DNA of 64,000 bases from Fusobacterium varium. Its GTDB lineage: Bacteria; Fusobacteriota; Fusobacteriia; Fusobacteriales; Fusobacteriaceae. The DNA is taken from positions 3,410,001 to 3,474,000 of the forward strand of contig AP017968.1 of the NCBI GenBank assembly GCA_002356455.1. Reading direction: 5' to 3'. A program made the position numbers and the translations under genes. The number at the start of each line of letters is the position of its first letter. The stretch's first letter is position 1. This document shows positions 1-64,000 of the stretch, piece by piece. The notes under the pieces were generated by a model. The model saw nothing but the letters and a program-made list of their open reading frames with translations, had not been told where the DNA came from and searched no databases.

Positions 1-278
1 ACTCCCTTTGATGGGTCTTGATGAACTTTTCCTATTCCCCAAGCTCTCTCTTCTTCTTTTAAGTCATTTATTGATCTTTCATCAAGAATAATACTTCCAG
101 CATCCTCCCTCAATGAACCGCTTATAAGGTTAAAAAGAGTACTCTTTCCACATCCATTTGACCCTAATATTGCTACAAACTCACTTTCTTCTATATTAAT
201 ATTAAAATTTTCAAATATATTTAATTCATTTTCAGTTCCACCATTAAAGCTCTTTGACAAGTTCTTTATTTTTAGCAT
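1..278 (-). CDS. ABC transporter ATP-binding protein, C-terminus cut by window edge (TrpZ-like)
   Basis: Only the first 92 codons are present; the gene runs off the left edge. The start ATG at 278 follows a strong GGAGGAG site and overlaps the end of the permease gene by 35 bases, which indicates translational coupling. The protein starts MLKIKNLSKSF and has a Walker A motif, GSNGCGKST, near residue 45, followed by a Q-loop region (HQDPSKG). It should be the cytoplasmic ATPase that energises import by the substrate-binding protein and permease encoded just upstream. Family membership (COG1101, TrpXYZ-type uptake system) is inferred mostly from the partner genes. The substrate cannot be read from this fragment. 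Confidence 0.9.
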   Translation of the reverse strand, partial: MLKIKNLSKSFNGGTENELNIFENFNINIEESEFVAILGSNGCGKSTLFNLISGSLREDAGSIILDERSINDLKEEERAWGIGKVHQDPSKG

Positions 279-1134
279 TTTCTTCTCCTCCCTTCTTTTT
301 TAAACTAAAGAATGATGCATTATTATATCCTATAAATATTATCACTATTATTGCACTGATAGCTTTCAAATCTGTTGGAGCAAGACCTAAATCTATTGCT
401 ATTCCCCCTATTATTTTATAGCTTATAGAACCTAGTATTGCTCTTGTTGTTCCTTTTAACTTTGTTGATTTTTTAAGAATTGTATCTCCTATTATTATAG
501 AAGCAAGTGCAGAAACTATTATAGAAGTTCCCATATTTATATCTGCGAATCCCTGCCTTTGTCCCATAAGAGCTCCACTTACAGCTACCAGTCCATTTGA
601 AAGCATAAGACCTAAAAGTTTAAATTTATCACAACTCACACCTAAAGATTTTACAAGAGTTTCATTATCTCCAGTTGCTATAAGAAGATATCCTATTTCT
701 GTTTTAAGGAACATATCCATCAATATTTTTATAATCATAACTATTATCACAAGAACTACTATCTTATTTCCTAATGAGAAAACAGATGGACTGTTATATA
801 GAGGAATATTAGCTTTTCCATTTATTCTCAAATTTACAGAATAAAGAATAGTCATTGTAAGAATTCCAGCTAATATAGGAGCTATTTTCATTTTTATATG
901 CAGAAAATATGTTATCACCCCAGCTAATGATCCAAATACAAATGCTAAAACTGTACTTGTTATTGGATCAAGACCTAAAGTTGCGAATCTTGCGAAGATA
1001 AATGCTCCAAATGGAAATGTTCCTTCAACTGACAAATCAGGAAAATCCAAAATCTTATATGTTATAAATACTCCCATTGCTAATACTGCAAATATGAGTC
1101 CCTGTTCTATTGATATAGTCATTAACGAATTCAT
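244..1134 (-). CDS. ABC transporter permease (COG4120, TrpY-like)
   Basis: A 296-residue, highly hydrophobic protein with about eight membrane segments. It belongs to the permease family related to branched-chain amino acid permeases that pairs with COG2984 binding proteins. Recognisable features are the N-terminal ISIEQGLIFAVLAMGVFITYKILD stretch (helix 1 and the conserved F-D-L-S-VEG segment that follows) and GQRQGFADINMGTSIIVSALASIIIGD late in the protein, typical of this family. It sits 16 bases after the binding-protein gene and overlaps the ATPase gene, forming a three-gene import operon. It probably forms a homodimeric channel in the inner membrane. In streptococci this family is linked to tryptophan uptake, but the local HutP-like regulator leaves the substrate open. 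Confidence 0.9.
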   Translation of the reverse strand: MNSLMTISIEQGLIFAVLAMGVFITYKILDFPDLSVEGTFPFGAFIFARFATLGLDPITSTVLAFVFGSLAGVITYFLHIKMKIAPILAGILTMTILYSVNLRINGKANIPLYNSPSVFSLGNKIVVLVIIVMIIKILMDMFLKTEIGYLLIATGDNETLVKSLGVSCDKFKLLGLMLSNGLVAVSGALMGQRQGFADINMGTSIIVSALASIIIGDTILKKSTKLKGTTRAILGSISYKIIGGIAIDLGLAPTDLKAISAIIVIIFIGYNNASFFSLKKKGGEENAKNKELVKEL

Positions 1135-1150
1135 TTTTTACCCCTTTTTC

Positions 1151-2119
1151 CTATTGTTCTATAAATTCTGCTCCTTCAAAAACTGGAAGCTCTTTATTTA
1201 ATTTAAGATTTTTCATTGTTTTTTCATTTACTACTTTAGTAGTGTTAGCTAATGTTTCCACTGGCATATCTTCTGGTTTCTTTCCATCAACAAGTATTTC
1301 TTTAGCCATACGACCAGTTTGTCTTCCTAATTCATAATAACTAAGTCCATCTGTTAAAAGTATTCCACCTTTTACATGAGCTTCCTCTGCTCCAACTGTT
1401 ACCATTCCTCTTTCATTAGCTGCCATAGAAATAAGATTTATAGCAGAAGCAACTATATTATCTGTGATAGTATAGAATCCATCTACTTTAGATATCATAG
1501 AATTTACAGCCTGAGGTATATCATTAATATTATTTACTCCAACAGCTCTTATTTCAAGCCCTAACTTTGCCCCTATTTCTTTTGCATTGGCCACTTGTAT
1601 TTCTGAGTTTGACTCACTTGTATTATATATTATTCCCACTTTTTTAATTTTAGGATTAATTTTTTGAAATAGCCCTAATTGTTTTTCCATAGGAGTTGCA
1701 TCAGTTGTTCCTGTTACATTTCCTCCTACTTTATCCATTGTTTTTACTAATTGCGAATTTACTGGATCTGTCACTGCACTGAAAAGAACTGGTATATTAT
1801 CAGTTGACTGTTTGGCAGCCTGGGCTGATACAGTTGCTATTCCAAATATAAGATCTGATTTATCTGATACAAATTTCTGTGCTATTACTCCTGCTACTCC
1901 AGTATCTCCCTGTGAATTTTTATATGTTATGTCTGCGTTTACTCCTAAAGATTTTAACTCATCTTCAAAACCTTTTCTAACATCATCTAATGCTGGATGT
2001 TCTGCAAATTGTGAAATACCTATTTTAAATTTTTTTCCCTCTTGAGCTACACTCTGTACTCCAATGATAGTTAGAAACATTATCATCATCATTAATCTCT
2101 GTCCTACTTTTATTTTCAT
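1151..2119 (-). CDS. ABC transporter substrate-binding protein (COG2984, TrpX-like)
   Basis: A 322-residue periplasmic binding protein. I chose the ATG at 2119 because it follows AGGAGGAG; the longer open frame to 2206 reads through the terminator hairpin and has no ribosome site. The N-terminus (MKIKVGQRLMMMIMFLTIIG) is a signal peptide ending near SVAQ; no lipobox Cys is seen. The mature part has the ABC_sub_bind fold: KFKIGISQFAEHPALDDVRKGF at the start and VTDPVNSQLV and GNVTGTTDATPMEKQLGLF in the middle, typical of the TrpX family. It is the first gene of the importer operon, and its leader carries a transcription attenuator. The substrate is probably an amino acid (inference). Confidence 0.9.
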   Translation of the reverse strand: MKIKVGQRLMMMIMFLTIIGVQSVAQEGKKFKIGISQFAEHPALDDVRKGFEDELKSLGVNADITYKNSQGDTGVAGVIAQKFVSDKSDLIFGIATVSAQAAKQSTDNIPVLFSAVTDPVNSQLVKTMDKVGGNVTGTTDATPMEKQLGLFQKINPKIKKVGIIYNTSESNSEIQVANAKEIGAKLGLEIRAVGVNNINDIPQAVNSMISKVDGFYTITDNIVASAINLISMAANERGMVTVGAEEAHVKGGILLTDGLSYYELGRQTGRMAKEILVDGKKPEDMPVETLANTTKVVNEKTMKNLKLNKELPVFEGAEFIEQ

Positions 2120-2151
2120 TTTCTCCTCCTGATTATTATTGAATAGAAAAT

Positions 2152-2185
2152 AAAAAAACCTTTTTACATAAAATTGTAAAAAGGT
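2152..2185 (-). terminator. Leader terminator (attenuator) upstream of the ABC importer
   Basis: Perfect 10-bp inverted repeat (ACCTTTTTAC / GTAAAAAGGT, arms 2176-2185 and 2158-2167) with an 8-nt loop, followed on the minus strand by seven U residues. It lies between the promoter at 2335-2363 and the start codon at 2119, so transcripts must read through it to express the importer. A second copy of the 5' arm (ACCTTTTAC, about 2230-2238) and a separate small hairpin at 2205-2228 lie just upstream and could form alternative structures. Confidence 0.85.
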
Positions 2186-2249
2186 AAAATTAACATAATA
2201 CAACAAATCCCCTTCAAAAAGGTGATTTTGTAAAAGGTATTAAATTTTT

Positions 2250-2312
2250 CTACTATCCTACAATTCTACTGTTTTGTTTTTCTATTTCTTTTCAATTCCT
2301 ACTATTTTACTA
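2250..2312 (-). promoter_or_regulatory. UAG-triplet cluster in the leader RNA, candidate HutP-type binding site
   Basis: The transcribed leader contains eight UAG triplets within 63 nt, at plus-strand positions 2310-2312, 2302-2304, 2299-2301, 2282-2284, 2266-2268, 2258-2260, 2253-2255 and 2250-2252. They form two groups that share UAG-N5-UAG and a directly repeated UAGUAG. About one would be expected by chance at this base composition. HutP of Bacillus binds UAG triplets in its leader RNA to prevent termination, and a HutP-family gene lies directly upstream. The binding role here is inference from that juxtaposition. Confidence 0.6.
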
Positions 2313-2334
2313 TTCTGCATGTTCATTAATAAAA

Positions 2335-2363
2335 ATTATATAAAAAATCTCTGTTTTTGTCAA
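2335..2363 (-). promoter_or_regulatory. Consensus sigma-70 promoter of the ABC importer operon
   Basis: Exact TTGACA (2358-2363) and exact TATAAT (2335-2340) separated by 17 bases on the minus strand. It begins within 10 bases of the hutP-like stop codon. Expected transcription start is near 2328, giving a leader of about 200 nt before the ATG at 2119. Such a strong promoter followed by a terminator fits control by antitermination. Confidence 0.9.
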
Positions 2364-2370
2364 CTGTTAT

Positions 2371-2793
2371 TTATTCCTGCTCTACTGGTACTGCTCTATG
2401 TCCTAGTCCAATTACTACTTCATCCAATCTGAACATTCCTATTGTTAAAAAAATACATACTGAAAGATGTTCCTGACATCTTGCAATTCCTATTTTCCCA
2501 CCAACATTAAAGCCAACTGCTTTATCCATTATTTGAGCTATAGCTTCTCTTGTAGCTCCTGTAAGAGCTCCTTCATATATATGAGATTCTGATATTATTC
2601 CATTTCTTTTAGAAGCCACTAAAGCTCTCTCTAAAATTTTAGAAATAGAATCAACCACATTTCCCCCTATATCCACAGCAGCTGTTTTTATTCCTGAATT
2701 AAGATATTTTACTTTAAGTTCTGCTTCTTCCTCTCTTGAACTCATAGCCATTATAACTGAAGCTTTTGCTATGTCTTTACTTTTATATTGCAT
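2371..2793 (-). CDS. HutP-family RNA-binding antiterminator
   Basis: A 140-residue protein. The start at 2793 follows GAGGTG; an ATG at 2814 has no ribosome site. It resembles Bacillus HutP along most of its length: the central SKRNGIISESHIYEGALTGAT helix region aligns with HutP's KKSGVIQSE...HALYHAT, and the C-terminal LTIGMFRL...VIGLGHRAV aligns with YGTIGAP...FGVGINHI. Length matches the family (about 148). HutP binds L-histidine and Mg2+ and then UAG-containing RNA, blocking a terminator. The two His that bind Mg in the HALYH segment are Gly here (GALTG), so the ligand or metal use may differ. Its RNA target is probably the UAG-rich leader directly downstream, upstream of the ABC importer genes. 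Confidence 0.8.
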   Translation of the reverse strand: MQYKSKDIAKASVIMAMSSREEEAELKVKYLNSGIKTAAVDIGGNVVDSISKILERALVASKRNGIISESHIYEGALTGATREAIAQIMDKAVGFNVGGKIGIARCQEHLSVCIFLTIGMFRLDEVVIGLGHRAVPVEQE

Positions 2794-2836
2794 TTTACAC
2801 CTCACAATTTTCATCTATACAAATATAGCATACCAT

Positions 2837-2874
2837 AAAAAAAGAAGGAAGTACAAAAGAATTTGTACTTCCTT
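2837..2874 (-). terminator. Intrinsic terminator of the sugar ABC operon
   Basis: Thirteen-bp perfect stem (arms 2862-2874 and 2845-2857) with a 4-nt loop and a T-rich tail on the minus strand, directly after the stop of the sugar-binding protein gene at 2883. It separates that operon from the hutP-like gene. Confidence 0.9.
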
Positions 2875-2882
2875 TCAATATT

Positions 2883-3806
2883 TTACCATTCACCTTTAAA
2901 GCTATTTACATTTTCTTTATTTACTTCTACTTGAATCATAGGAGTTACTGGCTCAAGTTTTTCTCCTCTTAATAATTTTCCAGCTGCTTCTATAGTTTTT
3001 GCTCCTTCTTCTACAGCTGACATATATGTAGTTCCATCAATAAGTCCATCTTTTATAGCTGCAAGCCCTTCTTTGCTTCCTCCTAGACCTATTACATATA
3101 TTTTATCTTTTAATCCTGCTTCTTGTAATGCCATTCCTGCGCCCATAGCTGAATTATCATCTTGAGTTATTATTATATCCATTTTTTGATTTTTTTGAAT
3201 AAGATCTTCAACTATTTTCATAGCTCTTTCTTTTTCCCATCTGCTTGTTTGGTTATATACTATTTCCATTTTTGTTCCTGCTATTTCTTCAGTAAGACCT
3301 TTTTTTCTATTTCTTTGAGGAGGTGTTCCTGGAACTCCTTCTATAAGAACTATTTTTGCATCATCTTTTTTCAATAAATTCTTTGCTATTTTTCCTGTTA
3401 ATGCCCCTGTTTTCACTTCATTTTGTCCAACATAAGTAACTACACCATCATATTTACCATCTTCATCGCTTCCTATTGCATTTGTAAATGCTATAACTGG
3501 TATTTTTGCTTCATTAGCTATTGCAATTGCTCCTTTAATAGCTTCTGAATCTGCTGCTGCTACTGCTATTACATCTACTTTTTTTGCTACAAGATCTTCT
3601 ATTTGAGATAGTTGTTTAATAGGGTCCCAGTTAGCATCTGTATACTCTAGTTTTACCCCTTCTTTTTTAGCTTGTGTGTCCATTCCATCTCTTACAGCTA
3701 TAAAATATCCTACTGGTCCAGGCAAAGATACTCCAATAACTTTTTCTGCTGCAAAAGCAGTTGCTCCAAGTACTAAACATAAAGCTCCTAATAATAATTT
3801 TTTCAT
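2883..3806 (-). CDS. Sugar ABC transporter substrate-binding protein (RbsB-like)
   Basis: A 307-residue periplasmic protein with a clear signal peptide (MKKLLLGALCLVLGATAFA, cleavage before AEK). The mature protein has the type I periplasmic binding fold: VIGVSLPGPVGYFIAVRDGMD near the start, KKVDVIAVAAADSEAI, the hinge region IVLIEGVPGTPPQRNR, and ITQDDNSAMGAGMALQEAG. These are typical of ribose/allose/inositol-type binding proteins. Start ATG 3806 follows AGGAGG. It is the last gene of a six-gene minus-strand operon. The sugar is unknown; the kinase and glycosidase-like partners suggest an amino sugar or small glycoside (inference). Confidence 0.92.
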   Translation of the reverse strand: MKKLLLGALCLVLGATAFAAEKVIGVSLPGPVGYFIAVRDGMDTQAKKEGVKLEYTDANWDPIKQLSQIEDLVAKKVDVIAVAAADSEAIKGAIAIANEAKIPVIAFTNAIGSDEDGKYDGVVTYVGQNEVKTGALTGKIAKNLLKKDDAKIVLIEGVPGTPPQRNRKKGLTEEIAGTKMEIVYNQTSRWEKERAMKIVEDLIQKNQKMDIIITQDDNSAMGAGMALQEAGLKDKIYVIGLGGSKEGLAAIKDGLIDGTTYMSAVEEGAKTIEAAGKLLRGEKLEPVTPMIQVEVNKENVNSFKGEW

Positions 3807-3835
3807 CTTGCTCCTCCTTTTTATTATATTGAAAT

Positions 3836-4786
3836 CTATTTTTTCTTAAAACTTCCAAACCCTACTGCTGCAAGTATTATTATTCCTTTAAAAACATATT
3901 GAAAATATATGCTCACACCAATAAGATTGAAACTGTTACTTATAACACTCATGAGAAGAACCCCTATTATTGTTCTCATAACATTTCCTTCTCCACCATT
4001 TACACTTGTTCCACCAATTACAACTGAAGCTATTGCATCCATATCATACCCTTCTCCTGCTGTCGGAGTGGCTGTGCTCAGTCTCGAAACTAAGATAAGT
4101 CCCCCTATTATCGAGGCCATACCATTTATCATGAATACCATTATTTTATACTTCACAGTATCTATACCTGACAGTCTGCTGGAATCTTCATTCCCTCCTA
4201 CTGCATATATTCTTCTTCCCATTACTGTTTTTCTTAAAACTACATTAGCCAGTATTACCCCAAGGAAGAAAATTATTACAGGTACAGGTATTCCTAAGAT
4301 ATAGCCTCTTCCAATAAGAGAAAGGACTGGATTTGTTCCAGATATTGGATATCCCCCTGTATAAATAAAAATGAGCCCCTGTAAAATTACGACCATTCCC
4401 ATAGTTGCTATAAGAGATGGTATTTTAATGACTGCAACTGCAAATCCATTAATTAATCCGATAACTGCTCCTGCTAGAAGTGCTGTTAAAAGTGCTATAA
4501 TAAAACTATGCCCATTTGAAATCATACTCATTATTATAGTTCCACCTAAGGCAGCTATTTTTCCTACTGATATATCAAAATTTCCTGAAATTATTACAAA
4601 TGTCATTCCTGTTGCTATAACACCTATTATTGATGATTGCCTTAATAGATTAAGTATATTATTTCTTGTAAGAAAATTAGGTGTTGCAAAACTTATTATT
4701 GTACATAAAACTAAAAAACCTATTATTATTCCATAATTTTTCAGGAGATTTTCTCTTCTGAAAGAATTTTTTAACTGTACTAACAT
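3836..4786 (-). CDS. Sugar ABC transporter permease (RbsC-like)
   Basis: A 316-residue integral membrane protein of the BPD_transp_2 family with eight to ten helices. The signature segments are SIIGVIATGMTFVIISGNFDISVGKIAALGG (near residues 52-85) and YDMDAIASVVIGGTSVNGGEGNVMRTIIGVLLMSVISN (near 245-282), both diagnostic of ribose-type permeases. Start ATG follows GGAGG at 5-base spacing. Lies 12 bases after the ATPase gene and 29 before the binding-protein gene, so the three form one importer. Confidence 0.95.
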   Translation of the reverse strand: MLVQLKNSFRRENLLKNYGIIIGFLVLCTIISFATPNFLTRNNILNLLRQSSIIGVIATGMTFVIISGNFDISVGKIAALGGTIIMSMISNGHSFIIALLTALLAGAVIGLINGFAVAVIKIPSLIATMGMVVILQGLIFIYTGGYPISGTNPVLSLIGRGYILGIPVPVIIFFLGVILANVVLRKTVMGRRIYAVGGNEDSSRLSGIDTVKYKIMVFMINGMASIIGGLILVSRLSTATPTAGEGYDMDAIASVVIGGTSVNGGEGNVMRTIIGVLLMSVISNSFNLIGVSIYFQYVFKGIIILAAVGFGSFKKK

Positions 4787-4798
4787 ATATCCTCCATC

Positions 4799-6295
4799 CT
4801 AACCATTTAATGCCAAATAGTTTATTTTTTCTATATTTATGTCATTGCCTCTAAGTTCACTGATAAAATTTCCCCTTTTTAATACAAGAACTCTATCTGC
4901 TATTCTTTCTACTTCTCCAAGATCAGAAGATATAAAAATTATTCCTACTCCTTTAGCTGCATAATCTTCAATTACTTTAAAGATATCTTCTTTGGCATTT
5001 ACATCTATTCCTTTTGTTGGCTCATCAAATATCAAAATTTTCAAATCCATATCTTTCCATTTTGATATAACTATTTTTTGCTGATTTCCACCGCTAAGAC
5101 TTGATACTTTTAAATCATAATCTGAAACTTTTATTGAAAGACCTTTTATTGATTCTTCAATATGTTTATTTTCTTTTTTACTGTTTAAAAGAACACCAGA
5201 CAACATCTTTTTTATCTGTATCAATGTAGAATTATCTTTTATTGTATGTTTCAATATAAGTCCAAAGTTCTTTCTATCTTCTGGTATAAGCCCTATTCCA
5301 TTTTTTATAGCATCTTTAGGATGATAAAACTTCTTCTTTTTTCCTTCAAGATAGATATCTCCTTTGTTTATTTCTCTTGCTCCAAATATACATTCTGCTA
5401 ATTCACTTCTTCCAGAACCAACTAACCCTGCTATCCCTAGTACCTCTCCTCTTTTCACATAAAAAGATACATCCTTTAATATATTTTTATATTCTAATTC
5501 TTTTACTTCAAGAATTACTTCATTTCTATTCTCTTTTTTTTCTCTTATATTTCCTTTTTTTACTGCTTTTCCTGTCATTAATTCTACTACTTTATCTTTT
5601 GTAAGTTCTGAAACTTTTTTAGTAGCTATAAATTCTCCATCTCTCAATACACTTATTCTATCGCATACTGAAAATACTTCCTCAAGCATATGTGAAATAT
5701 ATATTACTGTCTTTCCAGCTTCTTTTAGTCTTCTTATAACATCAAATAAAGATTTTTTCTCTTTTTCTGATAATGAAGTAGTTGGTTCATCCATTATTAT
5801 AATATCTGAATCATTTGCTACTACTTTAAGTATTTCTATCATCTGCTGTTTAGATATACTCATATTTCTAGTTATTTCCATAGGATCTATATCAAAATTT
5901 AATTTTTCACACAGTTCCTTAAATCTTTTAATCATAGCTATATCATCAGTAAATATGCCATATTTTTTTATTTCATTTCCTACAAAAAGGTTTTCATAAT
6001 TTTTAAGTGTTGATACAAGGCTTAGTTCTTGATATATTATACTTATTCCTTTTTCCTGTGCTTCTAAAGGCGTTTTAAATTTTTCTACGTTTCCTTTATA
6101 TATAAGCTCCCCTCCATTAGCCTCATGTACCCCACATATTATCTTCATCAAAGTAGATTTTCCAGCACCATTTGCTCCTATTATTGCATGAACTTCCCCT
6201 TTTTTTATTTCAATATTTATATTTTTTAAAACTTCTACTTTGGAAAAAGATTTACTTATATTTTTACAATTCAGAATTACATCTCCTAATCGCAT
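4799..6295 (-). CDS. Sugar ABC transporter ATP-binding protein, duplicated type (RbsA/MglA-like)
   Basis: A 498-residue cytoplasmic ATPase with two tandem ABC domains. The first domain has Walker A GANGAGKST (40-48) and Walker B IIIMDEPTTSL. The second has a degenerate P-loop (GLVGSGRSEL), the signature LSGGNQQKIV, and Walker B ILIFDEPTKGID. This arrangement, with one weakened site, is normal for ribose/galactose importers. The start ATG follows AGGAGG and overlaps the preceding gene by 10 bases, implying translational coupling with the glycosidase-like gene. Confidence 0.95.
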   Translation of the reverse strand: MRLGDVILNCKNISKSFSKVEVLKNINIEIKKGEVHAIIGANGAGKSTLMKIICGVHEANGGELIYKGNVEKFKTPLEAQEKGISIIYQELSLVSTLKNYENLFVGNEIKKYGIFTDDIAMIKRFKELCEKLNFDIDPMEITRNMSISKQQMIEILKVVANDSDIIIMDEPTTSLSEKEKKSLFDVIRRLKEAGKTVIYISHMLEEVFSVCDRISVLRDGEFIATKKVSELTKDKVVELMTGKAVKKGNIREKKENRNEVILEVKELEYKNILKDVSFYVKRGEVLGIAGLVGSGRSELAECIFGAREINKGDIYLEGKKKKFYHPKDAIKNGIGLIPEDRKNFGLILKHTIKDNSTLIQIKKMLSGVLLNSKKENKHIEESIKGLSIKVSDYDLKVSSLSGGNQQKIVISKWKDMDLKILIFDEPTKGIDVNAKEDIFKVIEDYAAKGVGIIFISSDLGEVERIADRVLVLKRGNFISELRGNDINIEKINYLALNG

Positions 6296-7440
6296 TTTTC
6301 CTCCTTTTCCAGAAATATCTTCAAATGCTCCTCAGGTATACTCATCAAATCCCATGAAAGAACTATTCCTTTTGAATTTCCCGTTTCTAAAATATCAAAT
6401 ACTTCTTTTATATATTCTTCATCACTCAATGCAATATTTTCTTTTTTGTTAAAGTCTATTCCTGGAAATATATTCTCCAAATTTTCAGATAGATATTTTA
6501 CTTCTTCTATCATTTGAGTTTTTCCTATATTATCTTTTAAATTTTTTTCTCCTATTATATTTAAAAGAAATTCTCCTGCTTCTCTATTATACATTTTTTT
6601 AAAAGTTTGAATTTCAAAAGGTATTCCTGCAGGTGCATAAGTTCTTCTATAATACATTGGTTTAATAAAATCTGCTTTTTGACCAAGTTTGATTATATCT
6701 TGTCCAAAGAGATAAGAAATATCAGAAGCATATGTATCTAAGCCAACTTCCAGTCCTTTAATTTTAAAAAAGTCTATAAGTTCATTTATTTTTTCAATTA
6801 TTGAGTTATTTTTAAATTGAAAATACTGGTCCATTTCTTTATTTTTAAATTTATATCTAAAATCCTCACATTTTTCTATTTCAAGAGGATTACTTTCTAA
6901 TTTTTTGAAAGTTTCCTCAATATATATTTTTAATTTTTCTACATTTATTCCCTTTTTCCTCATTTTCTCTGTACATACAGGACAAAAACAGCTAAATACA
7001 GCTTTCCCTCCATTTGAAAACGCTGGGTATCTTATTTTATCAAGAAAAACTCCATCTATTTCATAATCTGAAAACTTCTCATTAAATATTTCTTTTATAT
7101 TTTTAATATTTTCAATAGTATTAGGGCAATAAAATTCAAAATTTTCACCTTCTTGAAATGAAAAATTTTCTATTTCTTCTTCTTTATAATCTAATACTTT
7201 AGTGAATTTTTTATAATGAGATAATTCTGAAAATACTGGAAACCAAAAATATAATTTTGTTTGATATAGTCTTAAAAAATTCTTTAGTTCCCTGTATAAT
7301 TCTTTATTTTCATTCCAACCTATAATAATTCCATCTATTTTTTTTACTTTCATTATTTTTAAAAGTTTTTCTTTCAATTTATCTATATCCACTTCCAGAT
7401 TTGAAAATCCTCCAGAAAATATCTGTAAATATTTTTTCAT
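6286..7440 (-). CDS. Putative glycoside-hydrolase-like TIM-barrel protein with CxC..C cluster
   Basis: A 384-residue cytoplasmic protein without a signal peptide. I chose ATG 7440, which has a GGTGG ribosome site; ATG 7452 abuts the previous stop and has none. No family is recognised with certainty. The segment YEIDGVFLDKIRYPAF (near residue 155) resembles the conserved D-G-[IV]-x-[FL]-D-x-[IV]-R-Y-P strand of GHL-type glycosidases, and GLEVGLDTYASDISYLFGQD and KADFIKPMYYRRTYAPAG look like later barrel strands. CFCPVCTEKM is a possible metal-binding cluster. Encoded between a sugar kinase and a sugar importer, so it probably processes the imported compound (inference). Confidence 0.5.
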   Translation of the reverse strand: MKKYLQIFSGGFSNLEVDIDKLKEKLLKIMKVKKIDGIIIGWNENKELYRELKNFLRLYQTKLYFWFPVFSELSHYKKFTKVLDYKEEEIENFSFQEGENFEFYCPNTIENIKNIKEIFNEKFSDYEIDGVFLDKIRYPAFSNGGKAVFSCFCPVCTEKMRKKGINVEKLKIYIEETFKKLESNPLEIEKCEDFRYKFKNKEMDQYFQFKNNSIIEKINELIDFFKIKGLEVGLDTYASDISYLFGQDIIKLGQKADFIKPMYYRRTYAPAGIPFEIQTFKKMYNREAGEFLLNIIGEKNLKDNIGKTQMIEEVKYLSENLENIFPGIDFNKKENIALSDEEYIKEVFDILETGNSKGIVLSWDLMSIPEEHLKIFLEKEEKCD

Positions 7441-7452
7441 TTTCACCACCAT

Positions 7453-8364
7453 TTAGATATTTTTATTCAGATAATTAAGTCCTATATTTATCCCACCATC
7501 AACAGGTTCATATTTATTAGTAACCAACTTTATCTTATTTTCTAAATCACATTGTACTATTTTTTCTTTTATTTTAGCTGCAATTATTTCATTTACAGCT
7601 ACTCCCCCAGATAGTACAAGAGTGTACTTATCTTTTTTTATATTTTTAGATATCTGTTTTATCATTCCCATAAGTTTTTCTGCTGCTTCATCTAATATTT
7701 TTCCACATAATAATGTATCTTTTTCTTTTATAACAAATTTTGCTATACTTGCTATTTTTTCTGTTGTATCATATTTTTCAACTATCTTTTCCAGTTGTTT
7801 TCTTCTACCATTAGCCAGCTTTTCTATTTTATCAAAAGAATCATCTTTTTCTTCCATATCCTCTAAATAAAGGATATACTTTTCAAGAAATTTTCTGCCT
7901 ATCCAATATCCTGATCCAAGATCACTGAGTTCTTTCCCCCAGCCTCCAACTCTCACTACTTTTTTATCATCAAAGGCAAAACCTATAGACCCTGTTCCAG
8001 ATACAATAACTCCACCATCTTCAAAAGGACATATAGCTCTGAAAGCTAGTTCTGCATCATTCATTATTACAAAATTATCTTTTATTCCAATATTTTCAAG
8101 TAGTTTTTTAAAAAGATTATAATCTTCAACAGTATCACAGCTCGAAAATCCAAATACAAAATATTTTATATCCTGAAAACTGATATTTTTTTTCTTCATT
8201 ATTTCTTTGATATTTTCTTCAAGATTACTCTTAACAGTGGCTATTCCAACATTTTTATAATTGGTGCTGTTTCCTTTAATATATTCCTTACAACTATTCT
8301 CTATTTCATACAGGCAATATAAAGTTTTGCTTCCTCCCCCATCTACTGATAATATATATCCCAT
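7453..8364 (-). CDS. BadF/BadG/BcrA/BcrD-family sugar kinase (N-acetylglucosamine-kinase-like)
   Basis: A 303-residue protein of the ASKHA ATPase fold. It shows the phosphate-1 motif ILSVDGGGSKT at the N-terminus, a central VIVSGTGSIGFAF motif, GWGKELSDLGSGYWIGRK (closely matching the family's GWG-x4-D-x-GS segment), and the adenosine motif LVLSGGVAVNE near the C-terminus. Proteins of this type phosphorylate N-acetylglucosamine or related sugars in the cytoplasm. It lies 9 bases after the ROK regulator gene and just before the glycosidase-like gene, so it probably phosphorylates the imported sugar. Dehydratase-activator members of the superfamily are an alternative, but they carry Cys for an Fe-S cluster, which is not seen. 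Confidence 0.8.
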   Translation of the reverse strand: MGYILSVDGGGSKTLYCLYEIENSCKEYIKGNSTNYKNVGIATVKSNLEENIKEIMKKKNISFQDIKYFVFGFSSCDTVEDYNLFKKLLENIGIKDNFVIMNDAELAFRAICPFEDGGVIVSGTGSIGFAFDDKKVVRVGGWGKELSDLGSGYWIGRKFLEKYILYLEDMEEKDDSFDKIEKLANGRRKQLEKIVEKYDTTEKIASIAKFVIKEKDTLLCGKILDEAAEKLMGMIKQISKNIKKDKYTLVLSGGVAVNEIIAAKIKEKIVQCDLENKIKLVTNKYEPVDGGINIGLNYLNKNI

Positions 8365-8373
8365 TTTTTACCC

Positions 8374-9423
8374 CTATTTTCCTATTATTTTTAAATCCTT
8401 GTCACTTTCTTGAATAGCCAGTTTTAATGCTCCTTTCATTCCATTTTCAATATCATTGTTATCAAGAATAATTTCTGGCATGTTCTCTTCTCCAAGTCTT
8501 TCGGATATTTTTTTTATTATATTTCTTAATAAACTTTTTTCAATTTTTAATATGTCACTGCTTAATACTATTATTTCTGGATTCAATATAGAAATATTTA
8601 TCATGAGTATAAAAATAATCATTTTTTCAAATTTTTCCATATCCTTTCTTTTTACTATTTCTTTATAATCATCTTCTAAAGTTTTTTCTGCTGATACAGG
8701 AAGTTCACCTATTTCACCAGAAAAATTAGATTTTCCTTTGTGAAGTTTTCCATCAATTACAGTTCCGGTTCCTATCCCAGTTCCCATATAAATATATACA
8801 AGATTCTTAGTATTAAACTCTATTTTATCTATAAGACCAAAAGTCACCAAATTCGCATCATTTTCTATTATTGTTGGAATATTATATCTTTCTTCCAATA
8901 CTTTTTTTAAAAAAATTCCATTAAATTTTTTCAGAGTATAAACATTGTTGATACTTCCATTTTCTTCTATAATTCCTGCAATACCAATAGAAATAGCTTC
9001 TATATTTTCTTTGCTTTTAGATTCTTTTATTATTTTATCTAAGACTGAAATTAATACTTTCTCATCACTGTCTTCCTTCAATTTTTTTACTTTTTCATTT
9101 TTTATTTTTCCAAGAAGATTATATTCCCTTACTGTAAGGACTGTTCCTTTAAAATATGCAGATATATATGATACATGATCACTATTTATTTCATAAAATA
9201 CAGGCTTTTTTCCACTGCCTTTTACCTGTATTTCTCCTTCAAATATTTTCACTATCTCTTTTTCAAGAAGTTCATCTACACACTTATTTACAGTTGGTAA
9301 ACTAAGTCCTAATATTTTTGATAATTCTGGCTTTGTTATAGGTGAATGTCTAATAATATTTTTTCTGACTAAAGCCATATTTATTTCTTTTATTATTTTA
9401 GGTTTTCCATTAATAGTCATCAT
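8374..9423 (-). CDS. ROK-family transcriptional repressor (NagC/XylR type)
   Basis: A 349-residue protein with an N-terminal winged helix-turn-helix (ITKPELSKILGLSLPTVNKC, near residues 29-48) and a C-terminal ROK domain (IYMGTGIGTGTVIDGKLHKG and FSGEIGEL). The usual ROK zinc motif CxCGxxGCxE after GEIG is missing; the segment reads PVSAEKTLEDDYKE, so structural zinc is probably absent. It is the first gene of the operon and follows a strong promoter with a palindromic site at 9443-9461, so it is likely to repress its own operon and release on binding the sugar or its phosphate (inference). Start ATG follows AGGAGAG. Confidence 0.88.
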   Translation of the reverse strand: MMTINGKPKIIKEINMALVRKNIIRHSPITKPELSKILGLSLPTVNKCVDELLEKEIVKIFEGEIQVKGSGKKPVFYEINSDHVSYISAYFKGTVLTVREYNLLGKIKNEKVKKLKEDSDEKVLISVLDKIIKESKSKENIEAISIGIAGIIEENGSINNVYTLKKFNGIFLKKVLEERYNIPTIIENDANLVTFGLIDKIEFNTKNLVYIYMGTGIGTGTVIDGKLHKGKSNFSGEIGELPVSAEKTLEDDYKEIVKRKDMEKFEKMIIFILMINISILNPEIIVLSSDILKIEKSLLRNIIKKISERLGEENMPEIILDNNDIENGMKGALKLAIQESDKDLKIIGK

Positions 9424-9442
9424 TATTCTCTCCTTTCATTTC

Positions 9443-9461
9443 TAATAAAGAAAGTTTATTA
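9443..9461. promoter_or_regulatory. Candidate ROK operator
   Basis: Perfect inverted repeat with 7-bp arms TAATAAA / TTTATTA and a 5-base spacer. It lies between the -10 box (9471-9476) and the start of the ROK gene, where a bound repressor would block transcription. Assignment to the ROK protein is inferred from position. Confidence 0.55.
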
Positions 9462-9470
9462 ATTAATATA

Positions 9471-9499
9471 AGTATACTCTACGATTTTTTCATTGTCAA
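9471..9499 (-). promoter_or_regulatory. Sigma-70 promoter of the ROK-sugar operon
   Basis: TTGACA (9494-9499), 17-base spacer, TATACT (9471-9476) on the minus strand. It should drive all six genes from the ROK regulator to the sugar-binding protein, ending at the terminator at 2837-2874. Confidence 0.85.
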
Positions 9500-9604
9500 C
9501 TTTTTTATGATTTATTTTCAAACATTTTTAATTATAACGAATCATTTTTCAATGTCATACATCATAAAAAGAATTAATTTTTCATTATAAAGTTAAAATA
9601 ATAT

Positions 9605-9640
9605 AAAAAACTCACAAGTAAACATACTTGTGAGCTTTTT
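9605..9640 (-). terminator. Terminator downstream of the AGCS symporter gene
   Basis: Perfect 10-bp stem (CTCACAAGTA 9611-9620 and its complement 9625-9634), 4-nt loop, runs of T on both sides. It lies 17 bases after the symporter stop codon and would work on either strand. Confidence 0.85.
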
Positions 9641-9657
9641 ATTAATCTGTCTATTTA

Positions 9658-11073
9658 TTATTCATCCCAGCATTCAGCATTTTTTAATCCTGGAACAGAA
9701 GAAGTTTTAAACTGAGGATTTAAACCTTTCTTCTTTTGAGCGATATAATCTTTAAGAGCTGTTATTGCCACTTTATAAAGTACTGCTATTACTACTAGAT
9801 TCATTATTGCCATAAATCCCATAAATAAATCAGCCATATCCCAAACTATCTGAACTTTAGCAAGACATCCAAACATTACCATAAATACAACAAAGCATCT
9901 ATAAAGATTTAACCATATTTTATTACCATTTAAAAATTCAATATTTGTTTCTCCATAATAATAATTTCCTATAATAGATGAAAATGCAAAAAGAAATATA
10001 CATACAGCAATGAATATACTTCCCCAAGGACCTACTTGTGAAACAAGTGCATCTTGTGTCAGCTGTATCCCATTAGATTCCCCTTGTAAATCTACTCCAG
10101 ACATTAATATTATAAAAGCTGTTGCAGAACAAATTAATATAGTATCTGTAAATACGCCTAAAGTCTGAATAAGTCCTTGTTTTACAGGATGTGTAACATT
10201 TGCTGTTGCAGCAGCATTAGGAGCGCTTCCCATTCCAGCTTCATTTGAAAACAATCCTCTTTTTATCCCTTGCATAATGACAACTCCAAGCCCTCCACCC
10301 ACTGCTTGTTTAAATCCAAGAGCATTAGAAACTATAGAACTTAAAACAGATGGTATCATTGTAAAATTCTTTGCCAGAACAAACAATGCTACAAGAACAT
10401 ATGCAACTGCCATCACAGGAACTATGTATTCCACTGCACGAGCTATTCTTTTTACTCCGCCAAATATAATAATAGCAGTAGCAGCAGAAATTGCTACTCC
10501 TAAATACTTTCTATTAATATCAAAAGCTTTTTCAAATGCAAATGATACTGTATTTGCCTGCACTGAATTGAATATAAGTCCAAATGTTATAGATATTAGT
10601 ATAGAAAAAACTACTCCCATCCATCTCTTGCCTAAAGCTTTTTCCATATAGTAGGCAGGACCACCTCTAAAATGATCTCCTTCTTTTACTTTATATACTT
10701 GTGCTAATGTACTTTCTATAAAACTTGAGCTTGAACCAATAAGAGCCATAACCCACATCCAGAAAACGGCTCCAGGTCCACCTATAACAATAGCTATAGC
10801 TACTCCTGCCATATTTCCAGTTCCAACTCTTGAAGCTGTTGAAATACAAAATGCCTGAAATGATGATATTCCACTTGAACCATGTTTTTCATTAGAGCTT
10901 TCATTCTTCAGAGCTCCCTCTCCAAGCAGTCTAAACATTTCTCCAAGTAATCTAAATTGAACAAACCCTGTCTTAAATGAAAAATATATTCCCAATCCTA
11001 CAAGTAGTATTATTAATATATAAGACCAGATAAAGTTGTTCAGCCAGTTAAAAGCATCATACAAAAAAATCAT
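9658..11073 (-). CDS. AGCS-family amino acid:sodium symporter (AlsT-like)
   Basis: A 471-residue inner-membrane protein with about eleven helices, the usual length for the alanine/glycine:cation symporter family. Diagnostic segments are SSGISSFQAFCISTASRVGTGNMAGVAIAI (near residues 66-95), GGPAYYMEKALG (near 137-148) and GIKRGLFSNEAGMGSAPNAAA (near 268-288). The start follows GGGAGG. The glutaminase gene lies immediately upstream in the same direction, which suggests glutamine as the substrate: import followed by deamidation. AGCS members for alanine or glycine cannot be excluded by sequence. Confidence 0.93.
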   Translation of the reverse strand: MIFLYDAFNWLNNFIWSYILIILLVGLGIYFSFKTGFVQFRLLGEMFRLLGEGALKNESSNEKHGSSGISSFQAFCISTASRVGTGNMAGVAIAIVIGGPGAVFWMWVMALIGSSSSFIESTLAQVYKVKEGDHFRGGPAYYMEKALGKRWMGVVFSILISITFGLIFNSVQANTVSFAFEKAFDINRKYLGVAISAATAIIIFGGVKRIARAVEYIVPVMAVAYVLVALFVLAKNFTMIPSVLSSIVSNALGFKQAVGGGLGVVIMQGIKRGLFSNEAGMGSAPNAAATANVTHPVKQGLIQTLGVFTDTILICSATAFIILMSGVDLQGESNGIQLTQDALVSQVGPWGSIFIAVCIFLFAFSSIIGNYYYGETNIEFLNGNKIWLNLYRCFVVFMVMFGCLAKVQIVWDMADLFMGFMAIMNLVVIAVLYKVAITALKDYIAQKKKGLNPQFKTSSVPGLKNAECWDE

Positions 11074-11155
11074 TCTTTCCTCCCATACTAATATTTTTTA
11101 TGTAAATATTGTTTATTTTATCATATTTTATTCTATTAAACAAAATTTTTCATGA

Positions 11156-12070
11156 TTAAAATATTGTCAAATTCAATTCACTGGAAAGATCTTCTAATAA
11201 AAGCACCCCTGCTATTGAGTTTCCTTTTTTATCAAGAGATGGTCCATATACTCCTATTCCCATTTTTCCTGGCACTACAGAAAGTATTCCTCCCCCTACT
11301 CCACTTTTTGATGGTATTCCTGCTCTTACAGCAAATTCTCCTGAACTGTCATACATTCCACAAGTTACCATGAGAGTTTTTACAATAGTAGCTATTCTGG
11401 AAGTAATTACTGTTTCTCCTGTACTTAATTTACCATTATTTGCCAAAAACAATGCTATCCTTGCCAGAGTTTTAGCAGTAACTTCTATTGAACACTGTTT
11501 AAAATATATATCTAAAGCATCCTCTACATTTCCCTCTATTATTCCTTCACCTTTTAAAAAATATCCCATTGCTCTATTTCTATTTCCTGTTTCAGATTCT
11601 CCACAATATATTTTATAGTTCACATCCAGAGTTTCATCTTCTGATATTTTTCTAAAGAACTCTAAAAGCCTTTGAAATCTATCTCTTACATCTCTTCCTT
11701 TTATCATTGAAGCTATTGCTATAGCTCCTGCATTTATAAGAGGATTATAAGGCTTTCTTCTGCTTGAAGTTTCTAGTTTTTTAATGGAATTGAATGGATC
11801 ACCAGTAGGTTCCATTCCAACTTTAGAAAATACATATTCCTCTCCATTATCTAATATAGCCAACATTAATGTCACTATTTTAGAAATGCTCTGTATTGTA
11901 AATTTTGTATCCCAATCTCCTGAATAATATTCATTTCCTTCCACATCTATAATATATAATCCCAATGCATCTTTTTTAGCTTTATCCAATTCCGGAATAT
12001 AACTTGCAACTGTACCTAATTTTGTTTCAGCTATATTTTTTTTGACTAGTTTATCTAATAAATCTTTCAT
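11156..12070 (-). CDS. glsA: Glutaminase (glutamine amidohydrolase)
   Basis: A 304-residue serine-dependent beta-lactamase-like enzyme that hydrolyses glutamine to glutamate and ammonia in the cytoplasm. It carries the catalytic SxxK motif (SISK, residues 61-64), EPTGDPFNS, the NPLINAGAIA motif, GNRNRAMGYFLK, and the C-terminal PSKSGVGGGILSVVPGKMGIGVYGPSLDKKGNS segment, all standard for GlsA. The length is normal. Start ATG follows AGGAGG. It has its own strong promoter and probably shares a transcript with the downstream AGCS symporter (82-base gap with no clear terminator). Confidence 0.96.
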   Translation of the reverse strand: MKDLLDKLVKKNIAETKLGTVASYIPELDKAKKDALGLYIIDVEGNEYYSGDWDTKFTIQSISKIVTLMLAILDNGEEYVFSKVGMEPTGDPFNSIKKLETSSRRKPYNPLINAGAIAIASMIKGRDVRDRFQRLLEFFRKISEDETLDVNYKIYCGESETGNRNRAMGYFLKGEGIIEGNVEDALDIYFKQCSIEVTAKTLARIALFLANNGKLSTGETVITSRIATIVKTLMVTCGMYDSSGEFAVRAGIPSKSGVGGGILSVVPGKMGIGVYGPSLDKKGNSIAGVLLLEDLSSELNLTIF

Positions 12071-12133
12071 GAATTCCTCCTGATATCATAAAGTTTTTTA
12101 TAATTTTCTAAAAAATAAAAAACACCCTTTTAT

Positions 12134-12162
12134 AATATAAACTTAGTGTAATATTTTGTCAA
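12134..12162 (-). promoter_or_regulatory. Sigma-70 promoter of glsA
   Basis: TTGACA (12157-12162), 17-base spacer and TATATT (12134-12139) on the minus strand, about 60 bases upstream of the glutaminase start. Confidence 0.75.
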
Positions 12163-12444
12163 TAAATTTTCACTATTAATACAATTTATAGAATATAAAT
12201 ATTATATCTAAATAAATTTATGATTTATATTTTCTTTTTATTTTTATATAATATTTTTTTTCGTTTATATGTATATTTTAAATATATTTTAAAAACATAT
12301 TTCATAAATATTAGTTTTAAAAATATTTTTTCTTCATTAAATAAAATAATATATTTATTCTATCAATTTAATTTTTATATAAAATATATACTTTTTTAAT
12401 TTCTATAAAATTATAGTTTTTTAATAAATTTTACAATACTTTTT
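12163..12444. other. AT-rich intergenic region without recognised genes
   Basis: Extremely AT-rich stretch of runs of A and T between the glutaminase promoter and the helicase stop codon. I see no open frame with a ribosome site, no stable GC-containing hairpin and no clear terminator for the helicase gene. Confidence 0.6.
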
Positions 12445-15267
12445 CTAAGCCTGTAAATAGTCGAAAAGATCCTGTGGGACTTCATTCTTCAATTTCAATT
12501 CATATTCCACACGAGGTATCCCTTTTTCAGTAAAGCACTCTTTTGCCTTTAAAACTTTTTCAATCTGTCCCAAATAATAAAAACTTTCTCCTGAACTTTT
12601 TTTTGCAAATATTTCTAAAATATAATTATTTTCTGCTATTTTTCCTTCAGCTGTCAATTTATTATTTCTGCTCAAGCACCTATTATTTTTGGAAAACCAT
12701 GGGAATCTCTGCTGATCTAAAAATTTATTATCAAAAATACTGGAATCTTCCATTGTCACAAACATTATGACTTTTTTTTCTTTTTCAAAAACAGTGTATC
12801 CACTTACTTGATATCCATTATTGAAATCCAGATTCAATTGCCAGAATCCCTCTTGTTTTGTATATTGTTTATATTTTTGAATTGATTCTTTTCCAGATTG
12901 TTTATAGTTTTTTTCAACATATCCCAGATTATATTTAATTAAATCTTCTATTAATTCTCTAAAATATTTGTTATTCTCATATCCACTTTTAAAACTTTTA
13001 TTTAAATTATACTCTCCATCAACTTTTTCTAAAATAGGTTCAAATTCTTTCATAGTAGAAAGACTTGTAAATATTTCCTTGGAAAGATGTTTTATTCCAT
13101 TTTCTATATTTTCTTTTTGCTGTTTTATTTTATATTTCTTCTCTAAAATATCCTCTATTTTTTCTAATGAAATCTTTGTATTTTTAATACTTTCCTGTAA
13201 TATTACTATCTCATGAATTCTCTTTGCTGGAGTGAAAAAACTTGATAAAAAAGTTAAAAAATTCTTTTCTATTTCTGATAAAACTCCAAATTCTGTACTA
13301 GGTCTTAATGCTTTCAAAACACTATCATAATCTTTTCTAAATTTTAAAATTACACTTGGTTCTATCATATTTCTTATAAAAAAATCATTTAACATTGGAA
13401 TTCTTCCAAGTTGTTTTTCCAAAAGATTAAAATCATGTTCTATATTTTTTTTAGTTGAAAAATTGGTCTTATTTATATTTTCAAATATTCTTTCTTTTAC
13501 TATTTCTTCAAAAGAAATTGAACTTTCTCCTGGGATCATATTTGTTCCATTTAAAAGGAATTTCTTCATAAAATCCTTATCAAAACTATTGTTTTGAGAA
13601 ATTGCGGTTGGTATCAAAAAGTTTTTCTCATAATTTCCTATAAAATCTAAAACTACAACAAACTCTTTATTTTCATTTTTTCTTAATCCTCTCCCTAATT
13701 GTTGAATATATACAATAGAAGATTCTGTAGGTCTTAAAAGAATAACTTGATTCACACAAGGAATATCAACTCCTTCATTAAAAATATCTACAGTTATAAT
13801 ATATTCTATCTCTCCGTTTTCTAATTTTTCAATAGCATTCTCTCTTGCATTATCCCCATGTTCTCCTGTAAGTGCTATACATTTTATTCCTCTTTCATTA
13901 AACTTTTCAGTAAGAATATTTGCTTCCTCCACTCTTGATACAAACATCAAGCCATGAAGTTTTTCTCCACTGTATCCATAATATCTGCTTTTTTCAATTA
14001 TATGATCTATTCTTTGCTCTAAAGTAAGATTTTTTATCGAAGTTTTATTATCAATGCATTCTCCATCTATTGTTATATCTGAAACCCCAAAATAATGAAA
14101 TGGACATAGTAAATTTTCTCTAAGTGCATCATAAAGCCTTATTTCATAAGCTATATTATGATCAAATAATCTATAGATATCAAAGTCATCACTTCTTTCT
14201 GGTGTTGCTGTCATTCCTAGCAAAAAATCTGGTTTAAAATAATTTATTATACTTTGATAAGTTTTAGCTCCACTGTGATGAACTTCATCAATTATTATAT
14301 AATTAAAATAATTTTTAGGAAATCTTTCTAAATGTTCTTTTTTATTTAAAGTTTGAACCATAGCAAATATATAATCTGCATCTGCAATATTTTCTTCCCC
14401 ATACACAACCATTTTTTTATTTTTTATAATACTTTCAAATGTATATTTAGCTTTTTTTAATATAGTTTTTCTATGAGCTATAAACAGCATTCTTTCTGGT
14501 TTTACATTTTTTACATCAAAAGCACTTAAATATGTTTTTCCTGTTCCAGTTGCACTAATCAATAACCCTTTATCTTCACTTTCCCTCAGTAACTTTAAAT
14601 TTTCCAATGCTTCTTTCTGCATAAAGTTAGGTTTTATATCTTTTTTAAATAAAGAATTTTGATTTTTTTCTTGAGTTTTAGAATAATTTTTTGAAAGTTT
14701 ATATATTTTTTCATAATTATCTATCATTTCTAAATCCAATTTAGGAAGTCTTTCAAAAATTTCTTCAAAACTATTTAAAATATCTTTTGTAATTTTCCCA
14801 TCCTCTAAAGAATTTATTTTTAAGTTCCACTCAAAGTTTACTGTTAAAGCTGTCTGAGTTAAATTACTGCTTCCAATTATCAAAGTCCAAAGATTTCCTT
14901 TTCTAAAAAAATATCCTTTAGCATGAAATTTTTCTTTAGATAATATTTTCAATTCAACATTTTTATATTTCAACAGCCTTTTTAATGCTTTTGGTTCAGT
15001 AAAATTTAAGTAATCTCCAGTAAGAATTTTTCCCTTCACATTTCTATTTTCAAGTTCTTTCAGCTGTTCTAAAATTAAAGATAATCCTCCCTCTGTTACA
15101 AATGCTACCGAAATTATAAATTCATCACAATTTTCTAATTCTTTTCTCAAATTTATTACTATTTTCTCAGCTTTATTACAAAGTAATTTATGCTGAAAAT
15201 TTTGACTTGACTCTATATTTAAATTTATTGAACTTGTTTTAAAACTTTCAATTAAACTTTTTTCCAC
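12445..15267 (-). CDS. PLD-nuclease/superfamily II helicase fusion with C-terminal DUF3427
   Basis: A 940-residue protein with three parts. Residues about 30-170 form a phospholipase-D-like domain with the HxK(x)nGSSN motif (HAKGYFF...IIGSSNLT). Residues about 215-580 are a DEAD/DEAH-type helicase core: Walker A SATGTGKTYLS, DEVH box, motif III MTATPER, motif VI QQLGRGLRK. The C-terminal third matches the DUF3427 pattern, including YQVSGYTVFEKEKKVIMFVT and RFPWFSKNNR. The start is GTG 15267 after GGAGGG. Such fusions are usually annotated as DNA-repair or restriction-like helicases, and some occur in defence loci; no partner methylase or defence gene is present here, so it stands alone. Confidence 0.88.
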   Translation of the reverse strand: MEKSLIESFKTSSINLNIESSQNFQHKLLCNKAEKIVINLRKELENCDEFIISVAFVTEGGLSLILEQLKELENRNVKGKILTGDYLNFTEPKALKRLLKYKNVELKILSKEKFHAKGYFFRKGNLWTLIIGSSNLTQTALTVNFEWNLKINSLEDGKITKDILNSFEEIFERLPKLDLEMIDNYEKIYKLSKNYSKTQEKNQNSLFKKDIKPNFMQKEALENLKLLRESEDKGLLISATGTGKTYLSAFDVKNVKPERMLFIAHRKTILKKAKYTFESIIKNKKMVVYGEENIADADYIFAMVQTLNKKEHLERFPKNYFNYIIIDEVHHSGAKTYQSIINYFKPDFLLGMTATPERSDDFDIYRLFDHNIAYEIRLYDALRENLLCPFHYFGVSDITIDGECIDNKTSIKNLTLEQRIDHIIEKSRYYGYSGEKLHGLMFVSRVEEANILTEKFNERGIKCIALTGEHGDNARENAIEKLENGEIEYIITVDIFNEGVDIPCVNQVILLRPTESSIVYIQQLGRGLRKNENKEFVVVLDFIGNYEKNFLIPTAISQNNSFDKDFMKKFLLNGTNMIPGESSISFEEIVKERIFENINKTNFSTKKNIEHDFNLLEKQLGRIPMLNDFFIRNMIEPSVILKFRKDYDSVLKALRPSTEFGVLSEIEKNFLTFLSSFFTPAKRIHEIVILQESIKNTKISLEKIEDILEKKYKIKQQKENIENGIKHLSKEIFTSLSTMKEFEPILEKVDGEYNLNKSFKSGYENNKYFRELIEDLIKYNLGYVEKNYKQSGKESIQKYKQYTKQEGFWQLNLDFNNGYQVSGYTVFEKEKKVIMFVTMEDSSIFDNKFLDQQRFPWFSKNNRCLSRNNKLTAEGKIAENNYILEIFAKKSSGESFYYLGQIEKVLKAKECFTEKGIPRVEYELKLKNEVPQDLFDYLQA

Positions 15268-15353
15268 ATTTCCCTCCTTAAATACTTCCTATCACTTAAA
15301 TAGTATTTTATCATTTTATAATCAATTTTAATAGAAGGTTTAATTTATATAAA

Positions 15354-15407
15354 TAAAAAATGAGAAGAGCTAAATTTAAATAAAAAGGCAATCTTTAGCT
15401 GTTCTCA
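15354..15407 (-). terminator. Terminator after the metallophosphoesterase gene
   Basis: Fourteen-base arms (15361-15374 and 15394-15407) that pair except for one mismatch, followed by six T residues on the minus strand. Located 13 bases after the phosphoesterase stop. Confidence 0.8.
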
Positions 15408-15419
15408 AAATTTTTAAAA

Positions 15420-16499
15420 TTATTTTATTTTTATAATGACAATTTCTGACTGGCTGCCTATACGAATAGGTGGTCCCCAAGTTCCATAACCAGAAGAAAC
15501 TATAATATTTGTATTCTCTATTTTTTCATGTCCATAATCTATTTTAAAAATCTTTTTAGTAAAAATCCTTCCTGGAAACATCTGTCCTTTATGAGTATGT
15601 CCTGATACCTGTAAAAAAACTTCATTTTCTATCGTTTCGTCAACAGTATCTGGAGTATGCTGTATAAGAATAACAGGCTTGTCATCCTTTCCAGCTAATA
15701 TTTCCTTAATTGGTTTTTGCGAAAAATTATCTCTCCCTGCTATATAAATTTCATTATTTAGCAGAATTTTTTCATCTCTCAATACAATAGTTCCTGCATC
15801 ATTTCTAAGGGTTTCTGTAAGTATTGCTGCTTTCCTTCCATAAATATCATGATTCCCTAAAGTAAAAAAAGTTCCATATGTACTTTTTATATTTTTTAAT
15901 TCATTCAGCATATTTTTTTCTAAAACAGGTTCTAAGTACATATCTATTAAATCTCCTGCTATAAGGACTACATCTGGTTTTAAAGAATTTATTTTATCTA
16001 TCATTTTTACCAATGAAGTATTTTCATTTATATAACCTAAATGAACATCTGAAACCAAAACTATGTTCATAGGGACTGATATCTCTCCCATACTATCTAT
16101 TTCATATTCTGTTATTACTGTATTATGTTTATAGAAAGTTCCTATTCCTAATATGATAAAAATTATTATAAATGCTGGTTTGTATAAATTAAAATTTAAT
16201 TTATATCTGAATATCATCTCTATTATTGAAACTAAAAAATATATCATAGCTCCATAGATAACAAAAGCTAAATAATAGTAAACTATATATGAAAGAATTC
16301 TATTAATTGTGTACGAAAAATTATTTACAAAATATGAATTAAAAAACTGATATCCATATAAAAGTATAGTCATCATTAAAAATAATACTATTATAAATAT
16401 CTTCTTATCAGAGGAAAATACATATTTAACTGTCTTTTTCATAACAAAAAGACAAAATGCAAAAAGCATTGCTGATAACCCAAGAAAAAAGTAGTTCAT
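15420..16499 (-). CDS. Membrane-anchored calcineurin-like metallophosphoesterase
   Basis: A 359-residue protein with about four or five N-terminal membrane helices (residues 1-135) followed by a metallophosphoesterase domain. The domain shows the full metal-ligand set: LVSDVHLGY, PDVVLIAGDLID, TLGNHDIYG, VILIQHTPD and QVSGHTHKGQMFPG. It resembles the YaeI/YkuE-type membrane-linked phosphodiesterases, some of which act on lipid head groups. The catalytic side cannot be fixed from sequence. Start ATG follows AGGAG. Its promoter has the architecture of MerR-family targets, suggesting induction by a metal or stress signal (inference). Confidence 0.87.
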   Translation of the reverse strand: MNYFFLGLSAMLFAFCLFVMKKTVKYVFSSDKKIFIIVLFLMMTILLYGYQFFNSYFVNNFSYTINRILSYIVYYYLAFVIYGAMIYFLVSIIEMIFRYKLNFNLYKPAFIIIFIILGIGTFYKHNTVITEYEIDSMGEISVPMNIVLVSDVHLGYINENTSLVKMIDKINSLKPDVVLIAGDLIDMYLEPVLEKNMLNELKNIKSTYGTFFTLGNHDIYGRKAAILTETLRNDAGTIVLRDEKILLNNEIYIAGRDNFSQKPIKEILAGKDDKPVILIQHTPDTVDETIENEVFLQVSGHTHKGQMFPGRIFTKKIFKIDYGHEKIENTNIIVSSGYGTWGPPIRIGSQSEIVIIKIK

Positions 16500-16552
16500 C
16501 CATTCAACTCCTATTCATTTAAACTTTATAAAATAAATATTTTATTTAATGA

Positions 16553-16583
16553 AGTGTAACACATGAAGTTAACTCCATGTCAA
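16553..16583 (-). promoter_or_regulatory. MerR-type promoter of the metallophosphoesterase gene
   Basis: TTGACA (16578-16583) and TACACT (16553-16558) on the minus strand are 19 bases apart, longer than normal. The spacer is filled by a near-palindrome, ACATGGAGTTAACTTCATGT (16561-16580, one mismatched pair). An overlong spacer containing a palindrome is the hallmark of promoters controlled by MerR-family activators such as ZntR and SoxR. No MerR gene is in the window. Confidence 0.55.
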
Positions 16584-16928
16584 GAATATTTTTTATTTAT
16601 AAATTTTTCCTCAAAAAAAAAATTTTAAATAGTTGATTTAAGTCAGCAAACGTAATATAATAATATTATATATTAAATATATAAACATCAGTTATATAAT
16701 CATATTTTTTACATTTTGTAGTTCAAATATTAAAATAAATATCATTTTCAGTACTCTGAATCAAAAATAAAACAATTTTTTAATATAAATACATATATTT
16801 TTTTTATACTTTATTTGAAAATTATATTTTTAACAACACTTCAATTATTACTTTAATATTACATAATTTATATAGTTAAATCAAAAAAATTATTATTTAA
16901 AAATAATTTACTTTTGCAGTAAAAAATA
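16584..16928. other. AT-rich intergenic spacer between divergent units
   Basis: About 345 bases of very AT-rich DNA between the phosphoesterase promoter and the promoter of the HMA/ATPase cassette. No open frame with a ribosome site or stable hairpin was found. Confidence 0.5.
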
Positions 16929-16957
16929 TTGAAATTATTCAAAAATAGAGGTATACT
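16929..16957 (+). promoter_or_regulatory. Sigma-70 promoter of the HMA/P-type ATPase cassette
   Basis: TTGAAA (16929-16934), 17-base spacer, TATACT (16952-16957). Expected start near 16964, about 60 bases before the first gene. Confidence 0.8.
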
Positions 16958-17026
16958 TTAGAAAAAGTTTTAATGTCAAATAATCTAATATTATTATATT
17001 TTGAAAATCGTTATGGAGGTAATTGA

Positions 17027-17521
17027 GTGAAGAATAGTACACTGCCTAGCTTTTATGGAATACTGGAAATACAGCATTACATAAAAGGAAGAATAAGAAT
17101 AAAAGTTGAATCTTTAAAAAATGATAATGAAAAAGTTGAAGAATTAAGACTAAACCTATTGAAACTCAATGGAATAGATGAAGTAACTATCAATTCTTTA
17201 TTAGGAACTGTTCTTATAAAATTTGATGAAGACATAATAGAACCTGTTATTCTTATAGGAGTTCTACTCAATTTTTTAGGTCTTGAAGAAGAAGCTTTTG
17301 AAAAGAAAAATGGAAAAATATCTTTTGTACTAAAAGATATACTTGAAGCTATGGATATGACCTTATATAACAAAACAAAAGGAATATTGGATTTAAAAAC
17401 ATCAATAGCTTTATTTTTTCTAATATATGGAGTAAAAAAAATAAGACAGAATCCAATAATGCCAAATGGTGTAAATCTATTATGGTGGGCATATAATATA
17501 ATGACAAGAGGAGGAAAATAA
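17027..17521 (+). CDS. HMA_2-like domain protein with C-terminal hydrophobic segment
   Basis: A 164-residue protein, first gene of a five-gene cassette. Start is GTG after GGAGG. The N-terminal 85 residues form a ferredoxin-like domain of the HMA_2 kind: HYIKGRIRIKVESL, then INSLLGTVLIKFDED. It lacks the CxxC metal site of true heavy-metal-associated domains. The C-terminal part (residues about 125-155) is hydrophobic and may insert in or lie on the membrane. The same HxIxGRIRI motif opens the next two proteins, and a variant opens the fourth. It probably works with the P-type ATPase encoded downstream, as a regulatory or assembly partner (inference). Confidence 0.75.
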   Translation: MKNSTLPSFYGILEIQHYIKGRIRIKVESLKNDNEKVEELRLNLLKLNGIDEVTINSLLGTVLIKFDEDIIEPVILIGVLLNFLGLEEEAFEKKNGKISFVLKDILEAMDMTLYNKTKGILDLKTSIALFFLIYGVKKIRQNPIMPNGVNLLWWAYNIMTRGGK

Positions 17522-17525
17522 AATA

Positions 17526-17909
17526 GTGAATACTTTATTAAAAACAACATTTTTTTACTTTAATAAAATAAAAGTAGTTCATAGTATTCCTGGAAGAATA
17601 AGATTATCAGTTCCTGGTTTAAATAATGTGCCAGAAAATATGAGAAAATATGAACATTACACTACCTCTCTTATAAAAATTGAAGAAGGAATCAAAGACA
17701 TTTCTTATTCTTATATTACTGGAAAAGTCCTTTTGACTTATGACAAAAATGTAACAAATGAACAGAAGATACTGGATTGGATAAATTTTATATGGAAAAA
17801 AGTTATTGACAATGAGGATGTTTATAATAAGATGCAGCCTGAAGAAATAGAAAAAAATCTTGATAAACTTTATGAAATGCTTTGTAAAGAGCTGAAAAAA
17901 GGGAGATAA
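17526..17909 (+). CDS. HMA_2-like domain protein
   Basis: A 127-residue protein starting with GTG, four bases after the previous stop, using an AGGAGG about twelve bases upstream. It contains one HMA_2-like domain (VHSIPGRIRLSVPGL near residue 20, SYSYITGKVLLTYDK near 70) and a charged C-terminal helix. No CxxC and no membrane segment are present. Paralogous to the N-terminal domains of the flanking genes. Role unknown; tight coupling to the ATPase gene (5-base gap) suggests a shared function. Confidence 0.72.
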   Translation: MNTLLKTTFFYFNKIKVVHSIPGRIRLSVPGLNNVPENMRKYEHYTTSLIKIEEGIKDISYSYITGKVLLTYDKNVTNEQKILDWINFIWKKVIDNEDVYNKMQPEEIEKNLDKLYEMLCKELKKGR

Positions 17910-17914
17910 TTCAA

Positions 17915-20110
17915 ATGGAAAGAACTAGTAATGGATATCTCTTATCTTGTGAAGTTGTCCATAAAATAAGAGGAAGAATACGTATAAAATCAAGAGCATT
18001 AAAATATCTTGGCAACATGAAACAAAATATAGAAAAACAGTTAGAAGAAGTCAGATATATCAATAGTGTAAAAATAAGCAGCATTACAGGTACCATAGTA
18101 ATATATTTTACTGATATTACTGTTACTGAAGAAAATCTAATAGCTCTTCTGCAAAATACATTAAATGTATATCTTGTAGAAATATATAAAAATGAAAAAA
18201 TAGAAAACAATAAGCAAATAGTAATAGAAAGAAAACTACAGGAGGAATCTCCAGAAGAAATAATTAAAAAAATTACAGCAGCTGGAGGATTACTTGCATA
18301 TAATATATTTAAAAAATCTCCTGTTGAACCAGTGACAGGACTAAAAAGAATTCTGAACCTTAACACATTATCAATATTTTCATTAGCTGCTCCTGTTATA
18401 AAAAATGGAATAGGTTCAATTATCAGAAATAAAAGACCTAATGCTGATACTCTAAGTTCAAGTGCTATTATCAGCAGTTTGCTCTTAGGAAAAGAAAAAA
18501 CAGCTCTTACTATAATGATATTGGAGGAGTTTGCTGAGCTTCTTACAGTATATACAATGAAAAAAACAAGAGGAGCTATCAAAGATATGCTCAGTGTTGG
18601 AGAAAATTATGTCTGGAAACAAATAGATGTAAATAATATAAAAAAAGTTTCTATTGATGAAATTCAAAAGGGTGATAAAATTGTAGTTCAGACAGGTGAA
18701 AAAATCAGTGTGGATGGAATTATAGTAAAAGGGGAAGCTTTTATTGACCAATCATCTATTACTGGAGAATATATGCCTGTAACTAAAAAAATAGGTGAAA
18801 ATGTCTTTGCTGGAACTATAATAAAAAATGGAAATATAACCATTGAAGCTGAAAAAGTAGGAGATGACAGAACTGTATCCAGAATAATCAAACTTGTAGA
18901 AGATGCTAATTTTAATAAAGCTCAAATACAAAATTATGCAGATACATTCTCAGCTCAACTTATTCCTCTAAACTTTCTCTTAGCAGGAATAGTATATGCT
19001 GCTACAAGAAATATACAAAAAGCTATGAGTATGCTTGTTATAGATTATTCATGTGGTATCAGACTTTCTACTGCTGCTGCATTTTCAGCAGCTATCAATA
19101 CAGCAGCTAAAAATGGTATACTTATAAAAGGAAGCAACTATATTGAAGAACTATCAAAAGCAGATACAATAATATTTGACAAAACTGGTACTATCACTGA
19201 AGGAAAGCCAAGTGTACAAACAATTAAGGTGTTAGATAAATCACTTGAAGAAAATACTATGCTCGCCTATGCTGCTGCTGCTGAAGAAACATCAAGTCAT
19301 CCACTAGCTGTAGCTATACTTAATGAAGTCAAAGACAGAGGTATTGAAATACCACTGCATGAAGAAAATAAAATAGTATTGGCAAGAGGTATTGAAACTG
19401 TAGTAGATGGTAAAGTTATAAGAGTAGGAAGTAAAAAATTCATGGAAGAAAATGGTATTCCTACTGAAAAAAATCATGAAGAAGTAAAAGTAATTCTTGG
19501 AAGAGGAGAAATTCTCATCTACATATCAAGAGATAATAAATTGATAGGTTTATTAGGAGTAACTGACCCACCTAGAGAAAACATTAAAAAAACTATTAAT
19601 AGACTTAGAGGTCAGGGAATAGATGAAATAATTCTTCTTACTGGAGATTTAGAACAACAGGCACATACCATTGCTTCAAGGATGGCAATAGACAGCTATG
19701 AATCCGAACTTCTTCCTGAAGATAAGGCAAAAAATATCCTTGCTCTTCAATCAAGAGGCGGAAAAGTGATAATGATAGGAGATGGAATAAATGATGCTCC
19801 TGCATTGTCTTATGCTAATATTGGAATAGCTCTGGGAAGCACAAGAACAGATGTTGCCATGGAGGCAGCTGATGTCACTATAACTAAAGATGATCCGCTA
19901 TTGGTTCCAGAAGTAATTGGGTTATCTAAAAAAACTGTAAGTACAATAAAAGAAAACTTTGCAATGGCAATAGGAGTAAACTCTTTTGCTTTGGTATTAG
20001 GGGCTACTGGAATACTTCCAGCTATATATAGTTCTGTTATTCATAATTTGAGTACTATACTTGTAGTAGGAAATTCTTTAAAATTATTAAAATATAAATT
20101 AAAAAATTAA
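17915..20110 (+). CDS. P1B-type ATPase with N-terminal HMA_2 domain and SCG membrane motif
   Basis: A 731-residue heavy-metal-type P-ATPase. Order: HMA_2 domain (1-85, HKIRGRIRIKSRAL), hydrophobic segments (about 130-225), actuator domain with TGE (SSITGEYMPVTK), further helices, then the phosphorylation domain DKTGT (Asp about 422), the P1B-specific HP dipeptide (TSSHPLAVAI) and hinge GDGINDAPAL. The intramembrane metal-site motif, normally CPC, CPH or SPC, reads DYSCGIRLS here (S379-C380-G381), an unusual variant, so the transported ion cannot be assigned. The N-terminal domain has no CxxC. Likely a metal exporter in the inner membrane, working with the adjoining HMA_2 proteins. Confidence 0.85.
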   Translation: MERTSNGYLLSCEVVHKIRGRIRIKSRALKYLGNMKQNIEKQLEEVRYINSVKISSITGTIVIYFTDITVTEENLIALLQNTLNVYLVEIYKNEKIENNKQIVIERKLQEESPEEIIKKITAAGGLLAYNIFKKSPVEPVTGLKRILNLNTLSIFSLAAPVIKNGIGSIIRNKRPNADTLSSSAIISSLLLGKEKTALTIMILEEFAELLTVYTMKKTRGAIKDMLSVGENYVWKQIDVNNIKKVSIDEIQKGDKIVVQTGEKISVDGIIVKGEAFIDQSSITGEYMPVTKKIGENVFAGTIIKNGNITIEAEKVGDDRTVSRIIKLVEDANFNKAQIQNYADTFSAQLIPLNFLLAGIVYAATRNIQKAMSMLVIDYSCGIRLSTAAAFSAAINTAAKNGILIKGSNYIEELSKADTIIFDKTGTITEGKPSVQTIKVLDKSLEENTMLAYAAAAEETSSHPLAVAILNEVKDRGIEIPLHEENKIVLARGIETVVDGKVIRVGSKKFMEENGIPTEKNHEEVKVILGRGEILIYISRDNKLIGLLGVTDPPRENIKKTINRLRGQGIDEIILLTGDLEQQAHTIASRMAIDSYESELLPEDKAKNILALQSRGGKVIMIGDGINDAPALSYANIGIALGSTRTDVAMEAADVTITKDDPLLVPEVIGLSKKTVSTIKENFAMAIGVNSFALVLGATGILPAIYSSVIHNLSTILVVGNSLKLLKYKLKN

Positions 20111-20121
20111 GGAGATAATCA

Positions 20122-20880
20122 ATGAAAAAACTTACACTGACAATTCTTCATAGATTGCCTAATAGAGTAAGATTAAAACTTTCAGTTCCTATTAAAAACT
20201 TTGATTCATTTGAAAGAAATATAACTCATGATATTAAAGAAAGCATTGATATAAAGTATACTCCTGTGACTAGAACAGTAACTGCAAAATTTGACCCTGA
20301 AAGTATATATCTTCAAGAGGTAATATATAAAATATTAACAGCATTTTCTATAGAGAATGGAATGATTCCTGTAAAACTTTTGGAGGGAACTGAACAAAAA
20401 GCCATGGAAAGATTTTCTGTCTATTCAGGAGCTACTATTATTATGTCAGGGCTGCATATGTTAATGAATAAAAATGGAACTGAACTGCAAAATATGATGA
20501 ACTGGTTTTCATTAGGAATGACCTCAGCTGCTATATTTGAACATGCCTGTATAGAAATCAATAAAAAAGGGGTCTTTGATTTAGAAATACTTCCAGCAAT
20601 GTATCTGGTAAAATCATTTTTAAATACACCTAAGTTATCTTTAGTTGCTATGATATGGCTGACAACATTCGGAAGACACCTTATAACTACATCAAATTCA
20701 GCTAAAGAAATTAAAATATTCAGAATAAAAAATCAAAAAGATAATAAATATCATTATATAGCAAATATTTCTGATGATCACAGTATTGAAAATATAGGAG
20801 ATCTGTTATATCATATCTTCTTTAGAAAAGGCAGAGATTTGGTAAAACCAAGTGAAAAATATATAACTATAAACAAATAA
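20122..20880 (+). CDS. HMA_2-like domain protein with central hydrophobic region
   Basis: A 252-residue protein, 11 bases after the ATPase stop, with GGAGAT as ribosome site. The N-terminal 75 residues are a divergent HMA_2-like domain (LHRLPNRVRLKLSVP). Residues about 95-195 hold four or so hydrophobic stretches (ATIIMSGLHMLM, FSLGMTSAAIFEHA, LEILPAMYLVKSFL, LSLVAMIWLTTFG) that resemble the first membrane segments of the ATPase. The C-terminal 60 residues are polar. It may be a membrane partner derived from the ATPase N-terminal half (inference). Confidence 0.7.
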   Translation: MKKLTLTILHRLPNRVRLKLSVPIKNFDSFERNITHDIKESIDIKYTPVTRTVTAKFDPESIYLQEVIYKILTAFSIENGMIPVKLLEGTEQKAMERFSVYSGATIIMSGLHMLMNKNGTELQNMMNWFSLGMTSAAIFEHACIEINKKGVFDLEILPAMYLVKSFLNTPKLSLVAMIWLTTFGRHLITTSNSAKEIKIFRIKNQKDNKYHYIANISDDHSIENIGDLLYHIFFRKGRDLVKPSEKYITINK

Positions 20881-20900
20881 ATTAAATAGGAGGTACAAAA

Positions 20901-21197
20901 ATGTTCGGATTTGGACAAGGAAATGGTGGAATAACTAAAGCTCATTTAGTAGGTGCAGCAGTAGGTGTAGGTGTAACAGTAGCTGGATATTACCTATACA
21001 AAAAGAATAAATCAAAAGTAGATGGATTTTTAAAGTCACAAGGTATAAATATAAAAAGCTGTGATTCTACAAATTATGAAGATATGTCAGTAGAAACTTT
21101 AACTGAAGTTAAAGAACACATAGAAGATATATTAGCAGAAAAAGAATTAAACAATGTAAATGTTGAGCAATGTGACATTTCTTGTGAAGCTAAATAA
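20901..21197 (+). CDS. Small membrane protein with cysteine C-terminus
   Basis: A 98-residue protein, last gene of the cassette, ATG after AGGAGG. A Gly-rich N-terminus leads into one transmembrane segment (AHLVGAAVGVGVTVAGYYLY, about 14-33), then a basic stretch, Cys54, an acidic helix (about 60-85) and a CxxxC at residues 91-95 (CDISC). The layout (membrane anchor, helix, metal-binding tail) is like that of PacL-type partners of mycobacterial P1B-ATPases, though I see no sequence homology. It may present metal to the ATPase (inference). Confidence 0.75.
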   Translation: MFGFGQGNGGITKAHLVGAAVGVGVTVAGYYLYKKNKSKVDGFLKSQGINIKSCDSTNYEDMSVETLTEVKEHIEDILAEKELNNVNVEQCDISCEAK

Positions 21198-21224
21198 ATC
21201 TCTGCATTTATAAAAATGAACTTA

Positions 21225-21262
21225 TGTCTGTTAAGCTAAATAACTTAACAGGCATTTTTCTT
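21225..21262 (+). terminator. Terminator of the HMA/P-type ATPase cassette
   Basis: Eleven-base stem (21225-21235 and 21244-21254, one G-U pair) with an 8-nt loop, followed by a T-rich run. Located 28 bases after the last stop codon of the cassette. Confidence 0.85.
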
Positions 21263-21416
21263 TTTAAAATATTTTGTATTTTTTCAAATATTTAATTATA
21301 CTTTAACTTAAATAATTTAAAGGAAAAAAGATTGTTTTATAATTTTCAATCTAATATAATTTATTTTTAGTATGCGTAATAATTTATTTTCTTTAAATAT
21401 ATTTTTAAAAAAATAC

Positions 21417-21445
21417 TTGCATTTTATTTTTATATATTGTATTAT
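21417..21445 (+). promoter_or_regulatory. Sigma-70 promoter of the 34-residue peptide gene
   Basis: TTGCAT (21417-21422), 17-base spacer, TATTAT (21440-21445). Start expected near 21452, 40 bases before the small ORF. Confidence 0.65.
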
Positions 21446-21492
21446 TAAGCAATTAATTTTTTTAAAAATAATTGAAAAGGAGAAAATACAGT

Positions 21493-21597
21493 ATGTTTAT
21501 TTCTAATATGACAAACCTCATACTCACTTTATTGGTTATAACTTTTATAAGCAATATATTTTTGAGTGTGAAAAATCATATTAGGAACTCCCTCTAA
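21493..21597 (+). CDS. 34-residue hydrophobic peptide, toxin-like small protein
   Basis: A short ORF with its own promoter, an AAGGAG site ten bases before the ATG, and a strong terminator 37 bases after the stop. The peptide begins MFISNMTNLILTLLVI and is hydrophobic through residue 24, then ends in a basic tail containing KNHIRN. One membrane span plus a basic tail is the general form of type I toxin peptides and small membrane regulators. No antisense RNA gene could be identified. The isolated, monocistronic unit supports expression; the function is unknown. Confidence 0.5.
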   Translation: MFISNMTNLILTLLVITFISNIFLSVKNHIRNSL

Positions 21598-21633
21598 TTT
21601 TATTATATAAAATTTTAAAATTTGAAACTTGGA

Positions 21634-21665
21634 GACAGCCTGATTTGAGGCTGTCTTTTTTATTT
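21634..21665 (+). terminator. Strong terminator of the small-peptide unit
   Basis: Perfect 8-bp stem GACAGCCT / AGGCTGTC (21634-21641 and 21648-21655), 6-nt loop and a run of T. Confidence 0.9.
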
Positions 21666-21690
21666 ATAAAATTTTTTAGGGGGAATTGAA

Positions 21691-21792
21691 ATGAAGAAAA
21701 TAACAATATTTAAAGAAAACTTTAAAGAAAGAAATGTAAATAGAATAATAATAAAATATATAAATTTCAAATCAATTCTACTCTGTTTCTAA
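21691..21792 (+). CDS. Possible 33-residue basic peptide
   Basis: ATG preceded by AGGGGG at 7-base spacing, 33 codons (starts MKKITIFKENFKERNVNR), very Lys/Ile-rich. It lies between the terminator at 21634-21665 and the YkvI-like gene, in AT-rich DNA where short chance ORFs are common. Only the ribosome site argues for it. Confidence 0.2.
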   Translation: MKKITIFKENFKERNVNRIIIKYINFKSILLCF

Positions 21793-21847
21793 ATATTAAT
21801 CTCATAGAATATTACTACTTAAGAATATAAAACAGAGGAGAAGAATT

Positions 21848-23032
21848 ATGATAAAAGAAAATAATAATTATACTAAAATTGGATTTGGAGCAATATTTGC
21901 AGTAGCTAGTGTCTTATTCAGCTCACATGCAGGAGGAGGTTTTGCCAGTGGTAATCAAGCTACTCAATATTTTGTAGGAAATGGTATATGGGGAGTAATT
22001 TCAGCTATAATAGCAATGGCTCTTTTAGCTCTTACTATAAGAGAATGTATTATTATGAAAAATTCAAGAAACTTAAAAAGTTACAAAGAACTTTTTGAAA
22101 CTTTATACCATCCTTTTGATAAATTAGAATGGTTGTTTGAAATATATTTCAATATTATGGTAATATGTGCAGTTGGAGCTGTTATTGCTGGTGCAGCTTC
22201 TCTGATTTCAGCTAATGGAATTATGGGATATAAAATGGCTGTACTGGGAGTTGGAGCTATTTTACTTGTTATGACTATATTTGGTTCTGACTTGGTATCT
22301 AAAGTTTCTACAGTAATGTCAGTATGTATCTTAATATCCACTTTCATAATATTTTTCATGGGAATAAAAGCTAAAATACCAGAAATATCTATAATTTTTT
22401 CTCAAGGATTTTTTACTGACAATACTATAATAAAAAAATCCATCCTTAATGCTTTTACATATGCTGGTTTTCAATCTGTTGTCATTCCTACAATGATAGC
22501 TTGCGGAAAACAATTGGGAGACAAAAAGAATGTTTCAAAATCTATGATAATAGCTTTTATAATGAATTCTATTGCTCTAGGAATGTCAGTAGTCATGTTG
22601 TTAGGGTGGCATGGAGACTTTACTCAGGCTGGCGCTACTACATTGCCTTCTTTGTATATATGCCAACAGCTGGATGTTAATATCTTATACTGGTTTTATA
22701 ATATTGCTTTGTTATTATGTTTCATATCAACTGGAGTAACTACTATATATGGTTTTGTTTCAAGATTCTCTGCTATAAAAGTCATGGAAAAAATTAAAAA
22801 ACCTATTATAAGGAGAATTTTAACTTCAAGTTTTTGTATGATTATATCTATGAGTGTATCAATGATAGGTCTTAGCAGAATTATAAAGTATGGCTATGGT
22901 TATTGCGGATATTTAGGCATTGCAATTATTATAATTCCATTTTTAACAGTTGGTGCTTATAAAAACAGAAAATACGCAGCTGAAAATAATTTTGTAATAT
23001 CTATAAAAAGAGAGCAGGCTTTTGCTGAATAA
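21848..23032 (+). CDS. YkvI-family membrane transporter
   Basis: A 394-residue inner-membrane protein with about ten helices, matching the COG3949 (YkvI) family of uncharacterised APC-like transporters. The N-terminal helix has the unwound-helix pattern SSHAGGGFASGNQATQYFV that is typical of the family and resembles sodium-coupled amino acid carriers. Start ATG follows AGAGGAG. The next gene, 36 bases downstream, is an alcohol dehydrogenase; they probably form an operon for uptake and oxidation of one compound. The substrate is not known. Confidence 0.85.
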   Translation: MIKENNNYTKIGFGAIFAVASVLFSSHAGGGFASGNQATQYFVGNGIWGVISAIIAMALLALTIRECIIMKNSRNLKSYKELFETLYHPFDKLEWLFEIYFNIMVICAVGAVIAGAASLISANGIMGYKMAVLGVGAILLVMTIFGSDLVSKVSTVMSVCILISTFIIFFMGIKAKIPEISIIFSQGFFTDNTIIKKSILNAFTYAGFQSVVIPTMIACGKQLGDKKNVSKSMIIAFIMNSIALGMSVVMLLGWHGDFTQAGATTLPSLYICQQLDVNILYWFYNIALLLCFISTGVTTIYGFVSRFSAIKVMEKIKKPIIRRILTSSFCMIISMSVSMIGLSRIIKYGYGYCGYLGIAIIIIPFLTVGAYKNRKYAAENNFVISIKREQAFAE

Positions 23033-23068
23033 TACTATATGAAAATTTAAGAAAAAGGAGAATTTTAA

Positions 23069-24139
23069 ATGAATACAAGAAATATATTTTTACCAAATTA
23101 CAGCATTGGAGAAAATCCCTATAATGAAATTCCTTCTATTTGTGAAGCATATGGAAAAAAAGTAGTTTTTATAGGTGGAAAAACAGCTTTAGCTAAAACT
23201 AGTGATATAGTTAAAGAAATAATAAAGAACAGTAAGTTAGAAGTTATTGACATTCTTTGGTTTGGTGGAGAAGCATGTTATGAAAATGTTGACAAATTAA
23301 AGCAGGAAAAATCCATTATAGAAGCTGATATGATATTTGCTTTTGGTGGAGGTAAGGCAATAGACACTTGTAAATGTCTTACTGGAGAGCTTAAAAAACC
23401 TCTCTTCACTTTTCCAACTATATCTTCAACTTGTGCATCTGTCACTTCTGTTTGTGCTATGTACAATGAAAATGGTTCTTTCAAAAATCTTTACTGGAGA
23501 TTTGCTCCAGCAGAGCATACTTTCATAAGTACAAAAATAATTTCAGAAGCACCAGAAAAATATCTATGGGCAGGAATTGGAGATACTATGGCGAAAGGAT
23601 ATGAACCAGAATTTTCTTCAAGAGGCAAATCTTTAAATCACTCAAACGCTCTTGGAGTTACTTTATCAAAACTATGTCAGGAACCTCTTGTTAAATATGG
23701 AAAAAAAGCTCTTGATGACTGTAAAGCAAACAAAGTATCCACTGAATTAGAAGAAACAATTCTTGCTATAATTGTCACAACCGGGATTGTTTCAAACTAT
23801 GTAATAAATGACTATAATAGCTCTCTGGCTCATGCATTATGCTATGGATTCTCTACTATTCATCATATTGAAGTCAGTCATTTGCATGGAGAAATTGTTT
23901 CTTATGGAGTTCTTGTATTGCTTATGGTAGATGGAAGAACTCATGAAATCAATAGAATAATACCATTTTATAAAAGTATTGGACTTCCTGTATCATATAA
24001 AAACCTTGGTACAGATGAAAAAGAAATGGAAATTGTTATTCAAAAAGCTGTAGATGTTCCTGATTTAAATGTTTCTGCTTTCCCTGTTACAAAAGAAATT
24101 ATTTGGGAAGCTATCAAAAAATTAGAAAGTTTTAAATAA
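23069..24139 (+). CDS. Iron-containing alcohol dehydrogenase (glycerol-dehydrogenase-like)
   Basis: A 356-residue cytoplasmic oxidoreductase. It shows the nucleotide-binding FAFGGGKAIDTCK motif (near residue 90), PTISSTCASVTSVC, the metal-ligand motifs GIGDTMAK and SLAHALCYGFSTI, and SHLHGEIVSYGVLVLL. Length and motif order match the GldA/EgsA branch, which uses NAD and Zn or Fe to oxidise glycerol-like polyols. Start follows AAAGGAG. Paired with the YkvI-like transporter and ended by a strong terminator. The true substrate may be another hydroxy compound. Confidence 0.85.
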   Translation: MNTRNIFLPNYSIGENPYNEIPSICEAYGKKVVFIGGKTALAKTSDIVKEIIKNSKLEVIDILWFGGEACYENVDKLKQEKSIIEADMIFAFGGGKAIDTCKCLTGELKKPLFTFPTISSTCASVTSVCAMYNENGSFKNLYWRFAPAEHTFISTKIISEAPEKYLWAGIGDTMAKGYEPEFSSRGKSLNHSNALGVTLSKLCQEPLVKYGKKALDDCKANKVSTELEETILAIIVTTGIVSNYVINDYNSSLAHALCYGFSTIHHIEVSHLHGEIVSYGVLVLLMVDGRTHEINRIIPFYKSIGLPVSYKNLGTDEKEMEIVIQKAVDVPDLNVSAFPVTKEIIWEAIKKLESFK

Positions 24140-24199
24140 AAAATACTCTCTTTGTAAAAGGTAATTCATCTATCTTTTATAAAGAGAGTATTGTTATTT
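24137..24199. terminator. Bidirectional terminator between the dehydrogenase and HU genes
   Basis: Nineteen-base arms (24142-24160 and 24174-24192, one mismatch) with T-rich tails on both sides, placed between convergent genes. Confidence 0.85.
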
Positions 24200-24207
24200 T
24201 ATTATTT

Positions 24208-24480
24208 CTATTTATCCTGAATATTTTTAGATTCTCTGAATTTCACTGTTTTTCTTGGATAAATCTTCATAGGTTCTTTAGTTACTGGATTGGCTATTAT
24301 TCTTGGTTTTCTTTCCTTCACTTCAAATATTCCTATATTTCTAAATATCAATGAATGACTTTTCTGCAAAGCCTCCTGCATTGTTTCAAGAAATACTTCT
24401 ATTTCTTTCAGTGCTTTTCTTGCTGATATTTCCCCTTTACTTGTTTCACTGTATACTTTTGCTAATTCTCTCTTATTCAT
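24208..24480 (-). CDS. HU/IHF-family DNA-binding protein
   Basis: A 90-residue protein, exactly the usual HU length when started at ATG 24480 (with GGAG upstream and overlap with the preceding gene); an ATG at 24495 would add five residues. The MNKRELAKVYSE N-terminus and IFRNIGIFEVKERKPRIIANPVTKEPMKI arm match the HU/IHF beta-arm region. Sequence is divergent from standard HU. Co-transcribed with another HU-like gene, after an autotransporter gene. HU/IHF proteins bend DNA and assist site-specific recombination, which is of interest beside a possible invertible promoter. Confidence 0.85.
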   Translation of the reverse strand: MNKRELAKVYSETSKGEISARKALKEIEVFLETMQEALQKSHSLIFRNIGIFEVKERKPRIIANPVTKEPMKIYPRKTVKFRESKNIQDK

Positions 24481-24766
24481 CAGTACCAGCTCCATTTACT
24501 ATATCCTGCAAGCCCGCTCCTGCTCTGAATCTTATCTTCTTTTTAGATTTTGTATAACCAGATTTATTTATTTTAGTTATCATTATTTTTCTTGGTTTTA
24601 CCTCTTTTTCTTCAAATGTTCCCCAATTTTTAAAGGTTATCTTTTCACCTTCATTCAGAACTTTTAGCAGTGTATTCCAGAATAAGTCTATCTTTTCTTT
24701 TACTTCCTGCTGATTCTTTAGTCCATTTCTCTTTTTATAGAATCTTATAAATTCCCCTTCTGTCAT
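24473..24766 (-). CDS. Second HU/IHF-family DNA-binding protein
   Basis: A 97-residue divergent HU-like protein. FKNWGTFEEKEVKPRKI (near residues 45-61) corresponds to the conserved GxFxxxxxxxR segment preceding the DNA-binding arm, and KKKIRFRAGAGLQDIVNG to the C-terminal strand. ATG follows GGGGGAAG. It overlaps the next HU gene by 8 bases, so the two may be made together and form a heterodimer like IHF (inference). Confidence 0.8.
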   Translation of the reverse strand: MTEGEFIRFYKKRNGLKNQQEVKEKIDLFWNTLLKVLNEGEKITFKNWGTFEEKEVKPRKIMITKINKSGYTKSKKKIRFRAGAGLQDIVNGAGTDE

Positions 24767-24797
24767 AACTTCCCCCTTAAAATATCATGATTATTTG

Positions 24798-24829
24798 TTA
24801 AAAGGCTGGCTATTTATCAGCCAGCCTTT
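24798..24829 (-). terminator. Terminator after the autotransporter gene
   Basis: Perfect 11-bp stem AAAGGCTGGCT / AGCCAGCCTTT (24801-24811 and 24819-24829). The T run is short, so some read-through into the HU genes is possible. Confidence 0.75.
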
Positions 24830-24842
24830 CACTTTTTAATCT

Positions 24843-27800
24843 TTAGAACTTATAACCCAGTCCTGTTCCTACTATCCATTCACCTTTTGTCTTATTCTTT
24901 CCAGATTGATTATGTGAATCTCTTTCTACAGAGTAAGTTCCTTTTACATCAAACAAGATTCCATTTTCCAGTTCAAGTGCATATTTAGCATTCAATCCTA
25001 AGCTATGTTCATTCTTGTGGGCAACTAATATATCAAAGTCGCTTCCACCTTTGAATCTTCCTGTGATATATTCTTCATCTGCGCCATTAAGCAGTCTTGT
25101 ATAGCTTGCCCCAACTGATAATGTACTCTTTCCTTTTTCATGTGGTATCACTTTTTTAAGATCTATTCCCATTTTTCCAACTGTGTAGTCAAATGATTGT
25201 GAATCTGTTTCTATTGCTAAAGTTTTATTTCCTTCATCTGCTCCATCCTGTTTTACATATGTATATGACAGAGTTGCATAAGGTTCTAAGTATAGATTAT
25301 CTCCAATATTATGTGAATATCTTCCATTCAGATAAATATCATAAGTCAAATCATTGTAGCTTGAAGAATAGCTTCTTGTTTCTGTAATTTCTCTTCCTGC
25401 TGCTGTTCTGTTAGCATCATAGTCTCCATATTGAAATCCCATTCCTGCTGTTACTTTTAGATTTCCAAGATACTTCTTAGCATATCCTCCAATATACAGC
25501 GCATCTCCATCAACTTTTGAGCCATTAGACAAGTCAGATTTAAACTTGTTTCCTCCAACTGCCACTCCAGCTTTAAAGTCATCAGATACTCCATACTCTC
25601 CAAGCATATATGCTCCTGTGATTTTTGTATCAGAATCTATATCAGAACTTCCTATATCATAAGTATAATATCCTTTTCCATAATATGTATCTTTAGTTCC
25701 TCCATCTATATGAGTAAGTCCACCATATATCATCCATTTTCCTGTATCTGCTTTAAATGAATTTTCAGTAACTATATCTCTGAACATTCCCATTGATTTT
25801 ATTGATAATTCAGAAGAATATGAGTATGGATTTCCTGCATAGATATCATTTAAGTATCCCATAAAAGATGAGAATTTTTCATCAGTATCTACATTAAATT
25901 CTTTTACACCATCTACAACCCTCATACTTTGATATATTTTATTTAATTTCCCATAATTTGTATATTCAGGTGTTGTTGGTGACAGTGGAAGTGTAGATTT
26001 AGTTTCAACTGTTATTGTTGAAGAACCAGGAGTTTTTCTAATAGAATGTAAATATGAAGTTGTATCTAAAGTAAATAAATCTCTATATTCTATGTCTGGA
26101 TTTTCCACTCCATATATTCCATCTCCAAGTTTTATTCCCATATCTATTGTACTTCCATCAGATACTCCATTAAGCGCAAGAAGAAGTTTTCCACCATCTG
26201 AGTCTATTGTTCCACTACTATTTCCATTTGAAAGTGCATGTTTATTACTATTTGTTCCATCTATTCTTAATACAAACTCCCCGTTTTTACCAATATTAAT
26301 ATCTTTTGCTCCTGTAATTTCAGAAGTTTCAAATGCAGTTACTTTCTGATTTATATTTATATTTTCCACATTTGATATTTTATGGAAAAGATTTATATTA
26401 TCATTTCCCACTGCTCTGGAAACGGCTGAACTAAAATTTAAAGTATCATCCCCAGCATCTAAATCTATATCTCCATTGATAAAAGAATTTCCAGATATAT
26501 TTACTGTATTAGCTCCTGTACTTCCAGAAATAACAGGAGTAGTTCTATCTAAGCCCCCACCATTGATTGTTACATCTGTACTAGTAAATGAAGCTCCATC
26601 TTTAACTGTAACAGCAGTTTTATAGGCATTAATAATTCCGCCATTAAGGGAGAAATTTTTACCTGCTTCTATTGTTACTGTTCCACTGGCAACTCCAGCT
26701 CCATTGATGATTTTATTATTTTGTATTCCTTCAAAATTATCATAAGCATCTTTTCTACTATTTTTTAATTCTGTATTTATTATAGAATATATTCCTGTGC
26801 TACTTCCAGTTCCTGAGGTAATACCATTAGTTTTTATACTTCCATCACTCTCAAGAGTTATAGCCATTCCCTCTCTTTCAGGTTTGTTAATTGCTGTTCC
26901 GCCACCTTCAATTTTGACTGGTGTCTGTCCTATTACAAGTCCATAGTTCTTGTAGTCAGTAATTCCTGAATTAGAGTTTCCTACAATATATATTCCATTG
27001 CCATTTCCCATTATAACACCAGTATTTGATATTGATTCTATTATTGATGAACCAGAACTAGAATAAAGATAAATTCCATTTCCTGATTTATTTCCACTAT
27101 CATTTCCACTAATTATTCCATAATTCGTTATCTTTCCTATTTTACTCTTTGTAAAAGAACTAGTAGTACTAGAACTAGAATAAATTCCATTTACTGTATT
27201 ACTTCCAGTATTATTTCCACTAATTATTCCATAATTCGTTATCTTTCCTATTTTACTCTCTGGGAAAGAATCAAAACTATAAGAACTAGAATAAATTCCG
27301 TTTCCGTTCTCGCTACCAGAAACATTTCCGCTAATTATTCCATTATTGATTATATCACCTATTGTACTCTTATTACTTCTAGAAAAAATTCCATTTCCTA
27401 AATGAGTTCCATTACCAGTAGTACTACCACTTATTATTCCACTATTTGTTATATTTCCTATTATACTGCTTGAAGTATCAGAATAAGAAAATATTCCATT
27501 TCCTGATTTACTTCTATATCCACCAGTACTGTTTCCACTTATAGTTCCACTATTTGTTATATTTCCTATTATACTGCTTGAAGTATCAGAATAAGAAAAT
27601 ATTCCATTTCCTGATTTATCTCCACCAGTACTGCTCCCACTTATATTTCCATTATTCACTATATTTATTTTAATATTATTTGTATTTACTGTATCATCTA
27701 TTTTTACAGTTTTAGTTATATCTGTTCCTTCTGGTATTGTCCAGGTAAATTCACCAGCAGGATTTTTTGTTACTGTTCCTATATTAGTTCCTAAATCATC

Positions 27801-27950
27801 TTGTACAATAAGAGTTGAATTTTCATATTTTATTGTAACATCTCCAAATGCAAAACTACTTCCCAGTAAAAAAGCTACTACCACTCCCATTGTTATTCTA
27901 TTCTTTCCCTTGAGATATCTTTTTAAAGCTTTCTCCATTTCTTTAATCAT
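24843..27950 (-). CDS. Type V autotransporter with repeat passenger domain
   Basis: A 1035-residue secreted surface protein. The N-terminus MIKEMEKALKRYLKGKNR, followed by a hydrophobic segment ending SSFAFG, is the autotransporter-associated N-terminal signal seen in fusobacteria. Residues about 90-330 hold imperfect 36-37 residue repeats built on GNITNSGTISG...SGNGIFSYS, a beta-helix-like passenger. Residues about 740-1035 form the autotransporter beta-barrel, ending in GTGLGYKF with the expected terminal aromatic residue. Start ATG follows GGGGGAGAGGA. The upstream region carries inverted repeats around a promoter pointing away from the gene. Function is probably surface adhesion or host interaction. 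Confidence 0.93.
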   Translation of the reverse strand: MIKEMEKALKRYLKGKNRITMGVVVAFLLGSSFAFGDVTIKYENSTLIVQDDLGTNIGTVTKNPAGEFTWTIPEGTDITKTVKIDDTVNTNNIKINIVNNGNISGSSTGGDKSGNGIFSYSDTSSSIIGNITNSGTISGNSTGGYRSKSGNGIFSYSDTSSSIIGNITNSGIISGSTTGNGTHLGNGIFSRSNKSTIGDIINNGIISGNVSGSENGNGIYSSSYSFDSFPESKIGKITNYGIISGNNTGSNTVNGIYSSSSTTSSFTKSKIGKITNYGIISGNDSGNKSGNGIYLYSSSGSSIIESISNTGVIMGNGNGIYIVGNSNSGITDYKNYGLVIGQTPVKIEGGGTAINKPEREGMAITLESDGSIKTNGITSGTGSSTGIYSIINTELKNSRKDAYDNFEGIQNNKIINGAGVASGTVTIEAGKNFSLNGGIINAYKTAVTVKDGASFTSTDVTINGGGLDRTTPVISGSTGANTVNISGNSFINGDIDLDAGDDTLNFSSAVSRAVGNDNINLFHKISNVENININQKVTAFETSEITGAKDINIGKNGEFVLRIDGTNSNKHALSNGNSSGTIDSDGGKLLLALNGVSDGSTIDMGIKLGDGIYGVENPDIEYRDLFTLDTTSYLHSIRKTPGSSTITVETKSTLPLSPTTPEYTNYGKLNKIYQSMRVVDGVKEFNVDTDEKFSSFMGYLNDIYAGNPYSYSSELSIKSMGMFRDIVTENSFKADTGKWMIYGGLTHIDGGTKDTYYGKGYYTYDIGSSDIDSDTKITGAYMLGEYGVSDDFKAGVAVGGNKFKSDLSNGSKVDGDALYIGGYAKKYLGNLKVTAGMGFQYGDYDANRTAAGREITETRSYSSSYNDLTYDIYLNGRYSHNIGDNLYLEPYATLSYTYVKQDGADEGNKTLAIETDSQSFDYTVGKMGIDLKKVIPHEKGKSTLSVGASYTRLLNGADEEYITGRFKGGSDFDILVAHKNEHSLGLNAKYALELENGILFDVKGTYSVERDSHNQSGKNKTKGEWIVGTGLGYKF
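27102..27259 (-). repeat. 47-bp direct repeat within the passenger domain
   Basis: Two identical 47-bp copies at 27102-27148 and 27213-27259, period 111 bp (37 codons). In-frame unit of the passenger repeat, so gain or loss would change protein length without a frameshift. Confidence 0.85.
27437..27618 (-). repeat. 74-bp direct repeat within the passenger domain
   Basis: Two identical 74-bp copies at 27437-27510 and 27545-27618, period 108 bp (36 codons). The exact identity over synonymous positions points to recent duplication or gene conversion. Confidence 0.88.
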
Positions 27951-28036
27951 ATTTTCCTCTCCCCCTTGATATTTTTTACTTTAAATTCAACTTTTTTACA
28001 TTTATAACATTTTCAAATTCAGCAAAATTAACAATT

Positions 28037-28062
28037 GTTCTCTTATATGTATAAAAGCGAAC
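28037..28062. repeat. Left inverted repeat of a candidate promoter inversion (IR-L)
   Basis: A 26-bp site, GTTCTCTTATAT... ending AAGCGAAC. Its reverse complement matches the site at 28188-28213 at 23 of 26 positions, including an identical central TATACA. Each copy is itself an imperfect palindrome, the form expected of a tyrosine-recombinase crossover site. Confidence 0.6.
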
Positions 28063-28135
28063 ATAAAATAGTCGTAATTACTTTATTTACAGGGGGTCAT
28101 TTTTTAAGGATGTTTTCTCTAAAAATATTTTTATC

Positions 28136-28164
28136 TTGACTTTATCAATTTTAGAGATTATAAT
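28136..28164 (+). promoter_or_regulatory. Strong promoter between the inverted repeats, pointing away from the autotransporter
   Basis: TTGACT (28136-28141), 17-base spacer, TATAAT (28159-28164) on the plus strand. It faces the 3' end of a minus-strand gene and has no gene to transcribe in this orientation. A perfect inverted repeat (11-bp arms ACTTTATCAAT at 28139-28149 and ATTGATAAAGT at 28163-28173) overlaps it and may be a regulator site. On the minus strand a weaker TTTACA-18-TATAAT can be drawn through the same palindrome. Confidence 0.7.
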
Positions 28165-28187
28165 TGATAAAGTTAAAACATGTAAAA

Positions 28188-28213
28188 GTTCGCCTTTATA
28201 CATTAAAGAGAAC
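28188..28213. repeat. Right inverted repeat of a candidate promoter inversion (IR-R)
   Basis: A 26-bp site, GTTCGCCTTTATACAT... ending AGAGAAC, inverted relative to IR-L with three mismatches. With its flanks (AAAAGTTC...GAACTTTT) it can also fold as a hairpin followed by T-rich DNA and may stop the outward promoter. Confidence 0.6.
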
Positions 28214-28276
28214 TTTTATTATTTTTATAGTATTAAAGAGTATTTTACTTAGTGAATTAATTCTTGTATTGTTTCA

Positions 28277-28507
28277 TCAATTTTTTTCTATTCCTGTCAT
28301 TCTCTCTTCTATTCTTTTTATTCCATCAGTTAGTGTCTTTGTCTTTATATTTTCTATTCTGAATTTTTCTGCATACAGCCTTTCTTTTTCACAATCTCTC
28401 TTGTCCAGTTTTTTGTCAAACAGTGAAAGTATGTACTTGTGATATGCCAATAAAAAAGTTCCTGTTGTAGTTATTATCTTGAAAAACAGTTCTATATTAC
28501 TGTTCAT
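28277..28507 (-). CDS. Small single-span membrane protein, unknown function
   Basis: A 76-residue protein if begun at the ATG at 28507 (weak GGAAAG site); an ATG at 28519 would add four residues. One hydrophobic segment (about 5-27, IELFFKIITTTGTFLLAYHKYI) is followed by a highly charged helix ending RIEERMTGIEKN. This layout is like phage-associated small holin/XhlA-type proteins, but no clear homologue is recognised and no other phage gene adjoins. A terminator hairpin lies just upstream. Confidence 0.5.
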   Translation of the reverse strand: MNSNIELFFKIITTTGTFLLAYHKYILSLFDKKLDKRDCEKERLYAEKFRIENIKTKTLTDGIKRIEERMTGIEKN

Positions 28508-28539
28508 TTTTCTTTCCATTCATTTTTTTTATTTTTGAA

Positions 28540-28571
28540 TAAAAAAAGACTGCAGTTTCTGCCACAGCCTT
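28540..28571 (-). terminator. Terminator upstream of the small membrane protein gene
   Basis: Bulged stem (28546-28555 with 28559-28571) and seven T on the minus strand. It is the second of two tandem terminators after the XRE gene. Confidence 0.6.
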
Positions 28572-28591
28572 TTCATGCTATTTGATTATTT

Positions 28592-28643
28592 TAATAAAAG
28601 CCCATAAACTTTAGAATTTTTATTTCTAAAACTATATGGGCTT
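28592..28643 (-). terminator. Terminator of the XRE regulator gene
   Basis: Long hairpin with outer 9-bp stem AAGCCCATA / TATGGGCTT (28598-28606 and 28635-28643) and a paired AT-rich interior, 9 bases after the stop codon. Confidence 0.8.
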
Positions 28644-28651
28644 AATCTTTT

Positions 28652-29113
28652 CTATAATTTACTTATTCTTTCTTTAACTTTATCTAGTTTTTCCTTGTCT
28701 TTTTCTAATGTACCTTTTCTAAAACTGAGTATTTCCAGTCTTTCAGTAACCATTTTTAATATTTCCTTCTGCTCATTTATTTCAAGTTCCTCTAGCAAAA
28801 AGCTATATAGTTCTTTTATACCACTGCTTTTTATAACAGTCACTGCTATATCACTTTCAGTTGTATTTTTAATTTCATCTATTACAAATTTAGGTATTGT
28901 TTCCTCTACATAAGCTTTAACTAATTCTTTTTTCTGCAAAGGATATTCTTTTACAATTTTTTCAAGAATTTCAACATTTATAGGTTTTTCAGGTTTTTCA
29001 GATTTTTCTATTTTATCTATATAAGTGAAATATATTCCAGTTTTTCCAGATAAACCTCTCAAGCTGTCACCTTGCTGTATCCTTATTTTTTTCAGTACTT
29101 CACCAAACTTCAT
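28652..29113 (-). CDS. XRE-family transcriptional regulator
   Basis: A 153-residue protein. Start at ATG 29113 (GAGAGG upstream); the longer frame to 29155 would begin upstream of the predicted transcription start. The N-terminal helix-turn-helix (FGEVLKKIRIQQGDSLRGLSGKTGIYFTYIDKIEKSEK, residues 3-40) is a Cro/CI type with the usual recognition helix. The C-terminal half is a charged helical region that may mediate dimerisation. Target unknown; transcribed alone from its own promoter. Similar proteins occur in prophage remnants and beside small membrane proteins. Confidence 0.8.
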   Translation of the reverse strand: MKFGEVLKKIRIQQGDSLRGLSGKTGIYFTYIDKIEKSEKPEKPINVEILEKIVKEYPLQKKELVKAYVEETIPKFVIDEIKNTTESDIAVTVIKSSGIKELYSFLLEELEINEQKEILKMVTERLEILSFRKGTLEKDKEKLDKVKERISKL

Positions 29114-29146
29114 TTTGTACCTCTCTTTATTTATAATCTTTCTTAA

Positions 29147-29175
29147 ATTATACATTATTTTCTATTAAAAGTAAA
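29147..29175 (-). promoter_or_regulatory. Sigma-70 promoter of the XRE gene
   Basis: TTTACT (29170-29175), 17-base spacer, TATAAT (29147-29152) on the minus strand. Start expected near 29140. Confidence 0.75.
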
Positions 29176-29308
29176 AAAATAAATATTACATTCGTACCTC
29201 TAAAATAGTACTTATTTTCATCCAATGAAAAATCTAAAAACAATAAACTAGATAAAATATAGCTATTTAATTCAAAAAGAGAAGCAAAAATAAAAATATC
29301 AAAAATAA

Positions 29309-29338
29309 CTGACATTCTTTCAGTATTTCTGATATAAT
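29309..29338 (+). promoter_or_regulatory. Sigma-70 promoter of the nitrilase gene
   Basis: CTGACA (29309-29314), 18-base spacer, TATAAT (29333-29338), about 50 bases before the start codon. Confidence 0.65.
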
Positions 29339-29386
29339 AAAAATTATGGAAGACTTGATAATATTTTGATTTATAAGGGGGAAAAT

Positions 29387-30307
29387 ATGAAAGATTTAAA
29401 TAACAAATGTAAAATTGCTGTGGTACAGGCTGCTCCAGTAATGTTTGATAAAGACCTCTGTACTAAAAAAGCTGTTAGTTTAATTCAAGAAGCTTCAAAA
29501 AATAAAAGTGAATTAATTGTATTTCCTGAACTGTTCATTCCTGGATATCCTTATGGTATGACCTTTGGTTTTACTGTAGGAAGCCGTAATGCTGATGGAC
29601 GTAAGGATTGGAAGATGTATTATGACAATTCTATTCTGGTGCCTGGTGTAGAAACAGAATGTATAGGACAGGCAGCTAAAAAAGCTAAAGCTTATGTAAG
29701 TATTGGAGTTTCTGAACGTGATCCTGTTACAGCCACTCTTTACAATACAAATCTATTTTTCTCTCCTGATGGGGAATTGATTACTGTTCATAGAAAATTA
29801 AAACCTACTGGTGCAGAACGTGTTGTATGGGGAGATGCAGATAAAGATTATTTTCCAGTAGCTGATACTCCTTGGGGTGTAATGGGAAGTCTGATATGTT
29901 GGGAAAGTTATATGCCCCTAGCTAGAGTCGCTCTATATCAAAAAGGAATTACTCTATATATTTCACCCAATACCAATGATAATGAAGAATGGCAGGCAAC
30001 TATTCGTCATATAGCAATTGAAGGTCATTGTTATTTTATCAACTGTGATATGTATTTTACAAAAGATATGTATCCTGATGATTTACATTGCCCAGAAGAA
30101 ATTGCAAAACTTCCTGACATCGTTTGTCGTGGCGGAAGCTGTATTATTGATCCTTATGGTCATTATGAAACAGAACCTGTATGGGACAAAGAAGCAATTA
30201 TCTATGCTGAACTGGATATGGAAAAAGTTCCTATGAGTCGTATGGAATTTGATGTCTGTGGGCATTACTCAAGACCTGATATTCTTGAATTAAAAGTTAA
30301 AGAATAA
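29387..30307 (+). CDS. Nitrilase (carbon-nitrogen hydrolase family)
   Basis: A 306-residue protein; start ATG 29387 follows AGGGGG. It contains the catalytic triad of the family: Glu in FPELFIPGYPYG, Lys in HRKLKPTGAERVVWGD and Cys in GSLICWESYMPLAR. The GAERVVWGDAD and CWES context places it with true nitrilases rather than amidases. Nitrilases turn organic nitriles into carboxylic acids and ammonia. It is monocistronic, with its own promoter and terminator. Natural substrate unknown. Confidence 0.9.
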   Translation: MKDLNNKCKIAVVQAAPVMFDKDLCTKKAVSLIQEASKNKSELIVFPELFIPGYPYGMTFGFTVGSRNADGRKDWKMYYDNSILVPGVETECIGQAAKKAKAYVSIGVSERDPVTATLYNTNLFFSPDGELITVHRKLKPTGAERVVWGDADKDYFPVADTPWGVMGSLICWESYMPLARVALYQKGITLYISPNTNDNEEWQATIRHIAIEGHCYFINCDMYFTKDMYPDDLHCPEEIAKLPDIVCRGGSCIIDPYGHYETEPVWDKEAIIYAELDMEKVPMSRMEFDVCGHYSRPDILELKVKE

Positions 30308-30322
30308 TTTTATAATAGAAAA

Positions 30323-30357
30323 AGCCTAATATTTTTATTAATATTAGACTTTTTTCT
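30323..30357 (+). terminator. Terminator of the nitrilase gene
   Basis: Stem 30323-30333 / 30340-30350 with one mismatch, followed by a run of T; 15 bases after the stop codon and convergent with the GNAT gene. Confidence 0.8.
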
Positions 30358-30370
30358 TTTTCTCTATTTC

Positions 30371-30868
30371 TTATTTTTCAAGATTTAAAAACATATTATT
30401 CCACTTTGCTCCTCCATGAGAAGAAGCAGACACTCCCTGATTTTCAAAACCAAATTTTTCATAATATTTAATCAAATAATCTTTGCATGTCAATATAATA
30501 CCCTTTTTCTTTCTTTTTTTACTCAAAGATATCATATGCTTCATCAATTCTCCAGCTATTCCTTTTTTTCTATACTCTGGAAGTACATCTAATCCAAATA
30601 CTGTCTGATAATCTCCTGATGCTTTGTGCAGTAAAGGATTATGATACAGTTCATCTGGAAGTTCCGGCTTATCTGTTGTACATCCATTTATAAAACCAAT
30701 AACTTTTTCATTTTCAACTGCCACTATAAAATTTTCTCCAAAAACTTCAAATCTTTTATAAATATCCTCTTCTTTTGCTGCTTCAGCAGCTGGAAAACAC
30801 TCCTGCTCTATTTTTACTATTTTTTCTACATCATTTTTCTCAGCCATTCTTATCTCTAACATTTTCAT
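30371..30868 (-). CDS. GNAT-family N-acetyltransferase
   Basis: A 165-residue acetyltransferase. Acetyl-CoA motif A is LDVLPEYRKKGIAGELMKHMI (residues about 112-132), with YEKFGF near the C-terminus, as in arylalkylamine-type GNATs. No good ribosome site precedes ATG 30868 or 30862. Instead a consensus AGGAGG serves a 19-codon ORF (30840-30899) that overlaps the GNAT start in another frame. Translation may therefore be coupled. Substrate unknown. Confidence 0.82.
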   Translation of the reverse strand: MKMLEIRMAEKNDVEKIVKIEQECFPAAEAAKEEDIYKRFEVFGENFIVAVENEKVIGFINGCTTDKPELPDELYHNPLLHKASGDYQTVFGLDVLPEYRKKGIAGELMKHMISLSKKRKKKGIILTCKDYLIKYYEKFGFENQGVSASSHGGAKWNNMFLNLEK

Positions 30869-30899
30869 CACATATGACAGATAACAGATTATCCATCAT
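30840..30899 (-). CDS. 19-residue upstream ORF overlapping the GNAT start
   Basis: ATGATG preceded by AAGGAGGGAG, 19 codons (MMDNLLSVICDENVRDKNG), stopping inside the GNAT coding region in a different frame. Its ribosome site is far better than that of the GNAT gene. It may act as a translational coupling or leader ORF. Confidence 0.35.
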   Translation of the reverse strand: MMDNLLSVICDENVRDKNG

Positions 30900-30943
30900 A
30901 CTCCCTCCTTTTTCATGAATTTTATTATATATTTTTACCTTTA

Positions 30944-31489
30944 TTATAAAATATTAATTTCATGCTCCAGATATGGAATTAATTTTTCTTTGAAATCTTT
31001 CATTTTAATCTTCACAGTAGATAAATTTTCATTTGGATGAAAACGCATATATTCCTGCTCCAGAATTTTTTCATCAATAAATAATTTTATTCTTTTCTCC
31101 CCATCATATATCAATTCTGTTATGCTCACTGCACCAGAATGTGTATTTAAAATATTTTCCAAATCACTGTCTTTAGCCATTTCTATTTTAGAAGTTTTAT
31201 GCTTTTCTCTGAATAATTTTATATCCAACTTTTCACTTCTTGGAAGAACAAGTAAGAAAAACTGCTCATTATTTTTTGTTTTAAACATCAGATTTTTTAT
31301 ACCAGATACTTTTAATTTTTCATCTACTTTACAAAGGTCTTCTATTGTTTTTGGAAAACTGTTAAATTCCACTCTTTCATAATAAATATCCAGTTTATCT
31401 AATATATCATAGCACTCCTTCTCTTTTTCGGAAATGTTATGATCTGGTCTTCCTGTTAGGATATCTGATACTTCAAATTTTTCTTCCAT
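30944..31489 (-). CDS. YbaK/ProX-type aminoacyl-tRNA deacylase (prolyl-tRNA-editing-like)
   Basis: A 181-residue protein of the YbaK/EbsC editing fold. VSGIKNLMFKTKNNEQFFLLVLP (near residues 62-84) contains the conserved Lys region, and HSGAVSITELIYDGEKRIKLFIDEKI (near 117-142) the glycine-proline-loop equivalent. Such proteins remove wrongly attached amino acids, for example alanine from tRNA-Pro. Start follows AAAGGA. Adjacent to the NhaC gene at a 14-base distance, but no functional link is clear. Confidence 0.85.
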   Translation of the reverse strand: MEEKFEVSDILTGRPDHNISEKEKECYDILDKLDIYYERVEFNSFPKTIEDLCKVDEKLKVSGIKNLMFKTKNNEQFFLLVLPRSEKLDIKLFREKHKTSKIEMAKDSDLENILNTHSGAVSITELIYDGEKRIKLFIDEKILEQEYMRFHPNENLSTVKIKMKDFKEKLIPYLEHEINIL

Positions 31490-31503
31490 ATTTTCATCCT
31501 TTC

Positions 31504-32832
31504 TTAAATTTCTTTATCCTTTAAAATAAATCTATAATATATATATGCACAAATTGGAATCAGATATATATAAGCCGCATAAGGTATAAATTTAATACTT
31601 CCAATCCCCAGCATTGTACATGGTAGATAACATGCTATATTCCAAGGAATGAGTGCAGGAATAACTATCGCTGAATTTTCTATATCTTTTGCCAGTTCTA
31701 TCCTTTTTATTTTCTTTTCATCATAAATTTTTTCTATAATATTTTCAGTCATTATAACTGCTATAGTCTGATTTGCTCCTACCATTCCAGTAATAAAACT
31801 AACAATTACAGTGTTTCTAAATAAATCTGCTCTTGTTTTTACATTCATTATTTTACTTTTTATATAATGAAGTATATTTAACTGTTCAAAAATTCCAACA
31901 AGAGAGCAGGAAATAATTATGAGAATAAAGGCATTGAGCATTGATACAACTCCTCCTCCTTTTATAATTTTCTCCAAAGAAGTTCCATCAAATTTATAAA
32001 ATCCTAAAGCTAAATATTTTATCACATCTGCAATCTTTTCTTTTTGACTGATTACCGCTACAACTGAAGCTAAAATTATACTTACAACCATAGAAATTCT
32101 TACATTTATTCTTAAAATAGAAAAAATTACAATTGCTGCAACAGGTATAAAGATAAATCTTACATCCAAATTATATGTATTTAAAATAAGTCCTGAAATA
32201 CTATTTTCATTTGTACTAAGTATATAACTTCTAGATAGGAACATATAAAATAAACTTGTTAAAAGATATGGTATTATCATTGATTTTACCATATTTTTTA
32301 AATTTGAATATATATCTATTCCTGTAAGGCTGGCAACTAAATTAGCACTAGATGAAAGAGGTGACCATCTGTCTCCAAAATAAATTCCTGAAATTATTGC
32401 TGCTCCTACAATATTGACATCTACATTCCCACTTCTGGCTATTGCCATAAGAGCAATACCTATTGTACTTGCTGTTCCAAAGGAACTTCCTAGAAAAAAA
32501 GCTATTATACTTGTTATGAAAAATGTAAAAAATATAAAAAGATTAGGGTTTATAAACTTTATTCCAAAATATACAATACCGGGAATTGTTCCTGAAGCCA
32601 GCCAGCTTGCTGTCAAAGCTCCTACAAAAACAAATATTGTCAGAACAACTTTTGATTTTTTACTATACTCAAAAGAGATATCAATAACAGAATCCAATGT
32701 ATTTTTCTTTTTTAATGATAGCAAAGCAAAACCTGTATACACTGCTGAAACTATTATCCCAAGAGTAAATTTATTTATTATAACATATGAAAATAAAAAA
32801 AACAGCATAGCCAGAAACAATATTTTTTTCAT
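31504..32832 (-). CDS. NhaC-family Na+/H+ antiporter
   Basis: A 442-residue inner-membrane protein with about eleven helices. The segment AAIISGIYFGDRWSPLSSSANLVASLTG (near residues 143-170) is characteristic of NhaC and its relatives, as is GMVGANQTIAVIMTENII (near 337-354). It exchanges sodium (or malate/lactate in MleN-type relatives) for protons. Start ATG follows GGGGGA. Upstream of it lies an IS91-like insertion. Confidence 0.88.
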   Translation of the reverse strand: MKKILFLAMLFFLFSYVIINKFTLGIIVSAVYTGFALLSLKKKNTLDSVIDISFEYSKKSKVVLTIFVFVGALTASWLASGTIPGIVYFGIKFINPNLFIFFTFFITSIIAFFLGSSFGTASTIGIALMAIARSGNVDVNIVGAAIISGIYFGDRWSPLSSSANLVASLTGIDIYSNLKNMVKSMIIPYLLTSLFYMFLSRSYILSTNENSISGLILNTYNLDVRFIFIPVAAIVIFSILRINVRISMVVSIILASVVAVISQKEKIADVIKYLALGFYKFDGTSLEKIIKGGGVVSMLNAFILIIISCSLVGIFEQLNILHYIKSKIMNVKTRADLFRNTVIVSFITGMVGANQTIAVIMTENIIEKIYDEKKIKRIELAKDIENSAIVIPALIPWNIACYLPCTMLGIGSIKFIPYAAYIYLIPICAYIYYRFILKDKEI

Positions 32833-32962
32833 AACTCTTTCCCCCTTTTGAGCTAAACAAATATCTAGTGTTGAAGTATTGTAATTTATTTTATCACTAA
32901 AGTCAATTATATTTAAGTTATAAATAATTTAATTTTTATTATTAAAATAATTATATAAAAAA

Positions 32963-33007
32963 AGCTGAGTAACATTTAAAAAAATGTTTTACTCAGCTCT
33001 CTTTTTT
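32963..33007 (+). terminator. Hairpin at the left side of the IS91-like element
   Basis: Stem AGCTGAGT / ACTCAGCT (32963-32970 and 32991-32998) extended by an inner stem with a 2-nt bulge, then CTCTCTTTTTT. It lies 50 bases before the transposase start and may shield it from outside transcription. It also matches in style the hairpin at the right end. Confidence 0.6.
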
Positions 33008-33049
33008 GTATAATATAGTTACCACCCTAATTATACAAAGGAGACATTC

Positions 33050-34258
33050 ATGCAAATCAAACATATTATCTCTAAAATCAATATAACAAATCTTTTAGGT
33101 AAAATCAAGAAATATTTTAAAAATGAACATTTTGAGGATGTTAAACAGACTATTCAAAAATTCTTAGCTTGTTCTATTGATAAATCTTTTCTCTCTCTTC
33201 AATGCCCTAATTGTCATGAGGCGCATAAAATTAAAGTTACTTGTAAATCTAGATTTTGTCCTTCCTGCGGTAAACGTTATTCTGCTGTTTGAACTGAAAA
33301 AACTTCCACTTCTCTTATTGATGTTAAACATAGAAGTGTCCTTTTTACTATTCCTGAAGAACTTAGAATGTTTTTCTTCTATGATAGAGACCTTTTAACT
33401 AAGCTTGCTTATGCTGTTAATGATGTTTTTAAATATCAATTTCATAACATTAAAGCAAAAAATCAAAGAATTCATAAAATTTCAAAATATTCCTCTAAAT
33501 ACTTTACTAACTCAGATATCATTCATTATGGATTGATTACTGTTATTCATACCTTTGGACGCGATCTTAAATGGAATCCTCATATTCATGCTATTGTTAC
33601 TTTAGGTGGATTCAATAAAAACTACCAATTTCTTGAAAAAAAATATTTTCATGTCAATTCCATTGCTGGACAATGGAAAAAAATGGTTATTGATATTGTT
33701 AAATCTGGAAATTATGACAAGCCTGAAATTAAAGCTAAAGCTTATGCTGCTGCTAACTACCTTTATCGCAAAAATACAAGATTCTTTTTCAATGTTGCAA
33801 AAAATGATTTAAATAATAATATTCATGCAATTAAATATATTGGCAGATATCTATCAAGAGCTCCTATCGCAGAATATAAAATTATTGATTTCTATGATAA
33901 TAAGGTTACTTTCTATTATGAAAGTCTTGCTGATGATAAACAAAGAATTGAACTTACTTTAGATGCGGAAACATTTCTTTCCAAATTAATTATTCACATT
34001 CCCCCTAAACATTTCAAAATGATTAGGCGCTTTGGAATCTATTCTAGAAATATTAAATCAGAACTTAAAAACATCATGAAATTCATGAGAAAATATGTCT
34101 CTAAATATTCCAATTTTACTTTTTATCAACTTGAAATATGGAAAACTTTTGGAGTAAATCCTTTTTATTGTTTTAAATGTAATACCAGAATGAAAGTTAA
34201 AAAAATATCATATTTTAATATACATACAGGCTCCATTTGCTGGAAAGAATATCGCTAA
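33050..34258 (+). pseudogene. IS91-like transposase interrupted by one in-frame TGA
   Basis: About 402 codons. The N-terminal part (33050-33289) has the zinc-binding motif CPNCHEAHKIKVTCKSRFCPSCGKRYSAV; the next codon at 33290-33292 is TGA where the family normally has Trp (TGG), and the frame then continues unbroken (TEKTSTSLIDVKHRSVLFTI...) to 34258. The second part contains the Y2-transposase HIHAIVTLGG motif and YIGRYLSRAPIAE. It is otherwise intact, with C-terminal CFKCNTRMKV. One substitution explains the break; TGG is used for Trp elsewhere in the window. Probably recently inactivated. Confidence 0.88.
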
Positions 34259-34285
34259 AAAGCTGATTAACAATCAGCTTTTTTG
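34257..34285 (+). terminator. Terminator at the right side of the IS91-like element
   Basis: Stem AGCTGATT / AATCAGCT (34261-34268 and 34272-34279) with flanking A and T runs, overlapping the transposase stop codon. Confidence 0.8.
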
Positions 34286-34392
34286 TGCTGTCAATTTTAA
34301 TCTTATTCAATTAATATATCTAATATGAATACAAAATAATTAACATTTTTTATTTTTTTAACAAATTTATCAAATTATAATTTCCTAAGAAA

Positions 34393-34420
34393 TAAAAAGA
34401 AGCTGAAAAAAATCAGCTTC
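34393..34420 (-). terminator. Terminator of the citrate lyase operon
   Basis: Perfect 8-bp stem GAAGCTGA / TCAGCTTC (34399-34406 and 34413-34420) followed by T residues on the minus strand, 14 bases after citF. Confidence 0.82.
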
Positions 34421-34433
34421 CCATATTTTATTC

Positions 34434-35990
34434 TTATTTAGTTTGTTTAACTACATCTATTACAGTTCCATCTCTATACTCTACAACAGCTACTATTGTT
34501 TCAGAAAGTAATTTTTTTTCTGGAACTCCTGTCAATTTTTCAATTTCTTCTTTTAACTGTTCTATAGTTTTCAACTTAATTCCTGCTTTTGTCAAAATCT
34601 CAATTAATTCTGGTCTTTTAGGATTTACACAGATTCCTCTTTCTGTTACTAATACATCAACTGTTTCGCCAGGCGTTACTACAGTTGTTACTCTATCTGT
34701 AACTATTGGAATTCTTTTTCTCATAGTTGGAGCTACTACTACTGTTAATTTTGCTCCAGCTGCTGTATCTGGTGCCCCTCCTAACGCTCCCATTATTATC
34801 CCTGTTGACCCAGTCAGTGAATTTATATTATAATCTGTATCTATTTCTGTTGCTGACAAAATCATTACATCCAGTTGATGAGCACTGCAGCCCTTATTAT
34901 GTGGATTGGCATACATAGAGGCTGACATTTCTATATGAGCTGGGTTTTTTAGCATTGATTCTGCTGCTGCACTATCAAAACTCTGAGTATCCAGTAAAAC
35001 CTCAAAGTATCCTTCTTCTAAGAACTCAACCATGGCAGCTGTTATTCCTCCAGCTGCAAATGATCCCTTTATATTATTTTCGTGCATATATTCTTTCAAA
35101 TACTTACATACTGCCAGAGAAGCACCTCCAGAACCTGCTTGAAATGAAAATCCATTTTTAATATACCCAGATGCTGTCAATACCTCTGATGCTTTTTCAG
35201 CAATTAAAAGCTCCTGAGGATTCTTAGTTATCCTTGTTGCTCCAGTTGCTATCTGTTCCGGATCACCTATTGATTCAATTACTACTACATAATCAGTCTG
35301 AGTCATAGGAATGCTGATTCTCTTTAATGGAAAAGGCATTAAATTATCAGTTATTGCTACTACTTTTTCTGCATATTGAGCATCCACCATTGGATATCCC
35401 ATAGCTCCAAATGCTGATTTTCCCTCTGCCCCATTCATATTTCCCATTTTATCACAGGCTGGAGCTGCTATAAACGCTACATCTATTTTTAACTCTCCTG
35501 CTTCTATAGCTCTTGCTCTTCCACCATGAGTTCTAAATACCACAGGTTTCCCTAAGATGTTTTTTTTTGAAATCTCTTTAGCTATTTCTCCTCTCAATCC
35601 TGAAGTATTTATCCCTGTCACTACCCCATTTCTAATATGTTCAATCAAAGGTTCATGTGCCTTTGTCAATGACGAACAGACTAAATTAAGATTTTTTATT
35701 CCCATCTTGGCAATTTCATCCATTACCATATTAAGTACATAATCTCCATTTCTTAAATGATGGTGAAAAGAAATTGTCATTCCATCTTTTATTTCGCATT
35801 CTTCTATTACTTCTCTTATTGAATTCAATATTTTGGAATCTCCTGGTCTAGAAAAACTTTTTAATGGAGCATATTTTCTTCCAGTTGGCTCTGTAGCAAA
35901 AGGGCCAGCATAAGGTTTTACTTTTCCATATCCTTCAATATAATCAGGAATTTCTCTTTTAGCTTTGTTCTTTATTTTTCTTATTTCCAC
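34434..35990 (-). CDS. citF: Citrate lyase alpha subunit (citrate:acyl-carrier transferase)
   Basis: A 518-residue subunit that swaps the acetyl group on the lyase carrier for citrate. It spans the whole CitF family, with GRKYAPLKSFSRPGDSK near the N-terminus, SFHHHLRNGDYVLNMV, FRTHGGRARAIEAGE, GFSFQAGSGGASLAV and NKGCSAHQLDVMILSATEIDTDYN. The start is GTG 35990 after AGGAGG. Last gene of a citD-citE-citF unit. The maturation genes citC, citX and citG are not in the window. Confidence 0.95.
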   Translation of the reverse strand: MEIRKIKNKAKREIPDYIEGYGKVKPYAGPFATEPTGRKYAPLKSFSRPGDSKILNSIREVIEECEIKDGMTISFHHHLRNGDYVLNMVMDEIAKMGIKNLNLVCSSLTKAHEPLIEHIRNGVVTGINTSGLRGEIAKEISKKNILGKPVVFRTHGGRARAIEAGELKIDVAFIAAPACDKMGNMNGAEGKSAFGAMGYPMVDAQYAEKVVAITDNLMPFPLKRISIPMTQTDYVVVIESIGDPEQIATGATRITKNPQELLIAEKASEVLTASGYIKNGFSFQAGSGGASLAVCKYLKEYMHENNIKGSFAAGGITAAMVEFLEEGYFEVLLDTQSFDSAAAESMLKNPAHIEMSASMYANPHNKGCSAHQLDVMILSATEIDTDYNINSLTGSTGIIMGALGGAPDTAAGAKLTVVVAPTMRKRIPIVTDRVTTVVTPGETVDVLVTERGICVNPKRPELIEILTKAGIKLKTIEQLKEEIEKLTGVPEKKLLSETIVAVVEYRDGTVIDVVKQTK

Positions 35991-36007
35991 TTTTCCCTTC
36001 CTCCTAA

Positions 36008-36889
36008 TTACTTAATCATTCCTGCACTTTTAGCTAGTCTAACTATTTTTTCAGCTTTGGCAATTACTGGAATATCCACCATTTTTCCATTCACAGTAAT
36101 TACGCCACCTTTACTAATATCAGCAGCTTTTGCTGCTCTTACTATTTCCAGTGATTTTTCAAGTTCTTCCTTATTTGGTGTAAATATCTTATGAACTATC
36201 TTTATCTGTGATGGGTGGATACAAGATTTTCCTGCAAATCCTAAATTCATTGATGATTTTACCTCTTCTTTAAATCCTTCCTCATCATCTAAATCAGCCC
36301 ATACAGTATCAATAGCATCAATACCTGTAATAGCAGCTGCCATTACCACCATAGTTCTTGCTACAAAAAGTTCTTTTCCTTCTTTAGTTCTTTCTGCTCC
36401 CATAGTTCTTGTAAAATCTTCTGCACCAAAAGATATAGATACCACTCTTGGTGATGCAGCTGCAATGCTCACTGCATTCATAACAGCTAATGGAGTTTCT
36501 AAAGAACACTGTATCTTACAGGCTCCATTTTCAATTCCATATTCTTTTTCAACTTCAGTCAATAATTCATCTAATTCTTTTACATGCTCAGGTTTTTCAC
36601 ACATAGCAAGCCTCATTTTTCTAAGTCCAGCTGGAACTAATATCTTCACATCATCTCTTCCAAATTCTGTACTTAAAGGATTAATCCTTGCAAATATTTC
36701 TGTTTCTCCATAATCTACTGTCTTTAAAGCTTCAGCCAGCAAATCTCTGGCAGCATCTTTGTCTGCATATTTGACTGCATCTTCTAAATCAAATAAAACA
36801 CAGTCTGCCCCATAGAGATGAGCTGTTACCAGCATTTTAGGATTATTCGCTGGAACAAACAACATCGTTCTTCTTGCTCTTTTTTCCAT
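36008..36889 (-). CDS. citE: Citrate lyase beta subunit (citryl-ACP lyase)
   Basis: A 293-residue HpcH/HpaI-fold lyase that splits citryl-carrier into acetyl-carrier and oxaloacetate. Typical features are RTMLFVPANNPKMLVTAHLYGADCVLFDLEDAV at the N-terminus, the substrate Arg/Glu motifs FARINPLST and CSLETPLAVMNA, and SFGAEDFTRTMG. Length is normal. ATG follows GGAGGG and shares one base with the citD stop, indicating coupled translation. Confidence 0.95.
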   Translation of the reverse strand: MEKRARRTMLFVPANNPKMLVTAHLYGADCVLFDLEDAVKYADKDAARDLLAEALKTVDYGETEIFARINPLSTEFGRDDVKILVPAGLRKMRLAMCEKPEHVKELDELLTEVEKEYGIENGACKIQCSLETPLAVMNAVSIAAASPRVVSISFGAEDFTRTMGAERTKEGKELFVARTMVVMAAAITGIDAIDTVWADLDDEEGFKEEVKSSMNLGFAGKSCIHPSQIKIVHKIFTPNKEELEKSLEIVRAAKAADISKGGVITVNGKMVDIPVIAKAEKIVRLAKSAGMIK

Positions 36890-37152
36890 TATTTCATCCC
36901 TCCTGTTAAAGCTCTTCTCACTGCAGTTCTTGTTCTTCCTTTAATTACAAAGTCTAATGCTCCAAAATCCTGTACCAATACTTTTGCATTTTCTACTTTC
37001 ATTTCAACCAATACTTCCCTTACAGCTTTCTCCATAAGTTTTCCAAACATATCTTTTATCTTTGATTCTATTATGATTTCAATTCCTGTATTATTTAAAT
37101 TTACAGTAACTAAAGCATCTGAATCTTTTTCATTACCACAAACTCCTACCAT
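36889..37152 (-). CDS. citD: Citrate lyase gamma subunit (acyl carrier protein)
   Basis: An 87-residue carrier. The N-terminal VCGNEKDSDALVTVNL matches the family's prosthetic-group site, with Ser11 as the likely attachment point of the phosphoribosyl-dephospho-CoA group. It ends with the RTRTAVRRALTGG motif. A little shorter than the usual 95-98 residues. ATG follows AGGAGG. First gene of the citDEF unit, after a terminator-like hairpin that separates it from the aldolase gene. Confidence 0.92.
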   Translation of the reverse strand: MVGVCGNEKDSDALVTVNLNNTGIEIIIESKIKDMFGKLMEKAVREVLVEMKVENAKVLVQDFGALDFVIKGRTRTAVRRALTGGMK

Positions 37153-37289
37153 CCTATTTCCTCCTTTGTTTCAATTAATTGTATAATATAATATTAGAAC
37201 TTTTTCATTATAAAGCTTTAAAAATTAATTTAGTTTCTTAACCCAACACATCATATTCAATTTTTCTCAATATAATATTAACATAAAGT

Positions 37290-37348
37290 TCATAAAAGAG
37301 GAGACTAAAAATCAGAATAAAATCTCTGCTTAAATGTCATCCTCTTTT
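37290..37348 (-). terminator. Terminator between the aldolase gene and citD
   Basis: Outer stem AAAAGAGG / CCTCTTTT (37294-37301 and 37341-37348) with a partly paired interior, 10 bases after the aldolase stop. The loop is long, so it may only attenuate. Confidence 0.6.
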
Positions 37349-37356
37349 TATCAATA

Positions 37357-38109
37357 CTAATTATTTTTAGCTTTTCTTAAATATTCTTTTACTCCCTGTG
37401 TCAAATATTTAGTTATGGAAGTAAGAATAAACCTTGCTCCATATTCAGTATATTTTCTAGCTGTTTCGTCATCAGTTACAAAAATTCCTGCTGTTTTTCC
37501 TTTAGCTGTAATTTTGCTGATAGTCTCCTCTATGATTCTTCCCATTTCTGGATGTGAATTTGAAATTCCTAAAGATGCAGCTAAATCGTTTGGCCCTATA
37601 AAAAACATATCTATTCCTTCCACTTCTAATATTTCATCCAGATTTTCTATAGCAGCTCCTGTTTCCAGTTGAATACTTATAAAAACTTCTTCATTTGCTT
37701 TCTTTAAGAACTCATTTTTATCTTCTATCATCCCATATGATGCAGCCCTTGTAAAATAAGCTATTCCTCTTTCCCCCTTTGGTGGATAAAGTGCTGATTT
37801 TATTACCTCTCTAGCATCCTTAGCTGTATTTATAACAGGGACAAGTATTCCCTCTGCTCCCATGTCTAATACTTTATGAATCATATCTGGTGTACTGTTT
37901 GTACATCTTACAATTACAGGAGTCCTCTGGCATTGAGCTGCTCTTATCATATCAAAAATTGTTTCCTGATTCATAATCCCATGTTCATTATCAATAATAA
38001 TAAAATCAAATCCAAGTCTTGAAGTATAGTCAGCAACATCTCCTAATGCAAAAGGAACAAATGTTCCAAATAGAGTCTTTTTTTCTAATCTTTTCTTTAA
38101 ATTTTCCAT
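37357..38109 (-). CDS. HpcH/HpaI-family aldolase
   Basis: A 250-residue class II pyruvate aldolase. It shows GTFVPFALGDVADYTSRLGFDFIIIDNEHG (metal and His-Glu region), GAEGILVPVINT, SIQLETGAAIENLDEI and DMFFIGPNDLAASLG (metal-binding Glu and Asp). Such enzymes cleave 4-hydroxy-2-oxo acids to pyruvate and an aldehyde. A consensus ribosome site 30-some bases upstream serves an 8-codon ORF (MVISIIII) that stops 5 bases before this ATG, so expression may depend on re-initiation. In an operon with an M20 hydrolase and a YfcC-like carrier. Confidence 0.9.
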   Translation of the reverse strand: MENLKKRLEKKTLFGTFVPFALGDVADYTSRLGFDFIIIDNEHGIMNQETIFDMIRAAQCQRTPVIVRCTNSTPDMIHKVLDMGAEGILVPVINTAKDAREVIKSALYPPKGERGIAYFTRAASYGMIEDKNEFLKKANEEVFISIQLETGAAIENLDEILEVEGIDMFFIGPNDLAASLGISNSHPEMGRIIEETISKITAKGKTAGIFVTDDETARKYTEYGARFILTSITKYLTQGVKEYLRKAKNN

Positions 38110-38163
38110 ATTTTTTATATGATAATTATAGAAATTACCATACTCCTCCTTATATTTTAAATT

Positions 38164-39333
38164 TTATTTATATATCTTTTTATTAGTTATATACTCTTCT
38201 TTTATTTTCTGCAATATTTTTTCATCATTAATTATGTCATAAGCTGTTCCAGCAATAGCTTTTGCTCCATATATTACGCAATTATGAGCATCTTCTGATT
38301 TTCCTGCATTTATATATTCCTGAGAATGTGAAGATGTCCCTGTAGGAACAAATTTTACTCTGATACAGCTTCCTGGTATTTCATGCATAACATTTCCAAA
38401 ATCAGTTGAGCCAGTTTTTTCTCTAGGCTTTGTAATTCCAGGAATCCCTATAAACTCAGCATTTTTAATGAAAAGATCATTTAATGACAGTACAGGTATC
38501 TTATTATCAAGAGATTTTCCTTCTGTCAGCTCATATTCCACTCCACTCATAATAGCTGCACCTCTGATTACATCTTTAAAACGTTCTACTACAGTATCAA
38601 GATATTCTCTTGAAAAAGAACGAAGTGAGAATTTACCTACTGCTTTTGCTGGAACTACATTTTCTGGTCCAGGCAATTCTTTGACAGTATAGTGCATACG
38701 TACATCATCTTTTACATGCTCCCTCATAAACTCTATTCCTTGAAAAGACAAAAGCAGAGCATCAAAAGCACTTCTTCCACTCTCAGGCATCAAGGCAGCA
38801 TGAGCTCTCTTTCCATGATAAGTCACAACAAAAGATGATTGAGCCAAGCATTTTATATCTGTACAAGTATCTGGAGCTCCATGCATCATCAAAGCTACAT
38901 CTATATCTTTGAAGTATCCTGCTTTAAGCATATTCAATTTTCCTCCAAAAGTTTCTTCTCCAGGAGTTCCATATACCACTATTGAAAAATTCTTATCTTT
39001 AATTATATTTTTTAATGCTGCTGCTGCTCCTACACAAGAAGGTCCCTGCATATGATGCCCACAACCATGTCCCAGTCCTTGTAATGCATCATATTCACAA
39101 AGTATTCCTATTCTTGCTCCTCCATTTCCTTTTTTATATACTGCTCTGAAAGCTGTAGGTAGATCAGCTATTCCTCTTTCTACCTGAAAACCATTTTTTT
39201 CTAAATAATCTGTCAGTACTTCTGCAGCTTTTATCTCATTTCCATCATACTCTGGATTATCAAAGATAAAATCTGACATTTCTATTAATTTTCTTTTCTC
39301 TTTTTCTATTTCTTCAAATAAATTTTCTTTCAT
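38164..39333 (-). CDS. M20-family amidohydrolase (AbgB/ArgE-type metallopeptidase)
   Basis: A 389-residue dizinc hydrolase. Metal-site motifs are EYDALQGLGHGCGHHMQGPSCVG (near residues 84-106), YGTPGEETFGGK, MMHGAPD and a late SSHSQEYIN. The order and length match the aminobenzoyl-glutamate/N-acyl-amino acid amidohydrolase branch. It should free an amino acid from an acyl conjugate in the cytoplasm. Encoded 15 bases after the carrier gene, so it probably acts on the compound taken up by that carrier. Confidence 0.9.
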   Translation of the reverse strand: MKENLFEEIEKEKRKLIEMSDFIFDNPEYDGNEIKAAEVLTDYLEKNGFQVERGIADLPTAFRAVYKKGNGGARIGILCEYDALQGLGHGCGHHMQGPSCVGAAAALKNIIKDKNFSIVVYGTPGEETFGGKLNMLKAGYFKDIDVALMMHGAPDTCTDIKCLAQSSFVVTYHGKRAHAALMPESGRSAFDALLLSFQGIEFMREHVKDDVRMHYTVKELPGPENVVPAKAVGKFSLRSFSREYLDTVVERFKDVIRGAAIMSGVEYELTEGKSLDNKIPVLSLNDLFIKNAEFIGIPGITKPREKTGSTDFGNVMHEIPGSCIRVKFVPTGTSSHSQEYINAGKSEDAHNCVIYGAKAIAGTAYDIINDEKILQKIKEEYITNKKIYK

Positions 39334-39348
39334 TTTTTCTCCTTTTTT

Positions 39349-40761
39349 TTACATTGGTCCTAATTTTATAATTTGTGCTATTATAATCATAACTGATCCC
39401 ACTACTAACCATAGAATAAAACATTTCCACATAAATTTCATCCAACGGTCATAAGGGATATTAGCTGCTCCTATTATTCCCATTAATGCAGTTGATGTAG
39501 GAAGAATATAGTTACAGAATCCATCTCCAAAGTTAAATGCTAAAATTGTAGTCTGTCTTGTCATTCCAATTAAATCAGCTAAAGGAATCATTATAGGCAT
39601 GACTACTGATGCCTGTCCTGAACCTGATGTTATAAATACATTGATTATCGTATTGGCAATCAACATTCCTACTCCCTGTAAATAGAAAGGGATAAGATCC
39701 AGCACTTTAGCAAGGGAATGAACAACGGTATCAATAATCTGTCCATCTGCCATTATACTACCTATACTTCTTGCAAGTCCAATTATAAATGCTGCTCCCA
39801 GCATTATTTTACACCCATTTAGAAATTCCTTGCATATTGTATTAGCATCAAATCCAGCTATTATTCCTACTGCTATTCCTAAAGTAAGAAAAATACAAGA
39901 CTGTTCTTTTAAACTCCAACCAAGTAATATACATCCATAAACTATTGCTCCCAATGCTGCTACCAGACATAAAATTATAGTCCATTTACGTCCATCCATC
40001 TCTCCAAAATTTTCTAAATTAGTAGTTTCTTTAAGTTCATTTTTCAGATCTAAATCATACATAGGAGAAATCTCTGGATTTTTTCTTACCTTTTTTGCAT
40101 ATCTTACCAGATATATATTTGTTGCTATAAAATATACTATAAAACATATACTACGATAACCTATTCCTGAATACAAAGGAAGATCTGCTATTTTTTGACT
40201 GATTATTGTTGTACTAACATTAAGAGTTCCTGTGGAAAAACCAATAGCTCCTCCCAATAAAATTATAGCTACTCCACATATAGAGTCTAATCCCAATGCC
40301 AGTGACATCATTACCATTACAGGTGCAAAAGCAATGAACATATTTACTCCTTGAGTTGTACATATAAGTCCAAATACTAAAGTAAGAATAGGAATAAATA
40401 CACCTATATGATTGGAAAATCTTTTTGCCAGTTTTGCTATTACTGTTTGAAGGGCTTCACTTTTAGTCAGCATATGAAATGCTCCTCCTGAAAATAGTAT
40501 TACTAACAAAAGATCTATATTTTTAATAAAAGCTTCTACTATATACATAGGAATCATTAGTGGATTCACTGGAGTATTTTTTATATAATTAAATTTAGTT
40601 GGATCTATTACTTTTATCCCTTTTTCATTAGCATATCTTGCATATTGTCCCCCTGGGATAATCCAAGTCAAAACTACGGCGGCTACTATAATAACAAAAA
40701 TGATTACAAAGGTATGTGGCATTTTAAACTGCTTTTTCACTTTATTTTTTCCTTTTTCCAT
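39349..40761 (-). CDS. YfcC/DcuC-family organic-acid or amino-acid carrier
   Basis: A 470-residue inner-membrane protein with about twelve helices, of the COG1288 family. The N-terminal MPHTFVIIFVIIVAAVVLTWIIPGGQYAR and internal LIANTIINVFITSGSGQASVVMPIMIPLADLIGMTRQ segments are typical. Family members transport C4-dicarboxylates, arginine/ornithine or peptides. Start follows AGAGGAGAG. First gene of a minus-strand operon (carrier, hydrolase, aldolase), divergent from a LysR gene that probably controls it. Confidence 0.88.
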   Translation of the reverse strand: MEKGKNKVKKQFKMPHTFVIIFVIIVAAVVLTWIIPGGQYARYANEKGIKVIDPTKFNYIKNTPVNPLMIPMYIVEAFIKNIDLLLVILFSGGAFHMLTKSEALQTVIAKLAKRFSNHIGVFIPILTLVFGLICTTQGVNMFIAFAPVMVMMSLALGLDSICGVAIILLGGAIGFSTGTLNVSTTIISQKIADLPLYSGIGYRSICFIVYFIATNIYLVRYAKKVRKNPEISPMYDLDLKNELKETTNLENFGEMDGRKWTIILCLVAALGAIVYGCILLGWSLKEQSCIFLTLGIAVGIIAGFDANTICKEFLNGCKIMLGAAFIIGLARSIGSIMADGQIIDTVVHSLAKVLDLIPFYLQGVGMLIANTIINVFITSGSGQASVVMPIMIPLADLIGMTRQTTILAFNFGDGFCNYILPTSTALMGIIGAANIPYDRWMKFMWKCFILWLVVGSVMIIIAQIIKLGPM

Positions 40762-40883
40762 AAGAACTCTCCTCTTTCCTGTTTTTTTGTATTAAAACCA
40801 TGCATAGTTTTATGTTGCTTTTTTAAATTAAAATTATTATAATACAATTATAACTATTAGTCTAATTTAAAATTGTTTTATTC

Positions 40884-40904
40884 AATATAGCTTAAAGCTA
40901 TATT
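40884..40904. promoter_or_regulatory. Palindromic LysR-type operator
   Basis: Perfect 21-bp palindrome with arms AATATAGCTT / AAGCTATATT about a central A, containing the LysR-type T-N11-A pattern. It lies in the 163-base space between the divergent carrier and LysR genes, 20 bases before the LysR start, suited to autoregulation. Confidence 0.7.
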
Positions 40905-40924
40905 TCACTAAAAGGAGAAAGATT

Positions 40925-41836
40925 ATGGATTTAAGAGAACAGGAATATGTTACAGTTTTGGCTAAACATGGAAATATTACAAAAGCAGCTGAAGAATTAT
41001 ACGTTTCTCAACCTACTCTTAGTATTTTTCTAAAACGTCTGGAAGAAAGAATGGGAATAAAGTTATTTCAATATATTGGAAAAAAAATGGTTCTTACCCA
41101 AGCGGGAGAATTATATGTGAAAAGAGCAAAAGAACTTCTCATAATCCAAAATCAATTTTTAGGAGAACTTTCAGATTTAGTTGCTGGATACACTGGTAGA
41201 ATAAGAATTGGAACCCATATTCGCCGTACTAGCTTCTTTATTCCAGAATTACTCATAAAGTTTGAAAAAAAATATCCAAATATTGAGATTGTTTGCTTTG
41301 AAACAAGTAGTGAAGAAATGGAGAAAATGTTATTAGAAGGTGAATTAGATATTATCTTTACAAATAAGTTAATGGCTCTTGATAAGCTAAATGTTATTTC
41401 TATCTATAAGGATAAACTTCTTATTGCTATTTCTCCTAATAATCCTGCCTGTAAGTACGCTGTTAAAATTAAAGATCATGAGTACCCATGGTTAGATTTA
41501 AATCATGTAAAAAATAACAGGTTTATAATCCAAGAGACTGAGCAAGCTACAAGAACTTTTACCAACAAAGCTCTGGCACACTCTAAAGTCAATCCTGAAA
41601 AAATTTTTGTTATCAGAAATATGGAAGCTGCTTCTCAACTTGCTGCTGAAGAATATGGTGTTGCCTTTACTATGGCAAGTTATGCAAAGTATTTTTCTTA
41701 CTACAAACCAGTCAATTTTTATGAAGTGGGAGCTCCTGATTTTTTTGTAAACATTTGTGTTGCCTATAGAAAAGATTTTTATCTTCCTACATATATTCAA
41801 GATTTTATCTCATTGATTAGAAAAACCTTTGTATAA
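40925..41836 (+). CDS. LysR-family transcriptional regulator
   Basis: A 303-residue regulator. The N-terminal winged helix (YVTVLAKHGNITKAAEELYVSQPTLSIFLKRLEERMG, residues 8-44) is followed by the linker helix and a periplasmic-binding-like effector domain. Start follows AAAGGAG. Divergent from the carrier-hydrolase-aldolase operon, with a palindromic site between. It probably senses the substrate of that pathway. A CysB/CbbR-like role is not implied. Confidence 0.92.
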   Translation: MDLREQEYVTVLAKHGNITKAAEELYVSQPTLSIFLKRLEERMGIKLFQYIGKKMVLTQAGELYVKRAKELLIIQNQFLGELSDLVAGYTGRIRIGTHIRRTSFFIPELLIKFEKKYPNIEIVCFETSSEEMEKMLLEGELDIIFTNKLMALDKLNVISIYKDKLLIAISPNNPACKYAVKIKDHEYPWLDLNHVKNNRFIIQETEQATRTFTNKALAHSKVNPEKIFVIRNMEAASQLAAEEYGVAFTMASYAKYFSYYKPVNFYEVGAPDFFVNICVAYRKDFYLPTYIQDFISLIRKTFV

Positions 41837-41892
41837 AAAAGTTTAAAAATGAAATATATACCTGTTTTTATAAAACATTGGAGGTAAAATAA

Positions 41893-43272
41893 ATGATAGA
41901 TAATAATATTCTGCTAAAAGAAAGTCTTGAAGCTTTTTCTAACTTTATAGTAGTAAATGCAATCGGAGAGGTAACATACATCAATAGAGTTTATGCCAGA
42001 CTTTTAGGAATAAATCAAAAAGATGCAATAGGAAAAAGAGTAGACAAGATTATTCCCAATACAAGAATGTTAAATGTTCTAAAAACTGGAGTTCCTGAAA
42101 TAGGTGCAGTAATGAATTTTTTTGATCATGAGCATAATAAAGATGTGACATTAATATGCAACAGGTATCCTGTTATATATGAAAACAAAGTTATTGGAGC
42201 TGTTGCCATGACTACTTTAAATAATATGTCAGAAGTGAAAGCTTTAGAAAAAGAAATAACAAAAATTAAAGAAGAGAATAGAAAAATCAAAAAAAAACTG
42301 GAACACTACCAGCAAACTTCAAATCCTCTATCAAAAATAATAGGAATTTCCTCTGAGATCAAAACATTAAAAAACTCAATAGAGGAATATGCAAAATCTA
42401 ACTTTCCTATACTTATAACAGGAGAAACAGGAGTAGGAAAGGAAGTTTTTGCTGATGCCATTCAATATTTAAGTAATAGAAGTTTAAATAATTATATAAA
42501 AATAAACTGTGCATCCATTCCAAAAGATTTACTGGAAGCAGAATTGTTTGGTTATGAAGAAGGTGCCTTTTCAGGAGCTAAAAAAGGTGGGAAAATAGGT
42601 AAATTTGAGTTAGCTAATAATGGAACTATTTTATTGGATGAAATAGGAGAGATGCCTCTTTCTCTTCAAGCTAAATTGCTTCGTGTTTTACAGGAAAAAG
42701 AGATAGAAAGAGTTGGAGGATTGGAAACAATAAAATTAAACATAAGAGTAATATGTTGTACTAACTGTAATTTAGAAAATATGGTAAAAGAAAAGAAATT
42801 CAGAGAAGATTTATATTATAGAATAAATGTAGTTGAGTTAAATGTTCCTCCTTTAAGACACCATACAAATGATATTCCTATTCTGTGTAAATATTTTATA
42901 AATAAATTCAATGAAGAAGAATATTTTGAAATCAAAGAAATTTCATCTCAAGTATTAGAAATTTTCAAAAACTATAGTTGGCCTGGAAATGTAAGAGAAT
43001 TAAAACACACAATAGAGAGAGCTGCTTTTTTATGCAAAGGAGATAAAATTGAATTAAAAAATTGTCAATTTTTTTTAGATAAAAAAAATAATTTTGAAAA
43101 TAACAGCATAATTAATAATTCTCTTAAAAATATAAAAGATGACAGTGAAAAAAATGCAATAATTACAGCTTTAGAAAAATCTAAAAATAATAAAACAAAA
43201 GCAGCAGCACTATTAAATATAAATAGAAGTCTATTGTATTCAAAGTTAAAAAAATTTGATATAGACTATTAA
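41893..43272 (+). CDS. Sigma-54-dependent transcriptional activator with N-terminal PAS domain
   Basis: A 459-residue protein. Residues about 10-115 form a PAS sensor (FIVVNAIGEVTYINRVYARLLGI). A coiled segment (about 118-140) leads to the AAA+ domain with Walker A GETGVGKE, the GAFSGA loop (a Thr-to-Ser variant of GAFTGA that contacts sigma-54), Walker B ILLDEIGEM and the sensor R-finger region. The C-terminal Fis-type helix-turn-helix is NKTKAAALLNINRSLLYSKLKKF. It is followed by a terminator and then a sigma-54 promoter, so it almost certainly activates the downstream hydroxy-acid operon. Confidence 0.95.
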   Translation: MIDNNILLKESLEAFSNFIVVNAIGEVTYINRVYARLLGINQKDAIGKRVDKIIPNTRMLNVLKTGVPEIGAVMNFFDHEHNKDVTLICNRYPVIYENKVIGAVAMTTLNNMSEVKALEKEITKIKEENRKIKKKLEHYQQTSNPLSKIIGISSEIKTLKNSIEEYAKSNFPILITGETGVGKEVFADAIQYLSNRSLNNYIKINCASIPKDLLEAELFGYEEGAFSGAKKGGKIGKFELANNGTILLDEIGEMPLSLQAKLLRVLQEKEIERVGGLETIKLNIRVICCTNCNLENMVKEKKFREDLYYRINVVELNVPPLRHHTNDIPILCKYFINKFNEEEYFEIKEISSQVLEIFKNYSWPGNVRELKHTIERAAFLCKGDKIELKNCQFFLDKKNNFENNSIINNSLKNIKDDSEKNAIITALEKSKNNKTKAAALLNINRSLLYSKLKKFDIDY

Positions 43273-43297
43273 CACCTGTCAATAATAACAACAAAAT

Positions 43298-43320
43298 GTC
43301 CTAGAAATAGGACTTTTTTT
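43298..43320 (+). terminator. Terminator of the sigma-54 activator gene
   Basis: Perfect 6-bp stem GTCCTA / TAGGAC with a GAAA tetraloop and seven T. Confidence 0.88.
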
Positions 43321-43363
43321 ATTTAAAAAAAATATTTTTTTCTGAAATAAAGACTTATTTTGA

Positions 43364-43380
43364 TTGGCATAAAAAATGCT
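43364..43380 (+). promoter_or_regulatory. Sigma-54 (-24/-12) promoter
   Basis: TTGGCATAAAAAATGCT matches the YTGGCAC-N5-TTGCW consensus at the key GG (43366-43367) and GC (43378-43379), which are 10 bases apart as required. It lies 107 bases upstream of the dehydrogenase gene and directly after a sigma-54 activator gene. Start expected near 43391. Confidence 0.8.
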
Positions 43381-43486
43381 TAATAATAAATCAGCCTATA
43401 TTCATCTATCATATACCTAAAATACAAATACCTATATCATAAACAAATCATAGTATAATATTGGTAAAAACAAATGGAGGGATATT

Positions 43487-44428
43487 ATGATTAAAAATAT
43501 AAGTGTAATTGGGGCTGGAACAATGGGACATGGAATAGCAGAAGTATTTGCTATGTATAACTATAAAGTGAGTATATATGATAGAAATAGAAAAAATCAT
43601 GAAAATGTGATAGCAGAAATTAAAAATGAATTAGAATTTATGGCTGAAGAAAACTACATTGAAAAAGAAATAGTTGAAGCAGCTCTTTCTAATATAAAAA
43701 TTTTTTCTAACCTTGAAGAAGCTGTAAAAAATGCTGACTATATTATAGAATCTATTCCTGAAATCTTGGAATTAAAACAAGAATTGTTTAATGAATTAGA
43801 CAAAATTTGTCCTAAGCATACAATTCTCTCCAGTAATACATCAAGTTTATCTCTATCAAAACTCATAGAAAATATTTCTGTTGAAAGAAAAAAACGTATA
43901 ATGATATGTCATTGGTATAATCCAGCTCATCTTATTCCTATAATAGAGCTTTCATATTTTGGAAATATGCCAGAAGAAATATTTTCAGAAGTTTATAATC
44001 TATATCTCAGCATTGAAAAACAACCAATAAACGTAAAAAAAGACATTTCAGGTATGATAGCCAATAGAATGCTTCATGCTTTGGCAAGGGAAGCATTTCA
44101 TCTTATTGAAATAGATGCTGTTTCACCAGAAGATATTGAGAAAGCTTTAAAATATGGTCCAGGGTTTAGAAGTGCCACAACAGGAATTTTAGAATCAGCT
44201 GATTTAGGAGGTTTAGATATCTGGTGTACAGTAGAAGATAATCTCTTTAGAGAACTTAATAACTCTAAAAAAGCTAGTGATTTATTAAAACAGAAAGTTA
44301 ATAATGGAAAATTAGGACTAAAAACAGAAGAGGGGTTTTTTAAATATTCAAAAGAAATAAAAGAAAAAATAAAAAAAGATTTTTTTAGACGATTGATAAT
44401 TCAGCTTAAAGCAAGCAAAAATTATTAA
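43487..44428 (+). CDS. 3-hydroxyacyl-CoA-dehydrogenase-family enzyme, probably a free 3-hydroxy-acid dehydrogenase
   Basis: A 313-residue NAD-dependent enzyme with Rossmann motif ISVIGAGTMGHGIAEVFA. The active-site segment reads CHWYNPAHLIPIIEL rather than the HFFNPVPVMKLVE of acyl-CoA enzymes; the NPxHLIP pattern is that of L-carnitine and L-gulonate dehydrogenases, which act on free 3-hydroxy acids. SSNTSSLSLSKL and MIANRMLHALAREAFHLIE complete the family signature. ATG follows GGAGGG. First gene of the sigma-54 operon; its keto product would feed the next enzyme. Confidence 0.82.
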   Translation: MIKNISVIGAGTMGHGIAEVFAMYNYKVSIYDRNRKNHENVIAEIKNELEFMAEENYIEKEIVEAALSNIKIFSNLEEAVKNADYIIESIPEILELKQELFNELDKICPKHTILSSNTSSLSLSKLIENISVERKKRIMICHWYNPAHLIPIIELSYFGNMPEEIFSEVYNLYLSIEKQPINVKKDISGMIANRMLHALAREAFHLIEIDAVSPEDIEKALKYGPGFRSATTGILESADLGGLDIWCTVEDNLFRELNNSKKASDLLKQKVNNGKLGLKTEEGFFKYSKEIKEKIKKDFFRRLIIQLKASKNY

Positions 44429-44446
44429 ATTAAAGGGGGAGTGAAT

Positions 44447-45349
44447 ATGAATAAAACAATTATCACAGCAGCAATAACTGGAGCAGTACATATTCCTAGT
44501 ATGTCTGAATATCTTCCTGTTACACCACAGCAAATAGCAGATGATGCAGTAGCTGCTTATGAGGCTGGTGCAGCAGTAGTACATATCCATGCCAGAAAAG
44601 AAGAAAATGGAGAGCCTACAGGAGATTCTGAAATAATGAAGAATATTGTAGAGGAAATAAGAAAAAAATGCAATGTTGTAATAGGAATAACTACTGGTGG
44701 AGCCATTGGAATGTCTTCTGAAGAGAGGCTTGCAGCTGTTCCCTCATGTAAAGCAGAGCTCGCTTCATGTAATGCTGGATCTGTAAATTTCTGTTTTTCT
44801 CCCATTGCAGATAAAATAAAAAATCCAAAATATGATTGGGAAATTCCTTTTGTTAAAAACACATACAACCTTCCATTTGTAAATACTTTTCAGGGAATAG
44901 AAGACTATATAAAAGTTATGAGTGAAAATGGTACAAAACCTGAATTTGAAGTCTATGAAGTAGGAATGATTAATAATATTGCTTATTTCATGAAAAAAGG
45001 ATTGCTCAAAGGTCCTGTCTATCTTCAATTTGTTTTAGGAATAATGGGAGGCCTTCCTGCTACAATTGATAATCTTTTATTCTTATATAATACAGCAAGA
45101 AAGCAATTAGGAGATAATTTTGTCTGGTCATGTGCAGCAGCTGGAAAAGATCAATTTGATATAGTGACTACAGCTGTTATTCTTGGTGGAAATGCAAGAG
45201 TAGGATTAGAAGATAATTTATACATAGAAAAAGGAAGGTTAGCAAAATCAAACGCAGAAGGTGTTGTAAAAATAAAAGAAATAATTAAATTATTAGGAAA
45301 AGATATCGCAACATCGGAAGAAGCAAGAGAAATACTTTTCGGAAAATAA
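44447..45349 (+). CDS. Beta-keto acid cleavage enzyme (BKACE, DUF849 family)
   Basis: A 300-residue zinc enzyme. Start ATG 44447 follows GGGGGAG; an in-frame GTG lies two codons earlier. Zn-ligand motif is VVHIHARKEENGEPTGD, with TTGGAIGMSSEERL, QFVLGIMGGLPA and GGNARVGLEDNLYIEKGRLAKSNAE, all conserved in BKACE proteins. The family condenses a beta-keto acid with acetyl-CoA to give acetoacetate and a new acyl-CoA; the best-known member cleaves 3-keto-5-aminohexanoate in lysine fermentation. No other lysine-fermentation gene is nearby, so the substrate is probably the product of the preceding dehydrogenase. Confidence 0.9.
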   Translation: MNKTIITAAITGAVHIPSMSEYLPVTPQQIADDAVAAYEAGAAVVHIHARKEENGEPTGDSEIMKNIVEEIRKKCNVVIGITTGGAIGMSSEERLAAVPSCKAELASCNAGSVNFCFSPIADKIKNPKYDWEIPFVKNTYNLPFVNTFQGIEDYIKVMSENGTKPEFEVYEVGMINNIAYFMKKGLLKGPVYLQFVLGIMGGLPATIDNLLFLYNTARKQLGDNFVWSCAAAGKDQFDIVTTAVILGGNARVGLEDNLYIEKGRLAKSNAEGVVKIKEIIKLLGKDIATSEEAREILFGK

Positions 45350-45395
45350 ATAAATTTTATATTTAACAAAATAAAAAATATTTTGGAGGTAAGAT

Positions 45396-46751
45396 ATGAT
45401 TAAAAAATTAACAAATTTCTGTACTGCTATGGTACAGGCATTTTTACCTGATCCTTTTATTTTTGCATTGATATTATCTGCAATAGTATTCATATTGGGA
45501 GTATTTACAAATGGGGAAACACCATATCAAATGGTACTGCATTGGGGAAATGGATTCTGGGGGTTTTTAGGTTTCTCTATGCAGATGGTCCTTGTAATAA
45601 TATTTGGAAATTGTTTGGCTACTGCTCCTATATTTCATAAATTAGTAAAAAGATTAGCTTTGATTCCAAAAACTCCAAAACAGGCAGTAGCCTTTGTTAC
45701 TTTTGCAGCAGCAATAGCTACATTAATCCAGTGGGGATTTGGATTAGTAATAGGAGCTATCTTAGCTAAAGAAGTAGCAAAAACAGTAAAAAAAGTGGAC
45801 TATCCTCTTTTAATTGCTTCAGCATATTCTACTTTTATGTTGTCTGTTTTGACTAGTTCAATTACACTGAAAGCAGCCAGTAATGTAGATGAACTTGTTA
45901 AAATAACTGGAGGAACAGTTAAAAATCTTATTCCTTTAGGTGCTACAAGTTATCATATTACTACTTTAATAGCACTTTTAATAATGTTGATAACTCTTCC
46001 ATTGTTAAATGCAGCTATGCATCCAAATGAAGAAAATACAAAAAGTATTGATGTAAATTTATTAAAAGAAGAAACAGTAGTTATGGAAAGACCTGAAAAA
46101 CCTACTGTAGCCCAACGTCTTGAATATAGCAAAATCATCCCTGTATTGATATTTATAGCTGGAATGACTTTTGTAATAAATCATTTCTTTATTCTTGGTA
46201 AAAGTCTTAATATTGATATAATGAACTTTATTCTTTTAATATTTGGAATCTTACTCCATAAAACACCTATTAATTATATTCAGGCAGTTGGAAATGCTGC
46301 AAGAAATTCAGCTGGAATCATCTTACAATTCCCTTTCTATGCAGGAATCATGGGTATGATGACAGGATTAAATCAATCCGGGGTATCAATAGCAGGGCTT
46401 ATTTCAGAAAAAATGGTGGCATTATCTACTGTTAATACATTTCCAATGCTATCTTTTGGAAGTGCGGCAATAGTTAATATGTTTGTTCCATCAGCAGGAG
46501 GACAGTGGGCAGTACAAGCTCCAGTATTATTTCCAGCAGGACATGCTTTAGGTGTTGATCCTGCCTTGACTACTATGTCTTTGTGCTGGGGAGATACATG
46601 GACAAATATGATTCAGCCATTCTGGGCTCTTCCTGGTTTAGGTATAGCAAAGCTTGGTGTTAGAGATATTATGGGATATTGTGTCATGGTATTCTTATGG
46701 ACAGGTATTATTATCTTTATAGCTATGCTGGCATGGACATATCTATTTTAA
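45396..46751 (+). CDS. Short-chain fatty acid transporter (AtoE family)
   Basis: A 451-residue membrane protein with about eleven helices. The AtoE signature is present: FTNGETPYQMVLHWGNGFWGFLGFSMQMVLVIIFG near residues 43-77 and VNMFVPSAGGQWAVQAPVLFPAG near 360-382. Start ATG follows TTGGAGG. Third gene of the sigma-54 operon, probably carrying a short hydroxy or keto acid in, or the acetoacetate or short-chain acid product out. Confidence 0.92.
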   Translation: MIKKLTNFCTAMVQAFLPDPFIFALILSAIVFILGVFTNGETPYQMVLHWGNGFWGFLGFSMQMVLVIIFGNCLATAPIFHKLVKRLALIPKTPKQAVAFVTFAAAIATLIQWGFGLVIGAILAKEVAKTVKKVDYPLLIASAYSTFMLSVLTSSITLKAASNVDELVKITGGTVKNLIPLGATSYHITTLIALLIMLITLPLLNAAMHPNEENTKSIDVNLLKEETVVMERPEKPTVAQRLEYSKIIPVLIFIAGMTFVINHFFILGKSLNIDIMNFILLIFGILLHKTPINYIQAVGNAARNSAGIILQFPFYAGIMGMMTGLNQSGVSIAGLISEKMVALSTVNTFPMLSFGSAAIVNMFVPSAGGQWAVQAPVLFPAGHALGVDPALTTMSLCWGDTWTNMIQPFWALPGLGIAKLGVRDIMGYCVMVFLWTGIIIFIAMLAWTYLF

Positions 46752-46766
46752 AATAAACATAATAAC

Positions 46767-46802
46767 AAAAAAGTGCTGTATTTTAAACTGCAGCACTTTT
46801 TT
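46767..46802. terminator. Bidirectional terminator between atoE-like and LysR genes
   Basis: Perfect 12-bp stem AAAAAAGTGCTG / CAGCACTTTTTT (46767-46778 and 46791-46802), placed between convergent genes. Confidence 0.9.
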
Positions 46803-46841
46803 CATATTATTTTTTTTATCTTTAACCAATATTTTATCTTT

Positions 46842-47723
46842 TTACTCAGATATTAATTTTAAAAATTCATTTGCAGCAGGAGTCAAAAATTTATTTTTTA
46901 TATAAACATATTGTATTTCTCTTTGGATATTTATTTCATCAAACTCAAGAGCTGTCACTAATCCACTTTCCAGTTCTCTTTTTACAGAATTTACTGAAAG
47001 AATTGAAATTCCAATATTATTAATAACAGATTCCTTAATAGCTTCCTGATGACTGATAAAAAGTTTATTGTTAAAATCAAAATTATATTTTTTAAATATC
47101 TTATCTAAAAATTTAGACTGAGATGAAGTTGGTTCTTTTGTTATATACAGATCATCTGAAACATCAAATAAAGAGCAGGATTTCTGTCCAAATAATCTAT
47201 GCTTGTTTCCTACTATCAGTTTCAGCTTATCATCAATATACTTATTAATAACATAATAATCATCTTCTTCTACAATATAATCTGAAAGAAAAATAAATTC
47301 CAGCTGATTTTTATGAAGCATATTTAATATATTTTTAGAAGAATTAATTACCATATTTATCTCTATCTTTGGGTATTTATTATGAAACTTTGAAATAAAT
47401 TCTGGCATCAGATACACTCCAATAAAGTTTGTTGTTCCAAAATTTAAAGTTCCATGTTCTAGATTTTCAATCTGTTTTATATATTCTCTGGCATTATAAT
47501 AAGAGGCCAGCATCTCTTCTGCATATTTTTTAAAATATTCTCCTTGAACTGTAAGAAATATTTTTTTCCCAATACGATTAAAAAGAGGTACATTAAGCTC
47601 ATCTTCCAGAGCCTGAATTCTTTTGCTTAGAGCTGGCTGTGAAATATAAAGTACCTCTGATGCCTTTGCAAAGTGCTTTATTTCTGCTAAAGTTACAAAC
47701 GATTCTATTTTATCTATATCCAT
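46842..47723 (-). CDS. LysR-family transcriptional regulator
   Basis: A 293-residue regulator. Start ATG 47723 follows GGGAGGAG; the frame extends ten codons further without a ribosome site. The N-terminal winged helix (FVTLAEIKHFAKASEVLYISQPALSKRIQALEDEL) and a full effector domain are present. Divergent from the DASS carrier gene, with a LysR-type inverted repeat between them; it should regulate that carrier and the phosphomutase-like gene. Confidence 0.92.
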   Translation of the reverse strand: MDIDKIESFVTLAEIKHFAKASEVLYISQPALSKRIQALEDELNVPLFNRIGKKIFLTVQGEYFKKYAEEMLASYYNAREYIKQIENLEHGTLNFGTTNFIGVYLMPEFISKFHNKYPKIEINMVINSSKNILNMLHKNQLEFIFLSDYIVEEDDYYVINKYIDDKLKLIVGNKHRLFGQKSCSLFDVSDDLYITKEPTSSQSKFLDKIFKKYNFDFNNKLFISHQEAIKESVINNIGISILSVNSVKRELESGLVTALEFDEINIQREIQYVYIKNKFLTPAANEFLKLISE

Positions 47724-47744
47724 ATAAATCTCCTCCCATACAAA

Positions 47745-47763
47745 TGATAACAAAAAGTTATCA
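47745..47763. promoter_or_regulatory. LysR-type operator between LysR and DASS genes
   Basis: Perfect inverted repeat TGATAAC / GTTATCA with a 5-base spacer, containing T-N11-A, 22 bases from the LysR start. A second, looser repeat (TTACTA ... TAGTAA, 47843-47866) lies downstream of the carrier promoter. Confidence 0.65.
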
Positions 47764-47782
47764 AAATGTAAAGATAATTCGA

Positions 47783-47811
47783 TTGTATTAATAAACTAAA
47801 ATGTTTATAAT
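47783..47811 (+). promoter_or_regulatory. Sigma-70 promoter of the DASS-ApgM operon
   Basis: TTGTAT (47783-47788), 17-base spacer, TATAAT (47806-47811), just downstream of the LysR-type repeat. Confidence 0.65.
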
Positions 47812-47895
47812 AGATTCAACAGTAACTCATTAAATACAAAAATTACTAAAATCGATTTATTAGTAAGTGTTCAAACAAAGGGAGGAAGAATTAAA

Positions 47896-49335
47896 ATGTC
47901 AGTCACTCAAAAGAAAAATCTAGTACCCATACTCAGTACCATAGGGGCAGTTATTGTATTCTTTGTAATACTATTAATGCCTCTGCCTCAAGGAATGTCA
48001 GCAGCAGCTCAGAAAAGTTTAGCTCTGTTTACATTTGCATTAATAATGTGGATTGCTAAGCCAATTCCTATTTATCAAACTTCAATTATTATTATTCTGT
48101 TGCTTCCATTAATAGGAGCTGTAAAAAAGCAAAGTCAAGCCTTCGAAACTTTAGGTTACAGTATTATCTGGCTTATGGTAGCTGCATTTGTACTAACTTC
48201 AGCAATGAGTGCTTCAAATCTTGGAAAAAGAATTGCACTTATTCTAACAACTAAGTTCTCAAAAACTCCTACTCAAACTTTAATAGTTTTTGTATTCATC
48301 AACTATATATTAGCATTCTTTGTCCCATCTACAACTGCAAGAGCTTCATTGATTGCTCCAATCATCTTAGTTATACTTGAAGTGTACAAAGCTGTTCCAG
48401 GAAAAAGTAATTTTGGAAAACTGATAATGCTTCAAGGAGTCCAAAATAATGCCTTTGCTACATCAGTAGTAATGACTGCAACTTCAGCACAGGTATTAGC
48501 TCTTGGATTTATAAATGAACAAACTGGAGCAAGTGTTGGATATATGACTTGGTTATTAGGTTCTCTGCCTCAGGCACTTCTTACTACTGTAATTGCCTTT
48601 ATTGTAGGACTTAAATTATATAGTCATAAAAATGAACTTGGAGATGTAATGAGCAATGCCACAATTTCATTAAAAAAACAACTTACTGATCTTGGACCTA
48701 TGTCACTTAATGAAAAGAAAGCATTATTTATCTTCATGTTAACATTAACTTTATGGGCAACAGGAGATTACCAGCAAGCATGGTTTGGGTTTAAAATCAG
48801 TACTGAACAAACTGCTGTTTTAAGTATGCTTCTTTGTCTGCTTCCTGGAATTGGGGTTATCACTTGGAAGCAAGCAAGTATCAAATGGGACTTGATGGTA
48901 TTCTCAGCTGGAGCCTATGCTGTAGGAAATGCTGTAGACAATACTGGTGGAGCTGCATGGGCCATTGATAAATTAATAAATATTATCGGATTGGATAAAA
49001 TGTCTCATTCTCTAGTAGCAATCACTTTAATTTTCATAACTGTATTCAGTCACCTTATCTTTACAAGTAAAACAGTAAGAACAACAATTTTAATTCCAGC
49101 CGTCATTGCATTATCAAAACAACTAGGAATAGATCCTGTATCATTAGCTCTTGTTTGTTCTTTCGGAATAGCATATACAATTACACTGCCACCACATTCA
49201 AAAGTTAATACTCTATACTTTGGTACTGGTTATTTTGATGTTAAAGATGAACTTGTTTATGGATTGATTTCTTGTTTCATAGGATCATGTTCATTGTCAT
49301 TGATTTACTTCACTTGGATAAAATTTGTTATATAA
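47896..49335 (+). CDS. DASS-family anion:sodium symporter
   Basis: A 479-residue membrane protein of the divalent anion:Na+ symporter family (CitT/SdcS/TtdT type), with about eleven helices. Typical segments include KSLALFTFALIMWIAKPIPIYQTSIIIILLLPLIG and FVPSTTARASLIAPIILV (the SNT-like anion site, here STT), and GIAYTITLPPHSKVNTLYFGTGYFDVKDEL. ATG follows GGGAGGA. Followed after 14 bases by a phosphomutase-like gene. Substrate is probably a di- or tricarboxylate or a phosphorylated or phosphonate acid (inference from the neighbour). Confidence 0.92.
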   Translation: MSVTQKKNLVPILSTIGAVIVFFVILLMPLPQGMSAAAQKSLALFTFALIMWIAKPIPIYQTSIIIILLLPLIGAVKKQSQAFETLGYSIIWLMVAAFVLTSAMSASNLGKRIALILTTKFSKTPTQTLIVFVFINYILAFFVPSTTARASLIAPIILVILEVYKAVPGKSNFGKLIMLQGVQNNAFATSVVMTATSAQVLALGFINEQTGASVGYMTWLLGSLPQALLTTVIAFIVGLKLYSHKNELGDVMSNATISLKKQLTDLGPMSLNEKKALFIFMLTLTLWATGDYQQAWFGFKISTEQTAVLSMLLCLLPGIGVITWKQASIKWDLMVFSAGAYAVGNAVDNTGGAAWAIDKLINIIGLDKMSHSLVAITLIFITVFSHLIFTSKTVRTTILIPAVIALSKQLGIDPVSLALVCSFGIAYTITLPPHSKVNTLYFGTGYFDVKDELVYGLISCFIGSCSLSLIYFTWIKFVI

Positions 49336-49349
49336 GGAGATAAATAATT

Positions 49350-50591
49350 ATGGAAAGAAAAGTACTTTTAGCTATTGCAGACGGATTAGGAGACAGACCT
49401 TGTGAGGTACTTGGAAATAAGACTCCTTTAGAATATGCTGAAACAGAAACTTTAAATATGCTTGCAAAAAATGGAGCAACAGGAATTATGGATTTATATA
49501 AAGCGGGTGTACCAGTAGGTACAGACCTTGGGCATATGATTCTATTTGGTTATGAAATTGAAGATTATCCTGGAAGAGGACCTATTGAAGCTTTTGGAAA
49601 AGGAATGGAATTAATAGAGGGGGATGTTGCCTTTAGATGCAACTTTGCTACTGTTGATGATGATATGCATATAGTTGACCGTAGAGCTGGAAGAATCAGA
49701 GAGGGAACAAAAGAACTTGCAGATACTTTAAATGGAATGGTAATTGATGGAATTACTGTACTTTTTAAAGAAGCTACTGAGCACAGAGCAGTCATGGTTC
49801 TTAGAGGAGAAAATTTATCTTCTGCTATCTCTGATACAGACCCCAAGAAAGAAGGGTTTAGAATAAAAACTTCCACAGCAAAAGATGACAGCAAGGAAGC
49901 TGCTTTCACTGCTAATCTATTGAATAAGGTTATCATTAAAGCTCATGAGCTTTTAAAAAATCATCCTCTAAATATAAAAAGAATTGAAGAGGGCAGATTC
50001 CCTGCCAATTGTATTGTTACAAGAGGAGCAGGAAAAATGCCTAAAATAGAAAAAATAACAGAAAAATTAAAATTCAAGGCCTGCTGTGTTGCTGCTGAAG
50101 ATACAGTTTTAGGTGCTGCAAGATTAGCTGGTTTTGAAACTGTAACTGACAGCAGTTTTACAGGAAATATTGATACAGATATTGAAAAAAAAGCTAAATC
50201 AGCAGTAGAAGCTTTAAAAAATAATGATCTTGTTGTTCTTCATTACAAAGCTACAGATTTAATGGGACATGATAATAATCCTCAAGGAAAGGTTGAAGCT
50301 ATAGAAAAGTATGATACAATGCTTAAAATTGTTCTTGATCTTATTAAAGAAGAAAAATTAGATGATGTAATTATTGCCCTTGCTGCTGACCATTCAACAC
50401 CTTGTGAAAGAAAGGAACATAGTGGCGATCCTGTCCCTATTGTAATAAGTGGAACAAGTATCAGAAAAGATTATGTAGATAAATATGATGAAATTTCTTG
50501 CAGCCAAGGTGGGTTAAATAGAATTAAAGGTTCTGATTTTATAAGTATTCTGCTTGATTATTTAGAATTAACAGTTAAACAGGGAAATTAA
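49350..50591 (+). CDS. ApgM-like phosphoglycerate-mutase-family protein with Thr nucleophile
   Basis: A 413-residue member of the alkaline phosphatase superfamily, closest in form to archaeal-type cofactor-independent phosphoglycerate mutase (COG3635). LLAIADGLGDRPC holds the first metal Asp (D11); LKNNDLVVLHYKATDLMGHDN and ALAADHSTPC hold later ligands. The nucleophile motif, PGSDTAHL in the archaeal enzymes, is PVGTDLGHM here, with Thr58 in place of Ser. Thr is the nucleophile in some other superfamily branches (phosphopentomutase, phosphonoacetate hydrolase). With a DASS carrier it may act on an imported phosphoester or phosphonate instead of serving glycolysis. Confidence 0.8.
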   Translation: MERKVLLAIADGLGDRPCEVLGNKTPLEYAETETLNMLAKNGATGIMDLYKAGVPVGTDLGHMILFGYEIEDYPGRGPIEAFGKGMELIEGDVAFRCNFATVDDDMHIVDRRAGRIREGTKELADTLNGMVIDGITVLFKEATEHRAVMVLRGENLSSAISDTDPKKEGFRIKTSTAKDDSKEAAFTANLLNKVIIKAHELLKNHPLNIKRIEEGRFPANCIVTRGAGKMPKIEKITEKLKFKACCVAAEDTVLGAARLAGFETVTDSSFTGNIDTDIEKKAKSAVEALKNNDLVVLHYKATDLMGHDNNPQGKVEAIEKYDTMLKIVLDLIKEEKLDDVIIALAADHSTPCERKEHSGDPVPIVISGTSIRKDYVDKYDEISCSQGGLNRIKGSDFISILLDYLELTVKQGN

Positions 50592-50687
50592 TTATTTATT
50601 CTATCTTCTATATTTTTATGTAAGTATAATACAATATTTACAATTATATATTTTACTTGATAAAATATTACTGTCATACGTTTTATG

Positions 50688-50750
50688 AACTCCTTTGATG
50701 TAATTAATTAGGTTTGCCATCCAATTAATCAATCAAAGGAGTTTTATTTA
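50688..50750 (+). terminator. Terminator of the DASS-ApgM operon
   Basis: Long hairpin: AACTCCTTTGAT and AATTAATT arms (50688-50712) pair with 50720-50742, followed by TTTTATTT; about 95 bases after the stop codon. Confidence 0.8.
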
Positions 50751-50797
50751 CACACTAAAAAGGATATCCTTTGAAAGAATACCCTTTTATATAAAAT

Positions 50798-51190
50798 TTA
50801 TTTATTTTTAACTTCTCCATATGAAACTACTGGAGGACTTTCACCTTTCTCTTTTGCAGGTAAAAATCTATACCAGAAATCAAATCTGTTATTGCCCAAA
50901 GTAAGTCAGCTTCTAAATTCGAAAAGAAGATAATTGATACTAGAAAATAAAGCATATACAATCTTACTGCGATCTTATTAAACTTTGAATCTCCAAAAAT
51001 ATAGTTTATAGATCTTTCACATGAATAATATAATCCTATAATTGTAATCCATGCAAAAACTGTTATTGCCACTCCTATAAACAAAGTTCCTAAATTTCCA
51101 AATACATATCCAAATGCTACTGTTGTTAAATAAGTACTTGTTATATCTAGATATATAATATATAATTTTGTATCTTATATAGTATTTAGT
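50798..51190 (-). pseudogene. C-terminal remnant of an AGCS sodium:amino-acid symporter gene
   Basis: In the minus strand, TSTYLTTVAFGYVFGNLGTL runs into FIGVAITVFAWITIIGLYYS and then NYIFGD, matching the last helices of AGCS carriers (compare SIFIAVCIFLFAFSSIIGNYYYGE in the symporter at 9658-11073). After LLWAITDLISG the frame changes and the ending FLPAKEKGESPPVVSYGEVKNK is in another phase, with the conserved MAIPNL helix apparently deleted. The first two thirds of the gene are missing. A terminator-like hairpin (50757-50789) follows. Clearly non-functional. Confidence 0.75.
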
Positions 51191-51558
51191 ATTGGTACTA
51201 AATATGGCATCAATATTTTTTTCAAAAAATAAATAAGGCAAGTAAATTCACATGTTAAAACAAAAGTGCTAACTAACTCTTTAAATTAATGTTTTTCTTA
51301 TTTTTTAACAACTCTATCAAATCTTTATTTAATATTCAATAGCAAAATATTTTATTCAATAATCTTTTCATTAAAGATGTATATTATTAAAACCTTACAG
51401 GCTTGTTTTCCTATTCTTCTAAATATATTTCTATGTACTACAAAATATCATTCTAAAAATTGCAAAAGATTTTAAGATCTTCATTAAAAGTATATCTTCT
51501 CCATCTTCTAACTTTAGTTTTATTATCAACATAAGAGAAGTAAGCTAGAGGGCATTTC
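51191..51558. other. AT-rich intergenic region upstream of the RpiR gene
   Basis: About 370 bases with no open frame that has a ribosome site. The part nearest the AGCS remnant may hold more of the decayed gene, but no clear protein match could be traced. Confidence 0.5.
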
Positions 51559-51587
51559 TTGACATAATATAAAATATAATTTATACT
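51559..51587 (+). promoter_or_regulatory. Sigma-70 promoter of the RpiR regulator gene
   Basis: TTGACA (51559-51564), 17-base spacer, TATACT (51582-51587). Confidence 0.8.
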
Positions 51588-51643
51588 TTATTAAATCATT
51601 AAATTTTTATTATAACAATATGGAAATATATTGGAGGAATAAT

Positions 51644-52444
51644 ATGGGGAATTTATTAAATAGACTTTTAATTATGTTAAATGATAATGATTTAGATTCT
51701 ACAAACTATCACATTGCAATGACATTATTAATGAATTTTCATTCATTGCATGAGCTTTCTATTGGAGAAGTAGCAAAATTATGCAGTGTGTCAAAGTCTA
51801 CAATCTCTAAATTTATCAGAATTTTAAATTTTGAAGATTATGCAGATTTTAAAGCTTCTGCCTCTTTCAAGGAAAATAGATATGGCTATAATTTAAATTA
51901 TAATCAAAATATAGCTGAATATATAGAAAAATATGGCTACAGCTCATATTTAAAATGTATTCAGCAGGATATAGACTCATTAAATGGAGAGGAAAATTTA
52001 AAAAATATAGAGAAACTGGCACAAGACCTCATTCGTTACAAAAAAGTAGCAAGTTTTGGCTTGCTGTTTTCAGAAATTGGGGCTATTGATCTGCAAATGA
52101 AATTAGCTTATAATGGTAAATTTTTAATTACAAATTTAGATGATGTGAAACAAGATACATTTATTAGAAGAGCAGATGAAGAAACATTGATAATTATATA
52201 TTCTAATTCTGGATTTTATTTAAAAAAATATCAGCTATCTGAATTTCAAGAAGAAAAAGATTATTCAAGAACAAAAGCAAAGATCGTTTTGATAACTGGA
52301 AATGAAGAGATGAAAAATTATTCTGGTATTGATAATTGCATAGCCTTCCATCATAATTCAGAAATTCAAAGTCATTCTATAATTTATCCTTTGATAAATG
52401 ATCATATTGTAAATAAATATCGTCAGTTAATAAAAAACAAATAA
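51644..52444 (+). CDS. RpiR/MurR-family transcriptional regulator
   Basis: A 266-residue regulator. Start ATG 51644 follows TTGGAGG; ATG 51620 has no site. The N-terminal HTH_6 domain (SLHELSIGEVAKLCSVSKSTISKFIRILNFEDYADFK, about 32-68) is followed by a SIS-like sugar-phosphate domain (about 115-245), though the usual GxGxS motif is weak (VASFGLLFSEIG). It probably senses a phosphorylated beta-glucoside and controls the downstream PTS and glucosidase genes, in place of the BglG antiterminator common for such operons. Confidence 0.87.
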   Translation: MGNLLNRLLIMLNDNDLDSTNYHIAMTLLMNFHSLHELSIGEVAKLCSVSKSTISKFIRILNFEDYADFKASASFKENRYGYNLNYNQNIAEYIEKYGYSSYLKCIQQDIDSLNGEENLKNIEKLAQDLIRYKKVASFGLLFSEIGAIDLQMKLAYNGKFLITNLDDVKQDTFIRRADEETLIIIYSNSGFYLKKYQLSEFQEEKDYSRTKAKIVLITGNEEMKNYSGIDNCIAFHHNSEIQSHSIIYPLINDHIVNKYRQLIKNK

Positions 52445-52450
52445 TTTTAT

Positions 52451-52498
52451 AAAAATAGTGTATTATATCAAATTAAATAATACACTATTTTTATTTTT
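52451..52498 (+). terminator. Terminator of the RpiR regulator gene
   Basis: Perfect 15-bp stem (52451-52465 and 52478-52492) with a T-rich tail, placed before the PTS gene. Confidence 0.85.
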
Positions 52499-52609
52499 AA
52501 GAGATTAATAGTATATAGTTTCCAAAAAACGAACTTTTAAATACTAATAAAAAAATATGTTATGATATGGCTATAAATTCAGAAAGTAAAATATTATGGG
52601 GGTTATAAC

Positions 52610-54481
52610 ATGGCGAAACAAAATTATGACCAATTAGCAAAAGAAATTATATTTCTTATTGGTGGAGAGAACAATATAATAAATTTGACACATTGTGTAA
52701 CTAGATTGAGGTTCAAACTAAAAGATGAAACAAAAATTGATGAAAATAGTTTATCAAAACTTAAAGGAGTAATTTCAATAGTAAAAGGAAATGGACAATT
52801 TCAAGTAGTAGTGGGAAATGCTGTGGAAGATATTTTTAATACGATTCAAGGACTATATTTAATAGGAGAAACAGAAGCAAAGGAAGAGAAAAAAAGCGGA
52901 ACTTTATTTACACGAACTTTAAATATGATGTCAGCAATCTTAAATCCAATCGTTATTGCTCTAGCAGGGGCTGGAATGATAAAAGCTCTTCTTGTTATTC
53001 TTACAACAACATTAGGAATATTGGATACAAGTGGGGGAACATACAAGATTTTAGCAGCAGCTGGAAACAGTGTATTCTACTTTTTGCCATTATTTTTAGC
53101 TTATTCTTCTGCAAAAGCTTTTAAATGCAATCCATATATAGCGCTAGCAATAGTGGCAACATTAATGGAACCAAATTTTACAAAACTTATGTCAAAACCA
53201 GGTGATATAACATCATTTTTAGGAATTCCTGTAGTCTTGATAGGATATTCTGGAAGTCTGGTTCCTGCCATTGTTTCTATTTTGATTTATTCTAAATTAG
53301 AAAAGATTTTAAAAAAATTTATTCCTAAAAATATAGAATTATTTGCTCTTTCATTTGTTGCTCTTCTCATAATGGTACCTCTTACTGTTATTGTAATTGG
53401 ACCAATTGGTGTATACCTTGCAGATCAAGTAGGTAATTTAGTTAATTTTTTAAGTGTAAAAAACGGGCTATTAACAGGAGCCGTTATTGGAGCTGGCTGG
53501 ACTTTTCTTGTAATGTTGGGCGTTCAGTGGGGTGTTGTCCCTATTATGATTAATAATATTTCAACATATGGTTATGATGTAATACGTCCTATGATAGCAG
53601 CAGCAACATTTGCCAGTGCAGGAGCTGCATTTGGAGTATTTTTGAAAGCAAAAAATAAAGAAAACAGAGCATATGCACTTTCTGCTACAATTCCAGCTTT
53701 ACTGGGAGGAATTACAGAGCCAATTGTGTATGGAATCTCTTTAAAATATAAAAAACCTTTTATAGCTCAAGTAATAGGAGGAGCAATAGCAGGTGGATTT
53801 ATGGGAATGATGCATACTAAAGCTATAGTCTATGTATTTCCAGCACTGACTACTTTACCTGCATTTTTAGGAGAAACATTTATATATTATGTTATTGGAA
53901 TTACACTTGCCTTTGTAATAACAGCAGTAATAACTTACTTTTTAGGAATAGATGAAAAAAATGATATAGAAATTCATGAAAAAAATAGCAGTAATACTGA
54001 AAATGAAGCTGAAGATATAATTATTAAATCTTGTATTGAAGGAGAGGTAATAGAACTCAGCAAGGTAAAGGATGAAGCTTTTGCATCAGGATCTATTGGA
54101 AAAGGAGTGGGAATCATACCTCAAAAAGGGGTTCTTTATGCACCAGCTGATGGAGAAATTTCAACTGTATTTGTCACAGGACATGCAGTAGGAATGGTAA
54201 CTGATAAAGAAGCAGAAATATTGATGCACATTGGAATTAATACAGTTGAAATGAATGGAGAAGGATTTATAAAAAAGGTAAAAGATGGGCAGAAAGTAAA
54301 AGCAGGAGATATCTTAATAGAATTTGATATGGAAAAAATAAAAAGAGCAGGATACAATACAACTACAATGATGGTAATTTCTAATAGTGAAGAATATTCT
54401 GATATAGGAGTATTAAATCTAGGTGAAGTAAAACAAAATAATGATATTTTAATAATCAGACCAGCTATTAAAAATCAATAA
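52610..54481 (+). CDS. Beta-glucoside PTS permease, EIIBCA
   Basis: A 623-residue protein of the BglF/BglP type. Order: EIIB (1-85, phospho-Cys29 in THCVTRLRFKLKD), EIIC membrane domain (about 100-455, eight to ten helices, with GGITEPIVYGISLKYKKPF), and EIIA (about 480-623, with active-site His in ILMHIGINTVEMNGEGF). It takes up and phosphorylates a beta-glucoside. ATG follows GGGGG. No RAT-like antiterminator site is seen in front of the gene, consistent with RpiR control. The 6-phospho-beta-glucosidase gene follows. Confidence 0.95.
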   Translation: MAKQNYDQLAKEIIFLIGGENNIINLTHCVTRLRFKLKDETKIDENSLSKLKGVISIVKGNGQFQVVVGNAVEDIFNTIQGLYLIGETEAKEEKKSGTLFTRTLNMMSAILNPIVIALAGAGMIKALLVILTTTLGILDTSGGTYKILAAAGNSVFYFLPLFLAYSSAKAFKCNPYIALAIVATLMEPNFTKLMSKPGDITSFLGIPVVLIGYSGSLVPAIVSILIYSKLEKILKKFIPKNIELFALSFVALLIMVPLTVIVIGPIGVYLADQVGNLVNFLSVKNGLLTGAVIGAGWTFLVMLGVQWGVVPIMINNISTYGYDVIRPMIAAATFASAGAAFGVFLKAKNKENRAYALSATIPALLGGITEPIVYGISLKYKKPFIAQVIGGAIAGGFMGMMHTKAIVYVFPALTTLPAFLGETFIYYVIGITLAFVITAVITYFLGIDEKNDIEIHEKNSSNTENEAEDIIIKSCIEGEVIELSKVKDEAFASGSIGKGVGIIPQKGVLYAPADGEISTVFVTGHAVGMVTDKEAEILMHIGINTVEMNGEGFIKKVKDGQKVKAGDILIEFDMEKIKRAGYNTTTMMVISNSEEYSDIGVLNLGEVKQNNDILIIRPAIKNQ

Positions 54482-54558
54482 TATTTAAAATAAATTTAAT
54501 TTAAAATTTTTGATTATAACAAAAAAAGATTTATTAAATCTTTAAAATTTATATTTAG

Positions 54559-56049
<1,491 letters not shown>

Positions 56050-56060
56050 ATAGTATTTTT

Positions 56061-56090
56061 GGAAGTCTGATATATTAGACTTCCTTTTTG
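56061..56090 (+). terminator. Terminator of the beta-glucoside operon
   Basis: Perfect 8-bp stem GGAAGTCT / AGACTTCC (56061-56068 and 56077-56084) followed by TTTTT. Confidence 0.88.
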
Positions 56091-56253
56091 TCATTTTAAT
56101 TTATTTATTAATTTAATGATAAAAAATAACCTCTGTTTCAATTAAAATCGGAAGTATCTTACATATTTTCTGCTCTGCTTCATTTCTTAATCCATTGGTT
56201 ACCTTAAAAATCTTACTTTATTTTTAGTTTATTTTTCTTATCTTTTTTTGAGT

Positions 56254-56291
56254 AAAAAAAAATGAGAAGCTTTGATCTCTCCAGCTTCTCA
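56254..56291 (-). terminator. Terminator of the L21-Prp-L27 operon
   Basis: Perfect 9-bp stem TGAGAAGCT / AGCTTCTCA (56263-56271 and 56283-56291) followed on the minus strand by at least eight T, 20 bases after rpmA. Confidence 0.9.
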
Positions 56292-56310
56292 ATATTTTCA
56301 TTAAATAATA

Positions 56311-56595
56311 TTATTTTTCAGAGTAAATTGAAACTTGTTTTTTATCTTTTCCAAGTCTTTCAAATTTTACATACCCATCAATTAGAGCAAATAAAGTATG
56401 ATCTTTACCCATTCCCATATTATTTCCTGCATGTATAGCAGTTCCTCTTTGTCTAACTATGATGTTTCCAGCTTTAACAACTTCTCCATCATATTTTTTG
56501 ATTCCAAGATATTTAGGATTTGAGTCTCTTCCGTTTTTAACAGAACCTTGCCCTTTTTTATGTGCAAATAATTGTATATTTAAAGTAAATTGCAT
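56311..56595 (-). CDS. rpmA: 50S ribosomal protein L27
   Basis: A 94-residue ribosomal protein. It begins with a short extension [10 protein letters not shown] before the normal [15 protein letters not shown] start; this extension is removed by the Prp protease in firmicutes and fusobacteria. The [29 protein letters not shown] core is standard. Directly adjoins the prp gene, no spacer. Confidence 0.98.
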
Positions 56596-56931
56596 CTATT
56601 TTTCCTCCTTCTCTACAAGCTTTACATTTTTAGGATATTCTTTTGATAAATTTTTAACCATTAAAGCCATGCTTTCTAAAAGAGTATCTAGTTCCCTTTC
56701 TTTACCTTTATTATCCATTCCTCTCATATCTACCTTAAGGTATCCATCAGAATCTATATCAAATTTGGGTATCAGCTCAAGAACGTCTTGCATCCCACCT
56801 AAAGGCATCTGTAATGCCATAGACAGTGCTGCACACACTATATCTTCTCCATATTCAGCATAGTCCGAATGACCAGTAGCTTTGTATCCCACAATTCTAC
56901 CATTTTTTCTAAAAATTTCAACTCTTGTCAT
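56596..56931 (-). CDS. prp: Ribosomal-processing cysteine protease Prp
   Basis: A 111-residue protease. Catalytic His21 (ATGHSDYAEYGEDIVCAA) and Cys33 are in place. It cleaves the ten-residue N-terminal extension of L27 encoded by the next gene. Location between rplU and rpmA is the conserved order in bacteria that use this processing. Confidence 0.97.
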   Translation of the reverse strand: MTRVEIFRKNGRIVGYKATGHSDYAEYGEDIVCAALSMALQMPLGGMQDVLELIPKFDIDSDGYLKVDMRGMDNKGKERELDTLLESMALMVKNLSKEYPKNVKLVEKEEK

Positions 56932-56938
56932 AAATTAA

Positions 56939-57250
56939 TTAAGCGTTGATTGAAGTAACTTTGATCTCAGTAAATAATTGTCTGTGACCTTTTTTTCTGT
57001 GGTATCCTGTTTTTGGCTTGTATTTGAAGTTAACAACTTTAGCACCTTTACCTTGAGCTACTACTTCTGCTACAACTTTAGCTCCATCAACTACTGGAGT
57101 TCCAACTTTTACAGTTTCTCCATTAGCTACTAAAAGAACTTCAGTTAATTCTACAGTTGCGTTAACTTCAGCATTTAATTTCTCTACTCTTAATACGTCA
57201 CCTTCTGCTACTTTGTACTGTTTACCACCAGTTTTTATAACTGCGTACAT
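56939..57250 (-). CDS. rplU: 50S ribosomal protein L21
   Basis: A 103-residue ribosomal protein with the standard [18 protein letters not shown] start and the [32 protein letters not shown]-terminus that contacts 23S rRNA. Start ATG follows GGAGGTG. First gene of the L21-Prp-L27 operon, behind a structured leader. Confidence 0.98.
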
Positions 57251-57276
57251 TTTAACACCTCCAAAAGTATTGCAAT

Positions 57277-57312
57277 CGCTGGCCTAGGGTTGCTGATGAC
57301 CCTTTCCAAGCG
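57277..57312 (-). ncRNA. Candidate L21 autoregulatory leader hairpin
   Basis: In the 69-nt leader the minus strand folds as CGCTTGG ... CCAGCG (outer) enclosing GGGT ... ACCC (inner, loop CATCAGCA), with unpaired AAA and UAGG between. The GC content stands out from the AT-rich surroundings. Position directly before rplU fits an L21 leader element of the kind known from firmicutes; homology to that element was not tested. Confidence 0.55.
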
Positions 57313-57325
57313 TAATCTACGGTAA

Positions 57326-57354
57326 AGTATATCATAATATATATGATATGTCAA
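57326..57354 (-). promoter_or_regulatory. Sigma-70 promoter of the rplU operon
   Basis: TTGACA (57349-57354), 17-base spacer, TATACT (57326-57331). Start expected near 57319. Confidence 0.88.
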
Positions 57355-57452
57355 TAAAAATAAGATATTTCTTAATCTTTTGAATAAAAATTTTTCTTTT
57401 TTATATCAATTATTTGATAATATATTTTATTTATTTTATCAATTTATAATAA

Positions 57453-57497
57453 ATAAAAAAGTTTTAGAATTTAACAACTGCCCAAACTCTAAAACTT
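57453..57497 (-). terminator. Terminator of the second sugar operon
   Basis: Perfect 10-bp stem AAGTTTTAGA / TCTAAAACTT (57459-57468 and 57488-57497), then six T on the minus strand, after the MocA-type gene. Confidence 0.82.
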
Positions 57498-57510
57498 AGC
57501 TTTTTTTAAT

Positions 57511-58548
57511 TTATAATTTTATTTCTTTTTTTTCTTCAATAGCTTTTATTATGCCTTTTACTACTCTTATAGAAATAAGTCCATCTTCTGCTGTTACAGG
57601 AGATTCTTCATTTTTTATAATAGTATCTATAAAAGCATCTATTACACCAGTTTTTGTCTGGTTATCATTTGTTTGAATAGCTTCAACTTCAAGTTCTTCC
57701 ATTTTTCCATCTTCATATATTATTTTTATCTGATATTTAGGATCATCATATATCCTTATTATTCCTTTCTCCATATAAAGTATAGTAGAATTATCTTCCT
57801 GTCCATAATATGTCCAGCTGAAAGTTCCTGTCCCTATTGCTCCACATTTCATTTTCAATATACAGATTGCATTATCATATACTTCAATAGGTTCCCCATT
57901 TTCAAAAGTTTTATGAAGAGTTCCTCCCATTCCACAGACACTTTCAAATTCAGAATCTGTAAGGTATCTGATAATATCTATTTTATGAACTCCTAAATCA
58001 CCTATTACTCCAAATTCACATTTATCTTTCTGGAAAAACCATGTATTTTTAGATTTACTCTCTGTCCAAGATTCAGGTCCTCCATGTCCAAAAGTAGTTC
58101 TAAAAGTAATTACTTTTCCTAATTTCCCACTTTTTATTATATTTCTAACTCTCTTATGAGCTTCTGTAAATCTCTGATTATGATCCATCATAAATATTTT
58201 CTCAGTTTTTTTCTGCATATCTGCTATTTTTTCTGCCTCTTCCACACTTTTAGTCATAGGTTTTTCACATAGTACATGCTTTCCTAGTTCCATAGCTTTT
58301 GTTGATATAATACAATGCATATTATTAGGAGTACAATCACTTACAGCATCTATTTCTGGATTATTTAATATATCCATATATACATCAACAGCTTTTCCAC
58401 CAAATTTTTCTGCCATCAATTCAGCTCTCTTTTTATTCAAATCATAAAATGCTGCTATTTCTACATTAGGATTATCTAAATATTCAGGAGCATGTCTTTT
58501 TTCAGTTATGGAACCACATCCAATTATTCCTACTTTTATTTTTTTCAT
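57511..58548 (-). CDS. Gfo/Idh/MocA-family oxidoreductase
   Basis: A 345-residue NAD(P)-dependent dehydrogenase. N-terminal Rossmann motif VGIIGCGSITEKRH, the conserved HVLCEKPMTKSVEEAEK (Glu-Lys-Pro), and the C-terminal domain with DLGVHKIDIIRYL. Members oxidise the ring hydroxyl of inositols or sugars. Last gene of the LacI-RbsBAC-isomerase operon; it probably acts after or with the isomerase on the imported sugar or polyol. Confidence 0.92.
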   Translation of the reverse strand: MKKIKVGIIGCGSITEKRHAPEYLDNPNVEIAAFYDLNKKRAELMAEKFGGKAVDVYMDILNNPEIDAVSDCTPNNMHCIISTKAMELGKHVLCEKPMTKSVEEAEKIADMQKKTEKIFMMDHNQRFTEAHKRVRNIIKSGKLGKVITFRTTFGHGGPESWTESKSKNTWFFQKDKCEFGVIGDLGVHKIDIIRYLTDSEFESVCGMGGTLHKTFENGEPIEVYDNAICILKMKCGAIGTGTFSWTYYGQEDNSTILYMEKGIIRIYDDPKYQIKIIYEDGKMEELEVEAIQTNDNQTKTGVIDAFIDTIIKNEESPVTAEDGLISIRVVKGIIKAIEEKKEIKL

Positions 58549-58557
58549 CTCTGCCTC

Positions 58558-59484
58558 CTACATCCTTTCCTTTAAATATTTATACCCCAATTCAAGACCC
58601 TCTTTTACTTTCTCAACTGTATCCTGATATTCTAAATCTTCATGTTCTATTACTAATTCATCATCATATCCTATTTCTTTCAATGTATTAATAAATTTTT
58701 TCCAGTCTATATTTCCTTTTCCTGGCATTCTATGTCTCCAAAATCCCAGATCCCAGTTATCTTTTCTCCCTAATTGTTTTCCTAAAATACTGTAATATTT
58801 TTTCTTGTCCTCAAATACCTCTGTGTCTTTAGCATGAACTTCAAATATTTTATCCTTGTAATCTTTCAAAGCTTGAATATAGTCTATTCCCAGCCATAAC
58901 AAATGTGATGGATCGTAATTCAATCCAAAATTATCATATGGAAGTCTTTTAAACATCTCATCCCATAATTCTGGAGAATATGATATAGTTCCTGCCCATC
59001 CGCTTTCATGCCATCCTGGCATAGAGCAATTTTCTATTATTATTCTCACATTTTTTTCTTTTGCATACTCAAGTATAGGCTTAAAAACTTTTTCCATTTC
59101 ATCAAAATTTTCCTCTATTGGAAGTGTCATATCTCTTCCTATGAAAGTTCCTACATTTTTTACTCCTAAAAGTGAAGCTGCATCTATTACTTTTATCAAA
59201 TGATCATTATATCCCTTTCTCTTTACAGGATCATGGTCCAAGTTATTATCATAGTAAGCAAGAGTTACAATAGTCATCTCATTTTCTTTAAGGAATCTGT
59301 TTAATTTATCCGCCTCTTCCTTAGTAAAATTCGCTACATCTATATCACTTCCTGAGTAATCTCTGGAATTAGTTTTAGGCCAGCATGAAACTTCTAATGT
59401 TTCAAAACCTATCTTATGAGCCCATTCTATTTTTTCATATATAGACATATCTCCCATGATACCAGTTAAAAATCCTAATTTCAT
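58558..59484 (-). CDS. Sugar phosphate isomerase/epimerase-family protein (AP-endonuclease-2 fold)
   Basis: A 308-residue TIM-barrel protein; start ATG 59484 after GGAGG. Metal-site segments are VRIIIENCSMPGWH (Glu), FGLNYDPSHLLWLG (Asp, His), FEVHAKDTEVF (His) and DELVIEHEDLEY (Glu), all typical of the IolE/IolI/xylose-isomerase-like family. It probably isomerises or epimerises the keto product of the MocA-type enzyme. Substrate unknown. Confidence 0.9.
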   Translation of the reverse strand: MKLGFLTGIMGDMSIYEKIEWAHKIGFETLEVSCWPKTNSRDYSGSDIDVANFTKEEADKLNRFLKENEMTIVTLAYYDNNLDHDPVKRKGYNDHLIKVIDAASLLGVKNVGTFIGRDMTLPIEENFDEMEKVFKPILEYAKEKNVRIIIENCSMPGWHESGWAGTISYSPELWDEMFKRLPYDNFGLNYDPSHLLWLGIDYIQALKDYKDKIFEVHAKDTEVFEDKKKYYSILGKQLGRKDNWDLGFWRHRMPGKGNIDWKKFINTLKEIGYDDELVIEHEDLEYQDTVEKVKEGLELGYKYLKERM

Positions 59485-59510
59485 ATGAACCTCCATAAGT
59501 TTGTTATATT

Positions 59511-60473
59511 TTAATCATTACCTTTTTTACTTTGGAAAATTACTGCCAGAATTATTATTATTCCTTTTACCAAACCTGACAGGAATGGTGGAATACGTGC
59601 TGCTATAAGGATTCCTTCTATCATCTGAAGCATTATAGCTCCTAAGAAAGTTCCCATTATTTTTCCTCTTCCTCCACTCATAGATGTTCCTCCAATAGCA
59701 ACTGCTGCTATTGCATCCAACTCAAAAGACATTCCCACATTGGCTGCTGTGATAGAAGTAAGTCTTGATGATAGAAGGAATGAAGCTATTCCTGTTAAAA
59801 ATCCTGTAAGGGTAAAACATAATGTTTTTACTTTCACTACATTTACTCCAGTAAGGAAAGTAGCATTCTCATTAGAACCTACAGCATATACATATCTTCC
59901 AAATTTTGTATATTTCACTAAAATAACCATAAGTATAGTTATTATTACAAAAATTATTGCAAGGTTAGGCACACCTAAAAATTTTCCTGCTGCTATCTTT
60001 CTGAAACTCATAAGTATCTTCATCTTAATATTGAAAGGTCCACCTTGTCCAAGCTGAACTATTATTGATCTGTAGGCACTCATTGTAGCAAGGGTAACTA
60101 TGAAAGGAGCTATTTTTCCTTTGTTTGTTATAACTCCATTAATCGTTCCAAGCAAAGCTCCAAATGCCATACAAAATAGGAGCATAATAAATGGACTTTC
60201 TGTCTTATTGAGAACAACTACTCCTAATCCTGCTACAAGAGCACATTGTGATCCTACTGATAAATCTATTTGACCTGATATAATAATAAGAGTCATTCCT
60301 AGAGCTATTATCCCTTTAATAGATGATTGAAGCATAAGTGTAGATAAATTTGTCCAAGACAGGAAGGAATGATTTATCACAGTTGCTATTACTACAAGGA
60401 CTAAAAAAGAAAATACAAATGTATAATTTGAATATATTTTTTTCATATCTAAATTTTTGTTCAACTGATTCAT
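59511..60473 (-). CDS. Sugar ABC transporter permease (RbsC-like)
   Basis: A 320-residue membrane protein of the ribose-type permease family: MLQSSIKGIIALGMTLIIISGQIDLSVGSQCALVAG and ELDAIAAVAIGGTSMSGGRGKIMGTFLGAIMLQMIEG are the diagnostic segments. Overlaps the ATPase gene by 4 bases (coupled). About nine helices. Confidence 0.95.
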   Translation of the reverse strand: MNQLNKNLDMKKIYSNYTFVFSFLVLVVIATVINHSFLSWTNLSTLMLQSSIKGIIALGMTLIIISGQIDLSVGSQCALVAGLGVVVLNKTESPFIMLLFCMAFGALLGTINGVITNKGKIAPFIVTLATMSAYRSIIVQLGQGGPFNIKMKILMSFRKIAAGKFLGVPNLAIIFVIITILMVILVKYTKFGRYVYAVGSNENATFLTGVNVVKVKTLCFTLTGFLTGIASFLLSSRLTSITAANVGMSFELDAIAAVAIGGTSMSGGRGKIMGTFLGAIMLQMIEGILIAARIPPFLSGLVKGIIIILAVIFQSKKGND

Positions 60474-61966
60474 ATTTTTTCCTCCATATTTGCTCCTGTA
60501 GCATAATGCATGATATTTATCTCACTGAACTCATCTCTTGTCAGTTCCTTATTTATTCTTCCTTTGTACATTATAAAACACCTGTCTGCTACTTTATTTA
60601 TCTCTGGATATTCAGAGCTGAATATTATTATTCCTTTACCTGTTTTAGCCAATTCATTAATTATTTTATAGATTTCAAACTTAGCACCTACATCTATTCC
60701 TTGTGTAGGATTGTCTAAAATTATCACATCAGTATTCAACTCAAGACATCTGCCAATTATTATCTTTTGCTGATTGCCACCTGAAAGTGATGTTATATAG
60801 TCATCATAGTGTCCGATTTTTGTGGACATCTCTTTTTTTCTTGTATCAAATCTTTCTATTTCTGATTTATCATCAATAAAAAGTTTTTTATGTTTTGAAA
60901 CAAATCTTGAAACAGAAAAATTATTAAGTATACTCATATCTTTTATAATAGAACGTTCTTTTCTATTTCTCTGTACCATACTTATTCCATTTTCCACTGT
61001 ATCTTTTATACTTCTATATCCAAGTTTCTTCCCATTTACCCATACTTCTCCAGAATTTATTTTACATACCCCATATAACGCCTCTGCAAGCTGATCTCTT
61101 CCATCTCCATGCAGTCCTGTAACTGCTATAACTTCCCCTTTTCTCAAATTAAAAGATATATCTTTAAATTTTCCTTCTGAAGTTATATTTTTTACTTCCA
61201 TCAATATTTCTTCTGATATTTTTTCTTTTTCTATCTTTTCATTTTCTATACATCTTCCCACTAAAAGTTCAGTAGCTTTTCTTTCGTTTATATCCTTAAA
61301 ATAACCGCTTTCTATAAATTTTCCATCTCTAAGCACTGTATATCTGTCACAGATACTGAAAAGCTCCGGCATTTTATGAGATATATAAATCATAGTTACT
61401 CCCTGTTCCTTTAATCTTCTCATAAGAACAAAAAGCATTTCTATCTCTTTATTAGTTAAGGCTGTTGTAGGTTCGTCCATTATTATAAGCTTTGCATCAA
61501 AAAGAAGAGCTTTCGCTATTTCAACAAGCTGTTTTCTTGATGTCTCCAAATGTCTTACTTCCATTTCAGGATCAATATCCAGATTCATTTTTTCAAGAAT
61601 TTCTTTAGATCGTTTTATCATCTCTTTTTTATTTAGAAGTCCATATTTATTAAGAAGCTCCTCTCCAAGAAAAAGATTTTCATAGACAGTAAGATCATTT
61701 ACAAGATTTAATTCCTGATGTATAAATCTTATCCCCATTCCCTGTGTTTTCTTAGTATTCAGATCCTCTATTTTCTCTCCATTAAAATAAATCTCTCCCT
61801 GTGTAGGCGGAAATGTCCCTGCCAGAATATTCATCAGAGTGGATTTCCCTGCTCCATTCTCTCCTAATAGTCCATGTATTTCACCTTTATCTACACTGAG
61901 GGAAACATCTTTCAAAGCCTGTACAGGACCAAAACATTTCACTATATTCCTCATCTCCAAAAGCAT
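60470..61966 (-). CDS. Sugar ABC transporter ATP-binding protein, duplicated type
   Basis: A 498-residue tandem ABC ATPase. Start taken at ATG 61966; a GTG four codons upstream is possible. First domain Walker A GENGAGKST, second domain degenerate GLHGDGRDQL with ITSLSGGNQQKI and VIILDNPTQGID, where the usual Glu after Asp is Asn (DNP instead of DEP), so the second ATPase site is probably inactive, as often seen. Partner of the permease at 59511-60473. Confidence 0.94.
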   Translation of the reverse strand: MLLEMRNIVKCFGPVQALKDVSLSVDKGEIHGLLGENGAGKSTLMNILAGTFPPTQGEIYFNGEKIEDLNTKKTQGMGIRFIHQELNLVNDLTVYENLFLGEELLNKYGLLNKKEMIKRSKEILEKMNLDIDPEMEVRHLETSRKQLVEIAKALLFDAKLIIMDEPTTALTNKEIEMLFVLMRRLKEQGVTMIYISHKMPELFSICDRYTVLRDGKFIESGYFKDINERKATELLVGRCIENEKIEKEKISEEILMEVKNITSEGKFKDISFNLRKGEVIAVTGLHGDGRDQLAEALYGVCKINSGEVWVNGKKLGYRSIKDTVENGISMVQRNRKERSIIKDMSILNNFSVSRFVSKHKKLFIDDKSEIERFDTRKKEMSTKIGHYDDYITSLSGGNQQKIIIGRCLELNTDVIILDNPTQGIDVGAKFEIYKIINELAKTGKGIIIFSSEYPEINKVADRCFIMYKGRINKELTRDEFSEINIMHYATGANMEEKI

Positions 61967-61998
61967 GATTTTTATCACCTACCCCATTTTTTAAATAA

Positions 61999-62016
61999 GG
62001 GTGGGAATTCCCACCC
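61999..62016 (-). repeat. Perfect 18-bp palindrome between binding-protein and ATPase genes
   Basis: GGGTGGGAATTCCCACCC, an uninterrupted GC-rich palindrome in AT-rich DNA, 15 bases after the binding-protein stop. No T run follows, so it is more likely a 3'-end mRNA stabiliser or partial attenuator that raises binding-protein levels over the membrane components. Confidence 0.7.
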
Positions 62017-62031
62017 TCAAATTAATTTATT

Positions 62032-63030
62032 TTAGATTCCGCTTTCGTATCTTATTTTCCAATGCTCACTCTTCATATAGTCTTTATAGTTATTGTTATC
62101 TATTGTTTCAGTAGGGATAAGATATAGTCCAGAGAATGTTTTTCCATCTAGTATATCTGCACCCATTTTAACTGCGTCTCTTACCATTGTAGGAGAGAAC
62201 AGATAAGTTACTTGATCTATTCCTAAATCATTTTTGAATATATCAAAAGTTTCTATATTTTCTCTTCTTCCACCAACACCAGTTACAAGTTTAATGTTAA
62301 GTTTAGCATTTCCACTATAACTCATTATTGCATCTAATACTCCAAGCATAACTTCATCATCATGAGTAAATACAGCTTTTATACTTTCTACTTCATCTTT
62401 TTTCAAACTGTTAAGAAGTGTTTCCATTTGTTCTTGAGCTTTTGCTCTTTGCCAGTCAGTACTGAATTGTTGAAGAATGTTGATATTTTTATCAGCAGTT
62501 TTTGCAAATCCATCTGAACGTTGTTGAGGAACTGTAGAGTTATCTCCTTTGAACTCAAGGATATTAACTTTTCCTTTTTTCAAATCTTCAGCAAAGTATT
62601 TATTCAGATATCTTCCAGTCTCTTCCCCTATTGTAAAGTTATCTCCCATAACTTCAGCAGTAGGTTTAAATTCATCAATTAAACGGTCATAAATAATTAA
62701 TGGAATCTTAGCTTCCATAACTTTCATAGCTCCAGATCTCAATTCGTTTCCATTGTGTGGCCATAAAACAATACAATCAACTTTTTCATTGATTAAAGTA
62801 TCTAACTGGTTATTTTGTTCTGATGCTTCAGCAGAAGTAAGGAATTTGTAGCTAAATCCATTAGCTTTAGAATACTCTTCAGCTGCTGCTCTAGCGTGTT
62901 TTATACTTTCTCCTAAAAATCCGTGAGTTGCATTAGGCATAACAATTCCTAAAACTTTCCCTCCAGCACTTGCAAATGCAGCTACACTTAAAAGCAATAA
63001 TGTCGCTAATAATGTAAAAAATCTCTTCAT
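62032..63030 (-). CDS. Sugar ABC transporter substrate-binding protein (RbsB-like)
   Basis: A 332-residue periplasmic protein; ATG 63030 with GGAGG upstream. Signal peptide MKRFFTLLATLLLLSVAAFA (cleavage near ASA-GGK). Mature part has VLGIVMPNATHGFLGES, INEKVDCIVLWPHNGNEL and FTHDDEVMLGVLDAI, as in ribose/inositol binding proteins. The presence of a dehydrogenase and epimerase in the operon suggests an inositol or rare sugar (inference). Confidence 0.92.
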   Translation of the reverse strand: MKRFFTLLATLLLLSVAAFASAGGKVLGIVMPNATHGFLGESIKHARAAAEEYSKANGFSYKFLTSAEASEQNNQLDTLINEKVDCIVLWPHNGNELRSGAMKVMEAKIPLIIYDRLIDEFKPTAEVMGDNFTIGEETGRYLNKYFAEDLKKGKVNILEFKGDNSTVPQQRSDGFAKTADKNINILQQFSTDWQRAKAQEQMETLLNSLKKDEVESIKAVFTHDDEVMLGVLDAIMSYSGNAKLNIKLVTGVGGRRENIETFDIFKNDLGIDQVTYLFSPTMVRDAVKMGADILDGKTFSGLYLIPTETIDNNNYKDYMKSEHWKIRYESGI

Positions 63031-63068
63031 CAAATCAATCCTCCTTATATTTTATTAGAGATGTCTCT

Positions 63069-64000
63069 CTACTTTAAAACAAATTTATTGGTTGTTTCTC
63101 TGACTATAAGCTCATGGTCTAAAATAATTTTTTCAGGATCATTGCATTCTCCTGTTATTTTTCTTACCAAACTTTTTACTGATTCTGCTCCTAATTCATA
63201 TCCCGGCTGTGATACTGTTGTAAGTGATGGTTCTGTAACTGCTGAAAAATCTATGTTGTCAAATCCTATTACTGCTGCTTCCTGTGGTATTTTTATATTT
63301 TTAGTATTAAGAGCTTTTAATATTCCTATAGCTATCACATCTGATACTGCAAATATTCCTATATTTTCTACCTCTCTGTTATTTAAAATTATATTCATAT
63401 GTTTTTGAGCTTCTTTTATAGATAATTCATCTAAAAGTACTTCATTTTCTTTTTTAAATTCCAGTCCATTATCTCTCATAGCTTCTATCAAACCTTCTCT
63501 TCTCAATGTAGAATATGTATAGTCTTTTTTCATTGAGAAAAGATATATATCTTTCTTCCCTATTGATATAAGATGACTTACAGCTTCATATGCTGCTTTT
63601 TTATGATCTATAGTTACATAAGTAAGTTCGTTTTCTTCTATGTACTCACTGCACTGAACTATCTTTTTGAAAACGTTTTCATCTTTTATCTTTTCCATTA
63701 TCTTATCTTTTTTTATTTTCTCCATAAGTATTATTCCATCTACAAGTTTGGTATTTAGCAGAGTGAGATAATCTAATAATTGTGCTTCTGATGAGTAGCT
63801 GCTTCCTAAAATAATATTGTACCCCATACTTTTTGCTGTTACTTCTACTCCTTCTAAAATGGCAGAATAGTAAGGGTTTGATATCTCTGGAACTATTATC
63901 AAAAGCATATTGCTCTTAGTTCTTTGAAGGCTGCTTGCCATAAAATTTGGTGTATAATTTAATTTCTTTATAGCTTCTTCTACCTTTTCTCTTGTCTCTT
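63069..64000 (-). CDS. LacI-family transcriptional regulator, N-terminus beyond the window
   Basis: At least 310 codons without a stop; coding continues past 64000. The visible part begins ETREKVEEAIKKLNYTPNFMASSLQRTKS, the end of the LacI DNA-binding domain and hinge helix, followed by a complete effector domain (LLIIVPEISNPYYSAILEGVE, AVIGFDNIDFSAVTEPSLTTVSQPGYELG). An ATG at 63941 lies inside the hinge and is not the true start. It probably represses the downstream sugar operon. Confidence 0.92.
   Translation of the reverse strand, partial: ETREKVEEAIKKLNYTPNFMASSLQRTKSNMLLIIVPEISNPYYSAILEGVEVTAKSMGYNIILGSSYSSEAQLLDYLTLLNTKLVDGIILMEKIKKDKIMEKIKDENVFKKIVQCSEYIEENELTYVTIDHKKAAYEAVSHLISIGKKDIYLFSMKKDYTYSTLRREGLIEAMRDNGLEFKKENEVLLDELSIKEAQKHMNIILNNREVENIGIFAVSDVIAIGILKALNTKNIKIPQEAAVIGFDNIDFSAVTEPSLTTVSQPGYELGAESVKSLVRKITGECNDPEKIILDHELIVRETTNKFVLK

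Follow-up and report, generated by a model that had tools for sequence, protein, structure and literature searches.

What does a protein of the HutP family control when the genes beside it encode an importer and not histidine degradation? HutP is the textbook example of an RNA switch operated by a ligand plus a metal, and it is known from one Bacillus operon. The window analysed here, a stretch of 64,000 nucleotides of Fusobacterium varium DNA (contig AP017968.1, positions 3,410,001 to 3,474,000), carries a hutP homologue, a leader rich in UAG triplets, a terminator and an importer operon, and a sequence-only reading had interpreted this arrangement as a HutP-like antitermination unit. The explanation that we favour, with moderate confidence when it is taken as a whole, combines a GxxxG subfamily of HutP, UAG triplets with a period of 8 nt and a TRAP-like turning down of the target genes, most likely in response to an aromatic amino acid. 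The features of the window from which the argument starts are the following.

2371-2793, minus strand: hutP homologue of the GxxxG subfamily, 140 aa (PF09021, E 2.5e-45; AF2 model; best PDB matches all HutP)
2335-2363, minus strand: consensus sigma-70-type promoter TTGACA-17-TATAAT (12/12 consensus), for the leader and the importer
2299-2312, minus strand: UAG site I (UAGUAAAAUAGUAG), with counterparts in relatives
2282-2284, minus strand: lone UAG between sites I and II
2250-2268, minus strand: UAG site II (UAGAAUUGUAGGAUAGUAG), the period-8 array
2248-2269, minus strand: 5' strand of the antiterminator, which includes site II; predicted partner 2189-2168, 20 bp
2168-2189, minus strand: 3' strand of the antiterminator, made of the terminator 5' arm, its loop and the bases immediately upstream (predicted fold)
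2158-2185, minus strand: intrinsic terminator hairpin, then a U run
1151-2119, minus strand: TrpX/HisX-type substrate-binding protein (PF04392)
244-1134, minus strand: permease (PF02653)
1-260, minus strand: importer ATPase gene, with a provisional start and cut by the window edge; a complete orthologue is found in L069

The assignment of the protein to the HutP family, first made by eye, was borne out by the profile search, in which it matched PF09021 with 154 bits against a curated cut-off of 25; the same model also matched B. subtilis in the control set. The start at ATG 2793 is consistent with the GAGGTG upstream of it and gives the 140 residues. With its AF2 model (mean pLDDT 91.9), rows 1-11 of the Foldseek output were all HutP, 1VEA (B. 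subtilis HutP) appearing at E 3e-10, and the comparison with 1vea_B gave Z 18.1 and 2.1 A for 128 aligned residues, ~23% of them identical. Neither phmmer with the protein nor a profile from its 20-member alignment found the solved HutP structures; the Pfam, profile-profile and fold comparisons did recover HutP. In the profile-profile alignment, Gly76 and Gly80 stand opposite His73 and His77 of Bacillus HutP, the metal-binding pair of its Mg/L-histidine site. This replacement, seen at the outset in the single protein, is general: Gly-Gly occupies both positions in 107/107 relatives collected, against His-His in 4/4 Bacillus-type HutPs, while His72, His110 and His133 are invariant across the GxxxG subfamily. 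The protein is of HutP fold and belongs to a distinct subfamily, GxxxG, which lacks His73/His77; the loss of this pair fits an altered ligand. We infer that it acts as a regulator binding single-stranded RNA. Both kinds of HutP occur in Peptoclostridium: the P. acidaminophilum plasmid (L179) has an HxxxH protein with hutH and period-7 UAGs, and P. litorale (L123) has a GxxxG protein upstream of a TrpX-type importer.

The anatomy downstream of hutP had been read correctly, with an exact consensus promoter (2363-2335), a terminator hairpin with a U tail (2185-2158) and eight UAGs in the leader, to which we add their regular period and the additional triplet that falls within it. On the minus strand the UAGs lie at 2312, 2304, 2301, 2284, 2268, 2260, 2255 and 2252. 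Group I has the form UAG-N5-UAGUAG and is followed by the lone UAG, then by group II, UAG-N5-UAG-N2-UAGUAG, in which three triplets keep a regular period of 8 nt (2268, 2260, 2252) and one additional UAG lies inside. The pattern of group II, TAGN5TAGN2TAGTAG, has a single occurrence in the window, where 0.00 were expected, and a single one in the whole 4.1 Mb genome. The UAG sites lie ~64 nt upstream of the terminator, outside its stem. The downstream operon is indeed of the TrpX type, with a PF04392 protein, a permease and an ATPase. Its binding protein reaches 266 bits with the TrpX model NF041285, under the equivalog cut-off of 390: it is a member of the TrpX superfamily, and its substrate is not assignable from the score. 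Family membership does not separate the TrpX/HisX-type importers, whose members have been assigned to either amino acid (PMC9413887, PMC9382623).

The association of hutP, UAG array and importer is conserved. Each of the 12/12 genomes of the genus Fusobacterium has one copy of hutP, and only 5 have hutH. The closest importer orthologue is present in 10 of these genomes and is preceded by a UAG array and a terminator in 10/10; hutP lies directly upstream of it in 8, and in the other two (G005 and G011; loci L044 and L045) hutP is unlinked and the importer still keeps its array. The expectation that relatives retaining the gene would also retain the UAGs thus held wherever the importer is present. 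The same arrangement was found in a relative from another genus (L019). Scanning the genomes of 85,000 species supplied 80 further relatives' loci, nearly all clostridial, in which an importer binding protein lies near hutP at 56 and hutH or hutU at none. Furthermore, 18 of the 20 fusobacteriotal genomes with an array are HutP-positive (Fisher p 2.6e-4). In a pattern scan across the Fusobacteriota, the raw array matches were not above the reversed-pattern control, the signal residing in the positions of the matches; in Clostridium, the pattern gave 27 matches and its reverse 8. In two Fusobacterium genomes (L006/L007; L067, L068), the gene after hutP encodes another permease, NhaC/ArcD-like, and has no clear array of period 8.

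What is kept within the leaders is the UAG triplets and their exact 8-nt phase, amid flanking sequence that varies. UAG pairs 8 nt apart number 52 in the Fusobacterium leaders (12 expected from shuffles), 143 in the Clostridium importer leaders (81 expected) and 19 in the Clostridium DAHP synthase leaders (7 expected), and pairs 7 nt apart are depleted in the same sets. The classic hutP-hutH leaders, a small sample (n=3) from plasmids of Cytobacillus, Priestia and Peptoclostridium, have a UAG spacing of 7 and 14 nt. About six UAGs at exact 8-nt spacing can be seen in the Clostridium vincentii DAHP synthase leader (L182, near 1477) and in a Tepidibacter importer leader (L158, 6797-6840).

The predicted folding of the leaders bears on the direction of the control. 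At minimum energy, the window leader does not fold into the terminator: site II (2269-2248) is predicted to pair with 2189-2168 over 20 bp, a central pair having a probability of 0.996 in the full-length leader. Pairing of site II with the terminator arm is predicted in 11/11 fusobacterial leaders (-12.5 to -15.1 kcal/mol), which are related and do not amount to 11 independent tests; among the controls with UAGs fixed and spacers random, at most 3/500 per leader reached such an energy. Clostridial leaders have a shorter pairing, in which the last UAG and the GGAGA that extends it (UAGGAGA) typically face UCUCCUA in the terminator arm. The changes are matched in L146 and L164, whose array has GGCGAG and whose terminator has CUCGCC. 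When each of 44 leaders was scored for its own array with its own terminator arm, the mean was -8.77, against -7.54 (sd 0.30) for permuted partners, and 0/5000 permutations were as good, in a set whose leaders are not independent and include some misassigned hairpins. The permutation of spacer letters was not significant in the leaders of the clostridial, NhaC and leptotrichial groups, where the case rests on the own-versus-permuted test.

When the UAGs of site II were masked, which keeps them unpaired as a bound HutP would, the predicted probability of the terminator rose from 0.003 to 0.994 in the window leader, and with all UAGs masked it was at least 0.997 in 11/11 fusobacterial leaders; masks on random blocks raised it above 0.5 in 10/40 controls for the window leader, which is less often than the UAG masks but not never. 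At full length, the final fold favours the terminator over the antiterminator in 3/11 fusobacterial leaders and in most clostridial ones, and the default state would therefore depend on folding during transcription, that is, on kinetics. Before the 3' arm of the terminator is made, the 5' arm is predicted to be paired with the array region in 16/19 clostridial leaders. As in attenuators of the TRAP type, the repeats proposed to bind the protein are predicted to overlap an antiterminator which is exclusive with the terminator. None of the leaders tested matched an Rfam 15 family at gathering score, the only matches being to group II introns elsewhere in L091, and the search for leader peptides with runs of aromatic or His codons was negative. 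Leader-peptide attenuation was rejected for the window leader, which contains no candidate peptide.

The sequence-only reading had named the importer as the controlled target, which is retained, but the predicted regulon is wider and includes an NhaC-family permease, AGCS symporters and DAHP synthase genes. A search of the own genome for GUAG-N4-GUAG-N4-GUAG, one mismatch allowed, gave one other meaningful place besides the importer leader, the gene of an NhaC-family permease (G000:C1:714272-715648) whose leader has, in addition to two UAG arrays, a near-identical terminator (GCCTTTTTACAATTTTATGTAAAAGGGC). Its orthologues in G008 and G009 also have arrays; ~27 other NhaC paralogues have none. 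This region (G000:C1:714086-715648; L207 1457-3020) lies downstream of a sodium symporter gene, NSS-family-like. In three Fusobacterium genomes (L075, L076 and L085, near 1501), AGCS symporter genes are preceded by an array and a terminator. In the Leptotrichiaceae, hutP adjoins shikimate kinase (aroK) and dehydroquinate dehydratase (aroQ) in 11 loci, and an array is found in the DAHP synthase leader of 5 genomes and ~0.8 kb upstream of DAHP synthase in 2 more. In Clostridium, a DAHP synthase gene followed by prephenate dehydrogenase has arrays 30-100 nt ahead of it; they are near the Shine-Dalgarno sequence, mostly with no intervening terminator, and the UAGs are 8-nt-phased in 9 of the best 11 loci, those closest to the query. 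What the targets and neighbours have in common is aromatic amino-acid synthesis and amino-acid uptake, not histidine degradation.

Control by HutP of the hut operon in the same genome (yuiF-like permease, hutH, hutU, hutI) was considered and rejected, no UAG array being found upstream of yuiF-hutH-hutU. A near-palindrome, ATTATTAAAATGTTTTTAATAAT, occurs twice upstream of yuiF-hutH-hutU-hutI (L062 7595-8060; also L064-L066) and is likely the operator of a DNA-binding regulator. Two further arrays were encountered: in Clostridium sardiniense (L181 1501-1540, reverse complement) one stands just before the start codon of a membrane-protein pair, DUF969/DUF979 permease-like, a possible translational target, and in G040 (L168 1501) one stands directly before the Shine-Dalgarno sequence of an HMGL-like aldolase gene and may be due to chance or mark a further target.

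In the model that we put forward, the GxxxG HutP loaded with an amino-acid ligand would bind the UAG triplets at their 8-nt period. In the importer leader, these triplets would constitute one strand of the antiterminator, the other being the 5' arm of the terminator. Without bound protein, the nascent RNA would make the antiterminator and the importer would be transcribed; the bound protein would hold the UAGs single-stranded, the terminator would form and transcription would stop. When the amino acid is plentiful, the importer and the NhaC-family permease of the same genome would be turned down, and in some clostridia the protein bound to arrays near the DAHP synthase ribosome-binding site would block translation. 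The ligand would most likely be an aromatic amino acid. In its fullest form, the proposal is that the whole HutP subfamily found in Fusobacteriota and Clostridia senses aromatic amino acids and acts on RNA both as an attenuator and as a translational repressor. It would do the work of TRAP with the HutP fold, reading a period-8 UAG code, and would have a ligand site rebuilt without the His pair and a regulatory sign opposite to that of Bacillus HutP; we give this version about an even chance of being correct.

The sign of the control is the point on which the model departs from the sequence-only reading. The unit might work as classic HutP does, the ligand-loaded protein on the UAGs preventing termination and the substrate inducing its own importer, in which case the complementarity of the arms would be incidental. 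The family and the fold are those of HutP, which is known to act by antitermination, a terminator is present, and the greater stability of the terminator in most full-length clostridial folds is what such a switch would want. The UAGs, however, lie outside the terminator, in the predicted antiterminator helix, whereas in the classic Peptoclostridium leader (L179) the third UAG directly adjoins the stem; within each genome, the array matches the terminator arm; and the arrays near the DAHP synthase Shine-Dalgarno sequences, with no intervening terminator, would most simply repress. We consider antitermination unlikely for these reasons. Since the UAGs would form half of an antiterminator in some leaders and lie near a ribosome-binding site in others, we infer that binding of the protein should lower expression: the anatomy predicts termination and repression. 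Of the first interpretation, the UAG leader linked to the importer is retained, the new regulon is supported, a new ligand is probable, and the antitermination is probably reversed.

A TRAP-like mechanism could also operate with histidine as the ligand, the importer being HisXYZ and the regulation a feedback repression of histidine uptake. Bacillus HutP does bind histidine, and the subfamily keeps three histidines (72, 110 and 133) without exception. One member of the importer family is HisXYZ, which in Firmicutes is under HisR or T-box(His) (PMC9413887). This possibility, which we regard as rather improbable, is opposed by the Gly at the His73/His77 positions throughout, by targets and neighbours such as DAHP synthase, prephenate dehydrogenase, shikimate kinase and dehydroquinate dehydratase, and by an own hut operon devoid of array. 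That the array is no protein site at all, the leader being an ordinary attenuator or a riboswitch of unknown type with hutP as a bystander, would agree with a leader that folds by itself into mutually exclusive structures, but is made very improbable by the Rfam and leader-peptide searches, the exact 8-nt phasing amid variable sequence and the co-occurrence of arrays with hutP across genomes.

As to the ligand of the GxxxG HutP, an aromatic amino acid of one kind or another is probable, and histidine is an unlikely candidate. Prephenate dehydrogenase leads to tyrosine, and T-box studies have reportedly proposed NhaC-type permeases as tyrosine transporters; on account of these two targets we name tyrosine as a first guess, a tentative one. 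Tryptophan is a less likely substrate of the hutP-linked importer. In five Fusobacterium genomes, a paralogous importer cluster has a leader peptide, MMNRFTWWWQNK, with the run WWW, which is a probable tryptophan attenuator; this points to tryptophan as the substrate of the paralogue and to another one for the hutP-linked importer.

The system can be set beside three known ones. With B. subtilis HutP (PF09021; 1VEA, 1WMQ, 1WPU) it shares the fold, the family, a UAG leader downstream of its own gene and a leader terminator. It differs in the low sequence identity, in the Gly residues opposite His73/His77, in a UAG period of 8 and not 7, in targets that are importers, permeases and DAHP synthase and not hut genes, and in the predicted promotion of termination; of the traits of hut antitermination, namely a period of 7 (UAG plus 4 nt), UAGs at or in the stem and histidine-degradation targets, none was found here. 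TRAP (MtrB) of Bacillus is activated by an amino acid, binds a row of (G/U)AG repeats, located within an antiterminator or close to a Shine-Dalgarno sequence, and has targets in aromatic synthesis and transport; it is an 11-mer ring whose repeats, usually 9-11, are 4-5 nt apart. The resemblance lies in the row of repeats and its two placements, in the aromatic synthesis and transport targets and in the amino-acid activation that we propose; unlike TRAP, the present protein has the HutP fold without MtrB homology, and 3-6 UAGs recur every 8 nt. The HisXYZ/TrpXYZ importers described under HisR or T-box control (PMC9413887, PMC9382623) are of the same importer family and, as in our model, are lowered when the amino acid is plentiful, but by the DNA-binding HisR or the tRNA-sensing T-box, where we propose a HutP-family protein. 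The survey of HisR and T-box makes no mention of HutP or Fusobacteria (PMC9413887), and in the open-access literature we found no description of the GxxxG subfamily or its leaders, nor of HutP paired with Fusobacterium or aromatic pathways, an absence that is not proof.

If the model is right, most HutP relatives in Clostridia and Fusobacteria would sense another ligand, use another UAG spacing and switch genes off, and the uptake and synthesis of aromatic amino acids would form a widespread regulon in gut and oral anaerobes. It would constitute a second evolutionary solution to the task of TRAP and open a direct route to the substrates of TrpX/HisX-type importers, at present annotated by guess.

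Three other regions deserve mention. The genome encodes two tandem TrpX-type binding proteins (G000:C1:812895-814859; L058, L053; also L057, L059, L060 and L061), of which the first has MMNRFTWWWQNK and a following terminator-like region. A block UACGAACAA...GGAACAAAUA...AAUUGUUAUCUA, some 200 nt ahead of the second TrpX paralogue (L047-L056), is conserved across Fusobacterium species and might serve as a DNA operator or as a regulatory RNA. Finally, the minus strand of the window encodes, at 6286-7452, a 388-aa protein without Pfam match, which belongs to the neighbouring sugar-transport/BadF-kinase cluster.

What the first reader, a model, noticed from the sequence alone, without database searches (positions are those of the whole stretch)
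16929..21262. HMA_2 / P1B-ATPase / Cys-tail cassette with unusual SCG metal motif
Four consecutive proteins begin with related ferredoxin-like domains sharing H-x-[IL]-x-[GN]-R-[IV]-R, none with CxxC. The ATPase has SCG where characterised P1B pumps have CPC, CPH, SPC or TPC. The fifth protein is a one-span membrane protein with Cys54 and a CxxxC tail, laid out like PacL partners of mycobacterial pumps but unrelated in sequence. The whole looks like a membrane complex for an unassigned metal or other cargo.
Basis: partly seen in the sequence, partly recalled or inferred. Interest (0 to 1): 0.65.

Follow-up and report, generated by a model that had tools for sequence, protein, structure and literature searches.

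The report
Iron-pump operon of ferrosome type
Five neighbouring genes in a Fusobacterium genome encode an ATP-driven pump of the iron-handling P1B-6 kind with four helper proteins, which suggests, without proof, that these bacteria move ferrous iron into a store or out of the cell.

Summary
The five-gene cassette is real and conserved. It lies at 17027-21197, with a promoter-like site at 16929 and a terminator-like site at 21224-21255. The same gene order occurs in 29 other Fusobacteriota genomes and 7 sampled Clostridia genomes.

The 'SCG' motif is off by one. The residues aligned to Cys-Pro-Cys are Tyr-Ser-Cys, inside an IDYSCG[IV][RK]LSTA stretch: Asp, Ser, Cys and Gly are invariant in 37 of 37 cassette ATPases. 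With the motif columns removed, a tree places the pump among P1B-6 ATPases, as a sister clade to DUF6110-linked pumps with D[FY][SC]CA[LIM][KR]. It also has the P1B-6 His-Asn in TM6. The tail cysteines of the fifth protein are not conserved (CxxxC in 2 of 18 relatives). Its transmembrane GxxxG is (18 of 18).

Neighbours of the sister pumps point to iron: FeoB in 6 of 20 stretches. Cassette neighbours are flavodoxin, a DtxR/MntR-type regulator or ABC-3 metal importers in a few genomes, and FeoB in none.

Best reading: a ferrous-iron pump with HMA_2 helpers and a GxxxG scaffold, most like ferrosome (fez) clusters. Group assignment is firm, ion likely, organelle inferred. Against it: no Fur box, and no sequence match of the fifth protein to DUF6110 or PacL.

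The parts
16929..16957 (+). sigma-70-like promoter: TTGAAA, 17-base spacer, TATACT
   Evidence: Consensus scan only: 39 such sites found against 36.5 expected in shuffles. A similar site sits at the same place upstream of the cassette in other genomes, by eye.
17027..17521 (+). gene A, 164 aa, full-length HMA_2 protein (ferredoxin-like domain plus hydrophobic C-terminal half)
   Evidence: PF19991 E=3.7e-56; conserved first gene
17526..17909 (+). gene B, 127 aa, short soluble HMA_2 protein
   Evidence: PF19991 E=2.9e-11; no hydrophobic segment of 19 residues over 1.3
17915..20110 (+). gene C, 731 aa, P1B-6-type ATPase with N-terminal HMA_2 domain
   Evidence: HMA_2 5.4e-11 and E1-E2_ATPase 1.7e-44; TIGR01525 3.7e-173; tree; DKTGT, [TS]GE, HP and GDG[IV]ND in 37 of 37
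19043..19075 (+). TM4 signature of gene C, residues 377-387 DYSCGIRLSTA (aligned to ACPCALGLATP of copper pumps)
   Evidence: D377, S379, C380, G381 invariant in 37; Y378 in 36; R383 in 32, K in 5
20042..20047 (+). TM6 His710-Asn711 of gene C, the P1B-6 feature named in PMC9374683
   Evidence: invariant in 37 of 37; LHN in 17 of 17 DUF6110-linked ATPases
20122..20880 (+). gene D, 252 aa: diverged HMA_2-like N-terminal domain, helical middle with conserved His141 and His186, C-terminal strands
   Evidence: 9 of 16 aligned D proteins match PF19991; model pLDDT 70.1; conservation
20901..21197 (+). gene E, 98 aa, one-span membrane protein with GxxxG in the span and an amphipathic KEHIEDLIAEKE-type stretch; PacL/DUF6110 layout
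   Evidence: no Pfam family
21224..21255 (+). intrinsic-terminator-like stem-loop followed by a T run
   Evidence: Scan only: 2 found in the region, 1.0 expected.

Best explanation
The cassette is a fez-type operon. Gene C is a P1B-6 ATPase that binds a ferrous ion in an Asp377/Cys380 (TM4) plus His710/Asn711 (TM6) site and uses ATP to move it out of the cytosol. Gene E is a one-span GxxxG membrane protein that gathers the pump into patches or vesicles, the part played by FezA or PacL. A, B and D, with the N-terminal domain of C, are HMA_2 domains without cysteine. They dock on the pump and one another and regulate it or pass iron to it. The most likely outcome is storage of iron in membrane-bound ferrosome-like bodies. 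Plain efflux is the close alternative. Shown: gene content, conservation, catalytic motifs, P1B-6 placement. Inferred from neighbours and from literature on relatives: iron. Inferred by analogy only: the organelle, the metal-site residues, and the roles of A, B, D and E.
For: Tree of 47 ATPases with the TM4 motif columns removed. The P1B-6-like clade of 29 rows has support 100/99. The cassette plus Priestia clade (100/99) is sister to DUF6110-linked, Azospirillum, Vibrio and Gloeothece pumps (100/97); the branch that joins these two is 94/79. TM4 is D-Y/F-S-C-G-x-R/K in 37 of 37 cassette ATPases and D-Y/F-S/C-C-A-x-K/R in 17 of 17 DUF6110-linked ones. His-Asn in TM6 is the P1B-6 feature named in PMC9374683. 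Iron neighbours of the sister clade: FeoB in 6 of 20 fetched stretches of 8-16 kb, and a ferritin or DtxR-like regulator in some of the 20. Azospirillum has the same sort of cluster (two HMA_2-type proteins, two small proteins, a YtxH-like protein, the ATPase) next to an annotated iron ABC transporter. Cassette neighbours: flavodoxin just upstream in 4 loci of the F. mortiferum group, with DUF2023 in 3 of them; a DtxR/MntR-type regulator with ZnuA and ABC-3 genes just downstream in L059 and L066; ABC-3 plus a ZnuA-like protein just upstream in A. pronyense. Literature: C. difficile FezA (membrane protein) and FezB (transporter) make ferrosomes under Fur control (PMC12574912, passages). R. palustris uses six fez genes (PMC12016538, passages).
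Against: No Fur-box-like site upstream: 0 of 36 regions beat shuffles at 0.05, lowest 0.06. FeoB near 0 of 39 cassette-type loci. The ABC-3 and MntR-like neighbours fit manganese or zinc as well as iron. E has no DUF6110 or DUF1490 match (profile comparison probabilities 3% and 0.2%). No DUF4405 (FezC type) match for any D protein. Ferritin survey is contradictory: cassette genomes lack a strong ferritin in family f1 (0 of 14) but mostly have one in f4 (14 of 16). No named FezB sequence could be fetched. That FezB is a P1B-6 ATPase, and that FezA carries GxxxG, are recalled, not read here: Grant 2022 and Pi 2023 are not held.
Confidence: 0.5

Rival explanations
1. Plasma-membrane Fe(II) (possibly also Mn(II)) efflux platform: same pump and ion, but E only clusters the pump at the cell membrane, as PacL does for mycobacterial pumps, and no storage body is formed.
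For: CtpC-type pumps with DUF1490 partners branch in the same 29-row clade. PacL1 clusters and stabilises CtpC (PMC9374683, passages). Known Fe(II) P-type exporters exist, of P1B4 and Nia type (PMC7762939, passages).
Against: Known Fe(II) exporters are of other P1B groups. The TM4 of the cassette is of the DUF6110/P1B-6 type, not the CPC of CtpC. The multi-HMA_2 layout resembles the Azospirillum cluster more than the two-gene CtpC pair.
Confidence: 0.28
2. Manganese or zinc pump: a P1B-6-like exporter balancing an ABC-3 importer.
For: ABC-3/ZnuA genes adjoin the cassette in L043, L059 and L066; the L059 regulator scores best against MntR models, below their cut-offs. CtpC, in the same clade, is a zinc exporter (PMC9374683, passages).
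Against: Seen in 3 of 39 loci only. The sister clade associates with FeoB (6 of 20). Flavodoxin is next to the cassette in another group.
Confidence: 0.13
3. One reading: a complex for an unassigned metal or a non-metal cargo, with metal handed over by the cysteines of E.
For: TM4 lacks CPC and its proline and carries Asp and Arg/Lys. HMA_2 domains have no CxxC. No substrate of any close relative was tested in the sources read, apart from the zinc exporter CtpC.
Against: Cys of E is not conserved. The ATPase belongs to a known group with iron neighbours.
Confidence: 0.07

Closest known systems
P1B-6 ATPases encoded with DUF6110 proteins (Boudehen et al. 2022, PMC9374683, Discussion passages)
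   Same: Whole-length ATPase with HMA_2-like N-terminus, D-x-x-C in TM4 with Lys/Arg three residues after the Cys, His-Asn in TM6; a one-span GxxxG partner gene.
   Different: Gly instead of Ala after the Cys, STA instead of a proline-containing end. Partner not in DUF6110 by Pfam. Three extra HMA_2-type genes. A separate clade (100/100 for 13 rows).
Ferrosome (fez) clusters of C. difficile (fezXAB), Desulfovibrio magneticus and Rhodopseudomonas palustris (Grant 2022, Pi 2023; known here only through PMC12574912, PMC11533511, PMC11334425, PMC12016538 passages)
   Same: An iron-transporting ATPase plus small membrane protein in one cluster. A cluster in another alphaproteobacterium has two HMA_2-type proteins (Azospirillum L162).
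   Different: No DUF4405-like FezC, different small proteins, five-gene layout, no Fur box found, no organelle shown.
PacL1-CtpC zinc efflux platform (DUF1490 plus P1B6-like ATPase)
   Same: Gene pair layout, HMA_2-like N-terminus (by eye), His-Asn in TM6, one-span scaffold with glycines in the span.
   Different: CPC in TM4, DUF1490 partner with His/Asp metal motif, no HMA_2 companions.
Priestia megaterium plasmid pBM400 cluster (L105)
   Same: HMA2, HMA2, ATPase, HMA2, 74-aa one-span protein; nearest outgroup of the cassette clade.
   Different: ICG in place of SCG; first two genes differ in size and order; ATPase about 38% identical.

Membership tests
P1B-6 ATPase | His-Asn motif in TM6 | tested here: met
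   H710-N711 in 37 of 37; feature named in PMC9374683
P1B-6 ATPase | no CPC in TM4; D-x-x-C-[AG]-x-[KR] (as derived here from DUF6110-linked pumps; the published P1B-6 motif could not be read) | tested here: met
P1B-6 ATPase | phylogenetic grouping with DUF6110-linked pumps | tested here: met
   100/99 for the 29-row clade; 94/79 for the clade without the CtpC types
P1B-6 ATPase | Fe(II) as substrate (proposed in PMC7558416 Table 4) | not testable with these tools
   needs transport or ATPase assay
Ferrosome (fez) cluster | P1B-6-type FezB | tested here: inconclusive
   type met, but no named FezB could be put in the tree; FezB = P1B-6 is recalled
Ferrosome (fez) cluster | small GxxxG membrane protein (FezA; GxxxG recalled) | tested here: inconclusive
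   GxxxG in 18 of 18 E proteins; no homology to DUF6110 shown
Ferrosome (fez) cluster | FezC, DUF4405-like cytochrome (Desulfovibrio type) | tested here: not met
   no DUF4405 match for any of 16 D proteins nor for A-E
Ferrosome (fez) cluster | Fur repression (C. difficile) | tested here: not met
   0 of 36 upstream regions with a Fur-box-like site better than shuffles at 0.05
Ferrosome (fez) cluster | membrane-bound iron granules | not testable with these tools
   electron microscopy needed
PacL / DUF1490 | DUF1490 profile and C-terminal metal motif | tested here: not met
   no Pfam match; hhalign 0.2%
DUF6110 | PF19605 profile | tested here: not met
   0 of 18 E proteins at E<=0.1; none in the genome; hhalign 3%
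HMA_2 (PF19991) | Pfam gathering score | tested here: met
   A, B and C yes; D of the window no, 9 of 16 D relatives match at E<=0.1
CtpC-type P1B6-like ATPase | CPC in TM4 with DUF1490 partner | tested here: not met
   YSC in the CPC columns

The most novel reading that the evidence does not exclude
Fusobacteriota build ferrosome-like iron-storage organelles with a machinery of their own: a Gly-variant P1B-6 pump, a GxxxG scaffold unrelated in sequence to known ones, and cysteine-free HMA_2 domains on four of five proteins. In it, gene D, with two conserved histidines in predicted helices (His141, His186), would be a membrane iron- or heme-binding redox partner standing in for the cytochrome FezC.
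Probability: 0.3. Interest if true: 0.8.

Novelty: new variant of a known kind. Interest (0 to 1): 0.55.

Why it matters
If true, Fusobacterium species, F. vincentii included, handle or store ferrous iron with a dedicated pump cluster. A search for papers holding both 'ferrosomes' and 'Fusobacterium' found two reviews; passages of one (PMC11533511) do not assign ferrosomes to Fusobacterium, and the other was seen only in the search listing. It would give the poorly characterised P1B-6 group a second, clearly bounded clade with its own TM4 signature (SCG against SCA), so that ion selectivity can be tested by comparison. It would also make the roles of cysteine-free HMA_2 domains and of GxxxG scaffold proteins testable in one operon.

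Tried and rejected

Homology of E to PacL/DUF1490 or DUF6110: not shown. The published DUF6110-DUF1490 link did reproduce as a control (84%).

Riboswitch or RNA element: none over gathering scores in 11000-27000.

Fur box: none. Regulon search with the cassette promoter in six f4 genomes: found only the cassette itself.

Ferritin replacement: opposite trends in two families, so no conclusion.

Fold of D: ferredoxin-like N-terminus plus helices. No PDB match at E<=0.001; best hits ATP7B and copper chaperones.

'SCG motif' and 'HMA_2 + DUF6110' literature searches: no paper on this cassette.
Full report
OBSERVATION. The five ORFs, the shared H-x-[IL]-x-[GN]-R-[IV]-R, the absence of CxxC in the N-terminal domains, SCG, Cys54 and the CxxxC tail are all as described. 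A promoter-like TTGAAA-17-TATACT at 16929-16957 and a terminator-like stem at 21224-21255 bracket them (consensus scans only, and the promoter count is no more than shuffles give). Pfam assigns HMA_2 to A, B and C. D of the window is below threshold, but 9 of 16 D proteins match. E has no family.

CONSERVATION. In Fusobacteriota 30 of 98 genomes, own included, have the ATPase at E below 1e-250. All 29 other loci carry A-B-C-D-E in that order: A is cut by the contig end in L050 and L068, and the ATPase ORF is split in L054 and L075. The window's genome belongs to the same genus as F. mortiferum An814: the contig of G022 equals NZ_JACSNP010000002.1 in length. In Clostridia 8 of 391 genomes passed E<=1e-115. 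Seven have the full cassette, including Acetoanaerobium pronyense; the eighth (L099) is a CPC pump without it. Fusobacterium vincentii carries it too (L107). Presence is patchy within genera. Priestia megaterium plasmid pBM400 has a related HMA2-HMA2-ATPase-HMA2-small protein cluster.

THE ATPASE. The catalytic motifs are intact in 37 of 37 sequences. Against solved P1B pumps the residues in the Cys-Pro-Cys columns are Tyr378-Ser379-Cys380. So the first Cys and the Pro are replaced, the second Cys is kept, and SCG is one column late. Asp377, Ser379, Cys380, Gly381, Asn689, His710 and Asn711 are invariant in 37; residue 383 is Arg in 32 and Lys in 5. An Asp and a basic residue in TM4 are unlike the CPC pumps in the panel.

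PLACEMENT. DUF6110 (PF19605) proteins were found in 26 of 382 Clostridia genomes. Twenty stretches were read; 17 have an ATPase with V-D-[FY]-[SC]-C-A-[LIM]-[KR] and LHN. Boudehen et al. 2022 state that DUF6110 proteins are encoded with the poorly characterised P1B6 pumps, that His-Asn in TM6 is a P1B6 feature, and that CtpC is P1B6-like with CPC (PMC9374683, passages). A 47-row tree with the TM4 motif columns removed gives a 29-row clade (100/99). It holds the CtpC types, the DUF6110-linked pumps with Azospirillum, Vibrio and Gloeothece (100/97), and the cassette plus Priestia (100/99). The branch joining the last two groups is 94/79. The panel has no checked P1B-4 or P1B-5 reference, and many rows have biased composition, so deep branches should be read with care. 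I gave the tree 13 of the 37 cassette ATPases and 10 of the 17 DUF6110-linked ones.

ION. Shown: FeoB in 6 of 20 DUF6110 stretches (L142, L145, L146, L149, L153, L159), ferritin in L151, DtxR-like regulators in L145 and L146, flavodoxin in L153 (models). The Azospirillum cluster has two HMA_2-type proteins (one above the gathering score, one below), two small proteins, a YtxH-like protein (below cut-off) and the ATPase, beside an annotated iron ABC transporter. Around the cassette itself (39 loci, Priestia included): flavodoxin directly upstream in 4, DtxR/MntR plus ZnuA and two ABC-3 genes directly downstream in 2, ABC-3 and a ZnuA-like protein directly upstream in 1, FeoB in 0. Iron is the most economical ion; manganese is not excluded. 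A review table gives Fe(II) for P1B-6 and 'unknown' for P1B-7 (PMC7558416, passages). Smith 2014, its source, is not held.

PARTNERS. E keeps GxxxG in its span (18 of 18) and E-D-x-[IL]-A-E near its end, not its cysteines. DUF6110 has an invariant GxxxG. In PacL the glycines of the span are reported as essential for assembly (PMC13043812, passages). Homology of E to either was not shown, while DUF6110 against DUF1490 gave 84%. D is modelled with a ferredoxin-like N-terminus and four helices at moderate confidence. His141 is invariant and His186 nearly so in 16 sequences.

MECHANISM. The reading that fits most is a fez-type operon: a P1B-6 pump, a GxxxG scaffold and HMA_2 helpers moving Fe(II) out of the cytosol, probably into membrane-bound stores. 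In the passages read, C. difficile FezA and FezB are needed for ferrosomes and repressed by Fur (PMC12574912), the system is called fezXAB with iron phosphate inside (PMC11533511), FezB is a putative ferrous iron transporter and FezC a cytochrome (PMC11334425; PMC10979944), and R. palustris has six fez genes (PMC12016538). That FezB is a P1B-6 ATPase and FezA a GxxxG protein is my recollection of Grant 2022 and Pi 2023, which are not held.

AGAINST. No Fur box in 36 upstream regions. Ferritin shows no consistent replacement: strong ferritin in 0 of 14 cassette genomes of family f1 against 18 of 47 without the cassette, but 14 of 16 against 5 of 17 in f4. No DUF4405 protein. No feo next to the cassette. 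So the group assignment is firm (about 0.9), iron likely (about 0.65), and organelle formation a reasoned guess (about 0.45).

NOVELTY. A new variant of a known kind: a bounded P1B-6 clade with its own TM4 signature and a five-gene layout with four HMA_2-type domains. The literature searches made here showed no paper on it. They cover open-licence papers only, and the survey in Grant 2022 may already include these genomes.

Noticed in passing
window 16553-16583, - strand: MerR-type promoter by eye: TTGACA, 19-base spacer with a GGAGTTAACTTC dyad, TACACT, reading into the metallophosphoesterase gene 15420-16499. Relatives of that gene in L049, L051 and L052 lie next to a MerR-like regulator.
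   Followed up: partly
L054:6202-8396 and L075:6056-8238: The ATPase ORF is split in two in these two genomes, while the other cassette genes are intact.
   Followed up: no
L163:3899-6115 (Gloeothece verrucosa plasmid): A P1B-6-like ATPase with DFGTG, no Cys at all in the TM4 motif, beside DUF5132 and a 522-aa HMA2 protein.
   Followed up: no
window 21848-23032; L159:12408-13595: The downstream transporter-like gene (SSHAGGGFASGNQA) has a look-alike, by eye, near a DUF6110/P1B-6/FeoB locus in an unrelated genome.
   Followed up: no
window 24208-24495 and 24473-24766, - strand: Two overlapping tandem ORFs of about 95 aa that look like HU-type DNA-binding proteins (by eye).
   Followed up: no
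window 24843-27950, - strand: 1035-aa autotransporter-like protein with repeats and a beta-barrel-like end (by eye).
   Followed up: no
L109:1622-5447 (Pseudonocardia autotrophica plasmid): Annotated zinc ABC transporter substrate-binding protein next to a DUF1490 protein and a CPC-type P1B6-like ATPase.
   Followed up: no
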